Origin: Rhodamnia argentea
Taxonomy: Eukaryota > Streptophyta > Magnoliopsida > Myrtales > Myrtaceae
Direction: 5' to 3'
NCBI RefSeq assembly: GCF_020921035.1
Contig: NC_063152.1
Coordinates: forward strand, 29,573,903 to 29,637,902
DNA: 64,000 nucleotides
Shown: positions 1 through 64,000 of the stretch, one piece after another
Layout of the letters: each line of letters begins with the position of its first letter
Numbering within the stretch: the stretch's first letter is position 1
Program-made: the position numbers and the translations under genes
Notes under the pieces: model-generated
Database searches by the model: none
What the model saw: only the letters and a program-made list of their open reading frames with translations
What the model was told of the DNA's origin: nothing

Positions 1-1112
1 TCGTGGCTAGTCAGGAAAATGGAGGCGCTTGTATTCCAGAGTGTCCTCAAGGGTATCATGCCATCATTGTAGATGGAAAATGTCAATGTGTTCCAACAGA
101 GCGTCGAGATGTCGCGGCTAGTCAGGAAAATGGAGGCGCTTGTATTCCAGAGTGTCCTCAAGGGTATCATGCCATCATTTTAGATGGAAAATGTAAATGC
201 GTTCCAACGGAGCGTCGGCATGTCGCAGCTAGTCAGGAAAATGGAGGTGCTTGTATTCCAGAGTGTCCTCAAGGGTATCATGCCATCTTTGTAGATGGCA
301 AATGTAAATGCGTTCCAACAAAGCATCGAGATGTCGCTGCTAGTCAGGAAAATGGAGGCGCTTGTATTCCAGAGTGTCCTCAAGGGTATCATGCCATCAT
401 TGTAGATGGAAAATGTCAATGTGTTCCAACAGAGCATCGGGATGTCGCGGCTAGTCAGGAAAATGGAGGCGCTTGTATTCCAGAGTGTCCTCAAGGGTAT
501 CATGCCATCATTGTAGATGGAAAATGTCAATGTGTTCCAACGGAGCGCCGGCATGTCGCAGCTAGTCAGGAAAATGGAGGCGCTTGTATTCCAGAGTGTC
601 CTCAAGGGTATCATGCCATCTTTGTAGATGGCAAATGTAAATGTGTTCCAACGGAGCGCCGGGATGTCGCGGCTAGTCGGGAAAATGGAGGCGCGTGTAT
701 TCCAGAGTGTCCTCAAGGGTATCATGCCATCTTTGTAGATGGCAAATGTAAATGCGTTCCAACGGAGCGCCGGCATGTCGCAGCTAGTCGGGAAAATGGA
801 GGTGCTTGTATTCCCGAGTGTCCTCAAGGGTATCATGCCATCTTTGTAGATGGCAAATGTAAATGCGTTCCAACAAAGCATCGAGATGTCGCTGCTAGTC
901 GGGAAAATGGAGGCGCTTGTATTCCAGAGTGTCCTCAAGGGTATCATGCCATCTTTGTAGATGGCAAATGTAAATGTGTTCCAACAGGGCACCGGGATTC
1001 CTTGGCTAGTTGTGTCGGCACTCATGACTGTGTCTCTATATGTGGCCATCCGAAGGAGCCAAAATGCTCGGTGCGTGCCAAGGGAAAATGTGTATGCCCG
1101 TGTAACCATTGA
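1..1112 (+). CDS. Cysteine-rich tandem-repeat protein with C-terminal defensin-like domain (5'-partial)
   Basis: The reading frame enters from outside the window, so signal peptide and start are not seen; it ends with TGA at 1110-1112. It holds nine nearly identical 37-residue units (111 bp). Each has four cysteines in the pattern C-x3-C-x12-C-x-C, around the words CIPEC, GYHAI and DGKCKC. Units are joined by charged linkers such as PTERRDVAAS, some with an Arg-Arg pair. The last ~35 residues are different: seven cysteines spaced C-x5-C-x3-C-x7-C-x7-C-x-C-x-C, like plant defensin-like (DEFL) peptides. A related gene lies 3 kb downstream on the same strand and shares the 3' flank. Secretion is inferred from that gene's signal peptide. 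Function is unknown; a defence or signalling peptide precursor is a guess. I do not recognise the repeat as a named domain. Confidence 0.8.
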   Translation, partial: VASQENGGACIPECPQGYHAIIVDGKCQCVPTERRDVAASQENGGACIPECPQGYHAIILDGKCKCVPTERRHVAASQENGGACIPECPQGYHAIFVDGKCKCVPTKHRDVAASQENGGACIPECPQGYHAIIVDGKCQCVPTEHRDVAASQENGGACIPECPQGYHAIIVDGKCQCVPTERRHVAASQENGGACIPECPQGYHAIFVDGKCKCVPTERRDVAASRENGGACIPECPQGYHAIFVDGKCKCVPTERRHVAASRENGGACIPECPQGYHAIFVDGKCKCVPTKHRDVAASRENGGACIPECPQGYHAIFVDGKCKCVPTGHRDSLASCVGTHDCVSICGHPKEPKCSVRAKGKCVCPCNH

Positions 1113-1275
1113 CTGATGCGTATTGGGAGCGTGTCCGTGTTAGGATAGGAAGCAAGAATAAAAGGGAATAAGAGACAGGCGAGTCATATGTGTCGGAGAT
1201 TTTCATGCATCAACTTTGCTCTTAATAAGATGGGTTCATACTATTGAGTATTCGACTTATCATCGAAGCATGGTC
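1081..1275 (+). repeat. 3' flank duplicated at 5450-5640
   Basis: The last codons of the defensin-like domain and about 150 bp of downstream sequence match 5450-5640 closely, including the CNH-stop end, the AATAAA signal and a later TTAATAA stretch. Similarity stops near GTATTCGACTTAT. This marks the edge of the segment duplication that produced the two genes. Confidence 0.75.
1157..1162 (+). terminator. Probable polyadenylation signal of the first repeat gene
   Basis: AATAAA lies 45 bp after the stop codon, in a 3' flank conserved with the second gene, where the same hexamer occurs at 5523-5528. Conservation between the duplicates supports a 3'-UTR role. Confidence 0.5.
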
Positions 1276-1589
1276 TAGCAATTTTAACTAGGCTGAACTT
1301 CTTAAAGCCTTGTTAGTTCTGATTTCGAAAATGAAGCAATCGGAGTTAATATGTAATTTCAGACCAAGGGAAATACTTCCTTGACAATACTGCTGGGGAT
1401 GGAGCAACCTCAACCATAAACCCACGAACCATCACCGCATATTTTGCATAAATTACTCAACAAAAATAACTAGCTGTACTGTCAAACCGTGAGGGTAGTA
1501 GCTTCCTCGGACCAATTAGTTTGTGTAATGCCGGTTACAAAATTCTCACCAAAGTAACTGTTAACAGATCAAAGGAAGTGCTACCACAA

Positions 1590-2300
1590 CTCGTCCTACC
1601 TCATCAAACTAGCTTTGTTCCTCGCAGACATATTTAGGACAATGCCATTATAACAATTGAAGCAATTTTCAATAAGCAAACTCCAAGAAAAATGTTGATA
1701 TATGATCCACAAAATTGACTTGGAAAAAGCGTAGGATCATCTTAAGTGGTTATGTATTGAGGAACTCTTCACATGTTTGGTATTCCATAATGTATGGTTG
1801 AGTTATTTTTGAACTGCATCACTTTAGCATCCGTATAAGTTTTGTGGAAACGCGATACAACAGAGGATTTCTTTCCAAGCGGGGAAATTCGTCAGGGCGA
1901 CCCTCTCTCGCCATATATCTTTGTGGTATGCATTGAAAGACTATCTCATCTTATTGATGCTCCAGTAAAGTCAAAGAGGAAGAAACCTTTTCATTTTGGA
2001 AAGAGGGGACCAAGAATTTCTTATCTACGATCTATTGTTAATGGCTAATCAAGGATTTATGTTGAAGTTATCATGGGGCCTCAACACTCAACCCAACTGT
2101 CTCTAGGCACAGGTTTTGAATGCCTAATATTGTTCAAAACAAAATAATGTACATGCTAAACCTGGTGACTCGACTTTATGGAAGGCGATTGATGGCTGGC
2201 TTTACGGGGCAAAGCTTTGTGGAACCTAGTAAATTATGGACAAATCGGGTTTTGGTTAGATAGATGGATTCTAGATATAGAGCCTCTCTGCAATATAATT
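1590..2300 (+). mobile_element. Degraded LINE (L1-type) reverse transcriptase fragment
   Basis: Translation in shifting plus-strand frames gives recognisable pieces of a plant L1 polymerase in the right order. A QTSFVPRRHI-like word near 1610 is followed by the strong motif IRQGDPLSPYIF with ERLSHLI near 1890-1960. A WRNLVNYGQIGFWLDRW-like stretch lies near 2220-2270. It is cut by stops and frameshifts and lacks both ends, so it is a dead remnant. It lies between the two cysteine-rich genes and is probably unrelated to their duplication. Confidence 0.7.
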
Positions 2301-2399
2301 AATTATCAATTATCTCCGGTCAAGATGGGCAGAAAAGTTTGTGATTATGTGATGAATATGAATTGAAATTTTTAGGCAATTTTGGGAATCGCACCAAAA

Positions 2400-4040
2400 G
2401 AAATAATTCTCCGACGAGAAAAATATTCTCATATGATAGGGAAGGAAACCGTCCTGCTAATTGACTTCCCAATCTTGTAATAGAGAAGTGATTGGATGTT
2501 GCATTCTACTCACAACCTCCCACGGAGTTATTTCATTCTTTGTTAGCCGATAAAATATGGGCGTTTGACGTGAGGACATAATTTTTATTTCCTTTGGTCT
2601 ACCCAAACATAGTACATGAGATAAAATAGGTTTTTTATTTTTATTTTTTCTATGAACACATTATGTGTAAAAAAAATTAGTTAAGGATATATAGGAAAGT
2701 AAAGAGAGATTAAATCCCTTAAAGGAAGGATAAATGGAAAGAATTAGTGAATAAGTGGAGTGAAAAATCGTGGGGGATTATCATCCTTTATTTTAATACG
2801 GACAAATAACATATAATTCTCTAACCGCTTCAACATGATGAAAGTTTAATTAACGGTCAACAAAATAATTAGCGACAAGAAAATTAATGACATTTTGTAA
2901 ATATGAATAATTAAAATCGAAAGTTTGCTTTATGATAGTTTGACTTCTGAAAAATCCGAATTAAGTTCCTTAGCAGCTTAAAACCAAATGAGTTGGATTT
3001 CTATTGTTCACTTGCACTTTCTGTGGCATATTTTAGTTGGTTCAGATAATGACAGTTTAGAGAAAAAGGAGAGCATTTATTTAATGAGAAGACATATACA
3101 TGCTAGGTATCTTTTTTTTTTAATACATAAGAGGATTAATCATTTAACTGTTGTAATTATATGTATTAATGGCTCAACAATTGCAAGACGTTACTTCATT
3201 CGTATCTATTCAGTTCCGCATGCTCTAGGGTCAGTAAAATCCATAATTGCTGCAATTATGGGGGTTAATGGTTCTTCGGTTTATGCAGCAGTTCCTTTTC
3301 TTCAGTTACGTGCCAAAGATTTAATAATGATTCTTCAAGTCACTGATATGTCTCTTCTTCTCACGCGCAGCAACATTAATGGACTCGTTAATGGATGCTC
3401 TTAAGTTCACGTGAAGAAGTGTGATTTTCATTTGTCAATTTAGAAAGGCACTCCTCTAAGTGGACCGGTTTCGAGAAGTGTTCGATAGAGTCCTATTTGT
3501 TTAGTTTTAATACAAATGGATTCGAAGAGTTGTATTTTGGGAGGTATAGATGGTGAAGCTACTTAGCACGGTTGGCATGAACTAATTGTGTTAAGGAGAT
3601 TCGGTTAGCCGTACTTCACCTCATGTTCAATTTATTTCGAATTTACAGTATTAAGCAAGTCTATATTTGAGTTGTAACATCATCTTCAATTGGAGAAATT
3701 ATATAAACATTGGCTTGGTCGTTATTATATTTATTCTCGGTTTTTTTTAGAGCTTTTTTTTATCTCTATTTATATTTTCTGATTACATAGTGTCGTGTTA
3801 CCTATTTTCCCCCCAATACTTTACGCATATATTTTCCAACATTAACTACATTATACAAATTACATTCATCTCATTAACTCCAAGAAATTCTCAAATTATG
3901 GTATGGCAATCTAGAATTACCCAATTGATCCAAAATCAAAAACCAATAACTATCATCAGGAAATGATATACATAGCAAGTTAATTACTATTAAAAAAAAA
4001 TCAAATCTTGCATTTACTCACACTCCTAAAATACCATGCT
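2400..4040. other. AT-rich intergenic spacer
   Basis: No convincing gene. A 138-codon open stretch at 2988-3404 has no recognisable domain, an AT-rich random-looking composition and no supporting context. Poly-T and AT-rich runs dominate near 2620-2660 and 3710-3770. Confidence 0.5.
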
Positions 4041-4051
4041 TTAGACATCTG

Positions 4052-4057
4052 TATAAA
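4052..4057 (+). promoter_or_regulatory. Putative TATA box of the second repeat gene
   Basis: TATAAA occurs 137 bp before the chosen ATG at 4189. A start site about 30 bp downstream would leave a 5' UTR of roughly 105 bp, typical for a plant gene. The assignment rests on position and sequence only. Confidence 0.4.
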
Positions 4058-4188
4058 CCCACTTCAGGGGGACTCATGACACATATCTTCCACAGTTGTC
4101 TTTAATAATCAAGCCCAAATTTCCTCTCTCTAATCCTTAAAAACACTGCAAAATCTTACCTCAAATAGTCAAGCCCACATACTCGGAG

Positions 4189-5478
4189 ATGGAGAATGGT
4201 CAAGCCAAGCTTAGTGCAATGGCCATTCTATTGGTGATTACATCTTGTAGGTTTCTCTCATCTCTCGTTTATTACTATTATATCTAAATGTAGAACTGCA
4301 CTAATGAATTTTCCATACTTCCCTTCTTTTAAGGTCTTGCTGTCTCACAAGCTGCAAAAGGACCAGCATATTGTCTTCAAGATAGCAAGGGAAAAGCTGA
4401 TGTGTGTCCTGTCGGGTATCATCCCATTTTTTTACAAGACCAATGTTTCTGTGTTCTGTCGCAGCGCTTGGATTCCTTGGGTTGTATTCCAATGATGTGT
4501 CCTATTGGGTCTCGTATGGTCATCGAGCATGGGCAATGTTTCTGCGTTCCACCAAAGCGCCGGGATGTCTCGCCTAGTCTAGAAAGAGAGGGCGTTTGTA
4601 TTCCAGAGTCTTGTGATATAGGGTATCATCCCATCCCTGAAGGTGGCAAGTGTAAATGTGATCCGAATGAGCACAAGGATATCTTGGTTGGTCGGGAAGG
4701 AGGAGTCGTTTGTATTCCGGAGTCGTGTGATATCGGGTATCATCCTATCCCCGAAGGTGGCAAGTGTAAATGTGTTTCGAATGAGCACAAGGATATCTCG
4801 GTTGGTCGGGAAGGAGGAGCCGTTTGTATTCCGGAGTTGTGTCCTTTCGGGTATCATCCCATCCCTGAAGGTGGCAAGTGTAAATGTGTTCCGAATGAGC
4901 ACAAGGATATCTCGGCTGGTCGGGAAGGAGGAGCCGTTTGTATTCCGGAGTAGTGTGATATCGGGTATCATCCCATCCCCGAAGGTGGCAAGTGTAAATG
5001 TGTTCCGAATGAGCACAAGGATATCTTGGTTGGTCGGGAAGGAGGAGCTGTTTGTATTCCACAATTGTGTCCTTTTGGGTATCATCCCATCCCTGAAGGT
5101 GGCAAGTGTAAATGTGTTCCAAATGAGCACAAGGATATCTCAGCTGGTCGGGAAGGAGGAGCCATTTGTATTCCAGAGTCGTGTGATGCCGGGTATCATC
5201 CCATCCCTGAAGGTGACAAGTGTAAATGTGTTCCGAATGAGCACAAGGATATCTCGGCTGATCGGGAAGGAGGAGCCGTTTGTATTCCGGAGTCGTGTCC
5301 TATCGGGTCTCATCCCATCCTTGAAGGTGACAAATGTAAATGTGTTCCGAATGAGCGTTGGGATATCCCGATTAGTTGCACCAACAATCACGATTGTCTC
5401 TCTATTTGTGGCCATCCGAAGGAGCCAAAATGCTCGGCCCGTGCCGAGGGCAAATGTGTATGCCGGTGTAACCATTGA
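4189..5478 (+). pseudogene. Cysteine-rich tandem-repeat / defensin-like gene, interrupted copy
   Basis: Exon 1 (4189-4246) and exon 2 (from 4334) are joined by an 87-bp GT-AG intron in phase 1. Exon 1 starts MENGQAKLSAMAILLVITSC, and exon 2 continues LAVSQAAKGPAYC, giving a clear secretory signal peptide split by the intron, as in typical plant defensin-like genes. Two divergent cysteine modules follow, then seven 36-38-residue units (period 114 bp) with C-x4-C-x12-C-x-C around CIPESC, GYHPI and GGKCKC. The seven-cysteine end domain (C-x5-C-x3-C-x7-C-x7-C-x-C-x-C) closes at 5478. The frame from the signal peptide stops at 4953, inside the array, while the sequence beyond stays coherent. It is either a recent pseudogene or makes a shortened protein without the end domain. 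Sequencing error or an allele cannot be excluded. Confidence 0.75.
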
Positions 5479-5522
5479 TTGATGCGCATTGCGAGTGTGT
5501 CCGTATTAGGATAGTAAGCAAG

Positions 5523-5528
5523 AATAAA
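5523..5528 (+). terminator. Probable polyadenylation signal of the second repeat gene
   Basis: AATAAA lies 45 bp after the terminal stop codon, at the same place as in the first gene; a second AATAAA follows near 5590. Confidence 0.45.
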
Positions 5529-5639
5529 AGGGAATAAGAGAGAGGTGAGTTGTATGTGTTGGAGATTTTCATGCATCAACTTAGCTCTTAATAAAATGGG
5601 TTGATACTATTGAGTATACGACTTATTTTGGCAATCTCG

Positions 5640-6000
5640 AAAATTTCCAATGGTCGAAATCGATGGATTTTGGGCGTGACCATCGATTACATTGTAGTAT
5701 TCAATAACCCGGTGATCAAAAGTGGTTATTGTATTTCTTATATACAAGCTAATCTAATGGTTGACGACTAATAAGAGAACAAAAATTTCGATTTTTGCTT
5801 TGAGCTATGGATACTCGACAACTAAGCTGTTACAAATACATGAAGACCGTCCAATAAAAGTTTAGTTTCCTTTTTTTGGTCTGCCCCAATAGAAGGTTGG
5901 AAAAAGCTTATTTTTGCATATTTCCATTAAAATAAATGATTTCCTTTTTATATAAGATCTGAATTCTTATAAGAGATTCATAAATAAGGGGTAAATTCAC
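5640..6000. other. Intergenic spacer before the copia element
   Basis: No gene seen. The last five bases (TTCAC, 5996-6000) form the probable upstream target duplication of the copia element, matched with one change by TGCAC at 12610-12614. Confidence 0.5.
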
Positions 6001-6516
6001 TGTTTGAATAACATAAAATTGATTTTTGGATTTGAGGACATTTGTCGCAATTTCTGGATTTTGGTTGTTGGTGGTCTTAATTCATGGTAGGCGTCGGGAA
6101 AGGAGAATGAAGACAGAAGACAAAGACGAAGAATTCTTATGGCTATTGAAGAAAAACTATTCATGAATAGTAAAAAGACAAAAAAATACTATTCACCATA
6201 AATGAAGGAGGGCTATGAAGAGTGCTATTGAAGAGGAATGAAGAAAAAGAAGCCAAACTTGTTTTCCTTCAACATTTATTATCTTATCCTTTATTTGACT
6301 TTGTGTTTTAGCATTTTCATTATTGTACGACTCTCTTGCTTTCTCTCGTTCAATATTATCTACGACCGGCCACTACAAAAGGCCATGAAGTTCAGAGTAG
6401 TTATACACACGAAGCAAAAAGCATTTGCATTCCAATAAAAATTCTTCCTCCGATCCCCATTTTATCCAATTGTATTAAATTTTTTCAAAGTCATCGTTAT
6501 TGTTTTGGTTCCAACA
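6001..6516 (+). repeat. Upstream LTR of the copia fossil
   Basis: A 516-bp terminal repeat bounded by TG and CA, matched by 10469-10775 plus 12403-12609. It is followed at once by the primer-binding site. Confidence 0.88.
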
Positions 6517-9500
6517 TTTGATATCAGAGTTAGAAATGATATTTACTAGTTCCGTTCAATTGTGGCTTCCAAAGTTGAACTGAAAGAATTTCACCAAACC
6601 GGTCCGTCTAGATGAAGGTTCTTTTCAAATCACAAGATTTGTGGAATCTAGTTGAAAATGGCTATAACAACGTGGCCGATGTCAAAGCATTCGAGGTTTT
6701 AAGAAAGAAGGAGAAAGAATCTTTGGTGGATTCTCGGAAGAAAGATCAAAAGACATTGTATGCGATCTTTCCAGCCGTGAAGGAAACGATATTTCAAAAA
6801 GCATTGAGTGCGGAAACCGCAAAAGTAGCATGGGGTACTTTACAAAAATCATACAAAGGCGACAATTGTGTCCAACGAGTGCGTCCGCAAACGCTTCGAG
6901 GTGATTTCGAGTATTTACACATGAATAACTCCGAATCAATCTCGACATATTTTGATTGTGTGCAAAACCATCATTAATCAATTGAGAGTTAATGGTGAAG
7001 AACTCCACAATACACGTGTCGTAGAAAAAATCTTAAGGTCTTGACTGAAAGATTTCACTACGTCATCGTTGCGATCGAGGAAAGGCAAGATGTGTCAACC
7101 TTAATGTTGGAGTGATTGATGGGTTCATTCTGCTTGCATGAGCAAAGAATGAATCAAAAGTCTATTGGTTTAGTTCTCGTGCAAGCATTGCAAAGTCGAG
7201 TCGCTCCATCAAGTCGAGGAGGTCGAGATAGAGATGGAAATTCACATTTCATCGAAAAATTTAAAACACATGACAAATCAATAGTCAAGTGTTTTAAGTG
7301 CAACAAATAAGGACATTACAAATTCAAATGCCAGGCAAAGGCTACGTACGAGCGGGTTGAACATACACATGCCACCGATGCTGAAGAATACATAGTGCTA
7401 TCATGTAAGAAGGATGACTCGAGCACCATAGACACCAATATATGGTACCTGGATACGGGTTGCAGCAATCATATGTCCGGCCGGAAGGAATTATTCCCGC
7501 AGTTGGATGAGACGAGTTGTGGTGAAGTCAACTTCGAGAATAAATCAAAGATTATGGTGATGGGCAAAGATAACATTAATATCAAGTCAAAAGATGGTAC
7601 TAATGTTGTTATTGCATATGTTTACTTGGTGCCAAGACTTTTTTGGAATTTTTTTAGTGTTGGGCAACTTTCAAAAAAAGGCCATAAAGTTCACATTGAA
7701 AATGGAGTTTGCACTATCAAAGGTGCGAACAATAAATTGATCACAACGGTGCATATGACAAAGAACCGGATGTTTCTCATGACTCTTCGGACAAAAAATC
7801 TCTTTAGCTTTCAAGCAATGATGAAAGACAACTAGTGGCTGTGGCAACTTCGGTTCGTTCATCTAAATTTTTGCAGACTAAAATTATTGGTTCAGAAAAG
7901 ATGGTGACTGGCATGCCTTTGATCGACGGTCCAGACCGCCCATGTAAAGAATGTCTCATTGGAAAACAACATTGAGAATCATTTCCAATTGGAAAAGCTA
8001 GAAGAGCCAAGCAGCTTTTGGAGTTGGTACATACTGACATATACGGTCCTATTGAGGTTGAATCATTCGGACAAAAAAGGTTCATGCTAATTGTTGTGGA
8101 TGATTTTACTAGAAAAACTTGGGTATATTTCTTAAGAGAAAAATCTGAAGTATTTGGCAAGTATAAAGAATTTAAAGTCTATGTTGAAAAATATAGTGGT
8201 TTTAATCGGAAGACGTTGAGATCGGAAAGGGGGAGAATTTACCTCCAATGAATTTGACAAATACTATAAAATTCATGGAGTAAAACGTCGATTGACCGCC
8301 ACCTATACACCTCGGGAAAATGGTATAGCAGAAAGAAAGAACAGGATAATTTTTGAAATGGCAAGAAGTATGCTAAAAGCTAAAAATTTGCCTAAGAAGT
8401 TTTGGGCAGAAGCTGTTGCATGTGCTGTATTTGTACTAAACATGTGTCCAACAAGGAGTGTTCTTAGAAGAACCCCGGAAAAGGCTTGGAGCGGTAACAA
8501 GCCGGATGTTTCGTTCCTACTAGTATTTCGGTGCGTGGCATATCCCCATTTATCGGGATGAACAAAGAAAGAAGTTGGATGAGAAAAGCGAGAAATGCAT
8601 CTTCATTGGCTACAATGATACAACTAAAGGTTATAAGCTGTATAACCCGATCACCGAAAAGGTAATCATCAACAAGGATGTCCAATCTTTTGAAAATGAA
8701 GCCTAGGACTAGAACTAAAATGGTGACCAAAAAAGCATCACCATTGAAGATGAACCATTGGAGAGAGAAACGGAAGAACCTCCATCATCTTCGACTTGTA
8801 GTACATCTTTACCAACAGCAGCTTCAGAACCACCACCGAGTCATTCACAACGAGCGAGGGAGATGCCAGCAAAATTCAGGGATTATGTTGTTACAAGAGA
8901 CAATGACAGTGATAGTGACGGAATCATTGATGAAATAATGGTAAATATGATGAAGCAGTTGTATATGAAAAGTGGATCCACGTAATAGATGAAGAAATTC
9001 ACTCCATTGAGAAGAATGACACATGGGTACTAACTTCTTTACCACCTGGTAAGAAGTCTATTGGTGTCAAGTGGGTGTACAAGACAAAGTACAAACTCGA
9101 AAGTCGGGTGGACCGTTACAAAGCCGGACCGATTGTAAAGGGCTATAGGCAAAAGCCAAGTATTGATTATTTTGAACCATTCGCACTAGTGGCCCGAATG
9201 GTTACCATTCGGATGATCTTAGCACTTGTAGCTCAAATCCATTGGAGAATCCATCAAATGGATGTGAAATCAGCATTCCTTAATGACGTTCTTGTAGAGG
9301 AAGTCTATGTGGAGTAACCATAGGGTTATGAGAAAGGGCACGAAAATCAAGTTCACATGCCGAAAAAGGCATTGTATGGGCTAAAACAGGCACCTCGTGC
9401 TTGGTACACGTGGATCGACGAGTATTTGTTGGAGCATGATTTTCAAAAGTACCCGTATGAGCATACGTTGTATATCAAGTCAAATACTAACGGTGACAAC

Positions 9501-10775
9501 ATAATTGTGTGTCTTTATGTTGATAACTTGATATTTATAAGAAGCTGTGAATAAGTGTTTGCTGAATTTAGGGAGGTTATGACAAGCCGGTTCGAGATAA
9601 TAGTTTTGGGATTGATATCCTATTTTCTTGGCCTTGAAGTGAAGCAAACACATGATGCATATTTATTTCACAGTAGAAATATGCGAATGATATTTTGAAG
9701 CGATTGAAAATGGAATCGTTGAAACCAATTTAGACTCCCCGTAATAGAACGGTTAGAGCTGAAGAAAGAAGGAACCGATGAACTAGTAAATCCCACTTAT
9801 TCCAAAAACATTGTTGGTAGTTTGAGATAGTTGGCTTCTATGAGACTAGATATTGCCTATGGAGTGGGAATTATTAGCAGGTTTATGGAAAAACCGTACC
9901 AATTACATTTGCGGGCAGCAAAAAGAATTTTACGGTATGTCAGTAGAACTCGTGACTATGGAATTTTATATTTTTGTATTGACAATTTTAGTCTAGTGGG
10001 GTACATAGACAGTGTTTGAGCAAGTAATACCGAGACTCGCAAAAGTTTTTCAGGATATGCTTTCTTTCTTGGATTGGGAGTAATTTCTTGGTCTTCGGAA
10101 AAACAGCAAGTTGTTGCACTCTCAATAGCTAAAGTAGAATACATGCATTAGCTTTAGCGACTTGTTAAGCAAAATCGCTTCGTAAGATGTTGTATGAATT
10201 GAGGCATGAGCTAACATGTCTTACTAAAATGATGGGTGACAATAAGTCGGCCGTTGCATTAGCCAAGAAACTTGGCAGGAGCAAATATATTGACATCAAG
10301 TATCACTATATTCGTGATCAAGTCAAAGGTGGTGAAAGTAAGCTAAATTTCTACATATCATAAGATCAAATTGCATATATTTAACAAAACCACTAAAGGC
10401 AAATTCATTCAAAAAATTTAAGATAATGCTCGGTGTTGTTGAATTCAAAAGTTAATTTTAAGGGAGGCTGTTTGAATAACATAAAATTGATTTTTTGGAT
10501 TTTAACACATTTGTCACAGTTTCTAGATTTTGGTTGTTGTTGCCTTGATTCATGGTAGTCGCCGGTAAAGGGGAATGAAGACAGAAGAAGAAGACGAAGG
10601 ATTCCGACTATTGAAGAAAAACTATTTATGAATAGTTAAAGGACGAAAAACACTATTCTTCATAAATGAAGAAGGCCTATTGAAGAGAAACAAAGAAAAA
10701 GAAGCCAAACTTGTTTTCCTTTGGCATTTATTATCTTGTCTTTTATTTGACTTTGTATTTGTGTGTTTTCATTAT

Positions 10776-12402
10776 GGAATAATTGCACCAGAAGTCCTAA
10801 AATTTGTCATGTAAATACAAATGAGTCTTAAAATTTTTAAAAAGTTCAATTAAGTCCTAAAACTTGTTACGAAAGTGCATTTGAGTCCTAAAAGTTTCAA
10901 AAAGTTCAATGAAGTTACAAAACTAGCCACGAAAGTACAATCGAGTCTTAAAATTTTCAAAAAGTGCAATCGGTGGAAGGACTTGACTGAACTACGGCTC
11001 CATTTGTTTTGCTGAAAATAACTTTCCGGAAAACATTTTATGGATTTTTCGATGTTTGGGGGGCGAAAATTCTCTTATAGAAAAAACTCCTTCAAAAATA
11101 TGAAAAATGTTTTCCTCTTTTTTGAGAAGAGGAAAACATTTTCCACATCTTTCATTACTCATTTCTTTCACATTTTCTTTATTTATAATTATTTTTTTAC
11201 TTTCTTTTCATTTTTTTATATAATTTCAAAAATTCAGAATTTTAATTTTAAATTTTAAATTTGTTATCTTTTATCTTTTTTATTTTTATTTTTATTTTAT
11301 TTTTTCCATTTCTTCTTTTTTCTTTTCTCCTTCTTCTTCCTCCTCCTCCTTCCCATTGCCTCTGCCCGCAGCTGCTTTCTCTGCCAACCGCCTACCATGG
11401 ACCTCGGCGACGGCCGGCGAGCCCAAGGCTCAGCCCTGAGCTCCCAATCTCGGCAAGCTCCGCGACGACGCCTCTGTACACAAGCCTAACCCTCCCTCAC
11501 CAATCATGAGAGCTCTGCTGAACCCTCTGCTGGCCGATTTGAGATCTGCGTAAGGAGAAAACACGCAAATCGTTGGCACAACGCTGGGTCAACAACTCGT
11601 AGAAGGATAGATCCGGCGAGGTGAGGCTCTGGCTCTGGCTTTGGTGACCGAGTAGATCTCGACACCGGTGAGATTGGAGGCGTGCAGCGTGATGCAGTTG
11701 AGGCCATGAGACTTGAAGGACGAGATCATGGAGGAAGCGTTGGACTTGCAAACGACCACGTGGAGCCTCCTTGACGGCCTCGAGAGAGGCTCGCCTCTCC
11801 AAATGCGGTGTGGCCCGAGCTCGCCGGCTTCAAGCGAGGCCGAGCAAGGGACTCGCCGGGAGCGGCTGAGCCTCGAGCTCTCTGGGCTGAGGGCGGAGCA
11901 AGGAGAGATGGAGGAAAGAACCGGTGGAAAAAGGGAGAAGATGGAGGAAAGAAAAAGAAAAGAAAAAGAGAAAAAGAAGAAAAGAAAAAAATTTAAAACC
12001 TAAATAATTAAAAAAATGAAAATAAAACTCTTGAATTTTAAAAACTTAAATAAAAATTGAAAAGAAAGAAAAAAAATAATTATTAGGTTATTCAAAAAAT
12101 TAAAAAAACTATATGTGATGGAAATTGATTTTCCTTATCAAATGGTGGAAAATATTTTCCGGTTCGTTTCCGTGTTTCAACCAAACATTGAAAAATATTG
12201 TTATTTTCCAGAAACGATTCATTTTTCGCGAAACAAACGGAACCTAATATGATAAGTTTTAGAACTTGATTGCACTATTTGAAATTTTTAGGACTCGAAA
12301 ATACTTTCACAATAAGTTTTAGGACTTAATTGCACTTTTTGAAACTTTTAAGACTCGAATGTACTTTCGTGACAAGTTTTAGAACTTTCAATGTATTTTT
12401 CC
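10776..12402. mobile_element. MULE-type non-autonomous DNA transposon inside the copia LTR
   Basis: The 10-bp sequence TTTTCATTAT occurs directly on both sides (10766-10775 and 12403-12412), close to the 9-bp duplications made by Mutator-like elements. The long inverted ends start GGAATAATTGCACC on the left and GGAAAAATACATTG on the right when read inward. They consist of subrepeats of the type TCCTAAAACTTGTCACGAAA. No transposase is seen. The middle is occupied by a second element at 10996-12244. Removing 10776-12402 and one duplication leaves a copia LTR of normal length, which confirms the boundaries. Confidence 0.85.
10996..12244. mobile_element. Second nested transposon with GC-rich core
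   Basis: Inverted ends begin GGCTCCATTTGTTTTGCTG (left) and GGTTCCGTTTGTTTCGCG (right, read inward). The same end sequence recurs at 62784 and 63569. Inside the order is a pyrimidine-rich arm (about 11260-11345), a GC-rich core (about 11350-11925) and a purine-rich arm (about 11930-12000). Open stretches in the core have no recognisable domain. No clean target duplication was found. Confidence 0.7.
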
Positions 12403-12688
12403 TTTTCATTATTGTACGGCTTTCTTGCTTTCTCTCATTCAATGTTATTTTCGATCGACCACTACAAAAGGCCGTCAAGTGCGGAGTAGTAATGCACACC
12501 GAAGCAAAAAGCATTTGTATTTCCATGAAAGTTTTTCCTCCGATGTCCTTTTTTTTTGTCCCATTATTCTAAATTTTTCCAAGTCATCGTTTTTGTTTTG
12601 ATTCCAGCATGCACTTGACATTATAGCATGATCTGAGCTCCGAAACTTCAGAAGTCGGAAGCACAACCAAAAACGAGCCAGTAACGAT

Positions 12689-14617
12689 ATGTCCATTGCC
12701 CGGAAACTCACACCAAACACCAGATTCTCATCCCTATCTCTCGACAAGTCCATCAAGTCCCGGAAAAACCTCTCCAAGCCGACACCGAAACTCTGGCCTG
12801 ACGATGTCAAGCGACGAACTTTAATCACAAACGATGAAGAAGTCGACGAATTGACGTTAGCCCATCCGATTCTGCGCAGATTGGAGTCGAGTAATAGTAT
12901 CAGAGAATTCAACCAAGCCCATGCGCAGCTAGTTGTCACTCGTCTCTCTCAACACTCTCTTGCCACAAGCCGAGCCGTGAAGAAACTCTGTTCTTTGCGC
13001 GAGGTTGCTCGTGCGGCTTCGTTCTTCAGGTGTACCCAAGAGCCCGATGCTTTTCTGTGCAATACTATTATGAGAGCTTATGTCAACATGAACGACGCCT
13101 GTAGTGCTATGAGATTTTATTATGACGAGATGGTGGGGAATGATGTTTCACCGAATCACTATACGTTTCCCATTGTTGTGAAAGGGTTTGTGGGGATTGG
13201 GTCATTGACCGAAGGAGAGAAGGTTCATGGCAGGGTGTTAAAACTTGGGTTTGACTCGGATTTATTCGTGAGGAATGCGTTGATTCACATGTATTCGGTT
13301 TTTCGAAAAGCTGGGAGTGCGCGCTTGGTGTTTGATGCAGGGCCTGTGTTGGATTTGGTTAGCTGGAATTCCATGATTGATGGTCATGTGAAGAATGGGG
13401 AAGTGGATGTTGCTCGCGAACTTTTCGATGAAATGACTGAAAGGGACGTCTTCAGTTGGAACTCGATGATTGCGGGTTATGTTGCGCGAGGGGACATGGG
13501 TGAGGCACAATGGTTGTTTGATAGAATGCCGTTAAGGGACATCGTCTCATGGAATTGTATGATTGATGGGTGTGCAAGGATTGGAAATGTGTCGGAGGCT
13601 CGCAGGTTTTTTGATTCGATGCCTTTCCGGAATGTGGTTTCGTGGAATACCTTGTTGGCTCTTTATGTACGTGTTAAAGGCTATACGGAGTGTTTGAGTT
13701 TGTTTGATAGTATGCTACAAGAGGAAGAGATTAAACCCAATCGGGCTACTCTTGTGAGTGTTTTAACTGCATGTGCCAATACAGGGGACCTCAATACAGG
13801 CCACTTGGTTTCTTCTTACATGAAGGATAATGACATTGAAGCTGACACGCTGCTTTTGACTGCGCTATTAACAATGTATGCAAAATGTGGCACTATGGAT
13901 TTAGCCAGGAAAGTGTTTGATCAGATGCCTGATAGAAGTGTTGTCTCATGGAATGCTATGATCATGGGGTATGGAATACATGGGCATGGCGGGAAAGCCC
14001 TGGAGATGTTCTTGGAGATGGAGAAGAGAGGTCCAATGCCAAATGACGCTACCTTTGTCAGCATATTCTCTGCCTGCACCCATTCTGGAATGGTTTTGGA
14101 AGGTTGGTGGTGTTTCAACCTAATGTCTCGGGTATACAAGATCCAACCTAAGGTTGAGCACTATGGTTGCATGGTCGATCTTCTTGCTCGTGCTGGGCTG
14201 GTGAAGGATTCAGGAGAGTTGATTAAAGAAGTACCTACCGAGGCAGGATCTTCACTATGGGGTGCTCTGCTTTCTGCCTGTAGGACCCATTCTCACATCG
14301 AACTAGGAGAGATGGTGGCCAAGCGTTTGATCGAGTTGGAACCAACAGATGTTGGGCCCTATGTGCTATTGTCAAACATGTATGCAGCCGAAGGTAATTG
14401 GGTTGCAGTCAAGAATGTCAGGATGATGATGAAGGCAAAGGGTTTGCATAAGGAAGTTGGGTCCAGCCTCATTCAACTTGGAGGCGTCGAATCTACAGAG
14501 TCCGCAAAAGATGGCATGCACCATCAGAGAAGTATGATTTATACAATGTTAAGTGAGATTGGTTCACAGATAAAAGCATCCTCTAGAGACTCCACGGCAG
14601 TAGAGGATCGAGAGTAG
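12689..14617 (+). CDS. PLS-class pentatricopeptide repeat protein with E domain
   Basis: Single-exon gene of 642 codons. The N-terminus is basic and rich in Ser and Arg, as in an organelle-targeting sequence, though I cannot score it. PPR units begin near residue 70 (NQAHAQLVV) and continue to about residue 490. Repeated words such as VSWNSMIDG, ARELFDEM, YAKCG and PDRSVVSWNAMI mark alternating P, L and S motifs. The end has the E-type motif (LWGALLSACR, then VGPYVLLSNMYAAEGNW), with no DYW deaminase domain. E-class proteins bind organelle RNA and generally serve C-to-U editing with a partner deaminase; the specific target is unknown. ATG at 12689 is the first in frame. Its paralogue is at 30814. 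A copia LTR ends 79 bp upstream of the ATG. Confidence 0.92.
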   Translation: MSIARKLTPNTRFSSLSLDKSIKSRKNLSKPTPKLWPDDVKRRTLITNDEEVDELTLAHPILRRLESSNSIREFNQAHAQLVVTRLSQHSLATSRAVKKLCSLREVARAASFFRCTQEPDAFLCNTIMRAYVNMNDACSAMRFYYDEMVGNDVSPNHYTFPIVVKGFVGIGSLTEGEKVHGRVLKLGFDSDLFVRNALIHMYSVFRKAGSARLVFDAGPVLDLVSWNSMIDGHVKNGEVDVARELFDEMTERDVFSWNSMIAGYVARGDMGEAQWLFDRMPLRDIVSWNCMIDGCARIGNVSEARRFFDSMPFRNVVSWNTLLALYVRVKGYTECLSLFDSMLQEEEIKPNRATLVSVLTACANTGDLNTGHLVSSYMKDNDIEADTLLLTALLTMYAKCGTMDLARKVFDQMPDRSVVSWNAMIMGYGIHGHGGKALEMFLEMEKRGPMPNDATFVSIFSACTHSGMVLEGWWCFNLMSRVYKIQPKVEHYGCMVDLLARAGLVKDSGELIKEVPTEAGSSLWGALLSACRTHSHIELGEMVAKRLIELEPTDVGPYVLLSNMYAAEGNWVAVKNVRMMMKAKGLHKEVGSSLIQLGGVESTESAKDGMHHQRSMIYTMLSEIGSQIKASSRDSTAVEDRE

Positions 14618-15690
14618 AGAGAGACTTGATCATATTGCTGGATTTTGTCGAAGATCCGTGTTCTGTATATTCTTTAGGATTGAAGGTGAAGACATTCTGC
14701 AAAGAATACGCCTTGCTTCTAAATGTACGCCTGTACAGCACATCTCCCAGATAAAAGAAAAATCGCAGTATGCAAATTCATGAGTATGCCCATCTTCGAG
14801 TTATTGAGAACTATTGCTGGAACACTACTTTGGATGAAAGATACTGTGGAAACCCTTTAAGAGGTTGAGTTAATCCTACAAGCATTAGTCGGTGAAATTA
14901 AAAGTTCAGAGCAGAAGTTGGACGTTAATATACATCAAGCAATCATCTCTTAAGTTGGAAGGTAATATGCTTATTGACGAGTTTGCCTGGAAGATGTTTT
15001 AGCTGTCGATGTATATATGTTGAACATTTAGCTGGTGTCCTCTCCTCCAGGTAAATAATATGTATTCTAAATTGATTGCTCCATCGCCAATTTGGACAAA
15101 AAAAAAAAAAGCATATAATACAGGGCTTAATCAGAACAAAAAAAGTTCGAGGGCCCGATTGAACTTTTGAAAAACTCGAGACGATTGATGCATTCGTCTG
15201 TTTTTTGTTGTGGTAAATTGTTGTAATTGAACGAAACGAAGACTTTTTGTTTGACTTTCTTCTTTTGTTGTAAGATAAATATGGTGGAAGATGAAACGTA
15301 ATGGGGATTCAAATAAATCTAATTTATATTGGAAGTATATAATACACTTTTAGTTATTTAAATCATGGTGTGAGCAACATAGTTATGATTGGTTATGGGA
15401 TAATTGACTAAACTTCATTCGTGAATCGTGGTTAACATAATATTAATTCTACTGACTTACTATACTTGGTATTTAATTTGTAATGGTAAGTACAATTAAT
15501 TTTCTATTTAAAATCATCTATCTGTATTATTCAGTAAAAAGGTGGGCTTTGTGTCGCTTATTGGTATTTCTAAATTACCATTACGTTAAATAAGAAGACA
15601 AAAAAGGCCATAATTAACACATATTTCCAGTAACCTTCCACTTCATTCACTTCCTCACACGGCTATTCATTTTTATTCCTTTAGGGGAAG
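14618..15690. other. Spacer downstream of the first PPR gene
   Basis: The first 150 bp or so is probably 3' UTR. The remainder is AT-rich with no gene seen. Confidence 0.4.
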
Positions 15691-16208
15691 ATTGGTCGGG
15701 AGCCGCATGTTAGTTCCATAGACCCACCCAAAAACTGTACCGCCAGTCTAGTCCGGTTCCCAAGTGAGTCCATGGAACCGGTCCTACCAAGTTTCACACC
15801 ATCAGTGGCTTGTTTTCTAGCAAGCCATGAACCCGTCCCACCAAGCTTCTTTTTTTTCAGAAAAAAAGAATGCCTCGTTCTTAAATTTCCCTATTATTTG
15901 TTATAAAAAAAAATTCAAACGCGTGCAAAGAGTACTTCACTTTCCTCTCAGTACTTCAAACAATGATTAGATTGAAGAGCAAATGGCAGCACTTAGGGTT
16001 CTAACTTACAGCAAATGGAATCGACCGAGAGCGAGAGAAGGAGGTGAGGCAGTGAGCCGTGCTCGTGAGGAACAGTTAGGGGTGCAACTGTGAGTCAATG
16101 GGAATTGAGAGTCGAGAGACTAAGAAAGTTGCTTGAAAGAGATCGAGATCAAGATGAGATGAGATGACTGACGAGCGAGATTAGAGATTTATTATTTTAG
16201 CTTTCTTT

Positions 16209-16243
<35 letters not shown>

Positions 16244-16252
16244 GAGAGAGAG

Positions 16253-16308
<56 letters not shown>

Positions 16309-16412
16309 CGGTTTAGGTGGGCGGTTCCACACCTGGAATCGGGAATCGGACCGGTTCTAGGGTGGCTCGATCCGATTTTGAATGATTCCCAATTCCTTTG
16401 CACACCTCTAAT
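15690..16412. repeat. Transposon-like remnant flanking a microsatellite
   Basis: Both sides of the microsatellite carry plant-repeat wording such as GGTTCCCA, GGAACCGG and GGAATCGGGAATCGG. The right side ends in TGCACACCTCTAA, which reads inward as TTAGAGGTGTGCA, like the ends of some hAT-type elements. TTAGGGGTGCAACTG near 16077 may be its opposite end. No transposase or clear target duplication was seen, so the class is uncertain. Confidence 0.35.
16209..16307. repeat. Compound dinucleotide microsatellite (AC)n(AT)n(AG)n(TG)n
   Basis: A run of AC from about 16209, then AT (16231-16240), AG (16241-16256) and a long TG tract to 16307. The AC and TG blocks are complementary, so the strand can fold back on itself. 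The long open frames here are artefacts of the repeat. Confidence 0.97.
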
Positions 16413-16550
16413 TCCTCTAAAAAAATTACCAAATGACATTTGGTACCAGGTTGGAAAGTAGTCACTCATTTATTGAAAAACTTATGGGAAAAATTTCAAA
16501 ATACACATTTGATTGAACGCATTTTCTCCAAAGAACCTTAAAAAAGACAT

Positions 16551-17352
16551 GGAAAAATTCCAAAAAAAAGCTCAAAGTGCTCTCATTTTCTCCAAAAAAG
16601 AGCCTCAAGTGAACAATGTTTTAAATAAGGGCATGAAGTGGCGTAACATGTTTCAAATAAGGGCTTAAATTGGCCATGAAGCTCAAAAAAGGGACCTGGC
16701 CTAACTGGCATTTTCGTCGTTTTCGCATTTTGATTTTATTTTTATCTTTTCTTCATTTTTTTTCCATTTTCTTTTTTTTTAAATTAAAAAAGAAAAAAGA
16801 AAAAAGAAAAAACACATACATACAGAGGCTCGTCACTCCATTGTCGGTGGGGGTCGGCAAATGATGGCGGGGCCGTCGGCCCCAGCCCGGATCCGGGAGA
16901 GGGCTCAACCCTCTCCTTGTTTTGGCGAGGGCCTGCTACCCCGGCCTTTGATCCCGCCAAGGGGGGTGGTGGTTGCTGGCTCTCGCCGAGGCGTCGGTGA
17001 CCTTGTCGACCTTCATTGCCCCTTCCTCCCGATAGTGGGGCGGCGGCCTACCCTTCTTGCCTGTGTGTGGATGTGTTTTTTCTTCTTCTTTTTTCAATTT
17101 TTAAGAAAATAGAAAAAGGAAAAGACAAAAAAAATGAAAAAAATCAAATAAAGGGAAATGATGAAAATGCCCTTGAAATCGGGCCTTTTTTTAGACTTCA
17201 TGGCCGCTTCGGCCTTTATTTAAATAAGGTTCACTTTAAACCTTTATTTGAGAAAGTAAATGCACTTCAAGCCCTTATTTGAAACAAAATTTACTTGGTA
17301 TCCTTATTTGAGAAAATGAGAACACTTCATATCCTTATTTAGAATTTTTCTC
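16551..17352. mobile_element. MULE-type non-autonomous transposon (TAAATAAGGG-end family)
   Basis: Ends are GGAAAAATTC on the left and GAGAAAAATTC on the right read inward. Both are followed by subterminal phrases like AAATAAGGGCTTGAAGTG. The flanks AAAAGACAT (16542-16550) and AAAAGACAC (17353-17361) differ at one of nine bases, the size expected for a Mutator-like element. Internal order is pyrimidine arm, GC-rich core (about 16815-17085), purine arm. Related copies lie at 43725 and 46561. Open frames inside show no transposase. Confidence 0.78.
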
Positions 17353-17721
17353 AAAAGACACTTATCTCAAATGATCTCTTAGATTAGACCTCAGACCACA
17401 TGTCATTCGTGTTCCCCTTTTTCGCCGTTGCATAGAGTCATTTTGTCCCCAATTAAACGCTAAAGTTTCTAATTTCTTGGCTAGATAAATCCTAATTTCG
17501 AATTTGAGAGAGTAGAATATGAAATTGTAACTTTAATTGAAGCAATAGAGAAACTCACATTTAAACTAAATTTTTGGGTGAATTTGTTTTGGAGAAAACT
17601 TCGTGTAAAAAAAAAGAAAAAACACTCTCCTGGAGATCATTTTTCGAGAAAATGATTAGTTTTTCTTTGTTTGGTGGCATGTGACCAAAATATTTTTTAG
17701 TGTTTGGATCTCATTTAAAAA
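17353..17721. other. Spacer and left edge of the 0.63-kb repeat array
   Basis: No gene seen. From about 17580 the sequence (TTTGTTTTGGAGAAAAC and similar) looks like the left end of the transposon that was later amplified into the array. Confidence 0.35.
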
Positions 17722-19742
17722 GTGATTTCAACCTCATGATTTTATCTCAAGCAAAAAACAAATCACATTTTTTTTGTTTCTTTTATTTTTTTCTGTCTAC
17801 CTCCATCATGACCGACCATGGTGGCCATCGGTGAGCTCGAGGCTTGTTAAATCCGGCGAGCCAAACAAACCTTGAGCTCATAGACCTCTAGCGAGCTCCT
17901 CACCGTTGACCACAACTGGCCGATCGTGGTGGAGGAAGAAGGAAAAATAAAAATAAAATGAATCTAAAAATATAATATTCGAATACTAAAATAATTTGAG
18001 GGGAACATTTCCAAAAAATATTTTCATTTCTTTAGATTTATGAATTAACTTTCATAATTTTATGCATGAATTTCTGATAACCGGAAAGATTCGGCGAACC
18101 AAACCGATGAAAGTCCAAAAAATTAATTCCTTGAAAACACTTTCACTCAATCAAACGCACAATTAAAACGAGTTAAAACCCTAAATCTCTGAAAATTGCA
18201 CACATTCACTTGCCCATACCCTTTTGCATGCAAGAAATCACTTACCTGGTTCGCCTCAATCCATGATCTTCGATCGGGCCCTCATTCCACACTTACAATT
18301 TTGGATTTCTAATGCACCATGATCAACTGAAAGAGATTTTCTCTTAAAAATGATTTCAATCTCAAGATTTTATCTAGGCAAAAAAAAAAATCACATTTTT
18401 TTTTTTTTTATTTCTTTTTATTTTCCTGTCTTCCTCCACCATGACCGGTCATGGTGGCCATTGGTGAGCTCAAGGCTCGTCGGATCCGGTGAGCCTAACA
18501 AGCCTCGAGCTCACCAACCTCTAGCAAGCTGCTCGCCAGTAACCACCGCCGGCCTGTCACGGTGGAGGAAGAAGGAAAAAGAAAAAGAAGAATAAAATGA
18601 ATTTAAAAATATAATATTCGAATACTAAAATAATTCGAGAAGAACAATTCCAAAAGATATTTTCATCCTTTTAGATTTGTGAATTGACTTACTTAATTTT
18701 ATGCATGAATTTTCTGTTGATTAGAAGGATTTTTTTATTTTTGGCGAACTAAACCGATAAAAGTCTAGAAAATTAATTCCCAAAAAACACTTTCACTCAA
18801 TCAAACCAACAATTAAAACGAGTTAAACCCCTAAATCTCTAAAAATTGCACACATTCGTTTCCCATACTCTTTTGCATGCAAGAAATCGCTTACATGGTT
18901 CGCCTCGATCCATGATATCTTCGATCGGGCCCTCATTCCACACTTGCAATTTTGAATTTCTAATGCTCCATGACAGACTAAAAGCAATTTTATCTAAAAA
19001 ATGATTTCAATCTTATGATTTTATCTAGGCAAAAAAAATCACATTTTTTCTCTTTTTTTCCTGTCTTCCTCCACCATGATCGGCCATAGTGGCCATCGGT
19101 GAGCTCAAGGCTCGTTGGATCCGGCGAGCCTAACAAGCCTCGAGCTCATCGACCTCTAGTGAGCTGCTTGCCGGTGACCATTCTTGGCTGGTCACGGTGG
19201 AGGAAGAAGGAAAAAGAAAAAGAAGAAAAAAATGAATTTAAAAATATAATATTCGAATACTAAAATAATTTGAGAGGAACAATTCCGAAAAATATTTTCA
19301 TCTCTTTAGAGTTATGAATTAACTTTCTTAATTTTATGCATGAATTTTTTGTTGACCAGAAAGATTTTTTTATTTTCGGCTAACCAAACCAATGAAAATC
19401 CAGAAAACTAATTCCTAGAAAACACTTTCACTCAATCAAACGAATAATTAAAATGATCTCTAAAAATTGAACACATTCACTTGCCCATACTCTTTTGCAT
19501 GCAAGAAATCGCTTGCCTAGTTCGCCTCAATCCATGATACCTTCGATTGGGCCCTCATTCCACACCTGCAATTTTGAATTTCTAATGCTCCATGATCGAC
19601 TAAAAGCGCTTTTTTTTCTAAAAAATGATTTCAATCTCATGATTTTATCTAAGAGGAAAAAAATCACATTTTTTTTCTTTTTTGTTTCTTTTTATTTTCC
19701 TATCTTCCTCCACCATGATCGGCCCCGGTGGCCATCGGTGAG
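17722..19742. repeat. Tandem array of ~0.63-kb units, first part
   Basis: Direct units start with the phrase RTGATTTCAA at 17722, 18350, 19001 and 19625, giving lengths of 628, 651 and 624 bp plus a partial fourth unit. Each unit contains a CT-rich stretch, a core with CACCATGACCGGTCATGG and GAGCTC motifs, a GA-rich stretch, then an AT-rich tail with GCATGCAAGAAATC and GATCGGGCCCTCATTCCACA. The fourth unit is cut at 19742 by the gypsy element and resumes at 29983. The units look like a tandemly amplified non-autonomous transposon with flanking DNA. Confidence 0.85.
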
Positions 19743-21122
19743 TGTCACGACCTAAAAAATAAACAAGTTAATTTTCGGGCTAATGGATTATCAGGTTAAT
19801 TAATTAACTAACCTAACTCGGATTCTCCCAAGTCCATACCAAATCGCAACTTAAGGTTCAAATAATTAACATGCAACGTGTTTTGAATTTGGAGTCGCCA
19901 CTAATCATTTTCGGTAGGTTGATTAGAAACCTAAATAAAATAGCGGGAGAAAACTATCTTATTTCCGCGAACCGGAGATTTTGAATTCGGGGATTTGGTT
20001 ACGCTAGATTACTCTAACGCCCTTTCGGTACCATTTTCATGAAAAATATTTGATTTGGCAATTTCGATGGATTTTACTTGAAATTCAAAGATGCAATTTT
20101 TTTGGTTTTTTCTTCTTTTTTATGGGGATGTAAAACATTGAACTTTGTACGATATACACCATGGATGATTTAGAAAGAAAGAAAACGCAGCCAATCACGA
20201 GTATTTACAAAAATAAATTAACATGTAATAATGCTAAATTTTGGGACACGTGACATGTCTAAAATAAAAAAACAAATGTTCACACCAAACGATTACATTT
20301 TTGTAGATCGAGATGGAAAGGGTTACCTTCTATTCCACAAAATCTTACTCACGTACACGTTATGGCTTCCTTCAAGATCTCGGAGTTGGAAGAACGTGGC
20401 TATCGTCGAAAAAAGGCAAGCGGTGGCGTTGTTGGATGGCGAGAGGCGAAGTACGTGCCGGGACTCGTCGAAGATGATGCTCGACTAAAACTCTTTTCTT
20501 CACTCTCAAATTTTCTCTTACGATTTTTCTCAAGAACTCTCTTTTTTCCTCTCTAAAGAATTTCTCTCACAAATTCTCTCAATTCTCTTCCACTCTAAAA
20601 CTCTCTCAATTCTCTTTCACTCCCTCCTCCAATTCTCAAGAACTCTCCCCCTTTTATAGCCAAATTTCTCCATCATCTTCCCTTCTTCATCTTCTCTTCA
20701 TCATCTTCTCTTCATCACCTTCCCTTCATCATATTCATCTTCTCTTCTTCATCTTCCCTTCACCATCTTCCTTTCATTATCTTCTCTTCTTTATCTTCTC
20801 TTCATCACCTTCCCTTCATCATCTTCCCTTCATCATCTTCCCTTCTTCATCTTCTCTTGGTATTTGCAATGCAGTCCCCTGAAGTTTCAAGTATTTGCAA
20901 TACGAGTCCACGAAGTTTTAAGTATTTGCAATACAGTCCCTGAAGTTTCAAATCTTCTCGGTATATTTTTCCATCCCGTGCCTAGTCTAGACGCATGCTA
21001 AATTAAGTGTTCTGCTTGCCCAATTATATGCCAATGCAATGTACGCTAAAAATAAATATATGAGATGATTTTTTTATAATTTTTATGCAAAAAATAGATT
21101 AATCAAAATTTAGGCGTCAACA
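19743..21122 (-). repeat. Gypsy LTR (downstream copy in element sense)
   Basis: A 1380-bp LTR almost identical to 28640-29977. It contains a long CTTCATCATCTTCCC-type pyrimidine-rich low-complexity tract near 20570-20860, which accounts for most of the length difference between the copies. Confidence 0.9.
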
Positions 21123-21485
21123 GCTGCCCCTCTTTGAGTGGAGGCTCGTAGAGGTTCCGCTCAAAGACAAAATTGAATCCTAAATTTTGACAGTGCAAAT
21201 TATGGATGAACTTTTTGGCGGGAGTTTTAATCCCATTTTTTATGTAATGAAGTGATGCATGATATGCAAGACTGTAAATAACATGTGTCATAATTTCCCT
21301 TTTTCATGATAGAGAAACCTACACATGGATCGCATACAAGAATACCTGTTTTACCAAATTTCTCGTAAGCTAATGGTTCTCTTAATTTCCAAGCTTCTTT
21401 TTGCGGATGCAAGGATTTTAAGGTATTTGGCCTATCTGTTATCAGAGACTTCTCCCTAATGCAAGACAGCGCAAGATATGTGTGT

Positions 21486-22095
21486 CGTTTGAGATCACAA
21501 GAGCTACGTCGTTGTGAGTCGAAAGAAGTGGGATCAAGTTCACAAGAGCTACGTCGTTGTGAGTTGATTAAATGTTGAAATCGCCAGTGCATATGTCTTC
21601 ACGATTCGATAAAGGGGAACCAAAATCATAAGAGCTACGTCGTTATGATTTGGTTTGGATAAAAAATATGGGTGCTTATGTCTTCATGATTTGATAAAGG
21701 AGCCGAAAATCATAAGAGCTATGTCATTATGAGCCGACTAAAGGTCAAGATCACCGGTGCATACGTCTTCGTGATTCGATACCGAAATCATAAGAGCTAC
21801 GTCGTTATGATTTGAAGAGATGTCAAGATCGCCCAGTGCATATGTCTTCACGTCCCGAGATTGAAACCATAAGAGCTACGTCGTTATGATTTGATAAGAT
21901 ATCAAGATCGCCGGTGCATATGTCTTCACGTCCCGAGATTGAAACCATAAGAGTTACGTCGTTATGATTTGATAAGATGTCAAGATCGCCAGTGCATATG
22001 TCTTCACGTCCCGAGATTGAAACCATAAGAGCTACGTCGTTATGATTTGATAAGATGTCAAGATCGCCAAGTGCATATGTCTACACGACTTGACC
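21486..22095. repeat. Minisatellite (~78-79 bp) inside the gypsy element
   Basis: The phrase AGAGCTACGTCGTTATGA recurs at intervals, with the cleanest copies spaced 78-79 bp apart (21793, 21872, 21950, 22028); more divergent copies extend to about 21490. Spacers share AAGATCGCCAGTGCATATG and TCTTCACGTCCCGAGATTG. Because 78 is a multiple of three, the minus strand has an open 26-residue repeat here, but no start, domain or context suggests it is translated. Confidence 0.88.
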
Positions 22096-25000
22096 GTGAA
22101 GAGGCATATTGCCCGAATTGAACAATATTTGATAGGAGCACCATCGAATGGAATCGATAAGTACAAAAGGGGCATATTGCCTGAATTGAATCATAACAAC
22201 TATCATGAGAAGAGTTGTTAATTTGAAAAGGGGTTCGAAAACTTACCCGGGTTCTCCAAACGATTAATCAAGGAACGAAGCGGATTGCTTCGTATCGTAC
22301 ACGGTAGGCATTTGCCAACAAAACTTGCTCATTCAATAATCCTTGGATGAATTTCGAGACCTTGGGAGGGAACTCGAACATCGGGAATGTATTACCTATC
22401 ATAGAATGTCGAGGTAACACACACAAACATATTCAACAATGAGTATAATGCAATCACTCATACTATGGTTCATGCATAACAATTCGTCAAGTTTGCATTA
22501 CCAATTTTGTCCAGGGAGGTTCTCACATTACGAATACCTCGAATGTGAGCTGAATGGGGGACTTCGGTCCGAAAGGGCTTTCTCTCACTCTCGAGAAAAG
22601 CTATTTATCCTGTCTGCAGGATTCAAGAGAAATCACTCAATCTTTCCATCATCGCATTCGATAAGGATCCAAGTAATCTCGCAATTGATACGACCGAGCC
22701 GATCGGGAGGTCTTGATTAGGACCGTAATGAGAGCTAGGTCAAAGGTTTACAAAGGGGACTCCAGTTGAGTCAAGGCTGCTGAAATGAATTTCTTCATCA
22801 TTTGCTCCGGATTTACAAGTCAAGAATCCCGCAAAAATGAGAGAGAAATAATCTTGCTCGAACTTCTTCGAGTGATGCTTAAAATCATTTAACTCTACGT
22901 TAACTCAAGTGCCCTAATCAGAAGAGACTTTGGAGGGTTATAACGTAGGCTAGGATTGGGGACTGAGGAACGAAAAGGCTCGTTTTGGCTCGGAAATTAA
23001 ATGAGAAGGGGCTTGACGTTGGTGATCATCGCCGACTAGTCACCGATCTTGGTCTTCGGAAATGTCTTCGTAAAGAATACCATCATTGAATGAGGGATGG
23101 TAGTTTTCTACTGAAAATTGCACTTTGCAAACCGATTTCTTGGGGAGTCTTCTTCACAACAAGTGTCTCATCAAGGATTTGCAAGAGACACAATGCAAAC
23201 ATGTACATGGAATTTACAACTTAACATGCAAAAATGTACATTCAAAATTCAGAAGTACTTTACAAATGAATGTGCATTGGCCTTGCTTTTGGTAGGCACT
23301 TTGCTTTTCCTATGCTTGAAATTTTCATATGAGATCAGCCTTTGCTTTTCTTACTCCCGACTCTCATTTTTTCTTTTTTTTCTTTTTTTCGAGAAGAGAT
23401 TTCTTTTCCTTTTTCTTTGAGAGCTCTTCGACATCTCTTTATTTTTTTTTTTTTTTTTTTTCGAGAGCGGGCCCTTCTCCTTTAAGCTGAGTTTGCCTCT
23501 CCTTTTTTTTTTTTTAATCCCATGATTTTGAACCAGGAATTACAACAAACATAAACATTTACAAAGAAAAATTATGTAAACATAAAAAATCTAGCATACA
23601 AGAAATGAGTCCATTCGGGAATTCTCTGTTGACCCGACCATCTCCAATTCTAATCCTTGGGAAAATGCTATCTTCGTCTTTGGAATGAGCAAATGATCAC
23701 CAACAAGGGTTTAAGAAATGAATTTGCAGGCTCAAGTGGGCTATGCAAAGAATGAAGTGTATAGGATAGAGAAGTGAATGCTCTTCATCATCCTAAGGCA
23801 CTTGAATTAAAATTCGAGTATAAATGCAAAGAAACACCCGAAGATTAATGTTAGTCCCAAGCAAGAAAATTTCTAACCATTTACCTCGTGTTGCCGCTGG
23901 AATTAACTCGCCTGGGACCCCGATGTGGGGTGGTTCTTGACAGGGTAAAGAAATGAAACCACCGCTCAAAAGGGGTAATCAATGGATCACCCGTAGTGTT
24001 TGGGATAGAGAATTGAATGCCTCTGTCATTTCGGCTAACGTACCTTTCGCGAGAAAACTCTTTACCTCGGGGAATGCGGAACTTAGCCACCGTTCAACTC
24101 GCCTGAAAAAATGGGACGTGTTTGGAAAAAGATTGCCTTTCATCATCCTGTCTTGCCCCATTCCATACATTTGGTGTATCTTATGTAGTTCATGTTCCTT
24201 ATTCAGAGTTGATAAATTAAACATGAGGAATAATCATGCACAAACTATGCAATGTATGAGTGTTTTCGAGCATATAAAATGCAGCAACTTTTTATCTTGG
24301 TGGACAGAATTCGCAAGCACATAAGAAACTTCTTAGGGCGTGGATCGTGAGTTGCCCCTGCTCATGCAAATAAGTTGCAAAACTTCATTATCCGGTTCGA
24401 GACATGAGATTGTCAAAGGCTCCGGGGAATTTCTCATTTCATTAATTTTAGGGAGAAGGGATACTTCCCTATCCGGAAAGGCAGTGACCCCTGTAAAAAT
24501 CAAAAGGGAAAGCATCAATGTACGTTCTCATGTTCTAAACGAGTTGAAACGATACCGCTTTACCCTTGTACGTATTCCTTGTAAATTTTGAATTTGAAAA
24601 GATCGATTCATCTGGATCGGATTGTATGTTTGTGATGTTATCTCTCCGGTTTTGTAACCATCTCGGGGAGCTTCAATCGGCATTGAACTGCGAAGTAAAA
24701 AGATTTTTATTAATCTTTGTACATTGACGCCAAATCCTGAGACGCCTCGGACCACTATCATTCCCCCGACCACTAAGTCGTGGTGTTGGTGATTTTCAAC
24801 TTGTCATTGACATTCATCGGGATCGATTGTACCCGGAGAAACCGTCCATGAATGAGAACAATTCAAACCCTGCAGCACCGAATACGCCCATCCTTCTTTA
24901 TGATCGGGACTATATTGGCAACCAATCGGAATATTTTGTAGTCTCAAGGAATTCGACGTCAAGCACCTTCATGACTTCCTCTTTGATCTTCCGGACCAAT

Positions 25001-26419
25001 TCTAGTCCGGCCCTCCTTGACTTTTGCACCACCGGCTTAGCCGAAAGATCCGTCGGCAAACAATGTTCGACAATGGAACGGTCAAGACCGGGCATATCCG
25101 CATAGGACCAAGGCGAAAATGTCCTGGTAATCCTTCGGGAGCTTAGTCAAGCGCTCAATCATCTCTTTGGAAAGGTTTGCCCCGATCTTAACATCTTTAG
25201 GGTTTTCCGCATCGCCTAGGTCGACCGAGACAGTTTGTTCACCGGTTAAGGGCTTGATCTCCTCATGTCGTTCGAAATCCCGACGAATTTCCTCATAACT
25301 GGATTGGACTCATCTAGGTCGTATACTTCGAATCCACTAAGTTCCCCTCCCCTTGAAACATAAAGTAACAAAATCAAAAGGACAAACAGGGCTTAATTGC
25401 GGTATGATTTTTTTGAAGAACTTTTTTTTATTTTTATTTTTTTCAAAACCGTGGGACATGAATTCTTGAAGAAGCCCAACCCTCGGTTCTTACCATGATG
25501 ACAAACTTGTTGGTCGTTGGTTATCGTCATCGGGTTGGTTTGGGATACTTCAACAAGATTCGAAAAATGGTGCAATTTTATTGATATGAAATTACATCTT
25601 CTAGGAAAGAAAATCCAAGAGTGCAAGACAGAATAGAAATCCAAATGCGATCCAAAACCTAAAGGAAACAGAAAATTTCCCACGTAGGGGATTGCATAAA
25701 CATAAAGATGTTACTCGAATCTAAACCCTCCAAGGGATCATCACATATGGCATTAATGAATGATTTGGAAGGTTTAGGCGCCGGGTAAGGTTCCTCCTTA
25801 TGCGCTCCGTCTTCGAGATATAGCAGCAATGGTTACATCATCAAAACAACCGGCGATATCGAAGACTCCTTCATCCTTACTAGCACCAACCCTGTCGATT
25901 CCCAGCCCGAATACAAGCATTAACTTTACCGGAATGATCCGGCAAAGGATTATTCTCGGACATTTGGCTGTTTGTTGCCTTGGAATGAGAATGCTTTAGA
26001 ATCCAGGAGATCTTGAATCCGATGCTTGAAGACAAAACAGCCATCGGTGTCATGTCCAAGCTCCCCGCAGTGGTAATCACATTTCTTCGATGGATCATAT
26101 CTCGGCAAGCTCGTATCATCGGGTCGTAGAGGCTCGGAAGTCAGTAAACCTCTCTTACGCGAGAACCGCAAGTACCGCGACGGGGTTCCCGGTAGAGGGG
26201 TAAACCGCCGAGGAGACCGTTGATTCCCTCTTTGTCGTTGCATGCCGAAATTAGCTGCTGCTGATTAGGAATGCACGACCGGGCGTCCGGGTCGTGGGTT
26301 TTTGGCTGTAGGTCATGTTGACCTGTGGGGCCGACTCCTTGTCTTTCCTTACCACAAACCTCTTAGTCGTCATGGCGACATCACCGTACCAACCTTTCTT
26401 CATGCCGTTCTCGATTTCT

Positions 26420-27313
26420 TCAGCCATTGCGATGAGATGGCTGAATGACGTGGCAAGCAGATCCCAAAATTCGAGTTCTCATAATCGGCGGCGGGGTGGA
26501 AACAAACAATTTCATGAGTTCCCTTTCGGGAGGGACCGGTTTCAGCTGAGATGCCACGTTCCTCCACCTAGTGGCATATTGCTTGATTGTTTCTTCCTTT
26601 TTCATCTCAAGCTGCTCAAGGTCCTCTCTGGTGGTGAGCACGTCCAAGTTAAAGCTGAAATGTTTGATGAAAGCATTAGCTGCCTTCTCCCAATCATCCA
26701 TCCGGTAGATCTCGTAGTCCGTATACCATCTCATGGCAGCTTCTTTTAAACTAGCCTGGAAGGTCTGAACCATTAAGGGACCGTTGGTCGCATGCTTATT
26801 CATTCTTGCCTGGTACATCCGGACGTGCTGAACCGGGTTGGAAGTTCCATCATACTTCTCAAAGTCGGGCATCTTGAACTTCTCCGGCACCGTGACCTTT
26901 GAAAAGACAGACGAGTCAACTCGGGGTATGTTGTGAGTCCCCTCAACCTCTCGGATCCTCTGTTCCATTTGGGCCAACAGTTTGACCGTATCACCATTCA
27001 ACCCAGGGCCCACAGGGTTGGCTTGAGGGATTGGGACTACGGGCGGCGTGCTCGAGTTCACGCCTGTGATGATCACATCCTCTAGCGGCATTGTCGGATA
27101 GGGAGTAGCTTCTAGGGCTTTACCGACGTTGTCCGTAGGAGGAATTAGAGCAGGAATGGTTAGCGGCGGGCTGGAGGTGGATGATTGAAGTTTGGCGGCA
27201 AAGGCGGCCATCATTTCCTCCATCTTTCGGGACATCATCCCTTCAAAGCGCTCGGTCAAGGAGCCAAGTTTCTCATCCAGGGCAGCACTAACGGTGGCGT
27301 TGATGTCGGCCAT
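26420..27313 (-). mobile_element. Gag-like coding region of the gypsy element
   Basis: A 297-codon frame on the minus strand. The second half carries the retrotransposon gag signature around FKMPDFEKYDGTSNPVQH, AAMRWYTDYE and YATRWRNVASQLKP, preceded by a coiled-coil-like N-terminus rich in Glu and Met. It belongs to the LTR element, not to a host gene. Confidence 0.88.
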
Positions 27314-28639
27314 CCTTTTTGCTAACGATCGGGTGATATGTGGAGGATCCGTGATAAATTACCTGTACACAGTAACAAACCCAAAATGAGTACAGGGAGC
27401 AAGAATAGCGAGCCGGCCCATGGCATCCCTCTAGACTCAAACGAACAAAGTGATTATGACCAAAGGATTGAAACATGTAATTTTCAGTTTATCCGCTTTT
27501 ACGAAAAAATTCATATTAATTCGCACGTTGATCAAAACATGTCCAAATTTTACGAGCTTGTAGTTGAGAAGATGATGAACAACTTTTATGTTGGCCAATC
27601 GGACTAGAAATGCACGGGTCAAATCAGTTTAATGTGTTTTTCCAAAAAATCACATTCAGAAAACTGTTATAACCGCAGGTAGTTGAAAAAACGAAAGGCC
27701 ATCTTAAATTATGAATTTAATTCTGAAATTTTGTAGGATATTAGTTGAAACATAGGTCTACAACTTTCGTGTTTGGTACTTACTCAAAGCTCGATCGTAG
27801 AATTTAGTAAAAATCGCACAACAAGAACAAGCCAAATCAGAAATGAGGACAACTGATGAAATTGTAAAAGCTACGGAAGCAAAGTGCGAAATTGGAAATA
27901 AGACAACGATACTCCTAAACCATGGACCAGCTCAAAATAAAAATGAGATAACAGGGTACAAGAGACAAGAAATTACCTCTCATACGAAGAAAATGCCAAT
28001 CACAAAGACATGCGCATGAATTGTGAGTTTAAATCTTATTCTATCTATCCAAAAGGCTTTTGCAAAGTGAAATGATGAACGAAACGACATGTCGCAGCCT
28101 CACAAGACAGTCATCATGACTAGTCGCAACCTCGCGTACAATAGTCATGACTAGTCGGGTCCAATCACTTCGGCTTGGTTCGGTCGACAAGGGCAATTCT
28201 CATGCATCGTAGCCTCACGTGTATGAGAACGACTCTTGAGCCATTTTTTGGAAAAATTTTCGGGATCCAGATAGGATAACCTTTAGCGAAACCTTACCAC
28301 CAAGGTTAAAGAACCATCTAAATACCATCTTAAAACTATTAGTGTGACCCAGGTCCGGTCACGGGTTATGTGCAATGTAGTGCAAATACGATAAATCATG
28401 CACAACAATTAAAGGCAAACATCGCTTCAATGATTCAAAAGTTAAATCACAATTCCAATTCACCAAGTCTGCAAAACAAAGGGTTAGCCGATCACTCCTC
28501 CCCTTATAACTCCCAATCTGCAAAAGCATTTAACACCTAAGAATGAGAATTCAACCAAAGTTTGCCAAATCAAGTGATTCCTTTTTCATGAAATTATCCG
28601 GCCTAAGTCCTCTTAAAGTCCCCGGTGGAGTCGCTAAGC

Positions 28640-29977
28640 AGTCACGACCTAAAAAATAAACAAGTTAATTTTCGGGCTAATGGATTATCAGGTTAATTAA
28701 TTAACTAACCTAACTCGGATTCTCCCAAGTCCATACCAAATCGCAACTTAAGGTTCAAATAATTAACATGCAACGTGTTTTGAATTTGGAGTCGCCACTA
28801 ATCATTTTCGGTAGGTTGATTAGAAACCTAAATAAAATAGCGGGAGAAAACTATCTTATTTCCGCGAACCGGAGATTTTGAATTCGGGGGATTTGGTTAC
28901 GCTAGATTACTCTAACGCCCTTTCGGTACCATTTTCATGAAAAATATTTGATTTGGCAATTTCGATGGATTTTACTTGAAATTCAAAGATGCAATTTTTT
29001 TGGTTTTTTCTTCTTTTTATGGGGATGTAAAACATTGAACTTTGTACGATATACACCATGGATGATTTAGAAAGAAAGAAAACGCAGCCAATCACGAGTA
29101 TTTACAAAAATAAATTAACATGTAATAATGCTAAATTTTGGGACACGTGACATGTCTAAAATAAAAAAACAAATGTTCACACCAAACGATTACATTTTTG
29201 TAGATCGAGATGGAAAGGGTTACCTTCTATTCCACAAAATCTTACTCACGTACACGTTATGGCTTCCTTCAAGATCTCGGAGTTGGAAGAACGTGGCTAT
29301 CGTCGAAAAAAGGCAAGCAAGTGGCGTTGTTGGATGGCGAGAGGCGAAGTACGTGCCGGGACTCGTCGAAGATGATGCTCGACTAAAACTCTTTTCTTCA
29401 CTCTCAAATTTTCTCTTACGATTTTTCTCAAGAACTCTCTTTTTTCCTCTCTAAAACTCTCTCAATTCTCTTTCACTCCCTCCTCCAATTCTCAAGAACT
29501 CTCCCCCCTTTTATAGCCAAATTTCTCCATCATCTTCCCTTCTTCATCTTCTCTTCATCATCTTCTCTTCATCACCTTCCCTTCATCATATTCATCTTCT
29601 CTTCTTCATCTTCCCTTCACCATCTTCCTTTCATTATCTTCTCTTCTTTATCTTCTCTTCATCACCTTCCCTTCATCATCTTCCCTTCATCATCTTCCCT
29701 TCTTCATCTTCTCTTGGTATTTGCAATGCAGTCCCTGAAGTTTCAAGTATTTGCACATCGATCCTCGAAGTTTTAAGTATTTGCAATACAGTCCCTGAAG
29801 TTTCAAATCTTCTCGGTATATTTTTCCATCCCGTGCCTAGTCTAGACGCATGCTAAATTAAGTGTTCTGCTTGCCCAATTATATGCCAATGCAATGTACG
29901 CTAAAAATAAATATATGAGATGATTTTTTTATAATTTTTATGCAAAAAATAGATTAATCAAAATTTAGGCGTCAACA
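28640..29977 (-). repeat. Gypsy LTR (upstream copy in element sense)
   Basis: A 1338-bp LTR matching 19743-21122. The right edge GTCAACA joins directly to the GTGAG target duplication and the resumed tandem array. Confidence 0.9.
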
Positions 29978-29982
29978 GTGAG

Positions 29983-30505
29983 CTCAAGGCTTGTTGGATT
30001 TGGCGAGCCTAACAAGCCTCGAGCTCACCGACCTCTAGCGAGCTGCTCACCGGTGACCACCGCCGGCCTGTCGCGGTGGTCACAGGAGGAAAAAGAAAAT
30101 GAAAAAGAAGAATAAAATGAATATAAAAATATAATATTTGAATACTAAAATAATTTGAGAGGAACAATTCCAAAAAATATTCTCATCGCTTTAGATTTAT
30201 GAATTAACTTTCCTAATTTTATGTATGAATTTTCTATTGACCAGAAAGATTTTTTTATTTTCAAAGAACTAAACCGATGAAAGTCTAGAAAACTAATTCC
30301 CGAAAAACATTTTCACTCAATCAAACCTACGATTAAAACGAGTTAAAACCCTAAATCTCTCAAAGTTGCACATGTTCACTTGTCCATACTTTTTTGCATG
30401 CAAGAAATCCTTTCCTCCTTCGCCTCAATGCATGATATCTTTGATCGGGCCCCCATTCCACACCGGCAATTCAGAATTTCTGATTCTCCATAATTGACTG
30501 AATTA
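29983..30505. repeat. Tandem array, remainder of the fourth unit
   Basis: Sequence continues the interrupted fourth unit in phase (CTCAAGGCTTGTTGGAT, then the CACCGCCGGCC core, purine arm and GCATGCAAGAAATC tail). It shows that the gypsy element inserted into an already amplified array. Confidence 0.85.
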
Positions 30506-30813
30506 ACTCTAAAATTTGAAATTTCAGCTCTATCTTCTCTTCCAATAATTTATTAACTACAATTGATAACTAATTATTTCTGTGAATAGTGAAAATATTT
30601 TTTTATTTATTTTTATAAAAGGTAAAATCAATATTTTTCTGAAAAAGTTTTTCAAATTTTTAGAAAAAATAAACTTCCCCCTTTTTTTTAAAAACATTTT
30701 TTTGGCCGCCAATATTGGAGGACCTACGATCCACGATCCAAATCGGTCTGAAAACCCACAAAAGTAACGACCACCACCCCGCCAGGCGCCAGATTCGCCT
30801 GCCTCTCCGACCA

Positions 30814-32625
30814 ATGTCAAGCCCCAGGAGGGCCAAGCACTTCGTTACGTTAACCCACCCGCTTCTGCGCAAGCTAGACTCATGTTGTAACGTTGTAGAA
30901 TTCAACCAAGTCCATGCCCAGCTCATCGTCTCCGATCTCTCTGATCATTATCCCGCCATCATCCGAGCCGTGAAGAAGCTCTGCGCTTTGCGCGCGGTCG
31001 CTTACGCGGTCCTGTTCTTCAAATCTACCAAAGCGCCTGATGCTTCTATGTGCAACACCATCATGAGAACTTACGTGGGCGGGAAGGATGCAAGTAGTGC
31101 CGTGAGATTTTACCGGGATGAGATGGTGGGTAATGATGTCATGCCCAATCATTACACGTTTCCCATTGTTCTGAAGGGGTGTGTGGAGATTGGGTCGTTG
31201 ACCGAAGGAGAAAAGGTCCACGGTAGGGTGTTCAAGCTTGGGTTGGAGCCAGATTTGTTCGTGACGAACGCCCTGATTCACCTGTATTCGGCTTTTCAGA
31301 AGACCTGGAATGCCCGCTTGGTGTTTGATGCGGGGTCTTTTCTGGATTGCGTCAGCTGGAACACTATGATTGATGGCTATGTAAAGAATGGGGAAGTTGA
31401 TTCTGCACGTGAACTGTTCGATGAAATGACCGAGAGGGACCCTGTCTCTTGGACCTCGATGATAGGGGGTTACATTGGCAGAGGGGAGATGGAAGAGGCG
31501 AGATGTTTGTTTGATAAAATGCCATCTAGAGACACCCCATCGTGGAATTGCATGATCAACGGGTATGCAAGGATTGGCTGTTTTTGGGTGGCTCTTGAGT
31601 TGTTTAATTCAATGCCTTCCCGGAACGTGACCTCTTGGAATACCTTGTTGGATCATCTTGTCCGTCATGAACACTATGGGGAGTGTTTGAGTTTGTTTGA
31701 TACTATGCTACAAGATAGAGATATTAAACCCAATAAGTTTACTCTTTTGCCTGTTTTGACAGCATGTGGCAATCTGGGGGACATTGATAGAGGCCAACTA
31801 GTCCATTCTTACATCACAAGAACTGACTTTAAGGCTGATGTGGCACTTTCCACTGCTCTATTGACAATGTATGCAAAATGTGGGGCTGTGGATGTGGCTA
31901 GGAACCTGTTTGATCAGATGCCTGATAGGAATGTCGTCTCATGGAATGCCATGATTCTGGGGTATGGAATGCATGGGCATGGCGAGAAAGCCCTAGATAT
32001 GTTCTTGGAGATGGAGAAGAGAGGTCAAATACCAGATGGGTTGAGCTTCGTCAGCATCTTATCTGCCTGCAAGCGCTGTGGGATGGTTTTGGAAGGTTGG
32101 TGGTGTTTTGACATAATGTCTCGAGTTTATGCGATTGATCCCAAAGTACAGCACTATGGTTGTATCCTCGAGCTTCTTGCCATGGTCGGATTGACGAAGG
32201 AAGATATAGAAGAGTTGGAAAAAGAAGTCCCGACGGGGGCTGGATCTACCCATTCTACCACTGAACTAGGAGAGATTGTGGCCGAGCGATTGATCGAGTT
32301 GAACCCGACTGATGTTGGGCCCTATGTGCTCTTGGCAAACGTGCATGCAGCAGAAGGTAATTGGGATTCTGTTGAGAACGTCAGAAAGATTATGAAGGAA
32401 ACCGGTTTGCAAAAGGAAGTCGGGTCTAGCCTCTTTCGACCTGGAGACATCGAGTCCGGAGGTTCCAAAAAAGATAGTTTGCCCCATCGAAGAGTTATGA
32501 TTTATTCAATGTTGAGCGAGATAGGTTCTCATATGAAAGTGTACCGTAGAGACTCGAGAGTTGTAGAGGAACTTACATTGTGTTTGGTGGAGTTGATTAG
32601 AAAGGAAAAGCAAGAATATAAGTAA
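30814..32625 (+). CDS. PLS-class pentatricopeptide repeat protein, paralogue with shortened E motif
   Basis: Single-exon gene of 603 codons. I chose ATG at 30814 (MSSPRRAKHF), the first in-frame ATG of a frame open from further upstream. It aligns along its whole length with the gene at 12689 (shared words NTIMR, VGNDV, PNHYTFPIV, TEGEKVHGRV, ARELFDEMTERD, LLTMYAKCG), so the two are tandem duplicates in the same orientation. Compared with its sister it lacks 33 bp in frame, exactly the SLWGALLSACR stretch opening the E motif. The rest of E (VGPYVLLANVHAAEGNW) is present, and the C-terminus is a little longer. An organelle RNA-binding or editing role is inferred from the family; loss of part of E may weaken partner recruitment. 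Confidence 0.9.
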   Translation: MSSPRRAKHFVTLTHPLLRKLDSCCNVVEFNQVHAQLIVSDLSDHYPAIIRAVKKLCALRAVAYAVLFFKSTKAPDASMCNTIMRTYVGGKDASSAVRFYRDEMVGNDVMPNHYTFPIVLKGCVEIGSLTEGEKVHGRVFKLGLEPDLFVTNALIHLYSAFQKTWNARLVFDAGSFLDCVSWNTMIDGYVKNGEVDSARELFDEMTERDPVSWTSMIGGYIGRGEMEEARCLFDKMPSRDTPSWNCMINGYARIGCFWVALELFNSMPSRNVTSWNTLLDHLVRHEHYGECLSLFDTMLQDRDIKPNKFTLLPVLTACGNLGDIDRGQLVHSYITRTDFKADVALSTALLTMYAKCGAVDVARNLFDQMPDRNVVSWNAMILGYGMHGHGEKALDMFLEMEKRGQIPDGLSFVSILSACKRCGMVLEGWWCFDIMSRVYAIDPKVQHYGCILELLAMVGLTKEDIEELEKEVPTGAGSTHSTTELGEIVAERLIELNPTDVGPYVLLANVHAAEGNWDSVENVRKIMKETGLQKEVGSSLFRPGDIESGGSKKDSLPHRRVMIYSMLSEIGSHMKVYRRDSRVVEELTLCLVELIRKEKQEYK

Positions 32626-32643
32626 TCAAAAAGTAGAAAATGG

Positions 32644-32682
32644 ATGCCGAGGGTTTTTTTTTTGGGTTCAAAATGCCGAGGG
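32644..32682 (-). mobile_element. Micro-insertion with T10 tract and 10-bp flanking duplication
   Basis: ATGCCGAGGG appears at 32644-32653 and again at 32673-32682. Between them lie only 19 bases, T10 then GGGTTCAAA, which on the minus strand reads TTTGAACCC followed by A10. The layout matches a severely 5'-truncated retroposon. It lies in the probable 3' UTR of the PPR gene. Confidence 0.65.
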
Positions 32683-32706
32683 TTGAGTCACAACGTTGCT
32701 TGGATA

Positions 32707-33071
32707 GGAGAATTACCAAAAAAACTCCTAAACCTATTACAGTTGTGATAATTCAATCCTAAATTTTTATTTTTATTTTTTACCAATTAAATTATAAATA
32801 TTTTGCATTTGTGTCAATTCAACCTTTTCGACTAAAATCGCTGATATAGATGTTAACCGTTCTATATGACACATATGGCGCCGGCATAGATATTTTTTAA
32901 TAATTTTGTGTCGATAGTGTCACGTAGGACGACGTTCACGTTAGCGATACTTTGTCGAAAAGGATTGAATTGGTATAAATGCAAAAGATGTAGGACTCAA
33001 TTGATAAAAAAAAGATTTTAGACTGAATTAATAAAGTTATAATAGATAATGACTTTTTTGGTAATTTTTCT
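32707..33071. mobile_element. Short inverted-repeat transposon (AATTACCAAAAAA-end family)
   Basis: A 365-bp element with ends GGAGAATTACCAAAAAA and, on the right read inward, AAGAAAAATTACCAAAAAA. Subterminal phrases such as TCCTAAACCTATTAC and TTGCATTTGTGTCAATTC follow. The flanks repeat TTGCTTGGATA (32696-32706 and 33072-33082). Related copies occur at 45864, 55800 and 56961. There is no coding capacity. Confidence 0.82.
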
Positions 33072-33082
33072 TTGCTTGGATA

Positions 33083-33652
33083 CTAGCGAGGCAAAAGCAT
33101 AAAAAGGAACGCATCCCCTAAAAGCACGTGGATTGATCTTCAACATTAGCCCCAAATATCGATTCCTAGGATGGTCAAGACTCAACCTCACGTGAATGTG
33201 CGTTTTTTCTTTTATAGGTTGCGACTTCCTGTAAAAATACAAGAGTCACGTCCCTTAAAAGAGTTATGAGAAATCCTACATAGACCCTTCTTGTCATTTC
33301 ATATCGAGGCACAGCCACAAGAATTTCTCTCGTTTTCCAAAATTCTCTCCCTTCTCATTCTTCTTAAGATCTCTCAAAACATTTTCGTTTATTACAAATG
33401 ATTCTATTGAGCTAAAGTTGATGGATCATTCTACAAAATCCGAGATTTATTTCTTCATCCATACCATAGTACATGAGTATTTCATCCAAATGTGGAAGAC
33501 TAATATAAGCATTTCTCTAGCTAAATCACTGCTCATCTCTAAGGAGGACAATTATTCTATAACCCATTGAAAGAACAAGAATGCTCACGAGCAATTATTT
33601 CTATTGAACATACTACAAAACAATCAGCTGTCTTTCCTTGGCTTTTTAACAA
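33083..33652. other. Spacer between the PPR gene and the expansin-like gene
   Basis: No gene recognised. The part near 33600-33652 is probably 3' UTR of the minus-strand expansin-like gene. Confidence 0.4.
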
Positions 33653-35442
33653 TTAGCTGATCTGTACTCCGGTATCATATGTTTCTCCGGCTTTCCAGTC
33701 TTGAGGTATGTTGTTGACAGGGACCAGCCATGTCTCGTCTCCATCGTCGCCGCTGAGCAACATCCTCAGGGACAATGGACCGCTAGGGGGCGAGGTGGTT
33801 GTCCAAACTGCACCATATCTCCGGTCCAGGAGCTTGCATACATAATTCTGAGTCTGCCCAAATTTTGATAATATGAAGTCAGCAATACCATCCTCAAAGG
33901 TACCACTGCCATTGAGTGTGGTTAGTCGCAGAGCAATCATCAGCAAATTTTTGGATTTTGATAAACGTGATACCAATATTTCTGTAAGAAGCCGGTGCGA
34001 GTGACATGAGAGAAATCTTGCCGAGGCATGGAAAATGTGAGATTAGTTGGACAAGATTGACTTTAAAACAAGTTTGAGTATCTTACAGACCTCTGGTTTT
34101 GGTTAACTAGTGTCACATGCTCCTTCATGCAACAACAGGAAAAAAGTCACGCAAATTGACAAATGGACAAGAATATCAGCGTGAATTGGTAGGTTCATGA
34201 GGATATAAATTTGATTTTCAAGACAAAGTGGATGGTTTTATCTTCTCCCATAGAATGATTATAAATGCAAATTTTAGCTTCTAAATATCTGAAGTTCATG
34301 AGGATCTGAAACATGGTTGCAAGGAAGAGGGATGCACATGAAGTACTTGTCATTTGACGGTTTGAGAGCAATCGTCGATAGAAAATGAGTGTTAACTTAC
34401 CTCGCATAGCTGCACGGCGGTGATGTCCTTATTGCCCTGTTGATACCATATCACAAAGGCCAAATAATAGGGGTTATTGCTGCTCCCATCGATCTTGATG
34501 GTTATATTCTTGTTTGGGTAGCTACAGGAAACCCTGCGGAAGATTTGAGATTATTGGATTAGTTCAAACCTTCATCCTGCGTGCCGTTCACATCTTGGCA
34601 CTACTGATATCTCTAAGTTTTGCTTGCTCTATCACATAAAATCATTAAGAGTACACTCTTTGGCAAGAGCTTAACTATCACACTGGAGTTATGTGCACAA
34701 GAAAAAAATTGCACTTATCTCCTTCTCTTACCTCTGGTTTCAGCATAAGCTATCACAGATACACATGATATCAATAAAAACTTTCCAATAGTGCACGTAT
34801 CAAGCACCAAGTATGATCTCACCGTCTGTATTCGATGTCAACAACACCAAGTGTAAATAAGTAGCTGGCTACATCGGGTGTTTGAGCCATTTGGCTGAAG
34901 GCATGTTGGCTTAGAATGAAATCCGTGCGATCACCCGAACCTTGATCAGTTATAACGATGGTTGCGCCTTTATCCGAGCAGTACTTACCGCTGGTGCACC
35001 TCACCTGAAGTTGTTATGCAAGTATTAACAACTTTTGCATCCTCATAAACTCTAACTACAGTATGATATTCAAAAAAATCTGTTAACAGGATTCTGACCT
35101 GATAGCAAGTGCCACAGCCGACACCACCGCGATAGAGATCAGATGCTGCCGACACATCTCCACCATTAATTATAGTTCCAAATGAACCAAACCCACATGC
35201 CCCAGCTGCGGTTGAAAAAGAAACGTCCATTAGCATTTATTTTATCATAGTATCTGCTACAAAAATCTACATTTTTGCTCATTCTAATATTCCTTACAGT
35301 CTGTTCCTTGTTGACTCGAATTCGGGTAATAGGAGGCACGAGAAGAGACAAAGCAATTGCTGCAAGTTGCACCGTTGGCCGGAGTTTGCACAAGAAAGAG
35401 GGTGGCTGAGAGAGAGAGAAGCAACTGGAGCTTGAGAGCCAT
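33653..35442 (-). CDS. Expansin-like B protein (EXLB type)
   Basis: Five exons with GT-AG junctions and consistent phases: 35298-35442, 35099-35205, 34823-35004, 34401-34533, 33653-33853. They sum to 768 bp, 255 residues. MALKLQLLLSLSATLFLVQ is a signal peptide. SRASYYPNS, then CGFGSFGTIINGGDVSAAS and GVGCGTCYQVRC, mark the N-terminal double-psi barrel. TDQGSGDRTDFILS and LGVVDIEYRR continue it. The C-terminal cellulose-binding-like domain runs from about residue 155 to NIPQDWKAGETYDTGVQIS. The family acts in the cell wall; expansin-like B members have no proven loosening activity. Length and motifs match EXLB1-type proteins. It looks intact. Confidence 0.92.
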
Positions 35443-35523
35443 TATGCGAAAGCAGAACCAAGGAACTCTCAAGCCCAAGAAACACAATGTGGGGTGCAAG
35501 AGAAGCAGCGAGCTTTCGAAAGA

Positions 35524-35529
35524 TTTATA
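35524..35529 (-). promoter_or_regulatory. Putative TATA box of the expansin-like gene
   Basis: On the minus strand CTATAAATC lies about 85 bp before the ATG at 35442, suitable for a short 5' UTR. Position and sequence only. Confidence 0.45.
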
Positions 35530-35881
35530 GAGAACATTCAAATGGTTTGGTAAAGAATTTCCAGCTTTGACATTCTGCAAGCAGTATAAATGAAGTAGAT
35601 TGAAACACAATCCTTTTCAGCTAATAGTTAAGACTTGGAATTTCCCCTGTTTGGTATATAGCGTCCAAATGTGCTTTTCTGACTCGAAGAATTTTTCCTA
35701 AGTGTACAATTCCTCCTTCTCTTCTTGTGTTCGAGTTTCCTTGCTTAACGAAAGAAAGTAGGGTCACAATGTTCCCTTTGTGAAAGTTCAAATTGGTATG
35801 CATGCTCTTGAACCAATACAGTAGCAGCTATTCCACTCCTAAGTTTACAATCAAGCTATGAATAAACAATAGAAGGAAAAA

Positions 35882-36047
35882 GAATTTGACTCCCAAAATG
35901 TCATCTGATGTATTCATGCTAGGCACAGTTGACCGCTAAGTGATCTTTACCTACCCAGCGCCCGCAATAGAGAGTAGAGACAGAGAGAGAGAATTTGACT
36001 TGCAAAATGTCATCTGGTGTATTCATGCTAGGCATAGTTGACCGCAA
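35882..36047. repeat. Tandem duplication of ~58 bp at ~107-bp spacing, with GA microsatellites
   Basis: GAATTTGACT ... AAAATGTCATCTG ... GTATTCATGCTAGGC ... GTTGACCGC occurs at about 35882-35940 and again at about 35989-36047 with few changes. GA tracts follow at about 35980-35992 and 36048-36065. This lies about 450 bp upstream of the expansin-like gene. Confidence 0.8.
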
Positions 36048-36065
36048 AGAGAGAGAGAGAGAGAG

Positions 36066-37600
36066 AAGTCTAAAATGGCAATATGCTCTGACCGAGAAAT
36101 TATAGAAAGCAAGATTCAGAAGAGAAGGAAGAAGAGAGAAGTCAGTTAGGTGGTGGTGCACTAGCAAAGAAGTTTTACGCATTTCTTGATTTTCCCACTT
36201 AAAGCAGCCTTTCAAGAGTCCCAAACGGCTGTATGCTCTGCTATGTTGGCCATGTTCATACTGTTCTGTCTCGGTCTAGGCATTATGAATTCCGGCAACT
36301 TACCTGGAGAAAAACTATGCATCCTGTCTATAATGTGGGAAGAATCCTTGAACATGAACATGAACCCGAACCTCAGCATCTATTAGGTGACTTTGCGTGA
36401 ATGCCGATGCTCATGTACCGGGACAGGAAATTGGTTGAGGAATCTGGCTGAAACTGTAGCGCGATTGCCAGCGCCTGGGTGCTATCTCATCCTAACGCCA
36501 TCCAAATCGAGGTTGTTGCTCGTGAATCTTTCTTTTCGTTTATTGTCTAGCTCTATCATTGCTCCACGCACACCGAACTTGAAAAGTTGCAAGGAATATA
36601 ATTCAATTCTGTCTTGTCCGAACAAGATGTACATGATCATAACGCGAGTACAGATGTCTGTCCAGATTTCTTAAGGTAATTCTTAGATATTAGTAGCCAA
36701 TGAGTTGCGTGTTGATTAGCCAAGAGTTTTTTTTTTTTTTTTCCTTTTTGGCCAGTTCAAATGTGATTGCTTTCCTAAGCATGTCCTTAATTCCAGCTAA
36801 TTCCTCTTGATTGAACTTTGAATTTTGGGGGGTAGTAACCCAAAGACGACGTATGAAGGAAGCCAATCAGACCGGCTTGAGATTTTTCCATTGAACCTCA
36901 TCAGCAATGACTTGGAAACCATGATGAAGGTGTAGACCCCCAGGCCCCACGCACGATCAACCAAATTGTCATTTCTCAATGATGAAAACTAGAGAACAGA
37001 GAGCCACAGCGAGAACCATGTTTAAGCCTTGGAGGCGGAGATATTGACCATGAATGCAAGATGTACACTGTTTTACTTCCGCTGTCATTCTTATCTGCAA
37101 GGAGCCTTGGAGTTTCTTCACATGAAGTAATTGAACACCATTTACACTAGTTGTAACAACTCTATTAAACAATAGGCAAACCGGGCCAAGTCTCAGCCAT
37201 GTAGAGTCTTTGGTATATTTAGGACAAACAGTCATGTTCTCCTTATGACTAAACCACACAAATACGGATATTTGCTTATTCTCTTTGAAAATAGACTCAT
37301 TCGTTATCAAAATAGCTAGTTTATGCATGCAACTCCTTTACGTGGACAAGAATTGGATTCTACTCTCCTGATGGCTACAAAGAGATGATGCAGAGAGATG
37401 CCATACAGCTAATGAATCATACAGCAATTTTGTTCAGATAACAGTTCATCCAACTGTTAACATCTCGGTGCTATCCAAGCCGGAATATAAGTATATATGT
37501 ACACGACTCAAAACTACAATTGACAGCCCTCAAAATACAACAAAGTACAAAGAGTCATCTCGATGGCTGTGGCCGTTCACCTATTCCACCAGGGGCATCA
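36066..37600. other. Intergenic region, no supported gene
   Basis: Several open stretches of 60-120 codons on both strands lack domains, splice support or start context. A poly-T tract lies at about 36727-36743. The right part near 37450-37618 is probably the DRP1 3' UTR. Confidence 0.4.
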
Positions 37601-37618
37601 TCAAGCACGCGAATCTTT

Positions 37619-40600
37619 TCATCTTGACCAAGAGACTGAGTCTATCTCGTCCCGAGCAGATTTATATAACTCAAGCCTCCTAGTGCATTGCTGCCTTCTT
37701 TCCATCTGTGCAGGATCTTCATCCAACAACTGAGCGAGCTGATTGGCCTAGAAGATAGAAAATGAAGCAAATTATGATTGTGCGGTAAAATATGCAATGG
37801 CAAAATCATGTCATGCTGATGAGTGTGAGTGACAAGTCCACACACCTCCTTTTTGCCCACTTGAGTATAGAAATGATCTAGTAAAGAGCGTTTTGCTTCT
37901 CTCACTTGACAATGGACCACAGCCTTTGGGATGGTGTTCCTCAGTGTCTCGGACACCATCCCGACGTAAGAGGAAACATTTGATCCGATCCTGCGGTAAT
38001 GCCCCTCCGTGTACCTATCTGCAGCATTGGCAGCTTGATTTCCTCCCTTTTCTGCTTCCTGAGGAAGTCTCCTAAAGAAGTCTACCGTCAGGTATGAAGA
38101 TTCCATGTCCACCAGCCGTAAAGTTGTCTTCTTGCCATCTTCACGGAACCTTTCCAGTGCTTCACCGGCAGCTGCTCGAATTTCCACTTGAAGAGTTGGA
38201 AAACGCTTCAATTCCTGCTTGAATACAGCATTCCATATGGTTATGCTAAGACAATATCACAATCTTCAGCATAACCTAATTTCAGACCTGACCTGAGTTT
38301 CTCCAATAGATTTTCTCACAAGGTCCTTCAAGATATAATGAACCTGCGGGAACAAGTGATAAAGGGTGAAGAACTTATTCAGTTTTGACTCCTAACTGAT
38401 CACCTTAAGCCCAAAAAAGTCATAATTAATTTCATAAGAATAACCACCTAATTCTCAAGTTTCATTTCTTTAAGACACGGTATTTTCATATGTCCCTTTA
38501 ATCATCTTTGAAACAACCTTTTGGCACCACTTGACTTTGGTAGAATGTAGGAGTACCAAAATAACTAGTAAGAAATGGACTCTCACAACAAATCAACAGA
38601 AGCAAAGAAGGATACTCCATGATGGCACTTACAGCATCCACTGATGCTTCAGCTGGCCCTCTAAAATAATTAAGTGCGCCATCGATAAGCCGTCGATAAC
38701 CTTGCTCAGGAGCAATAAGATGAGGCTGGTAGCCATCTGCCTCTGAGACCACCTTCTTCACATTTTGCAGTGACAGGTGACGATCAAAAGGAAGCTTTCT
38801 TAAAGCAGCAGGGAGTTGATTGTCAAAAATACCATAGATTCTAGCACCACCAGGTCGTCTGAGAAAACTCAAATTAACAAGAAAGAATCAGAATTCGAGC
38901 TTCTGAAGACAACTTTTAACTGTAATAAACACTAATGACGGTTATCCAATTATAAGCATATCCAAGGAGATAAAAGCAAGAAATTTAGAGATTGTTGCTT
39001 CTGAGAGCTGTGAAAAATCAAAGCACCAAATTAGCAACAGACTGCTTCAACTATTTTCAAGCCTTAATACAATATGATGACAAAAACGCTCACATCATGA
39101 AGAAACTCAAAAAAAGGAGTCTAGGTGAGAGAAAGGGAGCACAATATTACCCTCCTTCCAAATGCTCCTTGAAAATTCGGTCAAATGCACGGCACAACTC
39201 TAGTATGGTATATAACTGGGCCTATAGCAACGCCAATCATCAAAACTTAAACTCATGAAGAATCCATATCATATTCACATGTAAGAGAAAAGGATGGTCA
39301 GAAATTCCTCACCCCAGCATCAGCAGCAACAGGTCTACCTAGATGATTCAACTCTGCTTCAAGTTCATCAATTGTTTTATTGATCAAAGATGTTATGTCC
39401 GGTATGCGAGCTCTAATGACAGACTCTAGATGCTGAAACCAAGTCAAGTCCCATTATGTAGACAACTCAAAAAAAAAGAGAGAGAGAGAGAGAGAGAGGA
39501 AGCAATCCCAAGGTCGAAGACTGCAGCAGGTTATTGTCAAATAAGGAGCAAAAAGAACCTTTGAAAGGAGTTTCGCAAGGTACTCTGAGCCCATTTTACC
39601 AGCCAAGTGTCCATAATCAGGGCTTGTTGCAAAGAACTCACGTTCCTTCCTCCGAGCAAAGATCATGTCTACGTTCTTATTTATATCAGCTTGGGATCGG
39701 TTCACTATACCAACCCAAGGGTGTTGAAGCCGATAAGACCTTCCTTCTAGAACCTTGTAACAACCGCAAAGGTATATGGATGAGAGAGAGAGACAGAGAC
39801 AGAGACAGAGACAGAGACAGAGAGGGAGAAGGAGAGAAACTGATGCTCTAGGATCAGATACCAAGCTGGAAAAGTTTGTAGTGAGAAATCACTTACATCA
39901 ATTGCATTAGTTCCCTTGTCCATCAAATCAAGCTTTGTCAAGACGCCAAATGTTCTCTCACCTATGATCATCACAAAGTTATTCAAAGTTCCATGCTATG
40001 AAATCATTTGTATAGGCTGTACCTGAAGGATCAACTTCTCTTGCGAGCTTGATAGAATCAGATGTAGCAATATCTTGATTGGCTGGAGTAATGGCCAAGA
40101 TAATGCAATTCGGCTACAACAAAGAGAAAAAACAGAAACTAACGCTGAAGTTATGGCCAAGATGATGCAGTTAGGCTACTTATATGCAATAAAATTATGA
40201 CATGCACATATTGAAGTGGCAGATACTATTTCATTTCCAAAGGGATGCTCATCATAATAAAGCATGACCAAAAAACACGTATTGTCAATTAAAATAGCAA
40301 ATTCCTAAAGTCTACATAGGAGATAGACTTTGCACTTTAAGGAGATTTGACAATATAATTTCTCGGCAACATTTGAACTTCTAAGTGCCCTCATTCCAAT
40401 ACCAGTCATCCCTACTAGTTTGTGACTATCGTGCAAAAAAGAAGTGAGCTCACCAGTTGGACAGATGTGACCATCATTAGGGATTTCTTTCACTTAATTT
40501 GAACTCAAGGGGCTGTCATGATAGACAATTTCATTATTATGTAGAATATAATTCTTCTAATCTGATCGAGAACTTAAGCTCATCTCTCTCAGAAACTTAA

Positions 40601-43314
40601 ACCTGTTACACCAGTTGCTAAGGTCCCTTCAATTTCAGAGATGAACTTTGAGACCGAAGTCAGCTTCCTAGAGTTAGACTAGCCAGAATTAGCATGAAGT
40701 TTTCCGACCAACAAGCCTTCCTTTTTTTAAATTCGCTGATGAGGAGAGTTCACGAAAGCAGAGAACATCATTGCCATAGAAGAGCAAGTTTTGATATACA
40801 GTCAGAACACATATCTTACCTTTTCAACATACGACCGGACCATAATTTCAATGTCTCGGACGATACTCTCTGGCTGTCCCTCTTTCAGCAACAAAAGATA
40901 TCCAATACTATTGAGATTAATAGATCAAAAGTGAAATCATATGAAGAAATCCATTTCACCAGAAATGGGTGTGTTAAAAAACATACCTACAGCAACTTTG
41001 GTCAATCCGGGCAAATCTATCAAAGTTAAGTTGACAACTGCCAGCAAAAAGAAGCTGGTTGATAACTCAAGAAATGAAACAAAGAATATTGATGAAGTTA
41101 TCAAACTGAATAATGAGAGCAAAAAAATGTCAAAAAGACATGTTTTTTCATCAGAAATCACAGAAACGGATTATGGATCCAGTTAACAACTTAAAGGGGA
41201 GGATGTATCTAATGCGCATTAATTAACTACGAGCCAATTCTTACAACAAAAGGTAGAAGATCAAAATTTTGAGAGGCGACTCCACTAAAAAAAATGAAAA
41301 CAAAAGTGCGGCTACTATAAAGTTTAGATCTTGTGACCAGTCAAACAGACCAACTTTTCAACTAGCGAACAATGATTAATTCTTGCCCTAACCCTCGTGT
41401 CTTGTATCCCACTGCCACCACACTAGCCCACGGGCCTAAATCTTAAAAGACCATCCTTAAAGCTCCATTAACCCCTTCCAAGCCCCCACCAATATTGATA
41501 AGACTAAGATTCAGGCATATTTTCAGGAAGCTGCTTTCTGTAGCTTCAGGAACGGCTCATAATTGTTCATTTACAGGAGAAGAGAAAAAGTACACATGCA
41601 TTAATGCATCCCAGTACCCAAAACAGTATGGTCCAGAAAAAAATGATTGCCAATCTACAATTGGTAGATCTAAATTTCAGATGTTGTTACCATTTGGGGA
41701 GTAGATGCTAAGATGGATGGGAACCGGAGATATCTGTTTCGACTTTCCAGTCAATCTATCGGTCTCATCCTGAATTTCATTGCGAACCATAGCTGCATAA
41801 TACCAAGCAAGAGTCAGACGAACTGCTCCTACTGACATTTCTTTTGCAAATTCAGGAATTCAGAGTATGTAGAGCACATCAATCTCATTTCACACATTTT
41901 GGAAGCAAATATTGCATGCATCCAAGAAACTGTTGATCATAAAGGAACATAAAAGTGAAGTTGATCCTTCTTTGTAGACTAAGATCTACAACCAATTCAA
42001 AATGCAATAAACCAAGATAAAGGACAGCTCTTGCTGATTAAAGTGCCTCAAGCTCCAATTGTGTGCACCTTATAATGTCGATATCAGACAAACTATCACG
42101 TGAGCGAGCAGATAGATAGCTATCAGAAGCAATTTAAAGGTGACAAAAGACACTGATCTTGGAGTCGTGTCACAAACTTGAAGATAATAGGAAAATTACT
42201 CCTATGCAAGCTAAGTGTGCAAAAAGACAAATCTGTAGAGGATCTCAAGAATCCCAACTTGCACAGTGGGGTGTAGACTTGATCTCAAGATGCTTCACTA
42301 GGTCTATTTAAATGAATTAACTGCCACTACCATGATAGAAAAGTTGACTGAAAGCAATACGTCAAAATGCAGTAGTAAAAGTTCAAGAATGTAATCACTT
42401 TATTTAAAAAGATTCATCATTTTGATCCCCTTTTCTTTTTCGCTGACGGTGCAAATGTAAAGACAAAGTCAATTTGTTGAAGCACCAAAAGCGACATATC
42501 GTCATTCCGAAAAAAAGTTGACATACAGAAGTCAGTGAATCTTTTCTTTGGCAGATGCAGGAATTCTGCATATTCTTGTAACCCAGACTCTGTCTTTTGC
42601 AGCTGCAACACTAGAGGCCGCCTGGTCACAATTCCTGGAAGCAAGTGACAAGGAAAAATAAGAACCCAGAGGGCTTGGACTGAAGATAAAGCAGTGCCTA
42701 CTCGAACTTCAAGCACATAATTCTAAAACAATCGCCTAAAATCTAGACGAATCAGTTTCAGCATGACTGAAAACCAGAGGTATAGCACCACCAACCCACT
42801 TGTTCAAATGCTCCATCACGTCTCCTTATAAACCAATTTCGCAAACTGAACTGAGCATCCATAGTATTACATGAAATTTTCAAGGACAACTGATAGAAAG
42901 ATGGATTCTTTGTGTCTCCCTTCACTAATTCCGAAACCAAAAAGTAACGCAAAAGCAACTAGCAGCTATATAAGCACATACCTGAACCTCGAGGGAGAAA
43001 ATCTCGGCCAACAATACTCTCCAGCACAGACGATTTACCCGAGCTCTGCAACGATACATATCATCGATAACACCGGCCATCAAGAGGCATTTCAAAACGC
43101 TCAGTTCAGAACTAAAACCCACAAACATATACCGACATATGCACGCTGAGAGAGAGAGAGAGAGAGAGAGAACCTGGCCGCCAACGACGACGACGGAGGG
43201 AAGAGCCTCCCAGAGAGTAGGCAGAGCGCCGTGGTCGCCGCCGTGGTCGCCGAGGACCGTGCAAGCTCGCTGAATCCTGTTGACCAAGCCAATCAAGCTC
43301 TCCATGGTGGCCAT
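37619..43314 (-). CDS. DRP1: Dynamin-related protein of the plant DRP1 family (DRP1C/E-like)
   Basis: Fifteen exons with matching phases: 43174-43314, 42982-43045, 42527-42634, 41691-41792, 40987-41037, 40820-40881, 40023-40113, 39897-39961, 39559-39753, 39313-39432, 39151-39221, 38633-38858, 38293-38343, 37846-38214, 37619-37747. The total is 1845 bp, 614 residues, normal for DRP1. The N-terminal GTPase has GGQSSGKSS (P-loop, residue ~45), the G2 threonine in [16 protein letters not shown] (G3) and TKLDLMDKG (G4). The middle domain includes [17 protein letters not shown]. The C-terminal GTPase effector domain ends [12 protein letters not shown]. There is no PH or proline-rich region, as expected. 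DRP1 proteins act at the cell plate and in clathrin-linked endocytosis. The opening [19 protein letters not shown] favours DRP1E or DRP1C. Intact. Confidence 0.95.
39475..39499. repeat. (GA)n microsatellite in a DRP1 intron
   Basis: A GA run follows a short poly-A stretch between exons 9 and 10 of the dynamin gene. Low functional meaning. Confidence 0.9.
39783..39825. repeat. (GACAGA)n microsatellite in a DRP1 intron
   Basis: Short GA run followed by about five copies of GACAGA between exons 8 and 9. It lies about 30 bp from the splice acceptor of exon 9, inside its branch-site region. Confidence 0.9.
43150..43171. repeat. (GA)n tract at the first DRP1 splice donor
   Basis: The minus-strand donor GTTCTC is followed immediately by a CT repeat, so intron 1 opens with a microsatellite. 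Its length could vary between individuals. Confidence 0.85.
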
Positions 43315-43607
43315 GCGACAAGCAGAGGAAGCGAACCCAGCTGTCGAGCTCGAATTCGAATTCGAATGGATAAGAGAGAATACGAGGAGGACTGCAGTGA
43401 TGGTGATGGTGATGGCGATGATGGGGATGGAGAGAGAGAAGGAGCAGAGCAGGAAGGGAGCTATTTTCGCTGCTTACTTCTTGTTTTCTCGAAAAGAGAG
43501 ATTTTTAAAAAAATTCTGAGCGAGACGTTCGAGTGATGGTGATAGAGACGAATGTCGGCCTTGTGGGCGCACTTGGTTTGCTTTCTTATTTTTGTTGGCT
43601 TTTTAAA

Positions 43608-43657
43608 TTGACGTGGTCTTCGACCCAAAAAAAAAAAAAAAAAACTTGGACGCGGTC
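43608..43657 (+). mobile_element. Micro-insertion TTCGACCC-A(n) with flanking duplication
   Basis: GACGTGGTC (43610-43618) and GACGCGGTC (43649-43657) flank TTCGACCC plus a run of about 18 A and a few extra bases. The core matches the micro-insertions at 49557 and 62328. It lies about 300 bp upstream of the DRP1 start. Confidence 0.65.
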
Positions 43658-43724
43658 AGCCTAAGGTCAACTCATTTTCTTTTCTGTTATGACATCTCCG
43701 TTTAGCTCCCAAAAAAAAAAGTCA

Positions 43725-45298
43725 ATGAAAAATATATTTAAATAAAGATCTAAAATAAATTTTATTTCAAATAAAAGCCCGAATTTCCCTCTTCATTTCA
43801 AAAAATTTCCTGACCAAGAACTTTTTTATTATTTATATTATTTATTTTTTTTCCTTGTTTCTTTTCTATTTTTTCCCTTTTTTTCTTCCTTTGTTTTTTT
43901 ACATTCCTTTTCGCCAGAGGCAGATGTCAGGCGATGGTCCGCCACCAGCGAGAGCTGGGCATGGCCGCCAAGGCGATTCAGCTAGCCCGTGGTTGTCAAG
44001 TTGAGGCTGCCCTCAACGGCCACTGAAAGATGAACTCACTGGAAATGACGAAATACGGGAATAACTCGACGAGGAAAGGTACCAGTAAGAGGTCCTAAGA
44101 TGGCGGCGGGCGAGGCGGGTGGTAACATGAAGGAGGGTCAGTGCATGAGTAAACACCCGAGCTCTCTCTCCCTTTCCTCTCTTTCAGATCTGTTTTTTCT
44201 CAGTCTATCAATCTTTCCTTTGTTCGGTTACCAAGAGGAAAAGAAAATCGAGAGAATTAATTTCTGAACGAGTGCGTCCCTGTGAGTCTATATGTGACGA
44301 AGCTCCAGAGATGTAAAGAAGTTGAGATGAAGAGATCAAGGGGAAGAAGGCGCTTGTGAGATCAACCGAGAGAGAAAAATCCAGAGAGGAGAATGCATGT
44401 GTTGGTTTCGTGCTCCGCCGAGTGAGGAAGAGCGCATGTCGATGGTAGACTGGTGCCGCATGCTGACGGTGGCGGCAAGCTTCAACAGAGCTGGAAGGGA
44501 GTAATGATGACATTGTCGGCCGATTGGAACTTGCCGATCTCTACTCTTTCATCGTCTGAAGAAGGTATGGCCATCCCTCATGGCCCTCGACAGTCACCCT
44601 TGCCTCGACAGTCACCCTTAGCTCTTGTCGGAGGCCAGCCACTAGCCAGAATCGTATGTTGAAGAAAGAAAGGAAAAAAAGAGAAAACAGAAAAGGAAAA
44701 AGGAAAAACAAAAAAAAACAAATGAAGAAGATGCTTTTGGTCAGTACCGTCAGGTCCTTCTTTGAAATAAAGAGGTTACTTTAAATTTTTATTTGAAATA
44801 AGGTTTACTCAGGGCGCACATGGCAACACTTCGCTTCTGAAACACCATCAGAAGCAAAGGTTGATTTTTCAACTTCTCCATCAAAAGCAGAGGTTGATTT
44901 GGCAACTTCTCCATCAAAAGTTGATTTCTGATAAAAAAAGACGTTTGATAAAATTTGAAATTTCTACTTTTAATCAAATACCGGCGGCGGCGTCGACCTG
45001 CGGCCGGCGAGCGGGCGGCGACCGGCGGGCGGGCGTTGGTCGGCGGAGTCGAAGAAGTGATTTCTGAAGTTGAGAAGTAAAAATTTTTTACTTCTCAAAG
45101 TTGGACAAAAATCTAACCAGAAGTCAATATTTTTACCAAACGGATTTCGGTTTCAAAAGCACTTTTGAAGTGTCTTTACCAAACGGATTTCAGCTTCAGA
45201 AGCACTTCTGACGGCGAAATTCTGCTTTTGAAGTGTTATCATGCGCGCCCTCAAAGCCCGGAATGAATGTACTTTACGTCCTTATTTAGAATTTTTCC
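43725..45298. mobile_element. Transposon of the TAAATAAGGG-end family, degraded, with a nested element
   Basis: Left end near 43725 (TGAAAAATATATTTAAATAAAG) and right end at 45298 (read inward GGAAAAATTCTAAATAAGG) with matching subterminal phrases. Internal order is pyrimidine arm (about 43830-43910), GC-rich core (about 43910-44640), purine arm (about 44660-44720). The right subterminal region is split by the element at 44812-45250. No clear target duplication was found, so it is older than the copy at 16551. Confidence 0.65.
44812..45250. mobile_element. 439-bp inverted-repeat element with TCA flanks
   Basis: Ends read inward are GGGCGCACATGGCAACACTT (left) and GGGCGCGCATGATAACACTT (right). 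Both are flanked by TCA (44809-44811 and 45251-45253). A 3-bp duplication would suit a PIF/Harbinger-like MITE, but three bases can match by chance. Inside are repeated AGAAGCACTTCTGA-like palindromic words and a GGCGGCG-rich centre near 44983-45045. Confidence 0.6.
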
Positions 45299-45863
45299 GA
45301 TGTACGTTTAATATTTAAAGAGCTACGACAACATTTATATACGATTTTACATGTATCAATACCCATGGAAGATATACAAGTAAAAAGGGATGCATAGTTT
45401 AAGAAAATAAAGGGTTGAGAGACCACAAAAAATTTCGTGCCACATTTACTCCGAAGTAATTTTTGTGTTTCAAAAACTCCCAAATCGGTGTAGTTGTGCC
45501 ACATCCATTCCAAACTAATTTTTGTGTCACAAATTTTCAAATGCACATGTACCACATTTCGCCTAAATTGATACATTCATGTCAAGTTTACCCAAAATTA
45601 CGGTAAAATTGAGATTTGCTAGGACAAATGTGGCATATGTGCATCAATTTGGGAGTAAATACGACACGGTTGCTCCAGCTTGAGATTTTTTGTAACATAA
45701 AATTCTTTTGGATTACATGCAACATGGGTGAACCGGCTTGAAGTAAATGTGGCATGTGTATATCAATTAGGGAGTTTTTTGTGACGTAAAACTTAATTTG
45801 GGGTAAATGTGGCATCGATGTATCAATTTTGGATTTTTGTTGGTATTAACAAAAAAAAAAAGC
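45299..45863. repeat. AT-rich spacer with repeated ATGTGGCA phrases
   Basis: The phrase (AAATGTGGCA followed by TGTGTATCAATT) recurs several times between about 45430 and 45830, alternating with its inverted counterpart (TGCCACAT). It resembles a degraded inverted-repeat transposon; ends could not be fixed. Confidence 0.4.
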
Positions 45864-46560
45864 GGGAAATTACCAAAAATGTCCTAAACCTATTGCAATC
45901 GTGCCAATTAAGTCATAGACATTTTAATTTGGTAAATTTAGTCTTAAAGCTTTTGACAATTTGTCAATCGAGTCCTTCCGGATAATTTGCCTTAAAATCA
46001 CTACTGTAGATGCTAGTCATCCTACGTAGCGCCGCTAACGCCGACGCAAATAACTTTTTATAGCATTTTTTAAAAATTTATTGAAAAATATATGAATTTT
46101 TTATTATTTTCACTTTTTTCCCTTTTTTATTTTCTATTTTTTTTTTTATTGTGGCTAGCTAAGTCGTGGCTCGCCCAACCACTAGCGAGGCTCGAGCCCT
46201 CGCCCGAGACCGTGATGTAGAACCTCGTGGTCTTCAACCTTGCGGCCTCTGGCGAGGGCCGTCCTTGTTGGATCTTGCAAGGGTTAGACCCATGTAGCCC
46301 AAGCGAGGCCGCCCTCGTGGCCTCCGGCGAGGACTCGAACCTTGGGTGAGGCACAACATTGCTGGCCGCAATGAAAAATCAGAAAAAAAAAAAAAAAAAG
46401 AGAAGAACAATAGTAATATATTCATAAAATTTAAAAAAAAATTACAAAAAATGTCCATGTTAACGCCGGTGGCGCCATATAGAACGGTCGGCATCCATGT
46501 TAATAATTTTCGGACAAAATTGGCTACATGAAATGAATTGGCAAATTATCAAAGGGTTTA

Positions 46561-48838
46561 GGAAAAATTCTAAATAAGGGCCTAAAGTGCCCTCATTTTC
46601 TCAAATAAGCTCCAAAAATAGACATTACTTTAAATAAAGGCCTGAAGTACTCAAATTGTTTCAAAAAAGGGCCCGGTCAAAGGGCATTTTTGTCCTTTAT
46701 TTGTTGAGCTTTTTTTTCTTTTTGCCGTTTCTTTTCTTTTTTTTTTCTTTTTTTTTTCTTTTTCTTTTTTCTCCACTCCCTTCCCCTCCCATCCCATCGC
46801 CATGTCGGCGCCACGCTACTTGCGAACTCTATTTTAATCTTTTATTATACATAATATTAGAAGACGCATGCGGAAGCTTAATAAATTAAAAACATTTGGC
46901 GGCTATACATCAAATACAATTGCACATAAAAACACGAGGCAAGCACAACACTTAGAAGGTATGGCCTTCTACTCATAGGGTTCACTGCTTGTCACACATT
47001 ATCAACAAGATCATTCATAGCAAAAACAATTGATTTTATATAAATAATTGATCGTTCTGTGCATCATCTTCTTTAAACAAACCAAACAAATACACTAAGA
47101 GGATTTCAAAAGTTATTGTCTATTCTAGAGTATTATCCACCGTTTTCATCGGCAAGCTCTATCGCCATCATTCATGTCCACTACTTCTCAAATGGGATGC
47201 TTATCTAGAAAAAAAAAAAAAAGGTTCAATCAACGGGATGAGTCGAAGCTCAATGAGTGGGAACTTTCTAAGACTATCAACTAAACTATCTATTCGTCAC
47301 ATGATTAAACCAAGACCACAACACGCAACCACACATACGACACTAAGCATGTCACAAGCAACCCGCGGCCTCAAGCTGAACACCCACAAACAAGATTGCT
47401 CAAATTCTCACCATCTCAATGACAAACAAGATGACCAGCGCATAGCTCTTGACTACCCAAAGCCACACGATCATAATTCGGCAAGCAGAACCCACATGCA
47501 AAGCAAATCTCATCGTCATACAACCGAACCTCACTTTGGCATTCCCAAAAACAAACAGTGTCACTGCGCCCAATTAGTGGACAAACAGCTAATCTAGTGG
47601 AAAGGATTAGAAGTTCAACCTGCCTCTAGTCTAACGTTCGAGGAAATGGAACTCTAGTCAACGTCAGAACAAGCTCTGATTGTTTCTTCCTCCCTTAGTT
47701 CACGTCTAAAGACTCATTCGCTGTCCCACTCCAATTCACTTCAAATTGATGACAAACAAAGCGATCACGCCTTAGAATCAGCTTATCCAGGACCTAAGGA
47801 TACTAGATCAAGCGATGGATCTTCCATATCTTCCCCGACATGCGAACTGATTTTTTCTTCTTCATACCCATTTTTCAAAGTCAACGATCCTCACCATAAC
47901 GAAAGTCCATCTAACCGTCTAGAGGTAAGGTGAGATGAGCACTTGGCTTAGGGTCGCCCACGAAGAAAACGAAAGTCGAGTCGCCGTTCGAACGAGCCAA
48001 ATCGACACTTTCTTCCTTGACGGGTCACGCGCGAGGAGCACCGACGGAGGGGGAGCAAGCGATGTTGAGGTGCTGAATATAGGGCCTAGAGGAGTTCGTG
48101 GAACCGCCATCGCCTGGTGGTATCGCCGACCAAGCAACAGGGAGCGAGAGAGAGCATTAGCAAAGAAGAAAATGAAGAGGAAGAAGAAGAAAGAGAGAGT
48201 CAGTAGGGACGGCTAGTCTGTTCTTGGGGCTTCGCGGTCCGTTTCCGAAATAATTCTGCGCCGAACTGTTACTACACGCATCAAAACAATTATAAATCAC
48301 CAGTGGTTCGTCTAATAATATCGTGCCCGACTACTTCATTTAACCAATGTAACCCACTGCACAAGAATTTAATGCCCCAAGTTCACATTTGCCACTAATC
48401 CAAGCCCAACATTACCTATTCTGCTTATAATCCAACTAGTGAGAATTCAGGTCTTCACATGTTGGCCTCAGATGCTCGCGTAGGCCGGTGTCGAGCTAGG
48501 GCCCCCTCTCCAGCGTCGGCCTAGGGAAGTCCTCGCTTGGGCTAGCGAGGCCACCCTCGCCTGGGCCGGCTCGGGCGATGGTTGCCCTTGCCTGCCCTCG
48601 CCTGAGGTTGGCGATGGCCTGGGAAGGGAAGGGAAGGGAAACGGAGGAGAGGGGAGAAAAAAAAAAGAGAAGAAATGGATAAAAGAAAAATAGGAAAAAG
48701 AAAAAAAAATCGAAAAAGTAAAGAACGAAAATACCATTCAACCAGATCCTTCTTTGAAATAATTTAAGTATTTCATGCCCTTATTCGAAAAAATGAGGAT
48801 ATTTTATTCCTTTATTAGGAATTTTTTCAAAGGTTTAT
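46561..48838. mobile_element. TAAATAAGGG-end transposon nested in the previous element
   Basis: Ends are GGAAAAATTCTAAATAAGGG and, on the right read inward, GAAAAAATTCCTAATAAAGG. The flanks AAAGGGTTTA (46551-46560) and AAAGGTTTA (48839-48847) repeat the target, 9 bp as for Mutator-like elements. Pyrimidine arm at about 46705-46785, purine arm at about 48590-48715 and a GC-rich core at about 48480-48600. About 1.66 kb of unrelated sequence (46804-48464) interrupts it. Confidence 0.75.
46804..48464 (-). mobile_element. Unclassified insertion, possibly a solo LTR
   Basis: Unlike its host element in composition. The flanks CATGTCGGC and CATGTTGGC differ at one of nine bases. Read on the minus strand it runs from GTGAAGACCTGAATTC and holds a CT-rich stretch near 48130-48210. 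It has no recognisable protein. An LTR usually gives a 5-bp duplication, and no inverted ends were seen, so the class stays open. Confidence 0.4.
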
Positions 48839-48919
48839 GACTAAATTAGCTAAAAATTAAAAGGTTTGGGGTTGAATTAGAATTTCTTGATAATTTTCTC
48901 AAAAAGAAATTACCGTAAA

Positions 48920-49536
48920 GAAATCATAATTCGAAAACGTTAAACAACACTAGCTGTTCGGATGAGAATTCTCACTAAGTCATCTGATTACTGCTGACCC
49001 ACCTGTCTCGATTTGTCAAAGTAACACCTACAGAAAGATTCAGAAAACTTGAATGCTAGTGTTCATAGATTTCTAATGAACCTAAATAATTTATTGCTAA
49101 GCGCTCAAAATGTGTACTTTGAACTCAGAGCAATCAAAACAAACCACCGCGCCAGAGTCAATTCCAATTCAGGTGGTTGAATCATTGAGAACCTGACTAC
49201 TTCCTGTTTGTTCTCTTCTCACCCACCACCTTTCTCTATTGAGAATCAAACGGAATTAAGGAAAATTAAGGCTGCAGCAAAAGATAGTTGCAACAAGTGG
49301 GAACATTATGAATTCCAGAAGAGTTGATCACCAAAATGCCACCGGCTAATCACCCTTCGCGCCGATTTGTCCTCGTGTTCAATCACCCCACCTCGTGCGG
49401 ATAAATTATGCTCCTGCTAAATGAAGCGCTCTTGTTGAGTACGTCGCGGCTTTTTCTTGTATCAGACCATCAACACATCTCTGCGGTACCCCCAGAAACC
49501 TCGGTGACATTGGCTTCATCTTTTCTGGATTCAGCA
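48920..49536. other. Spacer and permease 3' flank
   Basis: No gene seen. The part near 49455-49536 encodes, on the minus strand, the former C-terminus of the permease (AEMC-stop). Confidence 0.5.
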
Positions 49537-51146
49537 TCATCTAAGTAATGCTGATATTCGACCAAAAAAAAAAAAGTAATGCCGATAGATGTAGGAAATG
49601 AATCCCCAGATTGCCAGAATCATTGCCATCACCTTAATCCCGTCCATCTTGTCATGAAAGAATAGCACCGCAAGAATCGGAACAACCGGCAATGCCAAGG
49701 TACTGATTACGTTGGAAAACAGTGACGACACCTCGAAAATCAGCCCGAGCAGACCCACCGAGGAGATCTGCCATGTCAGCGCCGTCCAAATTAATGACAT
49801 CAAGTACGACACTCTTCCCTCCTCGTATGCCTTCATCTCGCCGCCTAGTTTCCTCCACTCTCCGCTCAAGAAAAGCCCAACAACGCAGGAGCAAGTCGCC
49901 ACGAATGATGGGTATATTTGCATATCCAGCACAGCAGAAAACGTTTCTCTTTTGATCACTTTTTCGAAGGAAAGCTGAGCTAATGAAAGGTACAATGAAT
50001 ATGTGGCGGACGCTCCCGGGGTACACAGGAATCCGATCACGTACTTCGCTCTCGAGGTCTTTGTGGTGTCAGAGTCCGAGTGAACCGCAAGGAGCGAGGC
50101 TGACACAGTGAGCAGAACGAGGGAATTGAGAATGAATGGGGTGAACTTTTGGGAGTTTAGGAAGAAGGAAAAGAGTGCATTGAAGGCCAATTGAGTTGCA
50201 CACAAGATAGAGTAAGTAGAAACGGGAAGATAGAGCAGACCGTATGAGTACATCAGGTTGTCACCAGTCAAGAGCAGGCCAAAGGCGAGGTAGAGGAGAG
50301 CTAAGGAAGAGAGCTTTGGTTTGGTTGGAGATCGAGTACTTGTAGGCCTGTTTGAATTGGAGAACACTGGTGTGTTGAAAATTAGAAGAGGTATGAGAAT
50401 CTGTTACAGTATTAGAAAAAGGATACCGACAATATGCAATGGAGTACGTTTATTCCTTACTACTCAAAAAAAACTTACAACAGATGCTCCATTTAAAGAG
50501 CTCATACCCAACGGTTAATAAAGAAAGTGCATCCACAAACTCCTAAAAAACAGCAACTGTGTAGAAACCTCCTATTGACTTGGTAAAACACAAAGCCATG
50601 TTCAGCACCACTAAAACAAACTCCTAATAACTAGGACACTAAACAACTGATTATTCTACTAAAATAAAATAATAAAATAAATAAACATGGTCCACGTGAC
50701 TCAACAGAATCGGGAAGCCAGCAGATTGAACAAAAGTGGCCATCCATTTGCTATTACCGCCTTTGTCGTAATACAGTCTGCCTAAAAGGGTCGCCGCGGA
50801 TTGGCCGGAGAGGAGGAAGACGATGTAGGCGGCGACCCGTATCAGCCATTTGTAACTTCTGGTCCTTGGATGCTGAAGGTCATGATTGTCCACATCCACA
50901 ACAGGGTCTTCTCCATTCGATTTCGGTTCTCTGCGCTCCTCTCAAAGAACCAGTAAGAAAAAAGAAGTAAGAATTTGCAGAGTCAATTTGGGTGCATTAA
51001 AATCGGGTGACAGGATGAGAATATCCCCAAAATACATCATGCATTCAAGATCGATTCGAAATTCTCAAATTGCTGTACATTATTAGCAAGCTTTTGCTCA
51101 GTGACTGACCTCCAGTTTGCAGTTGCAGCTCTCTTGCAGTCTCCAT
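49537..51146 (-). CDS. Purine permease (PUP family) with an altered C-terminus
   Basis: Three exons: 51110-51146, about 50696-50940, and 49537-50400. Exon 1 reads METARELQLQTG; exon 2 holds LSGQSAATLLGRLYYDKGGNSKWMATFVQSAGFPIL; exon 3 holds LLTGDNLMYSYGLLYLPVSTYS, CATQLAFNALFSFFLNSQKFTP and LFFHDKMDGIKV. Those phrases and about ten hydrophobic segments identify the plant PUP family of the drug/metabolite transporter superfamily. These carry purines, cytokinins or alkaloids at the plasma membrane; the substrate here is unknown. The predicted length is about 381 residues. The exon 2 donor is the weakest point. The C-terminus runs IYRHYFFFFGRISALLR because of a small insertion at 49557-49573; the family-like tail YQHYLDDAESRKDEAN lies beyond it in another frame. 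Confidence 0.87.
49543..49587 (+). mobile_element. Micro-insertion TTCGACC-A(n) in the last permease exon
   Basis: AAGTAATGCTGATA (49543-49556) and AAGTAATGCCGATA (49574-49587) flank only 17 bases, TTCGACC followed by A. The 13/14 match marks a target duplication. The insertion plus duplication shifts the permease frame at its end. Confidence 0.75.
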
Positions 51147-51485
51147 GAAGAATCATTAGAAGGACATGAAGGGCAAGATCTTTCTGTTGGATAGCTACAT
51201 GAGGCAAATTTGATTACCGCGAATAAGAAGGTTACTAGGAGCTTCAGCAACCTTTGAAAGAGACATGGAGGTTGAAAATTTGAAGACGATCACCTGTACT
51301 TTCTCTATCGCATTTGAAACTGGAAATACTCACTGTTGTGACCTCTTTATGCGACTGTTGAGGTGCCAAATTACAAGTCGAGTCCAAAGCACCAATACTT
51401 CAGTGAGGATCAGATTGAAGAAAGTCAAAATTGGCTCCTTTATAGTCTTTGAGTTCTTTTTGGAGAACAAACGCATAGACAGTGC

Positions 51486-52558
51486 TAGGGCTGTCAAAAG
51501 GGCCTGCGCCGGTCCGGCCCGAAACGGAAAATTTCCTGAATTTCGGGCCGGACCTTGGTTCTGTTTCAATAAGGGCCGGCACATTGGGGCCCCAAAAATA
51601 AAAGCCTTGGCTCTGGTCTGGTACCACTTAGAGTCTTAGACCAGGCTCGGGAATGAAAAGAAGCAGGCCGATTGAAGACTCAAGTAACCCAGGCCCAACT
51701 CTACTACTACTCATCGTCTTCTTCACCGACGTCTCCCTCCTCGCGACACCGCCCAATGTGCGGAGGTCCGCCAAGACTCTCATCACTTTCTTCCGTCCGA
51801 GTGCACGCCGGACGCCAACAGCGCGCCATCCCTCAATGCCATTGATCTTCATTGTCCCTTTGTAATTTCTTTGGTTTACTGGTGTAGACACATCTAATCT
51901 TCTCTATGAGGCCATTGATCTTCATTGTGCCTTTGTAATTTCTTTGGTTTTTATAGATCTTGGCAAGTTCTCCTGCATCTCTTGCGGGCTTTGGGTGTGG
52001 AGTATTTTCTTCAAGTTTAGGACTTTCCATTATGTTTTGAACAGTTGCCTGTGATGAAAGAGATGAGCTATTTGCAATTATAGATGAGAATTCGTGATTT
52101 ACACATAACCTCTACTACCTTCCATCCGAAGCTGCGAAAGTCGTTTCTTTGATTGATTTTTTTTTTCGATTTTTTTTTTCGTGGGCATTAAGTTTTGCAG
52201 ATGGGTTTCGATTTTACTATTTTGATTGGTTGAGGGGTTGGTCATGTGATGATTAGAAGCATAGTTCGGATGATAATCTTTGTGATTATAACATTTCAAT
52301 AGTCTTTCGGTCTATCCGATGACCCCAACTAGTAGAATTTATCTTTTTTTTTTGCAAATCCTCATCGGTGTTGTTTGTCTTTTTCACATAAGACTTACTT
52401 CACATAACTTTGATGGAAAAAAAAAAAAAAAAGAGGACCCGACCTGACCCGAATATCTTGGATGTTTATGATTCCGGTATCGGGCCGGTCCGGTCCGGTC
52501 CAAACTTGGCACTGGGTCGGGTCGGGCCTATATGAGACCCGGCCCATTGACACCCCTA
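51486..52558. mobile_element. hAT-like non-autonomous transposon upstream of the permease
   Basis: Ends read inward are TAGGGCTGTCAAAAGGGCC (left) and TAGGGGTGTCAATGGGCC (right), typical of plant hAT elements. The flanks GACAGTGC and GACAACGC agree at six of eight bases, the hAT duplication length. Subterminal sequences are rich in GGGCCGG and GGTCCGG. There is no transposase-like frame in the 1073 bp. A phrase near 51840-51890 (ATTGATCTTCATTGTSCCTTTG) is repeated at about 51912-51942. Confidence 0.78.
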
Positions 52559-52566
52559 GACAACGC

Positions 52567-53098
52567 CCCTCTATCTCGTATGTTCTGTGGAAACTTGCAG
52601 CCTTTCCCTTGAAACTATGTCTTGAATTGTCGTGCTGCGCCTACACTTGAAAATGGGTCGTGGGTTCTCCACCAAAATTGAGGGAAAGTGCGAGGAAGAT
52701 GCATGGCCAGGCCCACATGTAGGTTTTTGTAAAGTAGCAACTAGCAAGGGACAGAGATCAGAAATGACCCTGTTCTTATAAAGGCATGGCTTCGCTATGC
52801 AACAGTTCATTCCTCAATTAGTGGCTCTTTAGACACAAATGTCTCTTTGATGAAAAACTTCTAGTGAAATTTAGCTTCATTTAGCTTCCAATACTAGCAT
52901 ATGCCAAGATATTATTGAGGTAAAACCATACAGGGTTGATGTTCAAAATAGGAAAATTTATTTTCAACACGAGAAATGGAGACTTTGGCTGGCTAGAAGA
53001 AGACCAACCTTTTGGTTTCTCCAAAATTAACAGCAGTAACAACAATAGGAGAGGGAGAGATAGAGAGAGACTATCAAAGTCAAGTAGTACATTGCTGC
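52567..53098. other. Spacer downstream of the first inhibitor gene
   Basis: No gene recognised; the right part is probably 3' UTR of the minus-strand inhibitor gene. Confidence 0.4.
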
Positions 53099-53725
53099 TT
53101 AAGAAGGAATATTCAATGAAAGGAAGCGAATGATGCATCGAGCAATATCACACAGTTGAAACAGGTCATAGTTCTCCATTGTCAGTGGACAAACTTCTTC
53201 TCTCTCTTCAAACCCATCCTCACATGTTGTTGCTGCTTCCATGGCTGCACTCACCTGCATATTAGCAACCCCGTATCGCCCCACCATGAAAGCCCCAATT
53301 GCATCGACCAAGGTCTTCGATGCATCCAAGTAAAGCACCAAGCAATCCCTCAAGCAATCCAGCTGAAAAGGGTCAAGACTCCCATTACTTACCATCTTCT
53401 CTATGCTTGAGATGGTGGTGGTGGCATTTACCAGAGCCAGCTCCATGGAGATGATTCCTAGGCCTTGGAGGTTAGTGAAATGGCTCACCGGGACGGCTTG
53501 GAGAGACACCGAACAGAAGGTGTAGTTAAGGACGGGTGATTCTCGCGAGCATTTTTCGCAGGTTAGGCTGATTATGTCCATGGTTTTGGCGCTCACCGCC
53601 AAGTGGGTTGTTGCGAGGAGAGTGAGCAGGGAGAAGAGGCAGCAGCAAGATGCTCGGGAGAACAATGAGGGGTCCTGCATTTTCTCGGTCATTAGTTGAG
53701 TGGATTGGGCAATATGTTGAAGCAT
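53099..53725 (-). CDS. Pectin methylesterase / invertase inhibitor family protein
   Basis: Single exon. ATG at 53725 gives 208 residues; an internal ATG at 53680 (MQDPSLFSRASCCC) gives 193 with a better-placed signal peptide ending near HLAVSA, and I favour that. The mature part has the four-helix inhibitor pattern. An N-terminal cysteine hairpin (TCEKCSRES ... YTFC) is followed by DPFQLDCLRDCLVLYLDAS and VSAAMEAATTCEDGFEE, close to the family's usual phrases. Such proteins act in the apoplast or vacuole on pectin methylesterase or acid invertase; sequence alone does not say which. A related gene follows at 54663 on the same strand. Confidence 0.85.
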   Translation of the reverse strand: MLQHIAQSTQLMTEKMQDPSLFSRASCCCLFSLLTLLATTHLAVSAKTMDIISLTCEKCSRESPVLNYTFCSVSLQAVPVSHFTNLQGLGIISMELALVNATTTISSIEKMVSNGSLDPFQLDCLRDCLVLYLDASKTLVDAIGAFMVGRYGVANMQVSAAMEAATTCEDGFEEREEVCPLTMENYDLFQLCDIARCIIRFLSLNIPS

Positions 53726-54662
53726 TTATCAGCTTATGGACATGGAGTTTACAATTGAAGGAAGCTTCCTTAGTGTAGCAGCTTCTTGTACTCTGTACTT
53801 GAAAGAAAACAAAAAAAACTACATTACTGTTCAGAAAGGGGCAAAATTTTGCAAGACCGGTACTATAGCTTAATTGGGAATTTGAAATCACTAGCACAGA
53901 GAGACTCTTAAGTGGACTTGACTTGCATAAACTGTACTTTTATGAACCATTATCATTGGAAACCCGCACATGTAAGTTTCTAAGGCGCATAAACGGACGT
54001 TGCGTTAGGTATCCCTGGTCCGTATATAAAGATTACATTGACAGAAAAGGCTAGTCCTTACATGTTGATATTCTCGTGCTGCAGTGCAAAATACCAAGTT
54101 CATTAGAGGACTTGAGATAGTCCAAGCGAATGCTTACATCCATATCCCTTACAGCCACAAACCGAACAATTAACAGCTACCATGCTCCTTGGTCTCGTAC
54201 GTACGCAGTAATTAACTGTTACTACTAAATTACTCTTGCCTCAGACCTGGCCACAGGAGTCCATGGGTCAGAACGAAGTGGATTGCTTTGTGTTGATTCT
54301 TGTTGAATTCAAATTTGGAAAATTTGATTTTAACAGGACGGCATAAACTGCCTCTGATACGTTAAAGGTGTACATTGTAAAGTCACAGCAACTTCAGGAG
54401 AACATTCATCTGACCCTTGCTTTGGAAATTGTTTTTATCATGTAACGCCTACCAAAATATGGCAACAAAAAATCAGTATCCAGTACAGTCCTTGCACTTT
54501 GAACAATTTTCAGAAACACAGTAAGTGTTATCTTGATCAAGATGTCTAGATCTGATGATGTAGTACAATTGGAGGGGTTCGTCCTACATACGAAGGCATC
54601 ATAGATATATTTGTATGAAATTCTTTCAGAAATTATCAGCCAGAAAATGCATCCGATATCGA
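53726..54662. other. Spacer between the inhibitor genes
   Basis: No gene or repeat of note recognised; contains the promoter of the first inhibitor gene and the 3' flank of the second. Confidence 0.4.
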
Positions 54663-55211
54663 TCAATTGCAATGTAGCATTGCGATGAACGCGAGGGAAA
54701 TCGCGTTCATTTGGAAAAAAATGTCGTTCTCTTTGGTCAAAGGAGACACTAGACCTTCCCTCTCTTTAAAACCATCTTCGCAAGTGACGGCAGCATCCAT
54801 CACGGCACTTACGTCCACATTAGCTTTGTAATAATCTCTGGAACCAAAATCATCCACAACGCCTCTCAACGTAGAACAAGCATCCGAGTACAGCTCCGAG
54901 CATGCCGTCAAGCAGTCACGAGCAAAATGGCTGAGTCTTTCGTTCTGGAGGAGTTTCGATATGCAGGAACTAATCTCGGTGGCATTTGAGATGGTGAGGT
55001 TGATGGACATGAGAGCGAGATCTCCAATACTTGCAGGTTGGCTTGTCGGGTTGGCTTCAAAGCACGCGATGCAGAATCCATAGCTTATATTTGGATCGCC
55101 ATCAGCAGCTCTTCTGCAGCTCCCGTGGATGATGTCGCTGTCCCGATCATTGGCCTGTGCAAGATGGAGGAGAAGGAAAGTTAGAGCTACAAGAGGCAAG
55201 AAAGACTTCAT
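54663..55211 (-). CDS. Pectin methylesterase / invertase inhibitor family protein, second copy
   Basis: Single exon, 182 residues, start at 55211. MKSFLPLVALTFLLLHLAQA is a clear signal peptide. The mature part shows a first cysteine pair (GSCRRAADGDPNISYGFC), ARDCLTACSELYSDA and VSAVMDAAVTCEDGFKE, the typical end of the inhibitor fold. It shares layout and end motif with the gene at 53099 but little elsewhere, so the duplication is old. Extracellular inhibition of pectin methylesterase or invertase is the family role; the target enzyme is not determined. A TATA-like ATTATAAGTAT lies about 135 bp upstream, and a CTC/CTT trinucleotide repeat lies just before the ATG. Confidence 0.87.
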   Translation of the reverse strand: MKSFLPLVALTFLLLHLAQANDRDSDIIHGSCRRAADGDPNISYGFCIACFEANPTSQPASIGDLALMSINLTISNATEISSCISKLLQNERLSHFARDCLTACSELYSDACSTLRGVVDDFGSRDYYKANVDVSAVMDAAVTCEDGFKEREGLVSPLTKENDIFFQMNAISLAFIAMLHCN

Positions 55212-55229
55212 CTTGTTTTGTGTTCAATT

Positions 55230-55280
55230 TCCTCCTCCTCCTCCTCCTCCTCCTCCTCTTCTTCTTCTTCTTCTTCTTCT
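55230..55280. repeat. Trinucleotide microsatellite (CCT)n(CTT)n in the inhibitor 5' UTR
   Basis: About nine CCT units then about eight CTT units, 20-70 bp before the start codon of the minus-strand gene at 55211. On the transcript it would read as GGA/AAG repeats in the leader. Confidence 0.93.
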
Positions 55281-55349
55281 TGGTGTGGGGAAATGAAGGG
55301 AACTCTTTTGACTCTGAGAAATTAATGTGCATGGTTCGATACTTATAAT

Positions 55350-55799
55350 GAAGTGAAAAAGGCTCAGGAAATTTGGCAATTCCAAGAGCTTTTGTTCTTT
55401 CTGTTTTCTGTTGTCATCTTGTATTTGTCTGTGGAGATACGTGACTGCATTTGGTTGGGGAAGCTCAGCACGCAATCCGGGCACATGCCTCATGCACGTA
55501 TGGTGGAGGGACTATTTTAATGGAGCTTGCCATGTTTGAACCTTTTGCTAATTCAAAAGTCTAGCACATTTCATGGGCAGTTTTTCGCTTTTTCCTAGAA
55601 TGTTCTATATTATACCATGTCACAATTGGTAATTTGAGTTTACAAGAGGTCATGCCTACAATCATTAAAAGAATCTCGATTACCTATGTGATTAATTCTA
55701 GTGATCTGCCCCATCTATCAGTTCAATTTTATATAGTCACATCAACTTAAACTGTTTTTTTTTTGTGGTAAGTTACTTAAACTTAAATTGTTTTTCATG
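55350..55799. other. Promoter-side spacer of the second inhibitor gene
   Basis: No gene seen. A poly-T tract with an imperfect flanking repeat (ACTTAAACTG / ACTTAAATTG) lies near 55745-55790. TTTTTCATG at 55791-55799 is the left target duplication of the next element. Confidence 0.4.
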
Positions 55800-56431
55800 G
55801 ACACAATTACCAAAAAAATCATAAACATATTATTTTTGTGTCAATTTAGTATTAAACTTTTTAATTTTAACAGTTGAGTCCTAAACTTTTTGACAATTTG
55901 CCAATATAGTAATTCTGACTAATTTTGACTAATAATTGTTAACATAGATGTCGACCGTCCTATATGACGCGGTTGGCGTTAATGTAAATAATTTTTATTT
56001 ATTTCCTTTTTCTTGTCCTTTTCTTTTCTCTTTTTTTTCCCTTTTTCCTTGTGACCTACGGCAAGGGCTGCACTCACCAACCGCAAGTGAGGGTCGCCCT
56101 CGCAGCCACAAACGATCCTTGGCGAGGATGGCCCTCACTTGTGGCTAGCCGAAAAAGTCAAAGGAAGGAAAACGGAAAGAAAAAAGAAAAGAAAAAAAAT
56201 TTAAAAAATTGAAATTTTTGAAATTTGAAAAATTACAGAAATTGTCCATGTCAGCATTGGCCGTATCATGTAGGATGACCGATGTCCATGTCAGCAATTT
56301 TCAGTCAAAATTGACCGAAATGATTACATTAACAAATTTTCGAAAAGTTGAGGACTCATGGCCTAATTGAAATGTTTAGAATTAAATTGGCATAAGTACA
56401 ATTGGTTTTAAACATTTTTTGCAATTTTCCC
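55800..56431. mobile_element. AATTACCAAAAAA-end transposon with 9-bp duplication
   Basis: The left end is GACACAATTACCAAAAAAATC and the right end read inward is GGGAAAATTGCAAAAAATG. TTTTTCATG occurs perfectly at 55791-55799 and 56432-56440. Pyrimidine arm, GC-rich core (about 56050-56150) and purine arm are in the usual order. Non-coding. Confidence 0.83.
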
Positions 56432-56440
56432 TTTTTCATG

Positions 56441-56960
56441 TACCGTGTGTGTTATCTACTAATTAATTATGAGGTCCCTAACCAGCATCATCTCTATGCC
56501 TCATCCTGAAAGTGTCTTTTCACTATCTTATGAAGCTCCGTAATGGAGTTTTCCTATGGTCCTAAGCAAACCCCACGTATGTTTCTTTTCGTATTCTCTT
56601 GTCGTTATCGTTAATGTTATCTAGACAAATAGGCCATCATCAAATATAATCTAACATTGCAAGTGCACATTAGTCTCCATGGCTAGATTCATTCTTAACT
56701 CGGCCATCCTTTTTGCATGTGGAGTATTGTTGCCACTTTAGACTATCTGCCCAAGCAGCAATCCTAAAGCATGGTTGCACATGCTCCTTCCTATCATTGA
56801 AATGTTGCTCTCCCTTCCTTTTGTTTCTTTAGGAGTATAGTCAAAATAGGGATCATCAACATAAACAGTTCCATAATTTATACATGCAACCTAGCGTTCT
56901 ATACATCTTATAGCAATCACAAATTCGTGGTCGAAATAATTGGTACATATGGTTGAAATG
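56441..56960. other. Spacer between two transposons
   Basis: No gene recognised. Confidence 0.4.
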
Positions 56961-57521
56961 GGGGTAATCGCTCCAAAAAAAAAAGAGTCATAAACCTATT
57001 GTAATTGTGTCAATTTAGTCCTAAATATGTTTTTGGTCAATTCAATCCTAAATCTTTTGCATTTTCGTCAATTCGGTCTTTCCGATCAATTTTGGCCGAA
57101 AGTTGCTAACGTGGCGTGGGCGACGTTGACGTGGCAATTTTTACTAATATTTTTAATTTTTTTCATATGTTTTTATTTATTTTATTTTCTTTCTCTTTCT
57201 TTTTTTTTTTTTCCTTTTTCCTCTAGCAGTTTGCTAGACCTTTTGACCGGCCAGAGGCGAGGCTGACCTTGCCGGCAGAAGGAAGTAGGTAAGAAAGAAA
57301 AACAGAGAGAAAAGAAAAAAAAATAAAGAATAAATAAAATATTATCAAAAATTATCACGTCAACGTTAGTCGCACCATACCAGCGATTTCTGGCTAAAAT
57401 TGGTTAGAATGTCCGAATTGGTACAAATGCAAAAGGTTTAAGATTGAATTGGCAAAAAAAAATATTTATGACTAAATTGACACAATTACAATAAATTTAG
57501 GACTTTTTTGGTAATTTTCTT
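56961..57521. mobile_element. AATTACCAAAAAA-end family transposon
   Basis: The right end reads inward as AAGAAAATTACCAAAAAAG, and the left has GAGTCATAAACCTATTG followed by TGTGTCAATTTAGTCCTAAA. The middle has a pyrimidine arm (about 57170-57225), a short GC core and a purine arm. The flanking nonamers match only partly, so it may be older than the copy at 55800. Confidence 0.72.
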
Positions 57522-58055
57522 GTTTGAACGCATGCGAGTTAGAATTTCGACATCATGAATGGGATTCGGTGTGTTTGTCTAAAGGGTATGATCGGCCGAA
57601 CAAAGGAGGCTAGAAATGATATTTAGCTTTTTGAAGAATTGGTCGGGAGAGGAGTTCTAACGATTTAAGTTGAAGCCCATGAGTGAGTTTGGCGATGTGG
57701 AGAAGATGACGCTTTGGCTGATGCAAGACATGGGTGTTTGTTGGAAGTCGACTTCGATCGAAGACCTTTGGAAACCACGAGTTTTATCTCTTTGGACAAT
57801 TTCTCCTTCGACGACACGTTTATCCTCTCGGCAAGCACAGGTGTCTGCTTCACTTGCAACGTGGCCAACCAAAACCATAGAGAAAGCTCTCTAATTTAGT
57901 TTGGACCGACTTAAGGACCCCTAGGAGACAAAGCAACCACCGATTGCGAAAATCGTCATCACGCGTTGTTCCAAAACTCCCGGTCAGACGCCCGGACGTC
58001 GAGCTGAAGCTGAGACCGGAGTGACGGGGCAAGGAGGAGAAAGAAGAGGAGAAGG
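57522..58055. other. Spacer upstream of the COX6b-like gene
   Basis: Three overlapping open frames at 57657-57899 on both strands have no recognisable domain. The stretch just before 58056 is probably the 5' UTR. Confidence 0.4.
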
Positions 58056-59233
58056 ATGTCGGCCTCGCAAGTCGATCCGCACGACAAGAAGAGGTCGAGA
58101 GACGTCAACAAAGTGGCCAAAGGCGAGCAGGTGCCTCGCCCCGCCCACGACCCCAGCACCGTCTCGCGACCCCCTCCTCCTAAACAAGTGGACGAGGAAC
58201 TCTCCAAGCCTAAGGTCCTAGCTCTCCCTCTCCCTCAGAACGTCTTATAGTCTAGTGTAAATTTGACATGATACGAGTATGGAATGATTAGCTTGATCCA
58301 TATTGGCTTGCATGCTCCGTCCTCGTGACCCGTAAGCACTAAGGTTGAGCTAGAAAAATTAGATTGAGGGTTAGTTCTCGGGCACTAGACTTTCTGATCC
58401 GGCAACTTAGTCAAGTATAGCACGTGAATTTTGATTGAGACACTCAATATGATCTGTCTTCAAGATTTGGTAGAAAAGATTTGGTGTTGCTCTAGATTAA
58501 AATTTATACATATCTTAGATATGTACAATCGACGTCATTTTTTGTGGATTCATATATCTTCTTTCCCATGAAAGGGATCCGCTCATTCCGATGACGGCAA
58601 AAGCAGTGAACCGGGCAAATGGAGCGAGGAGGAGGAGGAGGAGGAAGAGGTGATAGTTCTTGAAACGGCACCGTTGGACATGCGCTTCCCCTTTGCTAAC
58701 CAAACGCGTCACTGTTATGCGCGGTATCTGGAGTACCTCAGGTAAAGCTATTTCGTGCAAAACTCCATTGGATCATGTATAATCCGGAAGGCGGGCTATC
58801 AAGGAGAAGCACGTTTTAAATTGAACTCTAAACAAGATAAAATCAAGAGTCCCAGTCCTGTGCAGTATGTGCAACATGTCCAAGATAAACCTTTATGCAT
58901 AGCTGCCTGAATCTATTGGATAGATAGATGCTCCCAACAGGATTCGAGTTCCTTATTTGTCGCAAATCGTGTCTTATTTGCAGGCGCATCCAAGAGAAGG
59001 GCAAGGATGCTCCGGAATGCGAGAAATTCGCGAAATACTACCGGTCACTATGCCCTTCCGAATGGGTAAATGGGGACGCGTCGTCTTTTTTTGAACGTGA
59101 AATTTTGTTCTGCATTCTCGGATCCTTTCGATCGGTTTTGATTTTGCTGTCACTTGAAACGGATGCCCATTTCGTGCAGATTGAGAGGTGGAATGAACAA
59201 AGAGAACAGGGCACATTCCCTGGTCCAATCTAA
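58056..59233 (+). CDS. Cytochrome c oxidase subunit 6b-like protein, one conserved cysteine missing
   Basis: Four exons: 58056 to about 58214, 58575-58741, 58984-59065, 59180-59233. Exons 2-4 are well fixed by GT-AG sites and phase; the exon 1 donor is weak (AAG/GTCCTAG). Exon 2 has an acidic run (EEEEEEEE) then VLETAPLDMRFPFANQTRHC, exon 3 GKDAPECEKFAKYYRSLCPSEW and exon 4 IERWNEQREQGTFPGPI. This is the plant COX6b C-terminal domain with an acidic N-terminal extension. COX6b sits on the intermembrane-space face of complex IV and is held by twin CX9C disulphides. Here the second cysteine of the first pair is replaced by Arg (LEYLRRIQEKG), encoded across the exon 2/3 junction. It may be a decaying or diverged paralogue. 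Confidence 0.78.
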
Positions 59234-59239
59234 GGGGGC

Positions 59240-59549
59240 TCTTGGACAATAAAAATTTTGGACATGTTTCTCGTGGGCTTGGGGAATTAGTACAATCGGG
59301 CCACAGACGTTTGGTGAATAGGAAAAGCCAGGGGGTGGGGGAGGAATTTGCCCTTTAAAGTAGCGAAGAAGTGACGCAAAAGTTGCCGTGAGCCTCATGT
59401 GTGCGAGTGCCTTTGGCATGCCTCGGGCAGGATCAAGGGAAGGATGAAAAGCTAATCTTCCCATGAGATATTCTCCTATCCATGTAATAAAAATGCATGT
59501 AATCCGCGTCTTATTCACAAAGCTTGAGGATGTTGTTCACTTGGGGACC
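59240..59549. other. 3' flank of the COX6b-like gene
   Basis: No further gene recognised; probably 3' UTR, then spacer. Confidence 0.4.
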
Positions 59550-60450
59550 GCATGACAATAATTTTTTTTTTGTTTTTGTTTTGTAGAACAGGTTTGGAAT
59601 AGAAATTCATTTGATAACAAAATTCATTTTTTTTAATTTCTGAAACAGAAACAAAAATAAAAAAACAATTGTCATTGTTTACTTCCTCTCTTTCTCGTGC
59701 GGTCTCCTTCTCTCCGGAGTCTCTATTCTTGGTGGCCATCTGCTGGCCGCTCATCGCCCGTCGCCATTGCCGGTCACCCACGGCCGGTCACCATCCGCCG
59801 GTCGTCTCTTTCATGTCCCTATCACCGATTGTTGTGCGTTGTTCGTTAGTTGCTCGCCGTTGATCTCTGGTTCTCGGCCACCGGTTGCCATCCGCCATTG
59901 ATCATGGCTCTCGTGTCCCTCGGTTGCCATTTGTCGATCGCCGATCTCTGGTCTTTGGCTATTGTTCCCCTGTTGGAGGTCGCCGTCCGCCGTTTGCCAA
60001 CTGACTGTCTCGTTCCATCCGTCGCCGTCTGCATGTGAACAACTACCCTCCTCCGGTCTCTGTCTGCCGGTCGTCGCCTACCCTCCGTAGGTCTCCGGTC
60101 CGCCATTCGTCGGTTGCTTCTCTTGTGTCCCTGCCGTCGGCCGACCATCGATTGCTATTCATCGTTCGCCGATCGTTGATCTCTAGTCCCTAGTCGCAGT
60201 TCACTGGTTGTCGATCACATCTCTTCGCATCCCTACCGCCGGCCACCGGTCTTCGATCCCCGTTCGCCATTCGCTCGCCACCGACCGCCGGTCTCCATCC
60301 ACTTGTCACCGTCCTCCGGTCGCCCAACCATAAAAATTTTATGCTATTATCAAGCAAAATTTTATTTCGAGAATATAAATTTTGTGTTGTTGTCAAATGA
60401 GTGTCTCTACTCAAAAACTCGTCCAGAAAATAGAAATAAAACTCATGAAA
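59550..60450. mobile_element. Inverted-repeat transposon remnant with CGCCGGTC-rich core
   Basis: A short hairpin-like pair lies at 59557-59598 and 59640-59677 (ATGACAAT ... ATTGTCAT with T-rich and A-rich arms). AATTCATTTGATAACAAAA near 59610 matches the right edge near 60380 read inward (ACTCATTTGACAACAACAC). The interior, about 59690-60325, is low-complexity and repeats words such as TCGCCGGTC and CCGTCCGCCG. Long open frames there are artefacts of this composition. No transposase. Confidence 0.55.
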
Positions 60451-60539
60451 AGAATGGTTCTCATTCACCCCCTTGATGAGTTGATTGAAAGAAATGGCCA
60501 TAGTAATTCACTTATATGAGATGATCTCATTGCTGTTTA

Positions 60540-61010
60540 ATAAACCATCAAACAGGTGGTGGGTAGCGTTTAGGTTGAATCATAAATGGTCCGACTCAAA
60601 TAAACTCATTTAATCCGTTTACAACCCATTTGTTGTAATGCGGATCTAGTGAGTCATACTTGATCCATACCCAACATATATCAACTCAACCCGACCTATA
60701 CTCATAAAACACTTTTAATCCAATCTAGGAAAACGCATATTCAAATTGATGTGAGAGTGTCGAGTAAGCGAGATGGAGATTGAGCAGGGGCGATAGAATG
60801 AAAAGAGAGTCACAGAGGTGGGTTGGGTTTAAGTAAGTTGTAAAACCATTTATGACCCATTTAACACCCATATTATGTTTTCCGACAAAAGAAAAAAGCA
60901 CTCACAACTATATTTAAACTCATTTGTGACCTATTTTATCGAATATGACTAACTCATATACAACTCAGCTCATCATATTTATGTTTATGACCTATTTTGA
61001 TAGATTTAAT
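60540..61010. repeat. Degraded repeat with ACCCATTT phrases
   Basis: Recurrent words such as CATTTAATCCGTTTACAACCCATTTG and inverted counterparts (GGTTGGGTTTAAG) suggest an old transposon. Ends and class could not be fixed. Confidence 0.4.
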
Positions 61011-61105
61011 GTTTGACTCGAGGATGCCGGACATTCAAGCTTGCCTCCTTGGGATCATCTCGAATCGAACTTAATACATATTCTAGAATTATATATGCGA
61101 CATCT

Positions 61106-61622
61106 TGTTGGAGTTGGCGAATACTTCGAGAACCCTTGTTTCTCACATCGGGCACGTCTAAGTGAGCTTAGGGAAACCGAAGTATAATCCGACGGCATGT
61201 GACCCCTGCGTAGAGAATGCCGGGGTTCTAGGGCAGTGCCCCGGACACGGGTGCCCCGTTGCCCGGTCGGTGGGCGGGAGTTCCGCTCCCCGGTGAGCAG
61301 ACAGCTACCCCCCCGGCCGGTGAGCGGGTGGGGGTTCGGGGGTAGTGCCCCCGAAACCTAAACGGGTTTGGGCTTTTGTTTAAGTTCACCCATTTGTTGA
61401 GGGATTAAAGGGGTTTTAGATAGATTAGGTTTTGGGCTCATTTAGGGCATATATATATTTGCTCGTTTTTGGCCGATCGTTGTAATAAGTTGTGTGACCG
61501 TAAATCAAAAATCATAGTGAAATTTTTTTGCAGAACGTAGCCCCGTTATGGGGTAAACCTGGGTAAACCGTGTGTCATCTATTTTTCTTCTATTATACGT
61601 GCGATTGTTCTGAATCGGTTTA
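61106..61622 (+). mobile_element. Copia-type LTR fragment or solo LTR (fossil)
   Basis: Starts TGTTGGAGTTGG. Near 61530-61580 it has the R/U5-like phrase GAACGTAGCCCCGTTATGGGG ... GGGTAAACC ... GTGTCATC, followed by TTTTTCTTCTATTATACGTG, as in many plant copia LTRs. A GC-rich segment (about 61210-61360) is inserted or amplified within it. No internal coding region adjoins it. The right end is unclear, and no coding part is present. Confidence 0.55.
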
Positions 61623-61931
61623 CGATATATCTCTTCAATTATATGAGACAATTGACTAAAGCAGAAGCGTAAATAAAGTATACGATTTGAATAAGAAATA
61701 AATTGTAAAAATGATAACTTGAACAAGATGATATTATAATAGTTGTATTACAATTATTCCTAAGGTTTTTTCAATCCTAAATTAAATCAAATCTACGAGC
61801 GCTCTTTTTTGATGACGACATTTAATTTTTTCTTGCGTCTCTCGCAAAGTTCACATGTATTAAGCAACACTTACTTTGTATACCGGTCAAAACTCAACAG
61901 CGGAATGTTTATGTGTAAAAAGCAATGAGCT

Positions 61932-61995
61932 AATTCTCCAACATCTCTGACCCCTCTCCCCCAAAAAAAAAAAACAAAAAGAATTCTCCAACATC
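61932..61995 (+). mobile_element. Micro-insertion with perfect 14-bp flanking duplication
   Basis: AATTCTCCAACATC at 61932-61945 is repeated exactly at 61982-61995. The 36 bases between begin TCTGACCCCTCTCCCCC and end in an A-rich tail. The layout is that of a tiny retroposed 3' end. Confidence 0.72.
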
Positions 61996-62316
61996 AACAT
62001 CGATTTCCATCTTCAACGAACAAAAGAAGTGTGAGACACTAATTTTCATTTTTGTATTATCCATGATCCTGCTGAGAGCGGTCCATCTTGGACTTGGTTT
62101 GCTTGCTATGCGACTATAGATTGGACTTCAAATCAATCGGAATTTACTTAGTCGCCGGAATCGATATATCAGATACATGTACATGGTTTTGCTTTGGCAG
62201 ATTCTCAACAAATCACGAATTGAGTGGTTTATATTTTTGTGTGTGGTCAAACTGAGTAAGTTTAGTCGAGTTGAAATGAGCTTGTGTAATATGGGCAAAC
62301 TTCAACCCTATTAAAT
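61996..62316. other. Spacer
   Basis: No gene or repeat recognised. Confidence 0.35.
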
Positions 62317-62359
62317 GATTTTAGCTCTTCGACCCAAGAAAAACAAAAGATTTTAGCTC
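62317..62359 (+). mobile_element. Micro-insertion TTCGACCC-A-rich with perfect 11-bp duplication
   Basis: GATTTTAGCTC at 62317-62327 is repeated exactly at 62349-62359. Between lie 21 bases: TTCGACCCA, then an A-rich tail. The core is shared with 43619 and 49557. Confidence 0.78.
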
Positions 62360-62783
62360 GCATCTTATTTGATTCGTGAATTAAGTTATTGTTTAATGGG
62401 CTTAAGATTTGTCTACCTAAAGTAGTTATTCTCATCATTGGGCAAAGTAGCGCTTTGCCCTCTTTTAGCTTAGTGAAAGGCCCCGTTCACTCTAATTAAT
62501 TATTTCAAGTGATACAAGTAATATTTTTTTAAAAAAATTCTTAGATTATTTATTTTTCGAGAAATAAATGGAGCTAAAAGTAGTGTGAATAATAAGAATT
62601 GAACATTAGGAAAGAATATCACTTTTTCTATCAGCAAACTATCATGACTAGAAAAATCAGACACATATTGAGAAAGCAAGGCTCGTTAAGCAAAAATGTC
62701 TATCGGATTTGACATTTAACCCCATTTAATTTTAGCTTTTTTAATTCGGTTTCGTTAATTTCAAGAAAAACTCATGTTACTAA

Positions 62784-62991
62784 GGTTCCATTTGTTTCGC
62801 GAAAATTTTATAATTTAAAAAATATTTTTCAAAAAATAATTGATTGCATCGGTTGCAAAAATAAATGAATGATAAATATTTTTATTGTCCATGAAAATGT
62901 TAGATGTAAAACCCATTAACTAATTATTTCAAGTTATCCATTTTTAAGAAAATATTTTTCAAATCATTTATTTTTCGCGAATCAAAAGGAA
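62784..62991. mobile_element. Short MITE (GGTTCCATTTGTTTCGCG-end family)
   Basis: Left end GGTTCCATTTGTTTCGCGAAAA; the right end read inward is TTCCTTTTGATTCGCGAAAA. It matches the ends of the element at 10996 without the GC-rich core. A partial third copy of the right end lies near 63010-63065. Confidence 0.65.
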
Positions 62992-63065
62992 TTTTTTTAA
63001 GCAATATAAGCTATCACTTTTAAAAAGATATATTTTTCAAATCATCCAATTTTCATGAAACAAAT

Positions 63066-63568
63066 TCACCCCACACACGTGAGGATGAGATGAAAGCGGT
63101 GCTTTTGTAGCACAAACGAATGGCATGCAAAGACCTGAATATTCTCTCTTCCACGCCGCCAACACAAGTCCGGCATCACCCCTCACACGGTATCGAAGAT
63201 CTCTAGGACCTCGCTCGACCAATTTCTTCTTTATCTTATTATATACTAAATACCTACTGAGGATAAGCGATTTCTATACGACATAATACAAGCCATTTTG
63301 ACGAACTCCATCTATGGTGAACTATAACAATGTCGATTAATTCCACTTAAATGTATTGTTCAGGAACAAATTATATTCATTCGAATCAATTGGGATGAAC
63401 GGACTTCTAATGCAAAATCGTACAATATTAGCTTTTTTGATCGGGTGAAGTCTTGGCCTACATGAACATGAAGGTTAGACTGAGCTCGAGTTCAACTCGT
63501 TCGCATGAATCGAGCAGTCCTAATGATATTTTCTTAATTTTGAGTCAAAGAAGGTATTTTAGCTTATG
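63066..63568. other. Spacer
   Basis: No gene recognised. A 61-codon frame at 63037-63222 has no supporting features. Confidence 0.35.
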
Positions 63569-63772
63569 TCCCGTTTATTTTGCGAAAAATGGATAATCTG
63601 GAAAATATTTTTCTAAAATTGATCGCTTGTATCGCTTGAATTAATTAGTCAATGAAAATATTTTCGTTGTAGATGAAAATATTTTTTGTTTGTTTATTTC
63701 TTTAGGCGATATAAGCATTCATTTTTAGAAAAAATATTTTTCAAATCATTTATTTTTCGCGAAACAAACGGA
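63569..63772. mobile_element. Short MITE, second copy of the same family
   Basis: Left end TCCCGTTTATTTTGCGAAAA; the right end read inward is TCCGTTTGTTTCGCGAAAAA. Internal AAATATTTTTC and its complement pair up over the 204-bp length. Non-coding. Confidence 0.7.
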
Positions 63773-63802
63773 TTGTAAATTTCAAGTGACGACACTTATA
63801 TT

Positions 63803-64000
63803 TAGGGGTGAGCATGGTTTTGAAAATTATATTTCAAGTGACGACACTTAAAATCGAGAATTGAAAAACCGGATCGGTGGGAACAAGTCCGATTCTATGT
63901 TTCGGGGTATAGAGGGTAGGTTACGTATTTTAAAAATTGCGTAACGATTTCGATGGATATGTTTCAAGTTCCAATAGGTGAAACCTGAAACAAGTCCTTG
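63803..64000. mobile_element. Start of a hAT-like element cut by the window end
   Basis: Opens TAGGGGTGAGCATGG, a common start of plant hAT-like non-autonomous elements, followed by CCGGATCGG and TCGGGG phrases. The other end is outside the window. TTTCAAGTGACGACACTTA occurs at 63781-63799 and again near 63832-63850, so part of the flank is duplicated. Confidence 0.4.

Follow-up and report, generated by a model that had tools for sequence, protein, structure and literature searches.

Tandem four-cysteine modules in a probable NCR-type defensin-like family of Rhodamnia argentea

Two adjacent genes at the start of a 64,000-nucleotide stretch of the Rhodamnia argentea genome (the window) raise the question of what kind of protein is made of many nearly repeated cysteine-rich modules that end in a different cysteine-rich tail. 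The original prediction placed them in an unrecognised family. On sequence grounds, we consider it probable, at roughly two chances in three, that they belong to a family of NCR-type defensin-like secreted proteins that turns over fast, and that their arrays arose inside the gene from a two-disulfide derivative of the family's domain. The architecture is unusual; the kind of protein underlying it is known.

The window edge cuts gene 1, and its upstream part was read from the same genome (0 is the base preceding base 1). Exon 1 lies at -345 to -288 and exon 2 begins at -194, its 3' part occupying positions 1..1112 of the forward strand. The complete product, of 454 residues, is intact: a putative signal peptide is followed by eleven four-cysteine modules, two of them irregular and nine near-identical, and by a tail with seven cysteines. 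The nine regular 37-residue modules, with the pattern C-x3-C-x12-C-x-C, occupy 1..998 (+), the first starting one base 5' of the window. Tandem Repeats Finder reported 9.0 copies of a 111-nt unit here (1-998, 93% matches, score 1646), and the modules are 87–98% identical to one another at the DNA level. The C-terminal seven-cysteine domain follows at 999..1109 (+), with the stop codon at 1110-1112; the stop codon and 3' flank (1110..1260, +, 151 nt) are 90% identical to positions 5476-5626 of gene 2. The mature protein contains an odd number of cysteines, 51. One reverse frame of exon 2 is also open, over 310 residues; an open frame of great length proves little by itself, because a repeat unit that is a multiple of three keeps any stop-free frame open. 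The description of gene 1 from the window thus held for its nine modules and tail and was incomplete, two irregular modules and the split signal peptide lying upstream.

Gene 2 was modelled from splice signals and hydropathy. Exon 1 (4189..4246, +) encodes most of a putative signal peptide (MENGQAKLSAMAILLVITS) and is followed by an 87-nt phase-1 intron (4247..4333, +), which is 86% identical to the gene 1 intron. Exon 2 (4334..5478, +) contains two irregular modules (4360..4566, +; C-x10-C-x12-C-x-C and C-x4-C-x12-C-x-C), seven regular 38-residue modules (4567..5364, +; C-x4-C-x12-C-x-C) and the seven-cysteine domain (5365..5475, +). Its repeat was recovered by Tandem Repeats Finder at 4593-5356, as 6.7 copies of a 114-nt unit (90% matches, score 1234). 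An in-frame TAG (GAG-TAG-TGT) at 4951..4953 (+) falls in the fourth regular module and limits the predicted product to 225 residues; the final modules and the tail, which lie 3' of the stop codon, have dropped out of the reading frame. The tandem modules with four cysteines each, the common tail and the split signal peptide of gene 2 were all recovered as originally described. The view that two adjacent genes follow one plan stands as regards modules and tail, but gene 2 is cut by a stop codon that had gone unmentioned.

The second cysteine pair is C-x-C in 17/17 aligned modules. The tails of both genes read C-x5-C-x3-C-x7-C-x7-C-x-C-x-C, with seven cysteines, an odd number, versus eight in the upstream gene U1; within the family this tail domain occurs only in the gene 1/gene 2 cluster. 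Basic residues between the modules, as claimed earlier (ERR and EHK), are present: the linkers are ERRD, ERRH, KHRD, EHRD and GHRD in gene 1 and mostly NEHKD in gene 2, and they vary, basic residues included. The modules are slightly acidic (net charge -1 and -2, pI 5.6 and 5.5), unlike typical antimicrobial peptides, which are cationic, and the charge of the tail differs from that of the modules.

The nine regular modules of gene 1 differ by 19 distinct single-base changes, of which 10 are synonymous where about 26% would be expected (one-sided p 0.005, 0.012 and 0.024 under three transition weights). For gene 2 the corresponding count, 14 of 40, is not significant (p 0.07, 0.14 and 0.23); the 40 changes exclude two ‘stop’ changes, namely the real TAG and an artefact of a two-base change, AAG to TGG, that was counted base by base. 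No amino-acid change at cysteine codons was found among 35 across both arrays (p about 0.018). All these tests assume independent changes, which exchange between modules may violate. The tails of genes 1 and 2 differ at 21 of 111 nt (dN 0.19, dS 0.34), as against 86% identity for the introns and 90% for the 3' flanks; any constraint on the tail is therefore no more than modest.

In order to place the family, we scanned Pfam with the arrays, a single module, the tails, two short relatives and the neighbouring genes, and NCBIfam with three proteins. Neither module nor tail had a credible match, the only NCBIfam matches lying far under the cut-off, which agrees with the earlier statement that such a precursor could not be matched to a named family. 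Plant defensins (PF00304) did not match the members scanned, and the six PF00304 matches of the genome sit on contigs C1 and C6. A sequence search of the PDB gave a best E of 0.42 for the second half of gene 2 and no match for the gene 1 tail. Confidence in the AlphaFold models was low: mean pLDDT was 66 for a single module and 51 for a pair of modules with the tail, and the latter model was too poor for use. The single-module model is moderate and predicts a hairpin of strands 19-24 and 27-32, with block pLDDT of 74 and 79 over residues 11-30. Foldseek returned 182 matches to it at E up to 10, none of which reached 0.001; the best (E 2), to a modular eggshell membrane protein rich in cysteine, is no more than a curiosity.

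Evidence on the origin of the module comes from two neighbouring upstream genes, U1 and U2, which have the same N-terminal signal-like peptide and phase-1 intron and one six-cysteine domain each. U2 is a 73-residue precursor whose six cysteines follow C-x5-C-x4-C-x7-C-x4-C-x-C. The late nodulin profile PF07127 scores U2 at 23.9 bits (E 5.3e-5) and U1 at 22.7 bits (E 1.3e-4), neither reaching the curated cut-off of 30.4. The mature U2 domain itself matched at E 0.0023, whereas 0 of 8 shuffles with cysteines held fixed did so. PF07127 did not match genes 1 and 2, the gene 1 tail or the two short genes, and gave 9.4 bits (E 1.8) with the gene 2 tail. A whole-genome search with this profile found nothing; it was equally silent in 14 control genomes, and its silence does not imply absence. 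In the PDB, NCR13 was found with U2 at E 0.0044 and with U1 at E 1.3. Both U1 and U2 also carry a tail-like stretch out of frame; for U2 a splice model on paper links the N-terminal peptide to the tail, and among the best four models for U1 there is none.

A profile built from 21 modules, with U1 and U2 left out of the build, was searched against six frames of 174 kb. It found U2 at 20.6 bits, compared with at most 12.4 in 20 shuffled sets, and when the U2 domain was shuffled 1000 times with its cysteines fixed, no shuffle attained the real score of 21.4; U1 was not among the matches at E up to 1. The four module cysteines align with cysteines 2, 3, 5 and 6 of the six-cysteine domain, 1 and 4 being missing. 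Variant 1 of chickpea NCR13 is described as pairing cysteines 1-4, 2-5 and 3-6, a predicted pairing with NMR support, and a second folded form as having other pairs (PMC11637438). The two cysteines missing from the module thus pair with each other in one NCR13 form, and we read the module as a two-disulfide derivative. It would derive from a six-cysteine domain whose 1-4 bond was lost, while the 2-5 and 3-6 bonds of the CS-alpha-beta fold were retained. With hhalign the tail gave no convincing alignment to the module (probability 3.5) or to the six-cysteine domain (2.3).

Further members were sought genome-wide with one short relative as the query. Nine short exon-2 loci were found at E below 1e-10, the query included, all on contig C3, with no significant match elsewhere in the genome. 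Stop codons interrupt three of the nine, and one further locus lacks a module cysteine and has no exon 1 within 330 nt upstream. Complete plausible two-exon models were obtained for only two (B2 and B4), which are intact, encode 91 residues and contain one four-cysteine module each. Their dN/dS is about 1 (0.25/0.26) and therefore gives no evidence of constraint. A strongly hydrophobic stretch is common to the N-terminal peptides of six genes. A genome-wide search with a composite of these peptides (E up to 10) gave eight matches, every one at a family locus; U1 and U2 were not listed, although their exon 1 is the same. When the promoters of six genes from three clusters were aligned, they showed a common TATA-like element, which in gene 2 is GTATAAA at 4051..4057 (+); the corresponding sequence in gene 1, in U2 and in the genes from two other clusters is TATATAAA or TATATATA.

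The gene models of the family have two exons, the signal peptide exon coming first, and a phase-1 intron that falls between codon nucleotides 1 and 2 shortly 5' of the first cysteine. This is the arrangement described for NCRs and defensins (PMC12461094). The N-terminal hydrophobic peptide, the phase-1 intron directly ahead of the mature peptide, the U2 cysteine pattern, the weak profile match and the similarity to NCR13 are likenesses to NCRs and late nodulins; the four-cysteine modules, the nine-module array, the tail domain and a score under the curated cut-off of PF07127 set the family apart. One account gives NCRs a mature peptide of 20-50 residues whose four or six cysteines are regularly spaced (PMC7230169). 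U2 fits this description; the array genes have four cysteines per module, but gene 1 has 51 overall. NCRs are also marked by nodule-specific expression in legumes; a leghaemoglobin query of this genome matched only three stretches of about 40 residues, at 54-67% identity, which is not decisive. The broad plan of defensin-like (DEFL) genes, with an N-terminal signal-like peptide, a phase-1 intron and a cysteine-rich mature part with C-x-C near its end, is found as well. Plant defensins proper, which are defined by a PF00304 match and eight cysteines, share the predicted secretion, the cysteine richness and the C-x-C near the end, but the members scanned gave no PF00304 match.

Two other plant systems invite comparison. 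Alpha-hairpinin precursors of the wheat Tk-AMP-X type are described as a signal peptide, 5-12 four-cysteine modules and a short C-terminal part, from which mature peptides are released by proteolysis (PMC7191063). This general layout recurs here, with a putative signal peptide. However, alpha-hairpinins have C-x3-C-xn-C-x3-C and a helix-loop-helix, whereas our modules have C-x3/4-C-x12-C-x-C and a predicted beta hairpin; the C-x-C second pair and the predicted strands speak against membership. MtDef5, reported as the sole bi-domain defensin gene of Medicago truncatula, encodes two 50-residue defensin domains, each predicted to have a full CS-alpha-beta fold, joined by a short linker (PMC5700942). 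It too places more than one defensin-type domain on one secreted chain (predicted in our case), but it has two full domains and no array. The disordered peptide family described in PMC13308600 is a different one and was set aside as irrelevant. Since multi-module four-cysteine plant precursors are already described for another fold (PMC7191063), and since the single domain of U1 and U2 resembles late nodulins/NCRs, below the cut-off, with the module apparently derived from it, the label ‘unrecognised’ is not upheld in that form. Our literature searches found no plant precursor combining modules with a defensin-like domain.

Could the array instead belong to a known repeat family? Gene 1 exceeds the Pfam cut-off for PF00757, the furin-like cysteine-rich region of animal receptors (40.9 bits, cut-off 26.8), and also those for Ig_J_chain (44.4/27), BsNagA_N (31.4/27.4) and Furin-like_2 (30.6/28). 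These scores, however, are sums over near-identical copies; none of the four families was matched by the gene 2 pieces, by one gene 2 module on its own or by the two short genes, and being unrelated they cannot all be correct. PF00757 membership, seen in the summed array of gene 1 only, was rejected, and such an origin is hardly credible. Non-functional expansion through unequal crossing-over in a decaying family is a more serious alternative, though quite unlikely. It would account for the stop codon of gene 2, the out-of-frame tail-like stretches of U1 and U2, the short loci with stop codons or a lost module cysteine, the presence of only two complete models among them, and the dN/dS of those two genes. 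Yet gene 1 has kept 454 intact codons with an excess of synonymous changes and unchanged cysteine codons, both complete short genes are intact, and the TATA-like element and N-terminal peptide are common to several clusters.

If the arrays are functional, they may act as precursors or as whole chains. That the protein is cut at its basic linkers, single 37-residue modules being the active form, comes close to an even chance: such linkers are present in both genes, alpha-hairpinin precursors are described as processed in this manner (PMC7191063), and the module can stand alone, because the two complete short relatives carry one each. The candidate cleavage sites nevertheless vary, even in their basic residues. 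More doubtful is an uncut, multivalent secreted protein in which a row of disulfide hairpins would bind to a repeated target, the tail serving as an anchor or forming a dimer via its unpaired cysteine. The near identity of the gene 1 modules and a tail that is unlike them, present in both genes and odd in its cysteine number compared with U1, point this way; but our literature searches gave no precedent for such a module, and the difference in charge between tail and modules suits a precursor equally well.

Returning to the NCR-type reading, unequal crossing-over would both grow and homogenise the arrays, and gene 1, if secreted as predicted, would supply many copies of one small disulfide hairpin. 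The array would most probably serve to increase the dose or the valency of this module, of which each short relative has a single copy, either through cutting at basic linkers such as ERRD and KHRD or, less probably, as an uncut multivalent chain. Judging only from the kind of family, defence at the cell surface would be the likeliest role. We think it unlikely that the full course ran from an NCR-type three-disulfide defensin, through loss of one bonded cysteine pair, to a two-disulfide repeat unit and on to a polyprotein releasing nine to eleven mini-peptides, nine of them near-identical, together with a distinct tail peptide. The outcome would be a defensin-like polyprotein, of a kind for which our literature searches gave no plant example. 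One chromosome carries genes of this family with a single domain, with one module and with arrays, and if gene 1 is expressed, they would provide a rare view of a single-domain defensin-like gene becoming multi-module. In that case the family could further show whether a CS-alpha-beta peptide still folds after shedding one disulfide, and whether NCR-type peptides have relatives beyond their usual setting.

Gene 1, the first of the two array genes (plus strand), occupies window positions 1-1112 by its reading frame and extends upstream past the window edge; 30 kb of upstream sequence was added for it, with the base before window base 1 counted as 0. The gene model places exon 1 at -345 to -288 (MEKGQVKLSALVLLLVIAS and the first base of the codon after it). 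The intron is 93 nt long, with GTAGGT at its start and TTTAAG at its end, and the open frame of exon 2 begins at -195. The frame is intact and encodes 454 residues: a hydrophobic peptide at the N terminus is followed by two irregular modules with four cysteines each and then by nine regular 37-residue modules, and a cysteine-rich tail ends the protein. The original prediction had counted nine near-identical modules, and this number is exact. It had also proposed one plan for both adjacent genes, which is borne out by gene 2 (4189-5478, plus strand): its exon plan is that of gene 1, with an intron of 87 nt, and it encodes two irregular modules, seven regular modules (38 residues each) and a tail of the gene 1 type. 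The reading frame of gene 2 contains an in-frame TAG (4951-4953, plus strand). Both tails include seven cysteines spaced 5,3,7,7,1,1, and no relation between tail and module could be demonstrated by profile comparison. Mature gene 1 includes 51 cysteines, so at least one must be unpaired or bonded to another chain.

The interval separating genes 1 and 2 includes a short frame (1839-2048) whose RQGDPLSPYIF stretch resembles LINE reverse transcriptase; Pfam returned no match to it. Broken frames at 6612-9317 have translated motifs that resemble those of a copia-type element, and Pfam gave no match for the single piece examined (8220-8558). Two direct repeats (19723-21123 and 28620-29978), each about 1.4 kb long and 95.7% identical to one another, flank a stretch with a gag-like frame (PF03732, 26423-27358, minus strand), and together are probably an LTR retrotransposon. 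Several tandem copies of a repeat of roughly 0.5 kb lie at 17715-19742, with one more downstream (29978-30502), the copies being 81-86% identical. The other genes of the window point to a plant: two encode pentatricopeptide-repeat proteins with an E motif (12632-14617 and 30673-32625; 76% identical over 1.76 kb), one is purine permease-like (PF16913, 49537-50403, minus strand), and two adjacent ones, at 53099-53725 and 54663-55223 on the minus strand, encode invertase/pectin methylesterase inhibitors (PF04043).

The arrays themselves are obvious, with tandem-repeat scores of 1646 for gene 1 and 1234 for gene 2. That does not yet make them genes, because a unit of 111 or 114 nt holds any stop-free frame open; gene 1 exon 2 also includes an open reverse frame of 310 residues. 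More telling evidence comes from comparing sequences. Genes 1 and 2 share a 5′ flank (80% identity over 250 columns), an intron (86%) and a 3′ flank (90% over 151 nt). Their tails differ at 21 of 111 nucleotides (dN 0.19, dS 0.34), and the tail is thus not slower than the intron. Of the 19 distinct changes among the nine modules of gene 1, 10 are synonymous where about 26% would be expected (p from 0.005 to 0.024 across the transition weights used), compared to 14 of 40 in the gene 2 modules (p 0.07 to 0.23), and none of the 35 amino-acid changes across both arrays strikes a cysteine codon (p about 0.018); modules can exchange sequence, so the changes behind these tests may not be independent. 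Read with this reservation, the pattern agrees with gene 1 being a working gene and gene 2 being under weaker constraint.

The array family failed the curated tests for late nodulins (PF07127) and plant defensins (PF00304) and lacks the alpha-hairpinin motif. Six ordinary PF00304 matches were found in the genome, all away from the family loci, indicating that the method is able to detect small cysteine-rich genes. Gene 1 passed the cut-offs of Furin-like, Furin-like_2, Ig_J_chain and BsNagA_N. We read these four matches as artefacts of summed near-identical copies, because they are absent from gene 2, from a single module and from two short one-module relatives.

Searches of the whole genome (346.7 Mb, 74 contigs) with two versions of the tail each scored four candidates and identified the same four copies, with weak cross-matches between pairs (E 0.008 to 0.08). 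These are genes 1 and 2 and two upstream genes, U1 and U2 (NC_063152.1, 29564000-29573999), which share their exon 1 peptide and intron with genes 1 and 2 but have a single six-cysteine domain where those two have modules. The U2 precursor has 73 residues, with the pattern C-x5-C-x4-C-x7-C-x4-C-x-C, and a tail-like stretch follows its domain in another frame. The U1 tail is also out of frame; the two shifts are opposite, yet eight (U1) and seven (U2) cysteines are kept. The eight of U1 are spaced 5,3,7,2,4,1,1; U2 lacks the first one, a different cysteine from that missing in genes 1 and 2.

Within the family, resemblance to a named family is confined to the mature domains of U1 and U2. Against PF07127 (cut-off 30.4 bits), U1 scored 22.7 and U2 23.9 bits when the N-terminal peptide was included, and 15.7 and 18.7 bits, respectively, when it was left off. 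Eight shuffled versions of the U2 domain with the cysteines fixed produced no PF07127 match, in a control where most matches above E 0.1 are suppressed by HMMER's filters. The chickpea peptide NCR13 (PDB 7th8) matched U2 at E 0.0044 and U1 only at E 1.3. A profile built from 21 modules, with U1 and U2 left out, was run on 174 kb translated in six frames; it picked up U2 at 20.6 bits and did not list U1. The residue-shuffled set reached at most 12.4 bits in 20 trials, and the best of 1000 shuffled U2 domains with fixed cysteines scored 15.4 bits, below the real 21.4. Profile-profile comparison of the modules with U1 and U2 together gave a probability of 79% and aligned the four module cysteines with U-domain cysteines 2, 3, 5 and 6. 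According to PMC11637438, NCR13 variant 1 pairs 1-4, 2-5 and 3-6, from a structure prediction that its authors support by NMR, and a second folded form has other pairs. By this alignment and pair 1-4, the cysteines absent from the module would be one bonded pair. Our structure predictions, with the window's own sequences alone as input, were weak. The family is best placed among the defensin-like secreted proteins, as a new variant whose nearest relative is an NCR-type domain. We give a probability of about two in three that these are secreted NCR-type defensin-like proteins in which one small domain has turned into a repeat unit, slightly lowered because the module profile detects only one of the two six-cysteine genes. 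The literature searched, mostly outside subscription journals, yielded no plant precursor with this module, which does not prove its absence.

The intact frame, hydrophobic N-terminal peptide, intron signals, module anatomy and relatives of gene 1 are directly observed. Its product would be secreted, with disulfides that may pair within modules. The array may have grown by unequal crossing-over, since gene 1 modules are 87-98% identical pairwise, the third and eighth at 98%. Modules might then be freed at the basic linkers, which we favour and for which alpha-hairpinins offer a precedent (PMC7191063), or the whole chain might serve as a multivalent protein, which we rank next and which recalls the linked defensin domains of MtDef5 (PMC5700942); both systems differ from the gene 1 family in fold or copy number. 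A non-functional expansion would be the least favoured of the three. The slight acidity of the modules argues against their acting simply as cationic, membrane-lytic peptides.

Further relatives of this putative NCR-type family lie on the same contig. A second cluster (16.97-17.00 Mb) includes degenerate pieces resembling the start of the six-cysteine domain in three places; searching the whole genome gave matches to two of these, with E 0.07 and 1.9. A short relative used as query (28 candidates scored) identified nine short exon-2 loci at E below 1e-10, its own included, all at 16.98-17.01 and 17.90-17.97 Mb; the sole match off this contig was at E 0.55. Three of the nine contain stop codons, another lacks one module cysteine with no exon 1 seen nearby, and two, B2 and B4, have complete gene models of 91 residues. 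Each of these encodes a half module (with one cysteine in B2 and two in B4) and one C-x3-C-x12-C-x-C module, without a tail. All eight matches to a composite N-terminal peptide fall at family loci, and a TATA-like element lies 80 to 140 nt upstream of the start codon in genes 1 and 2, U2, B2, B4 and one third-cluster gene. The picture is one of small tandem genes undergoing birth and death on one chromosome.
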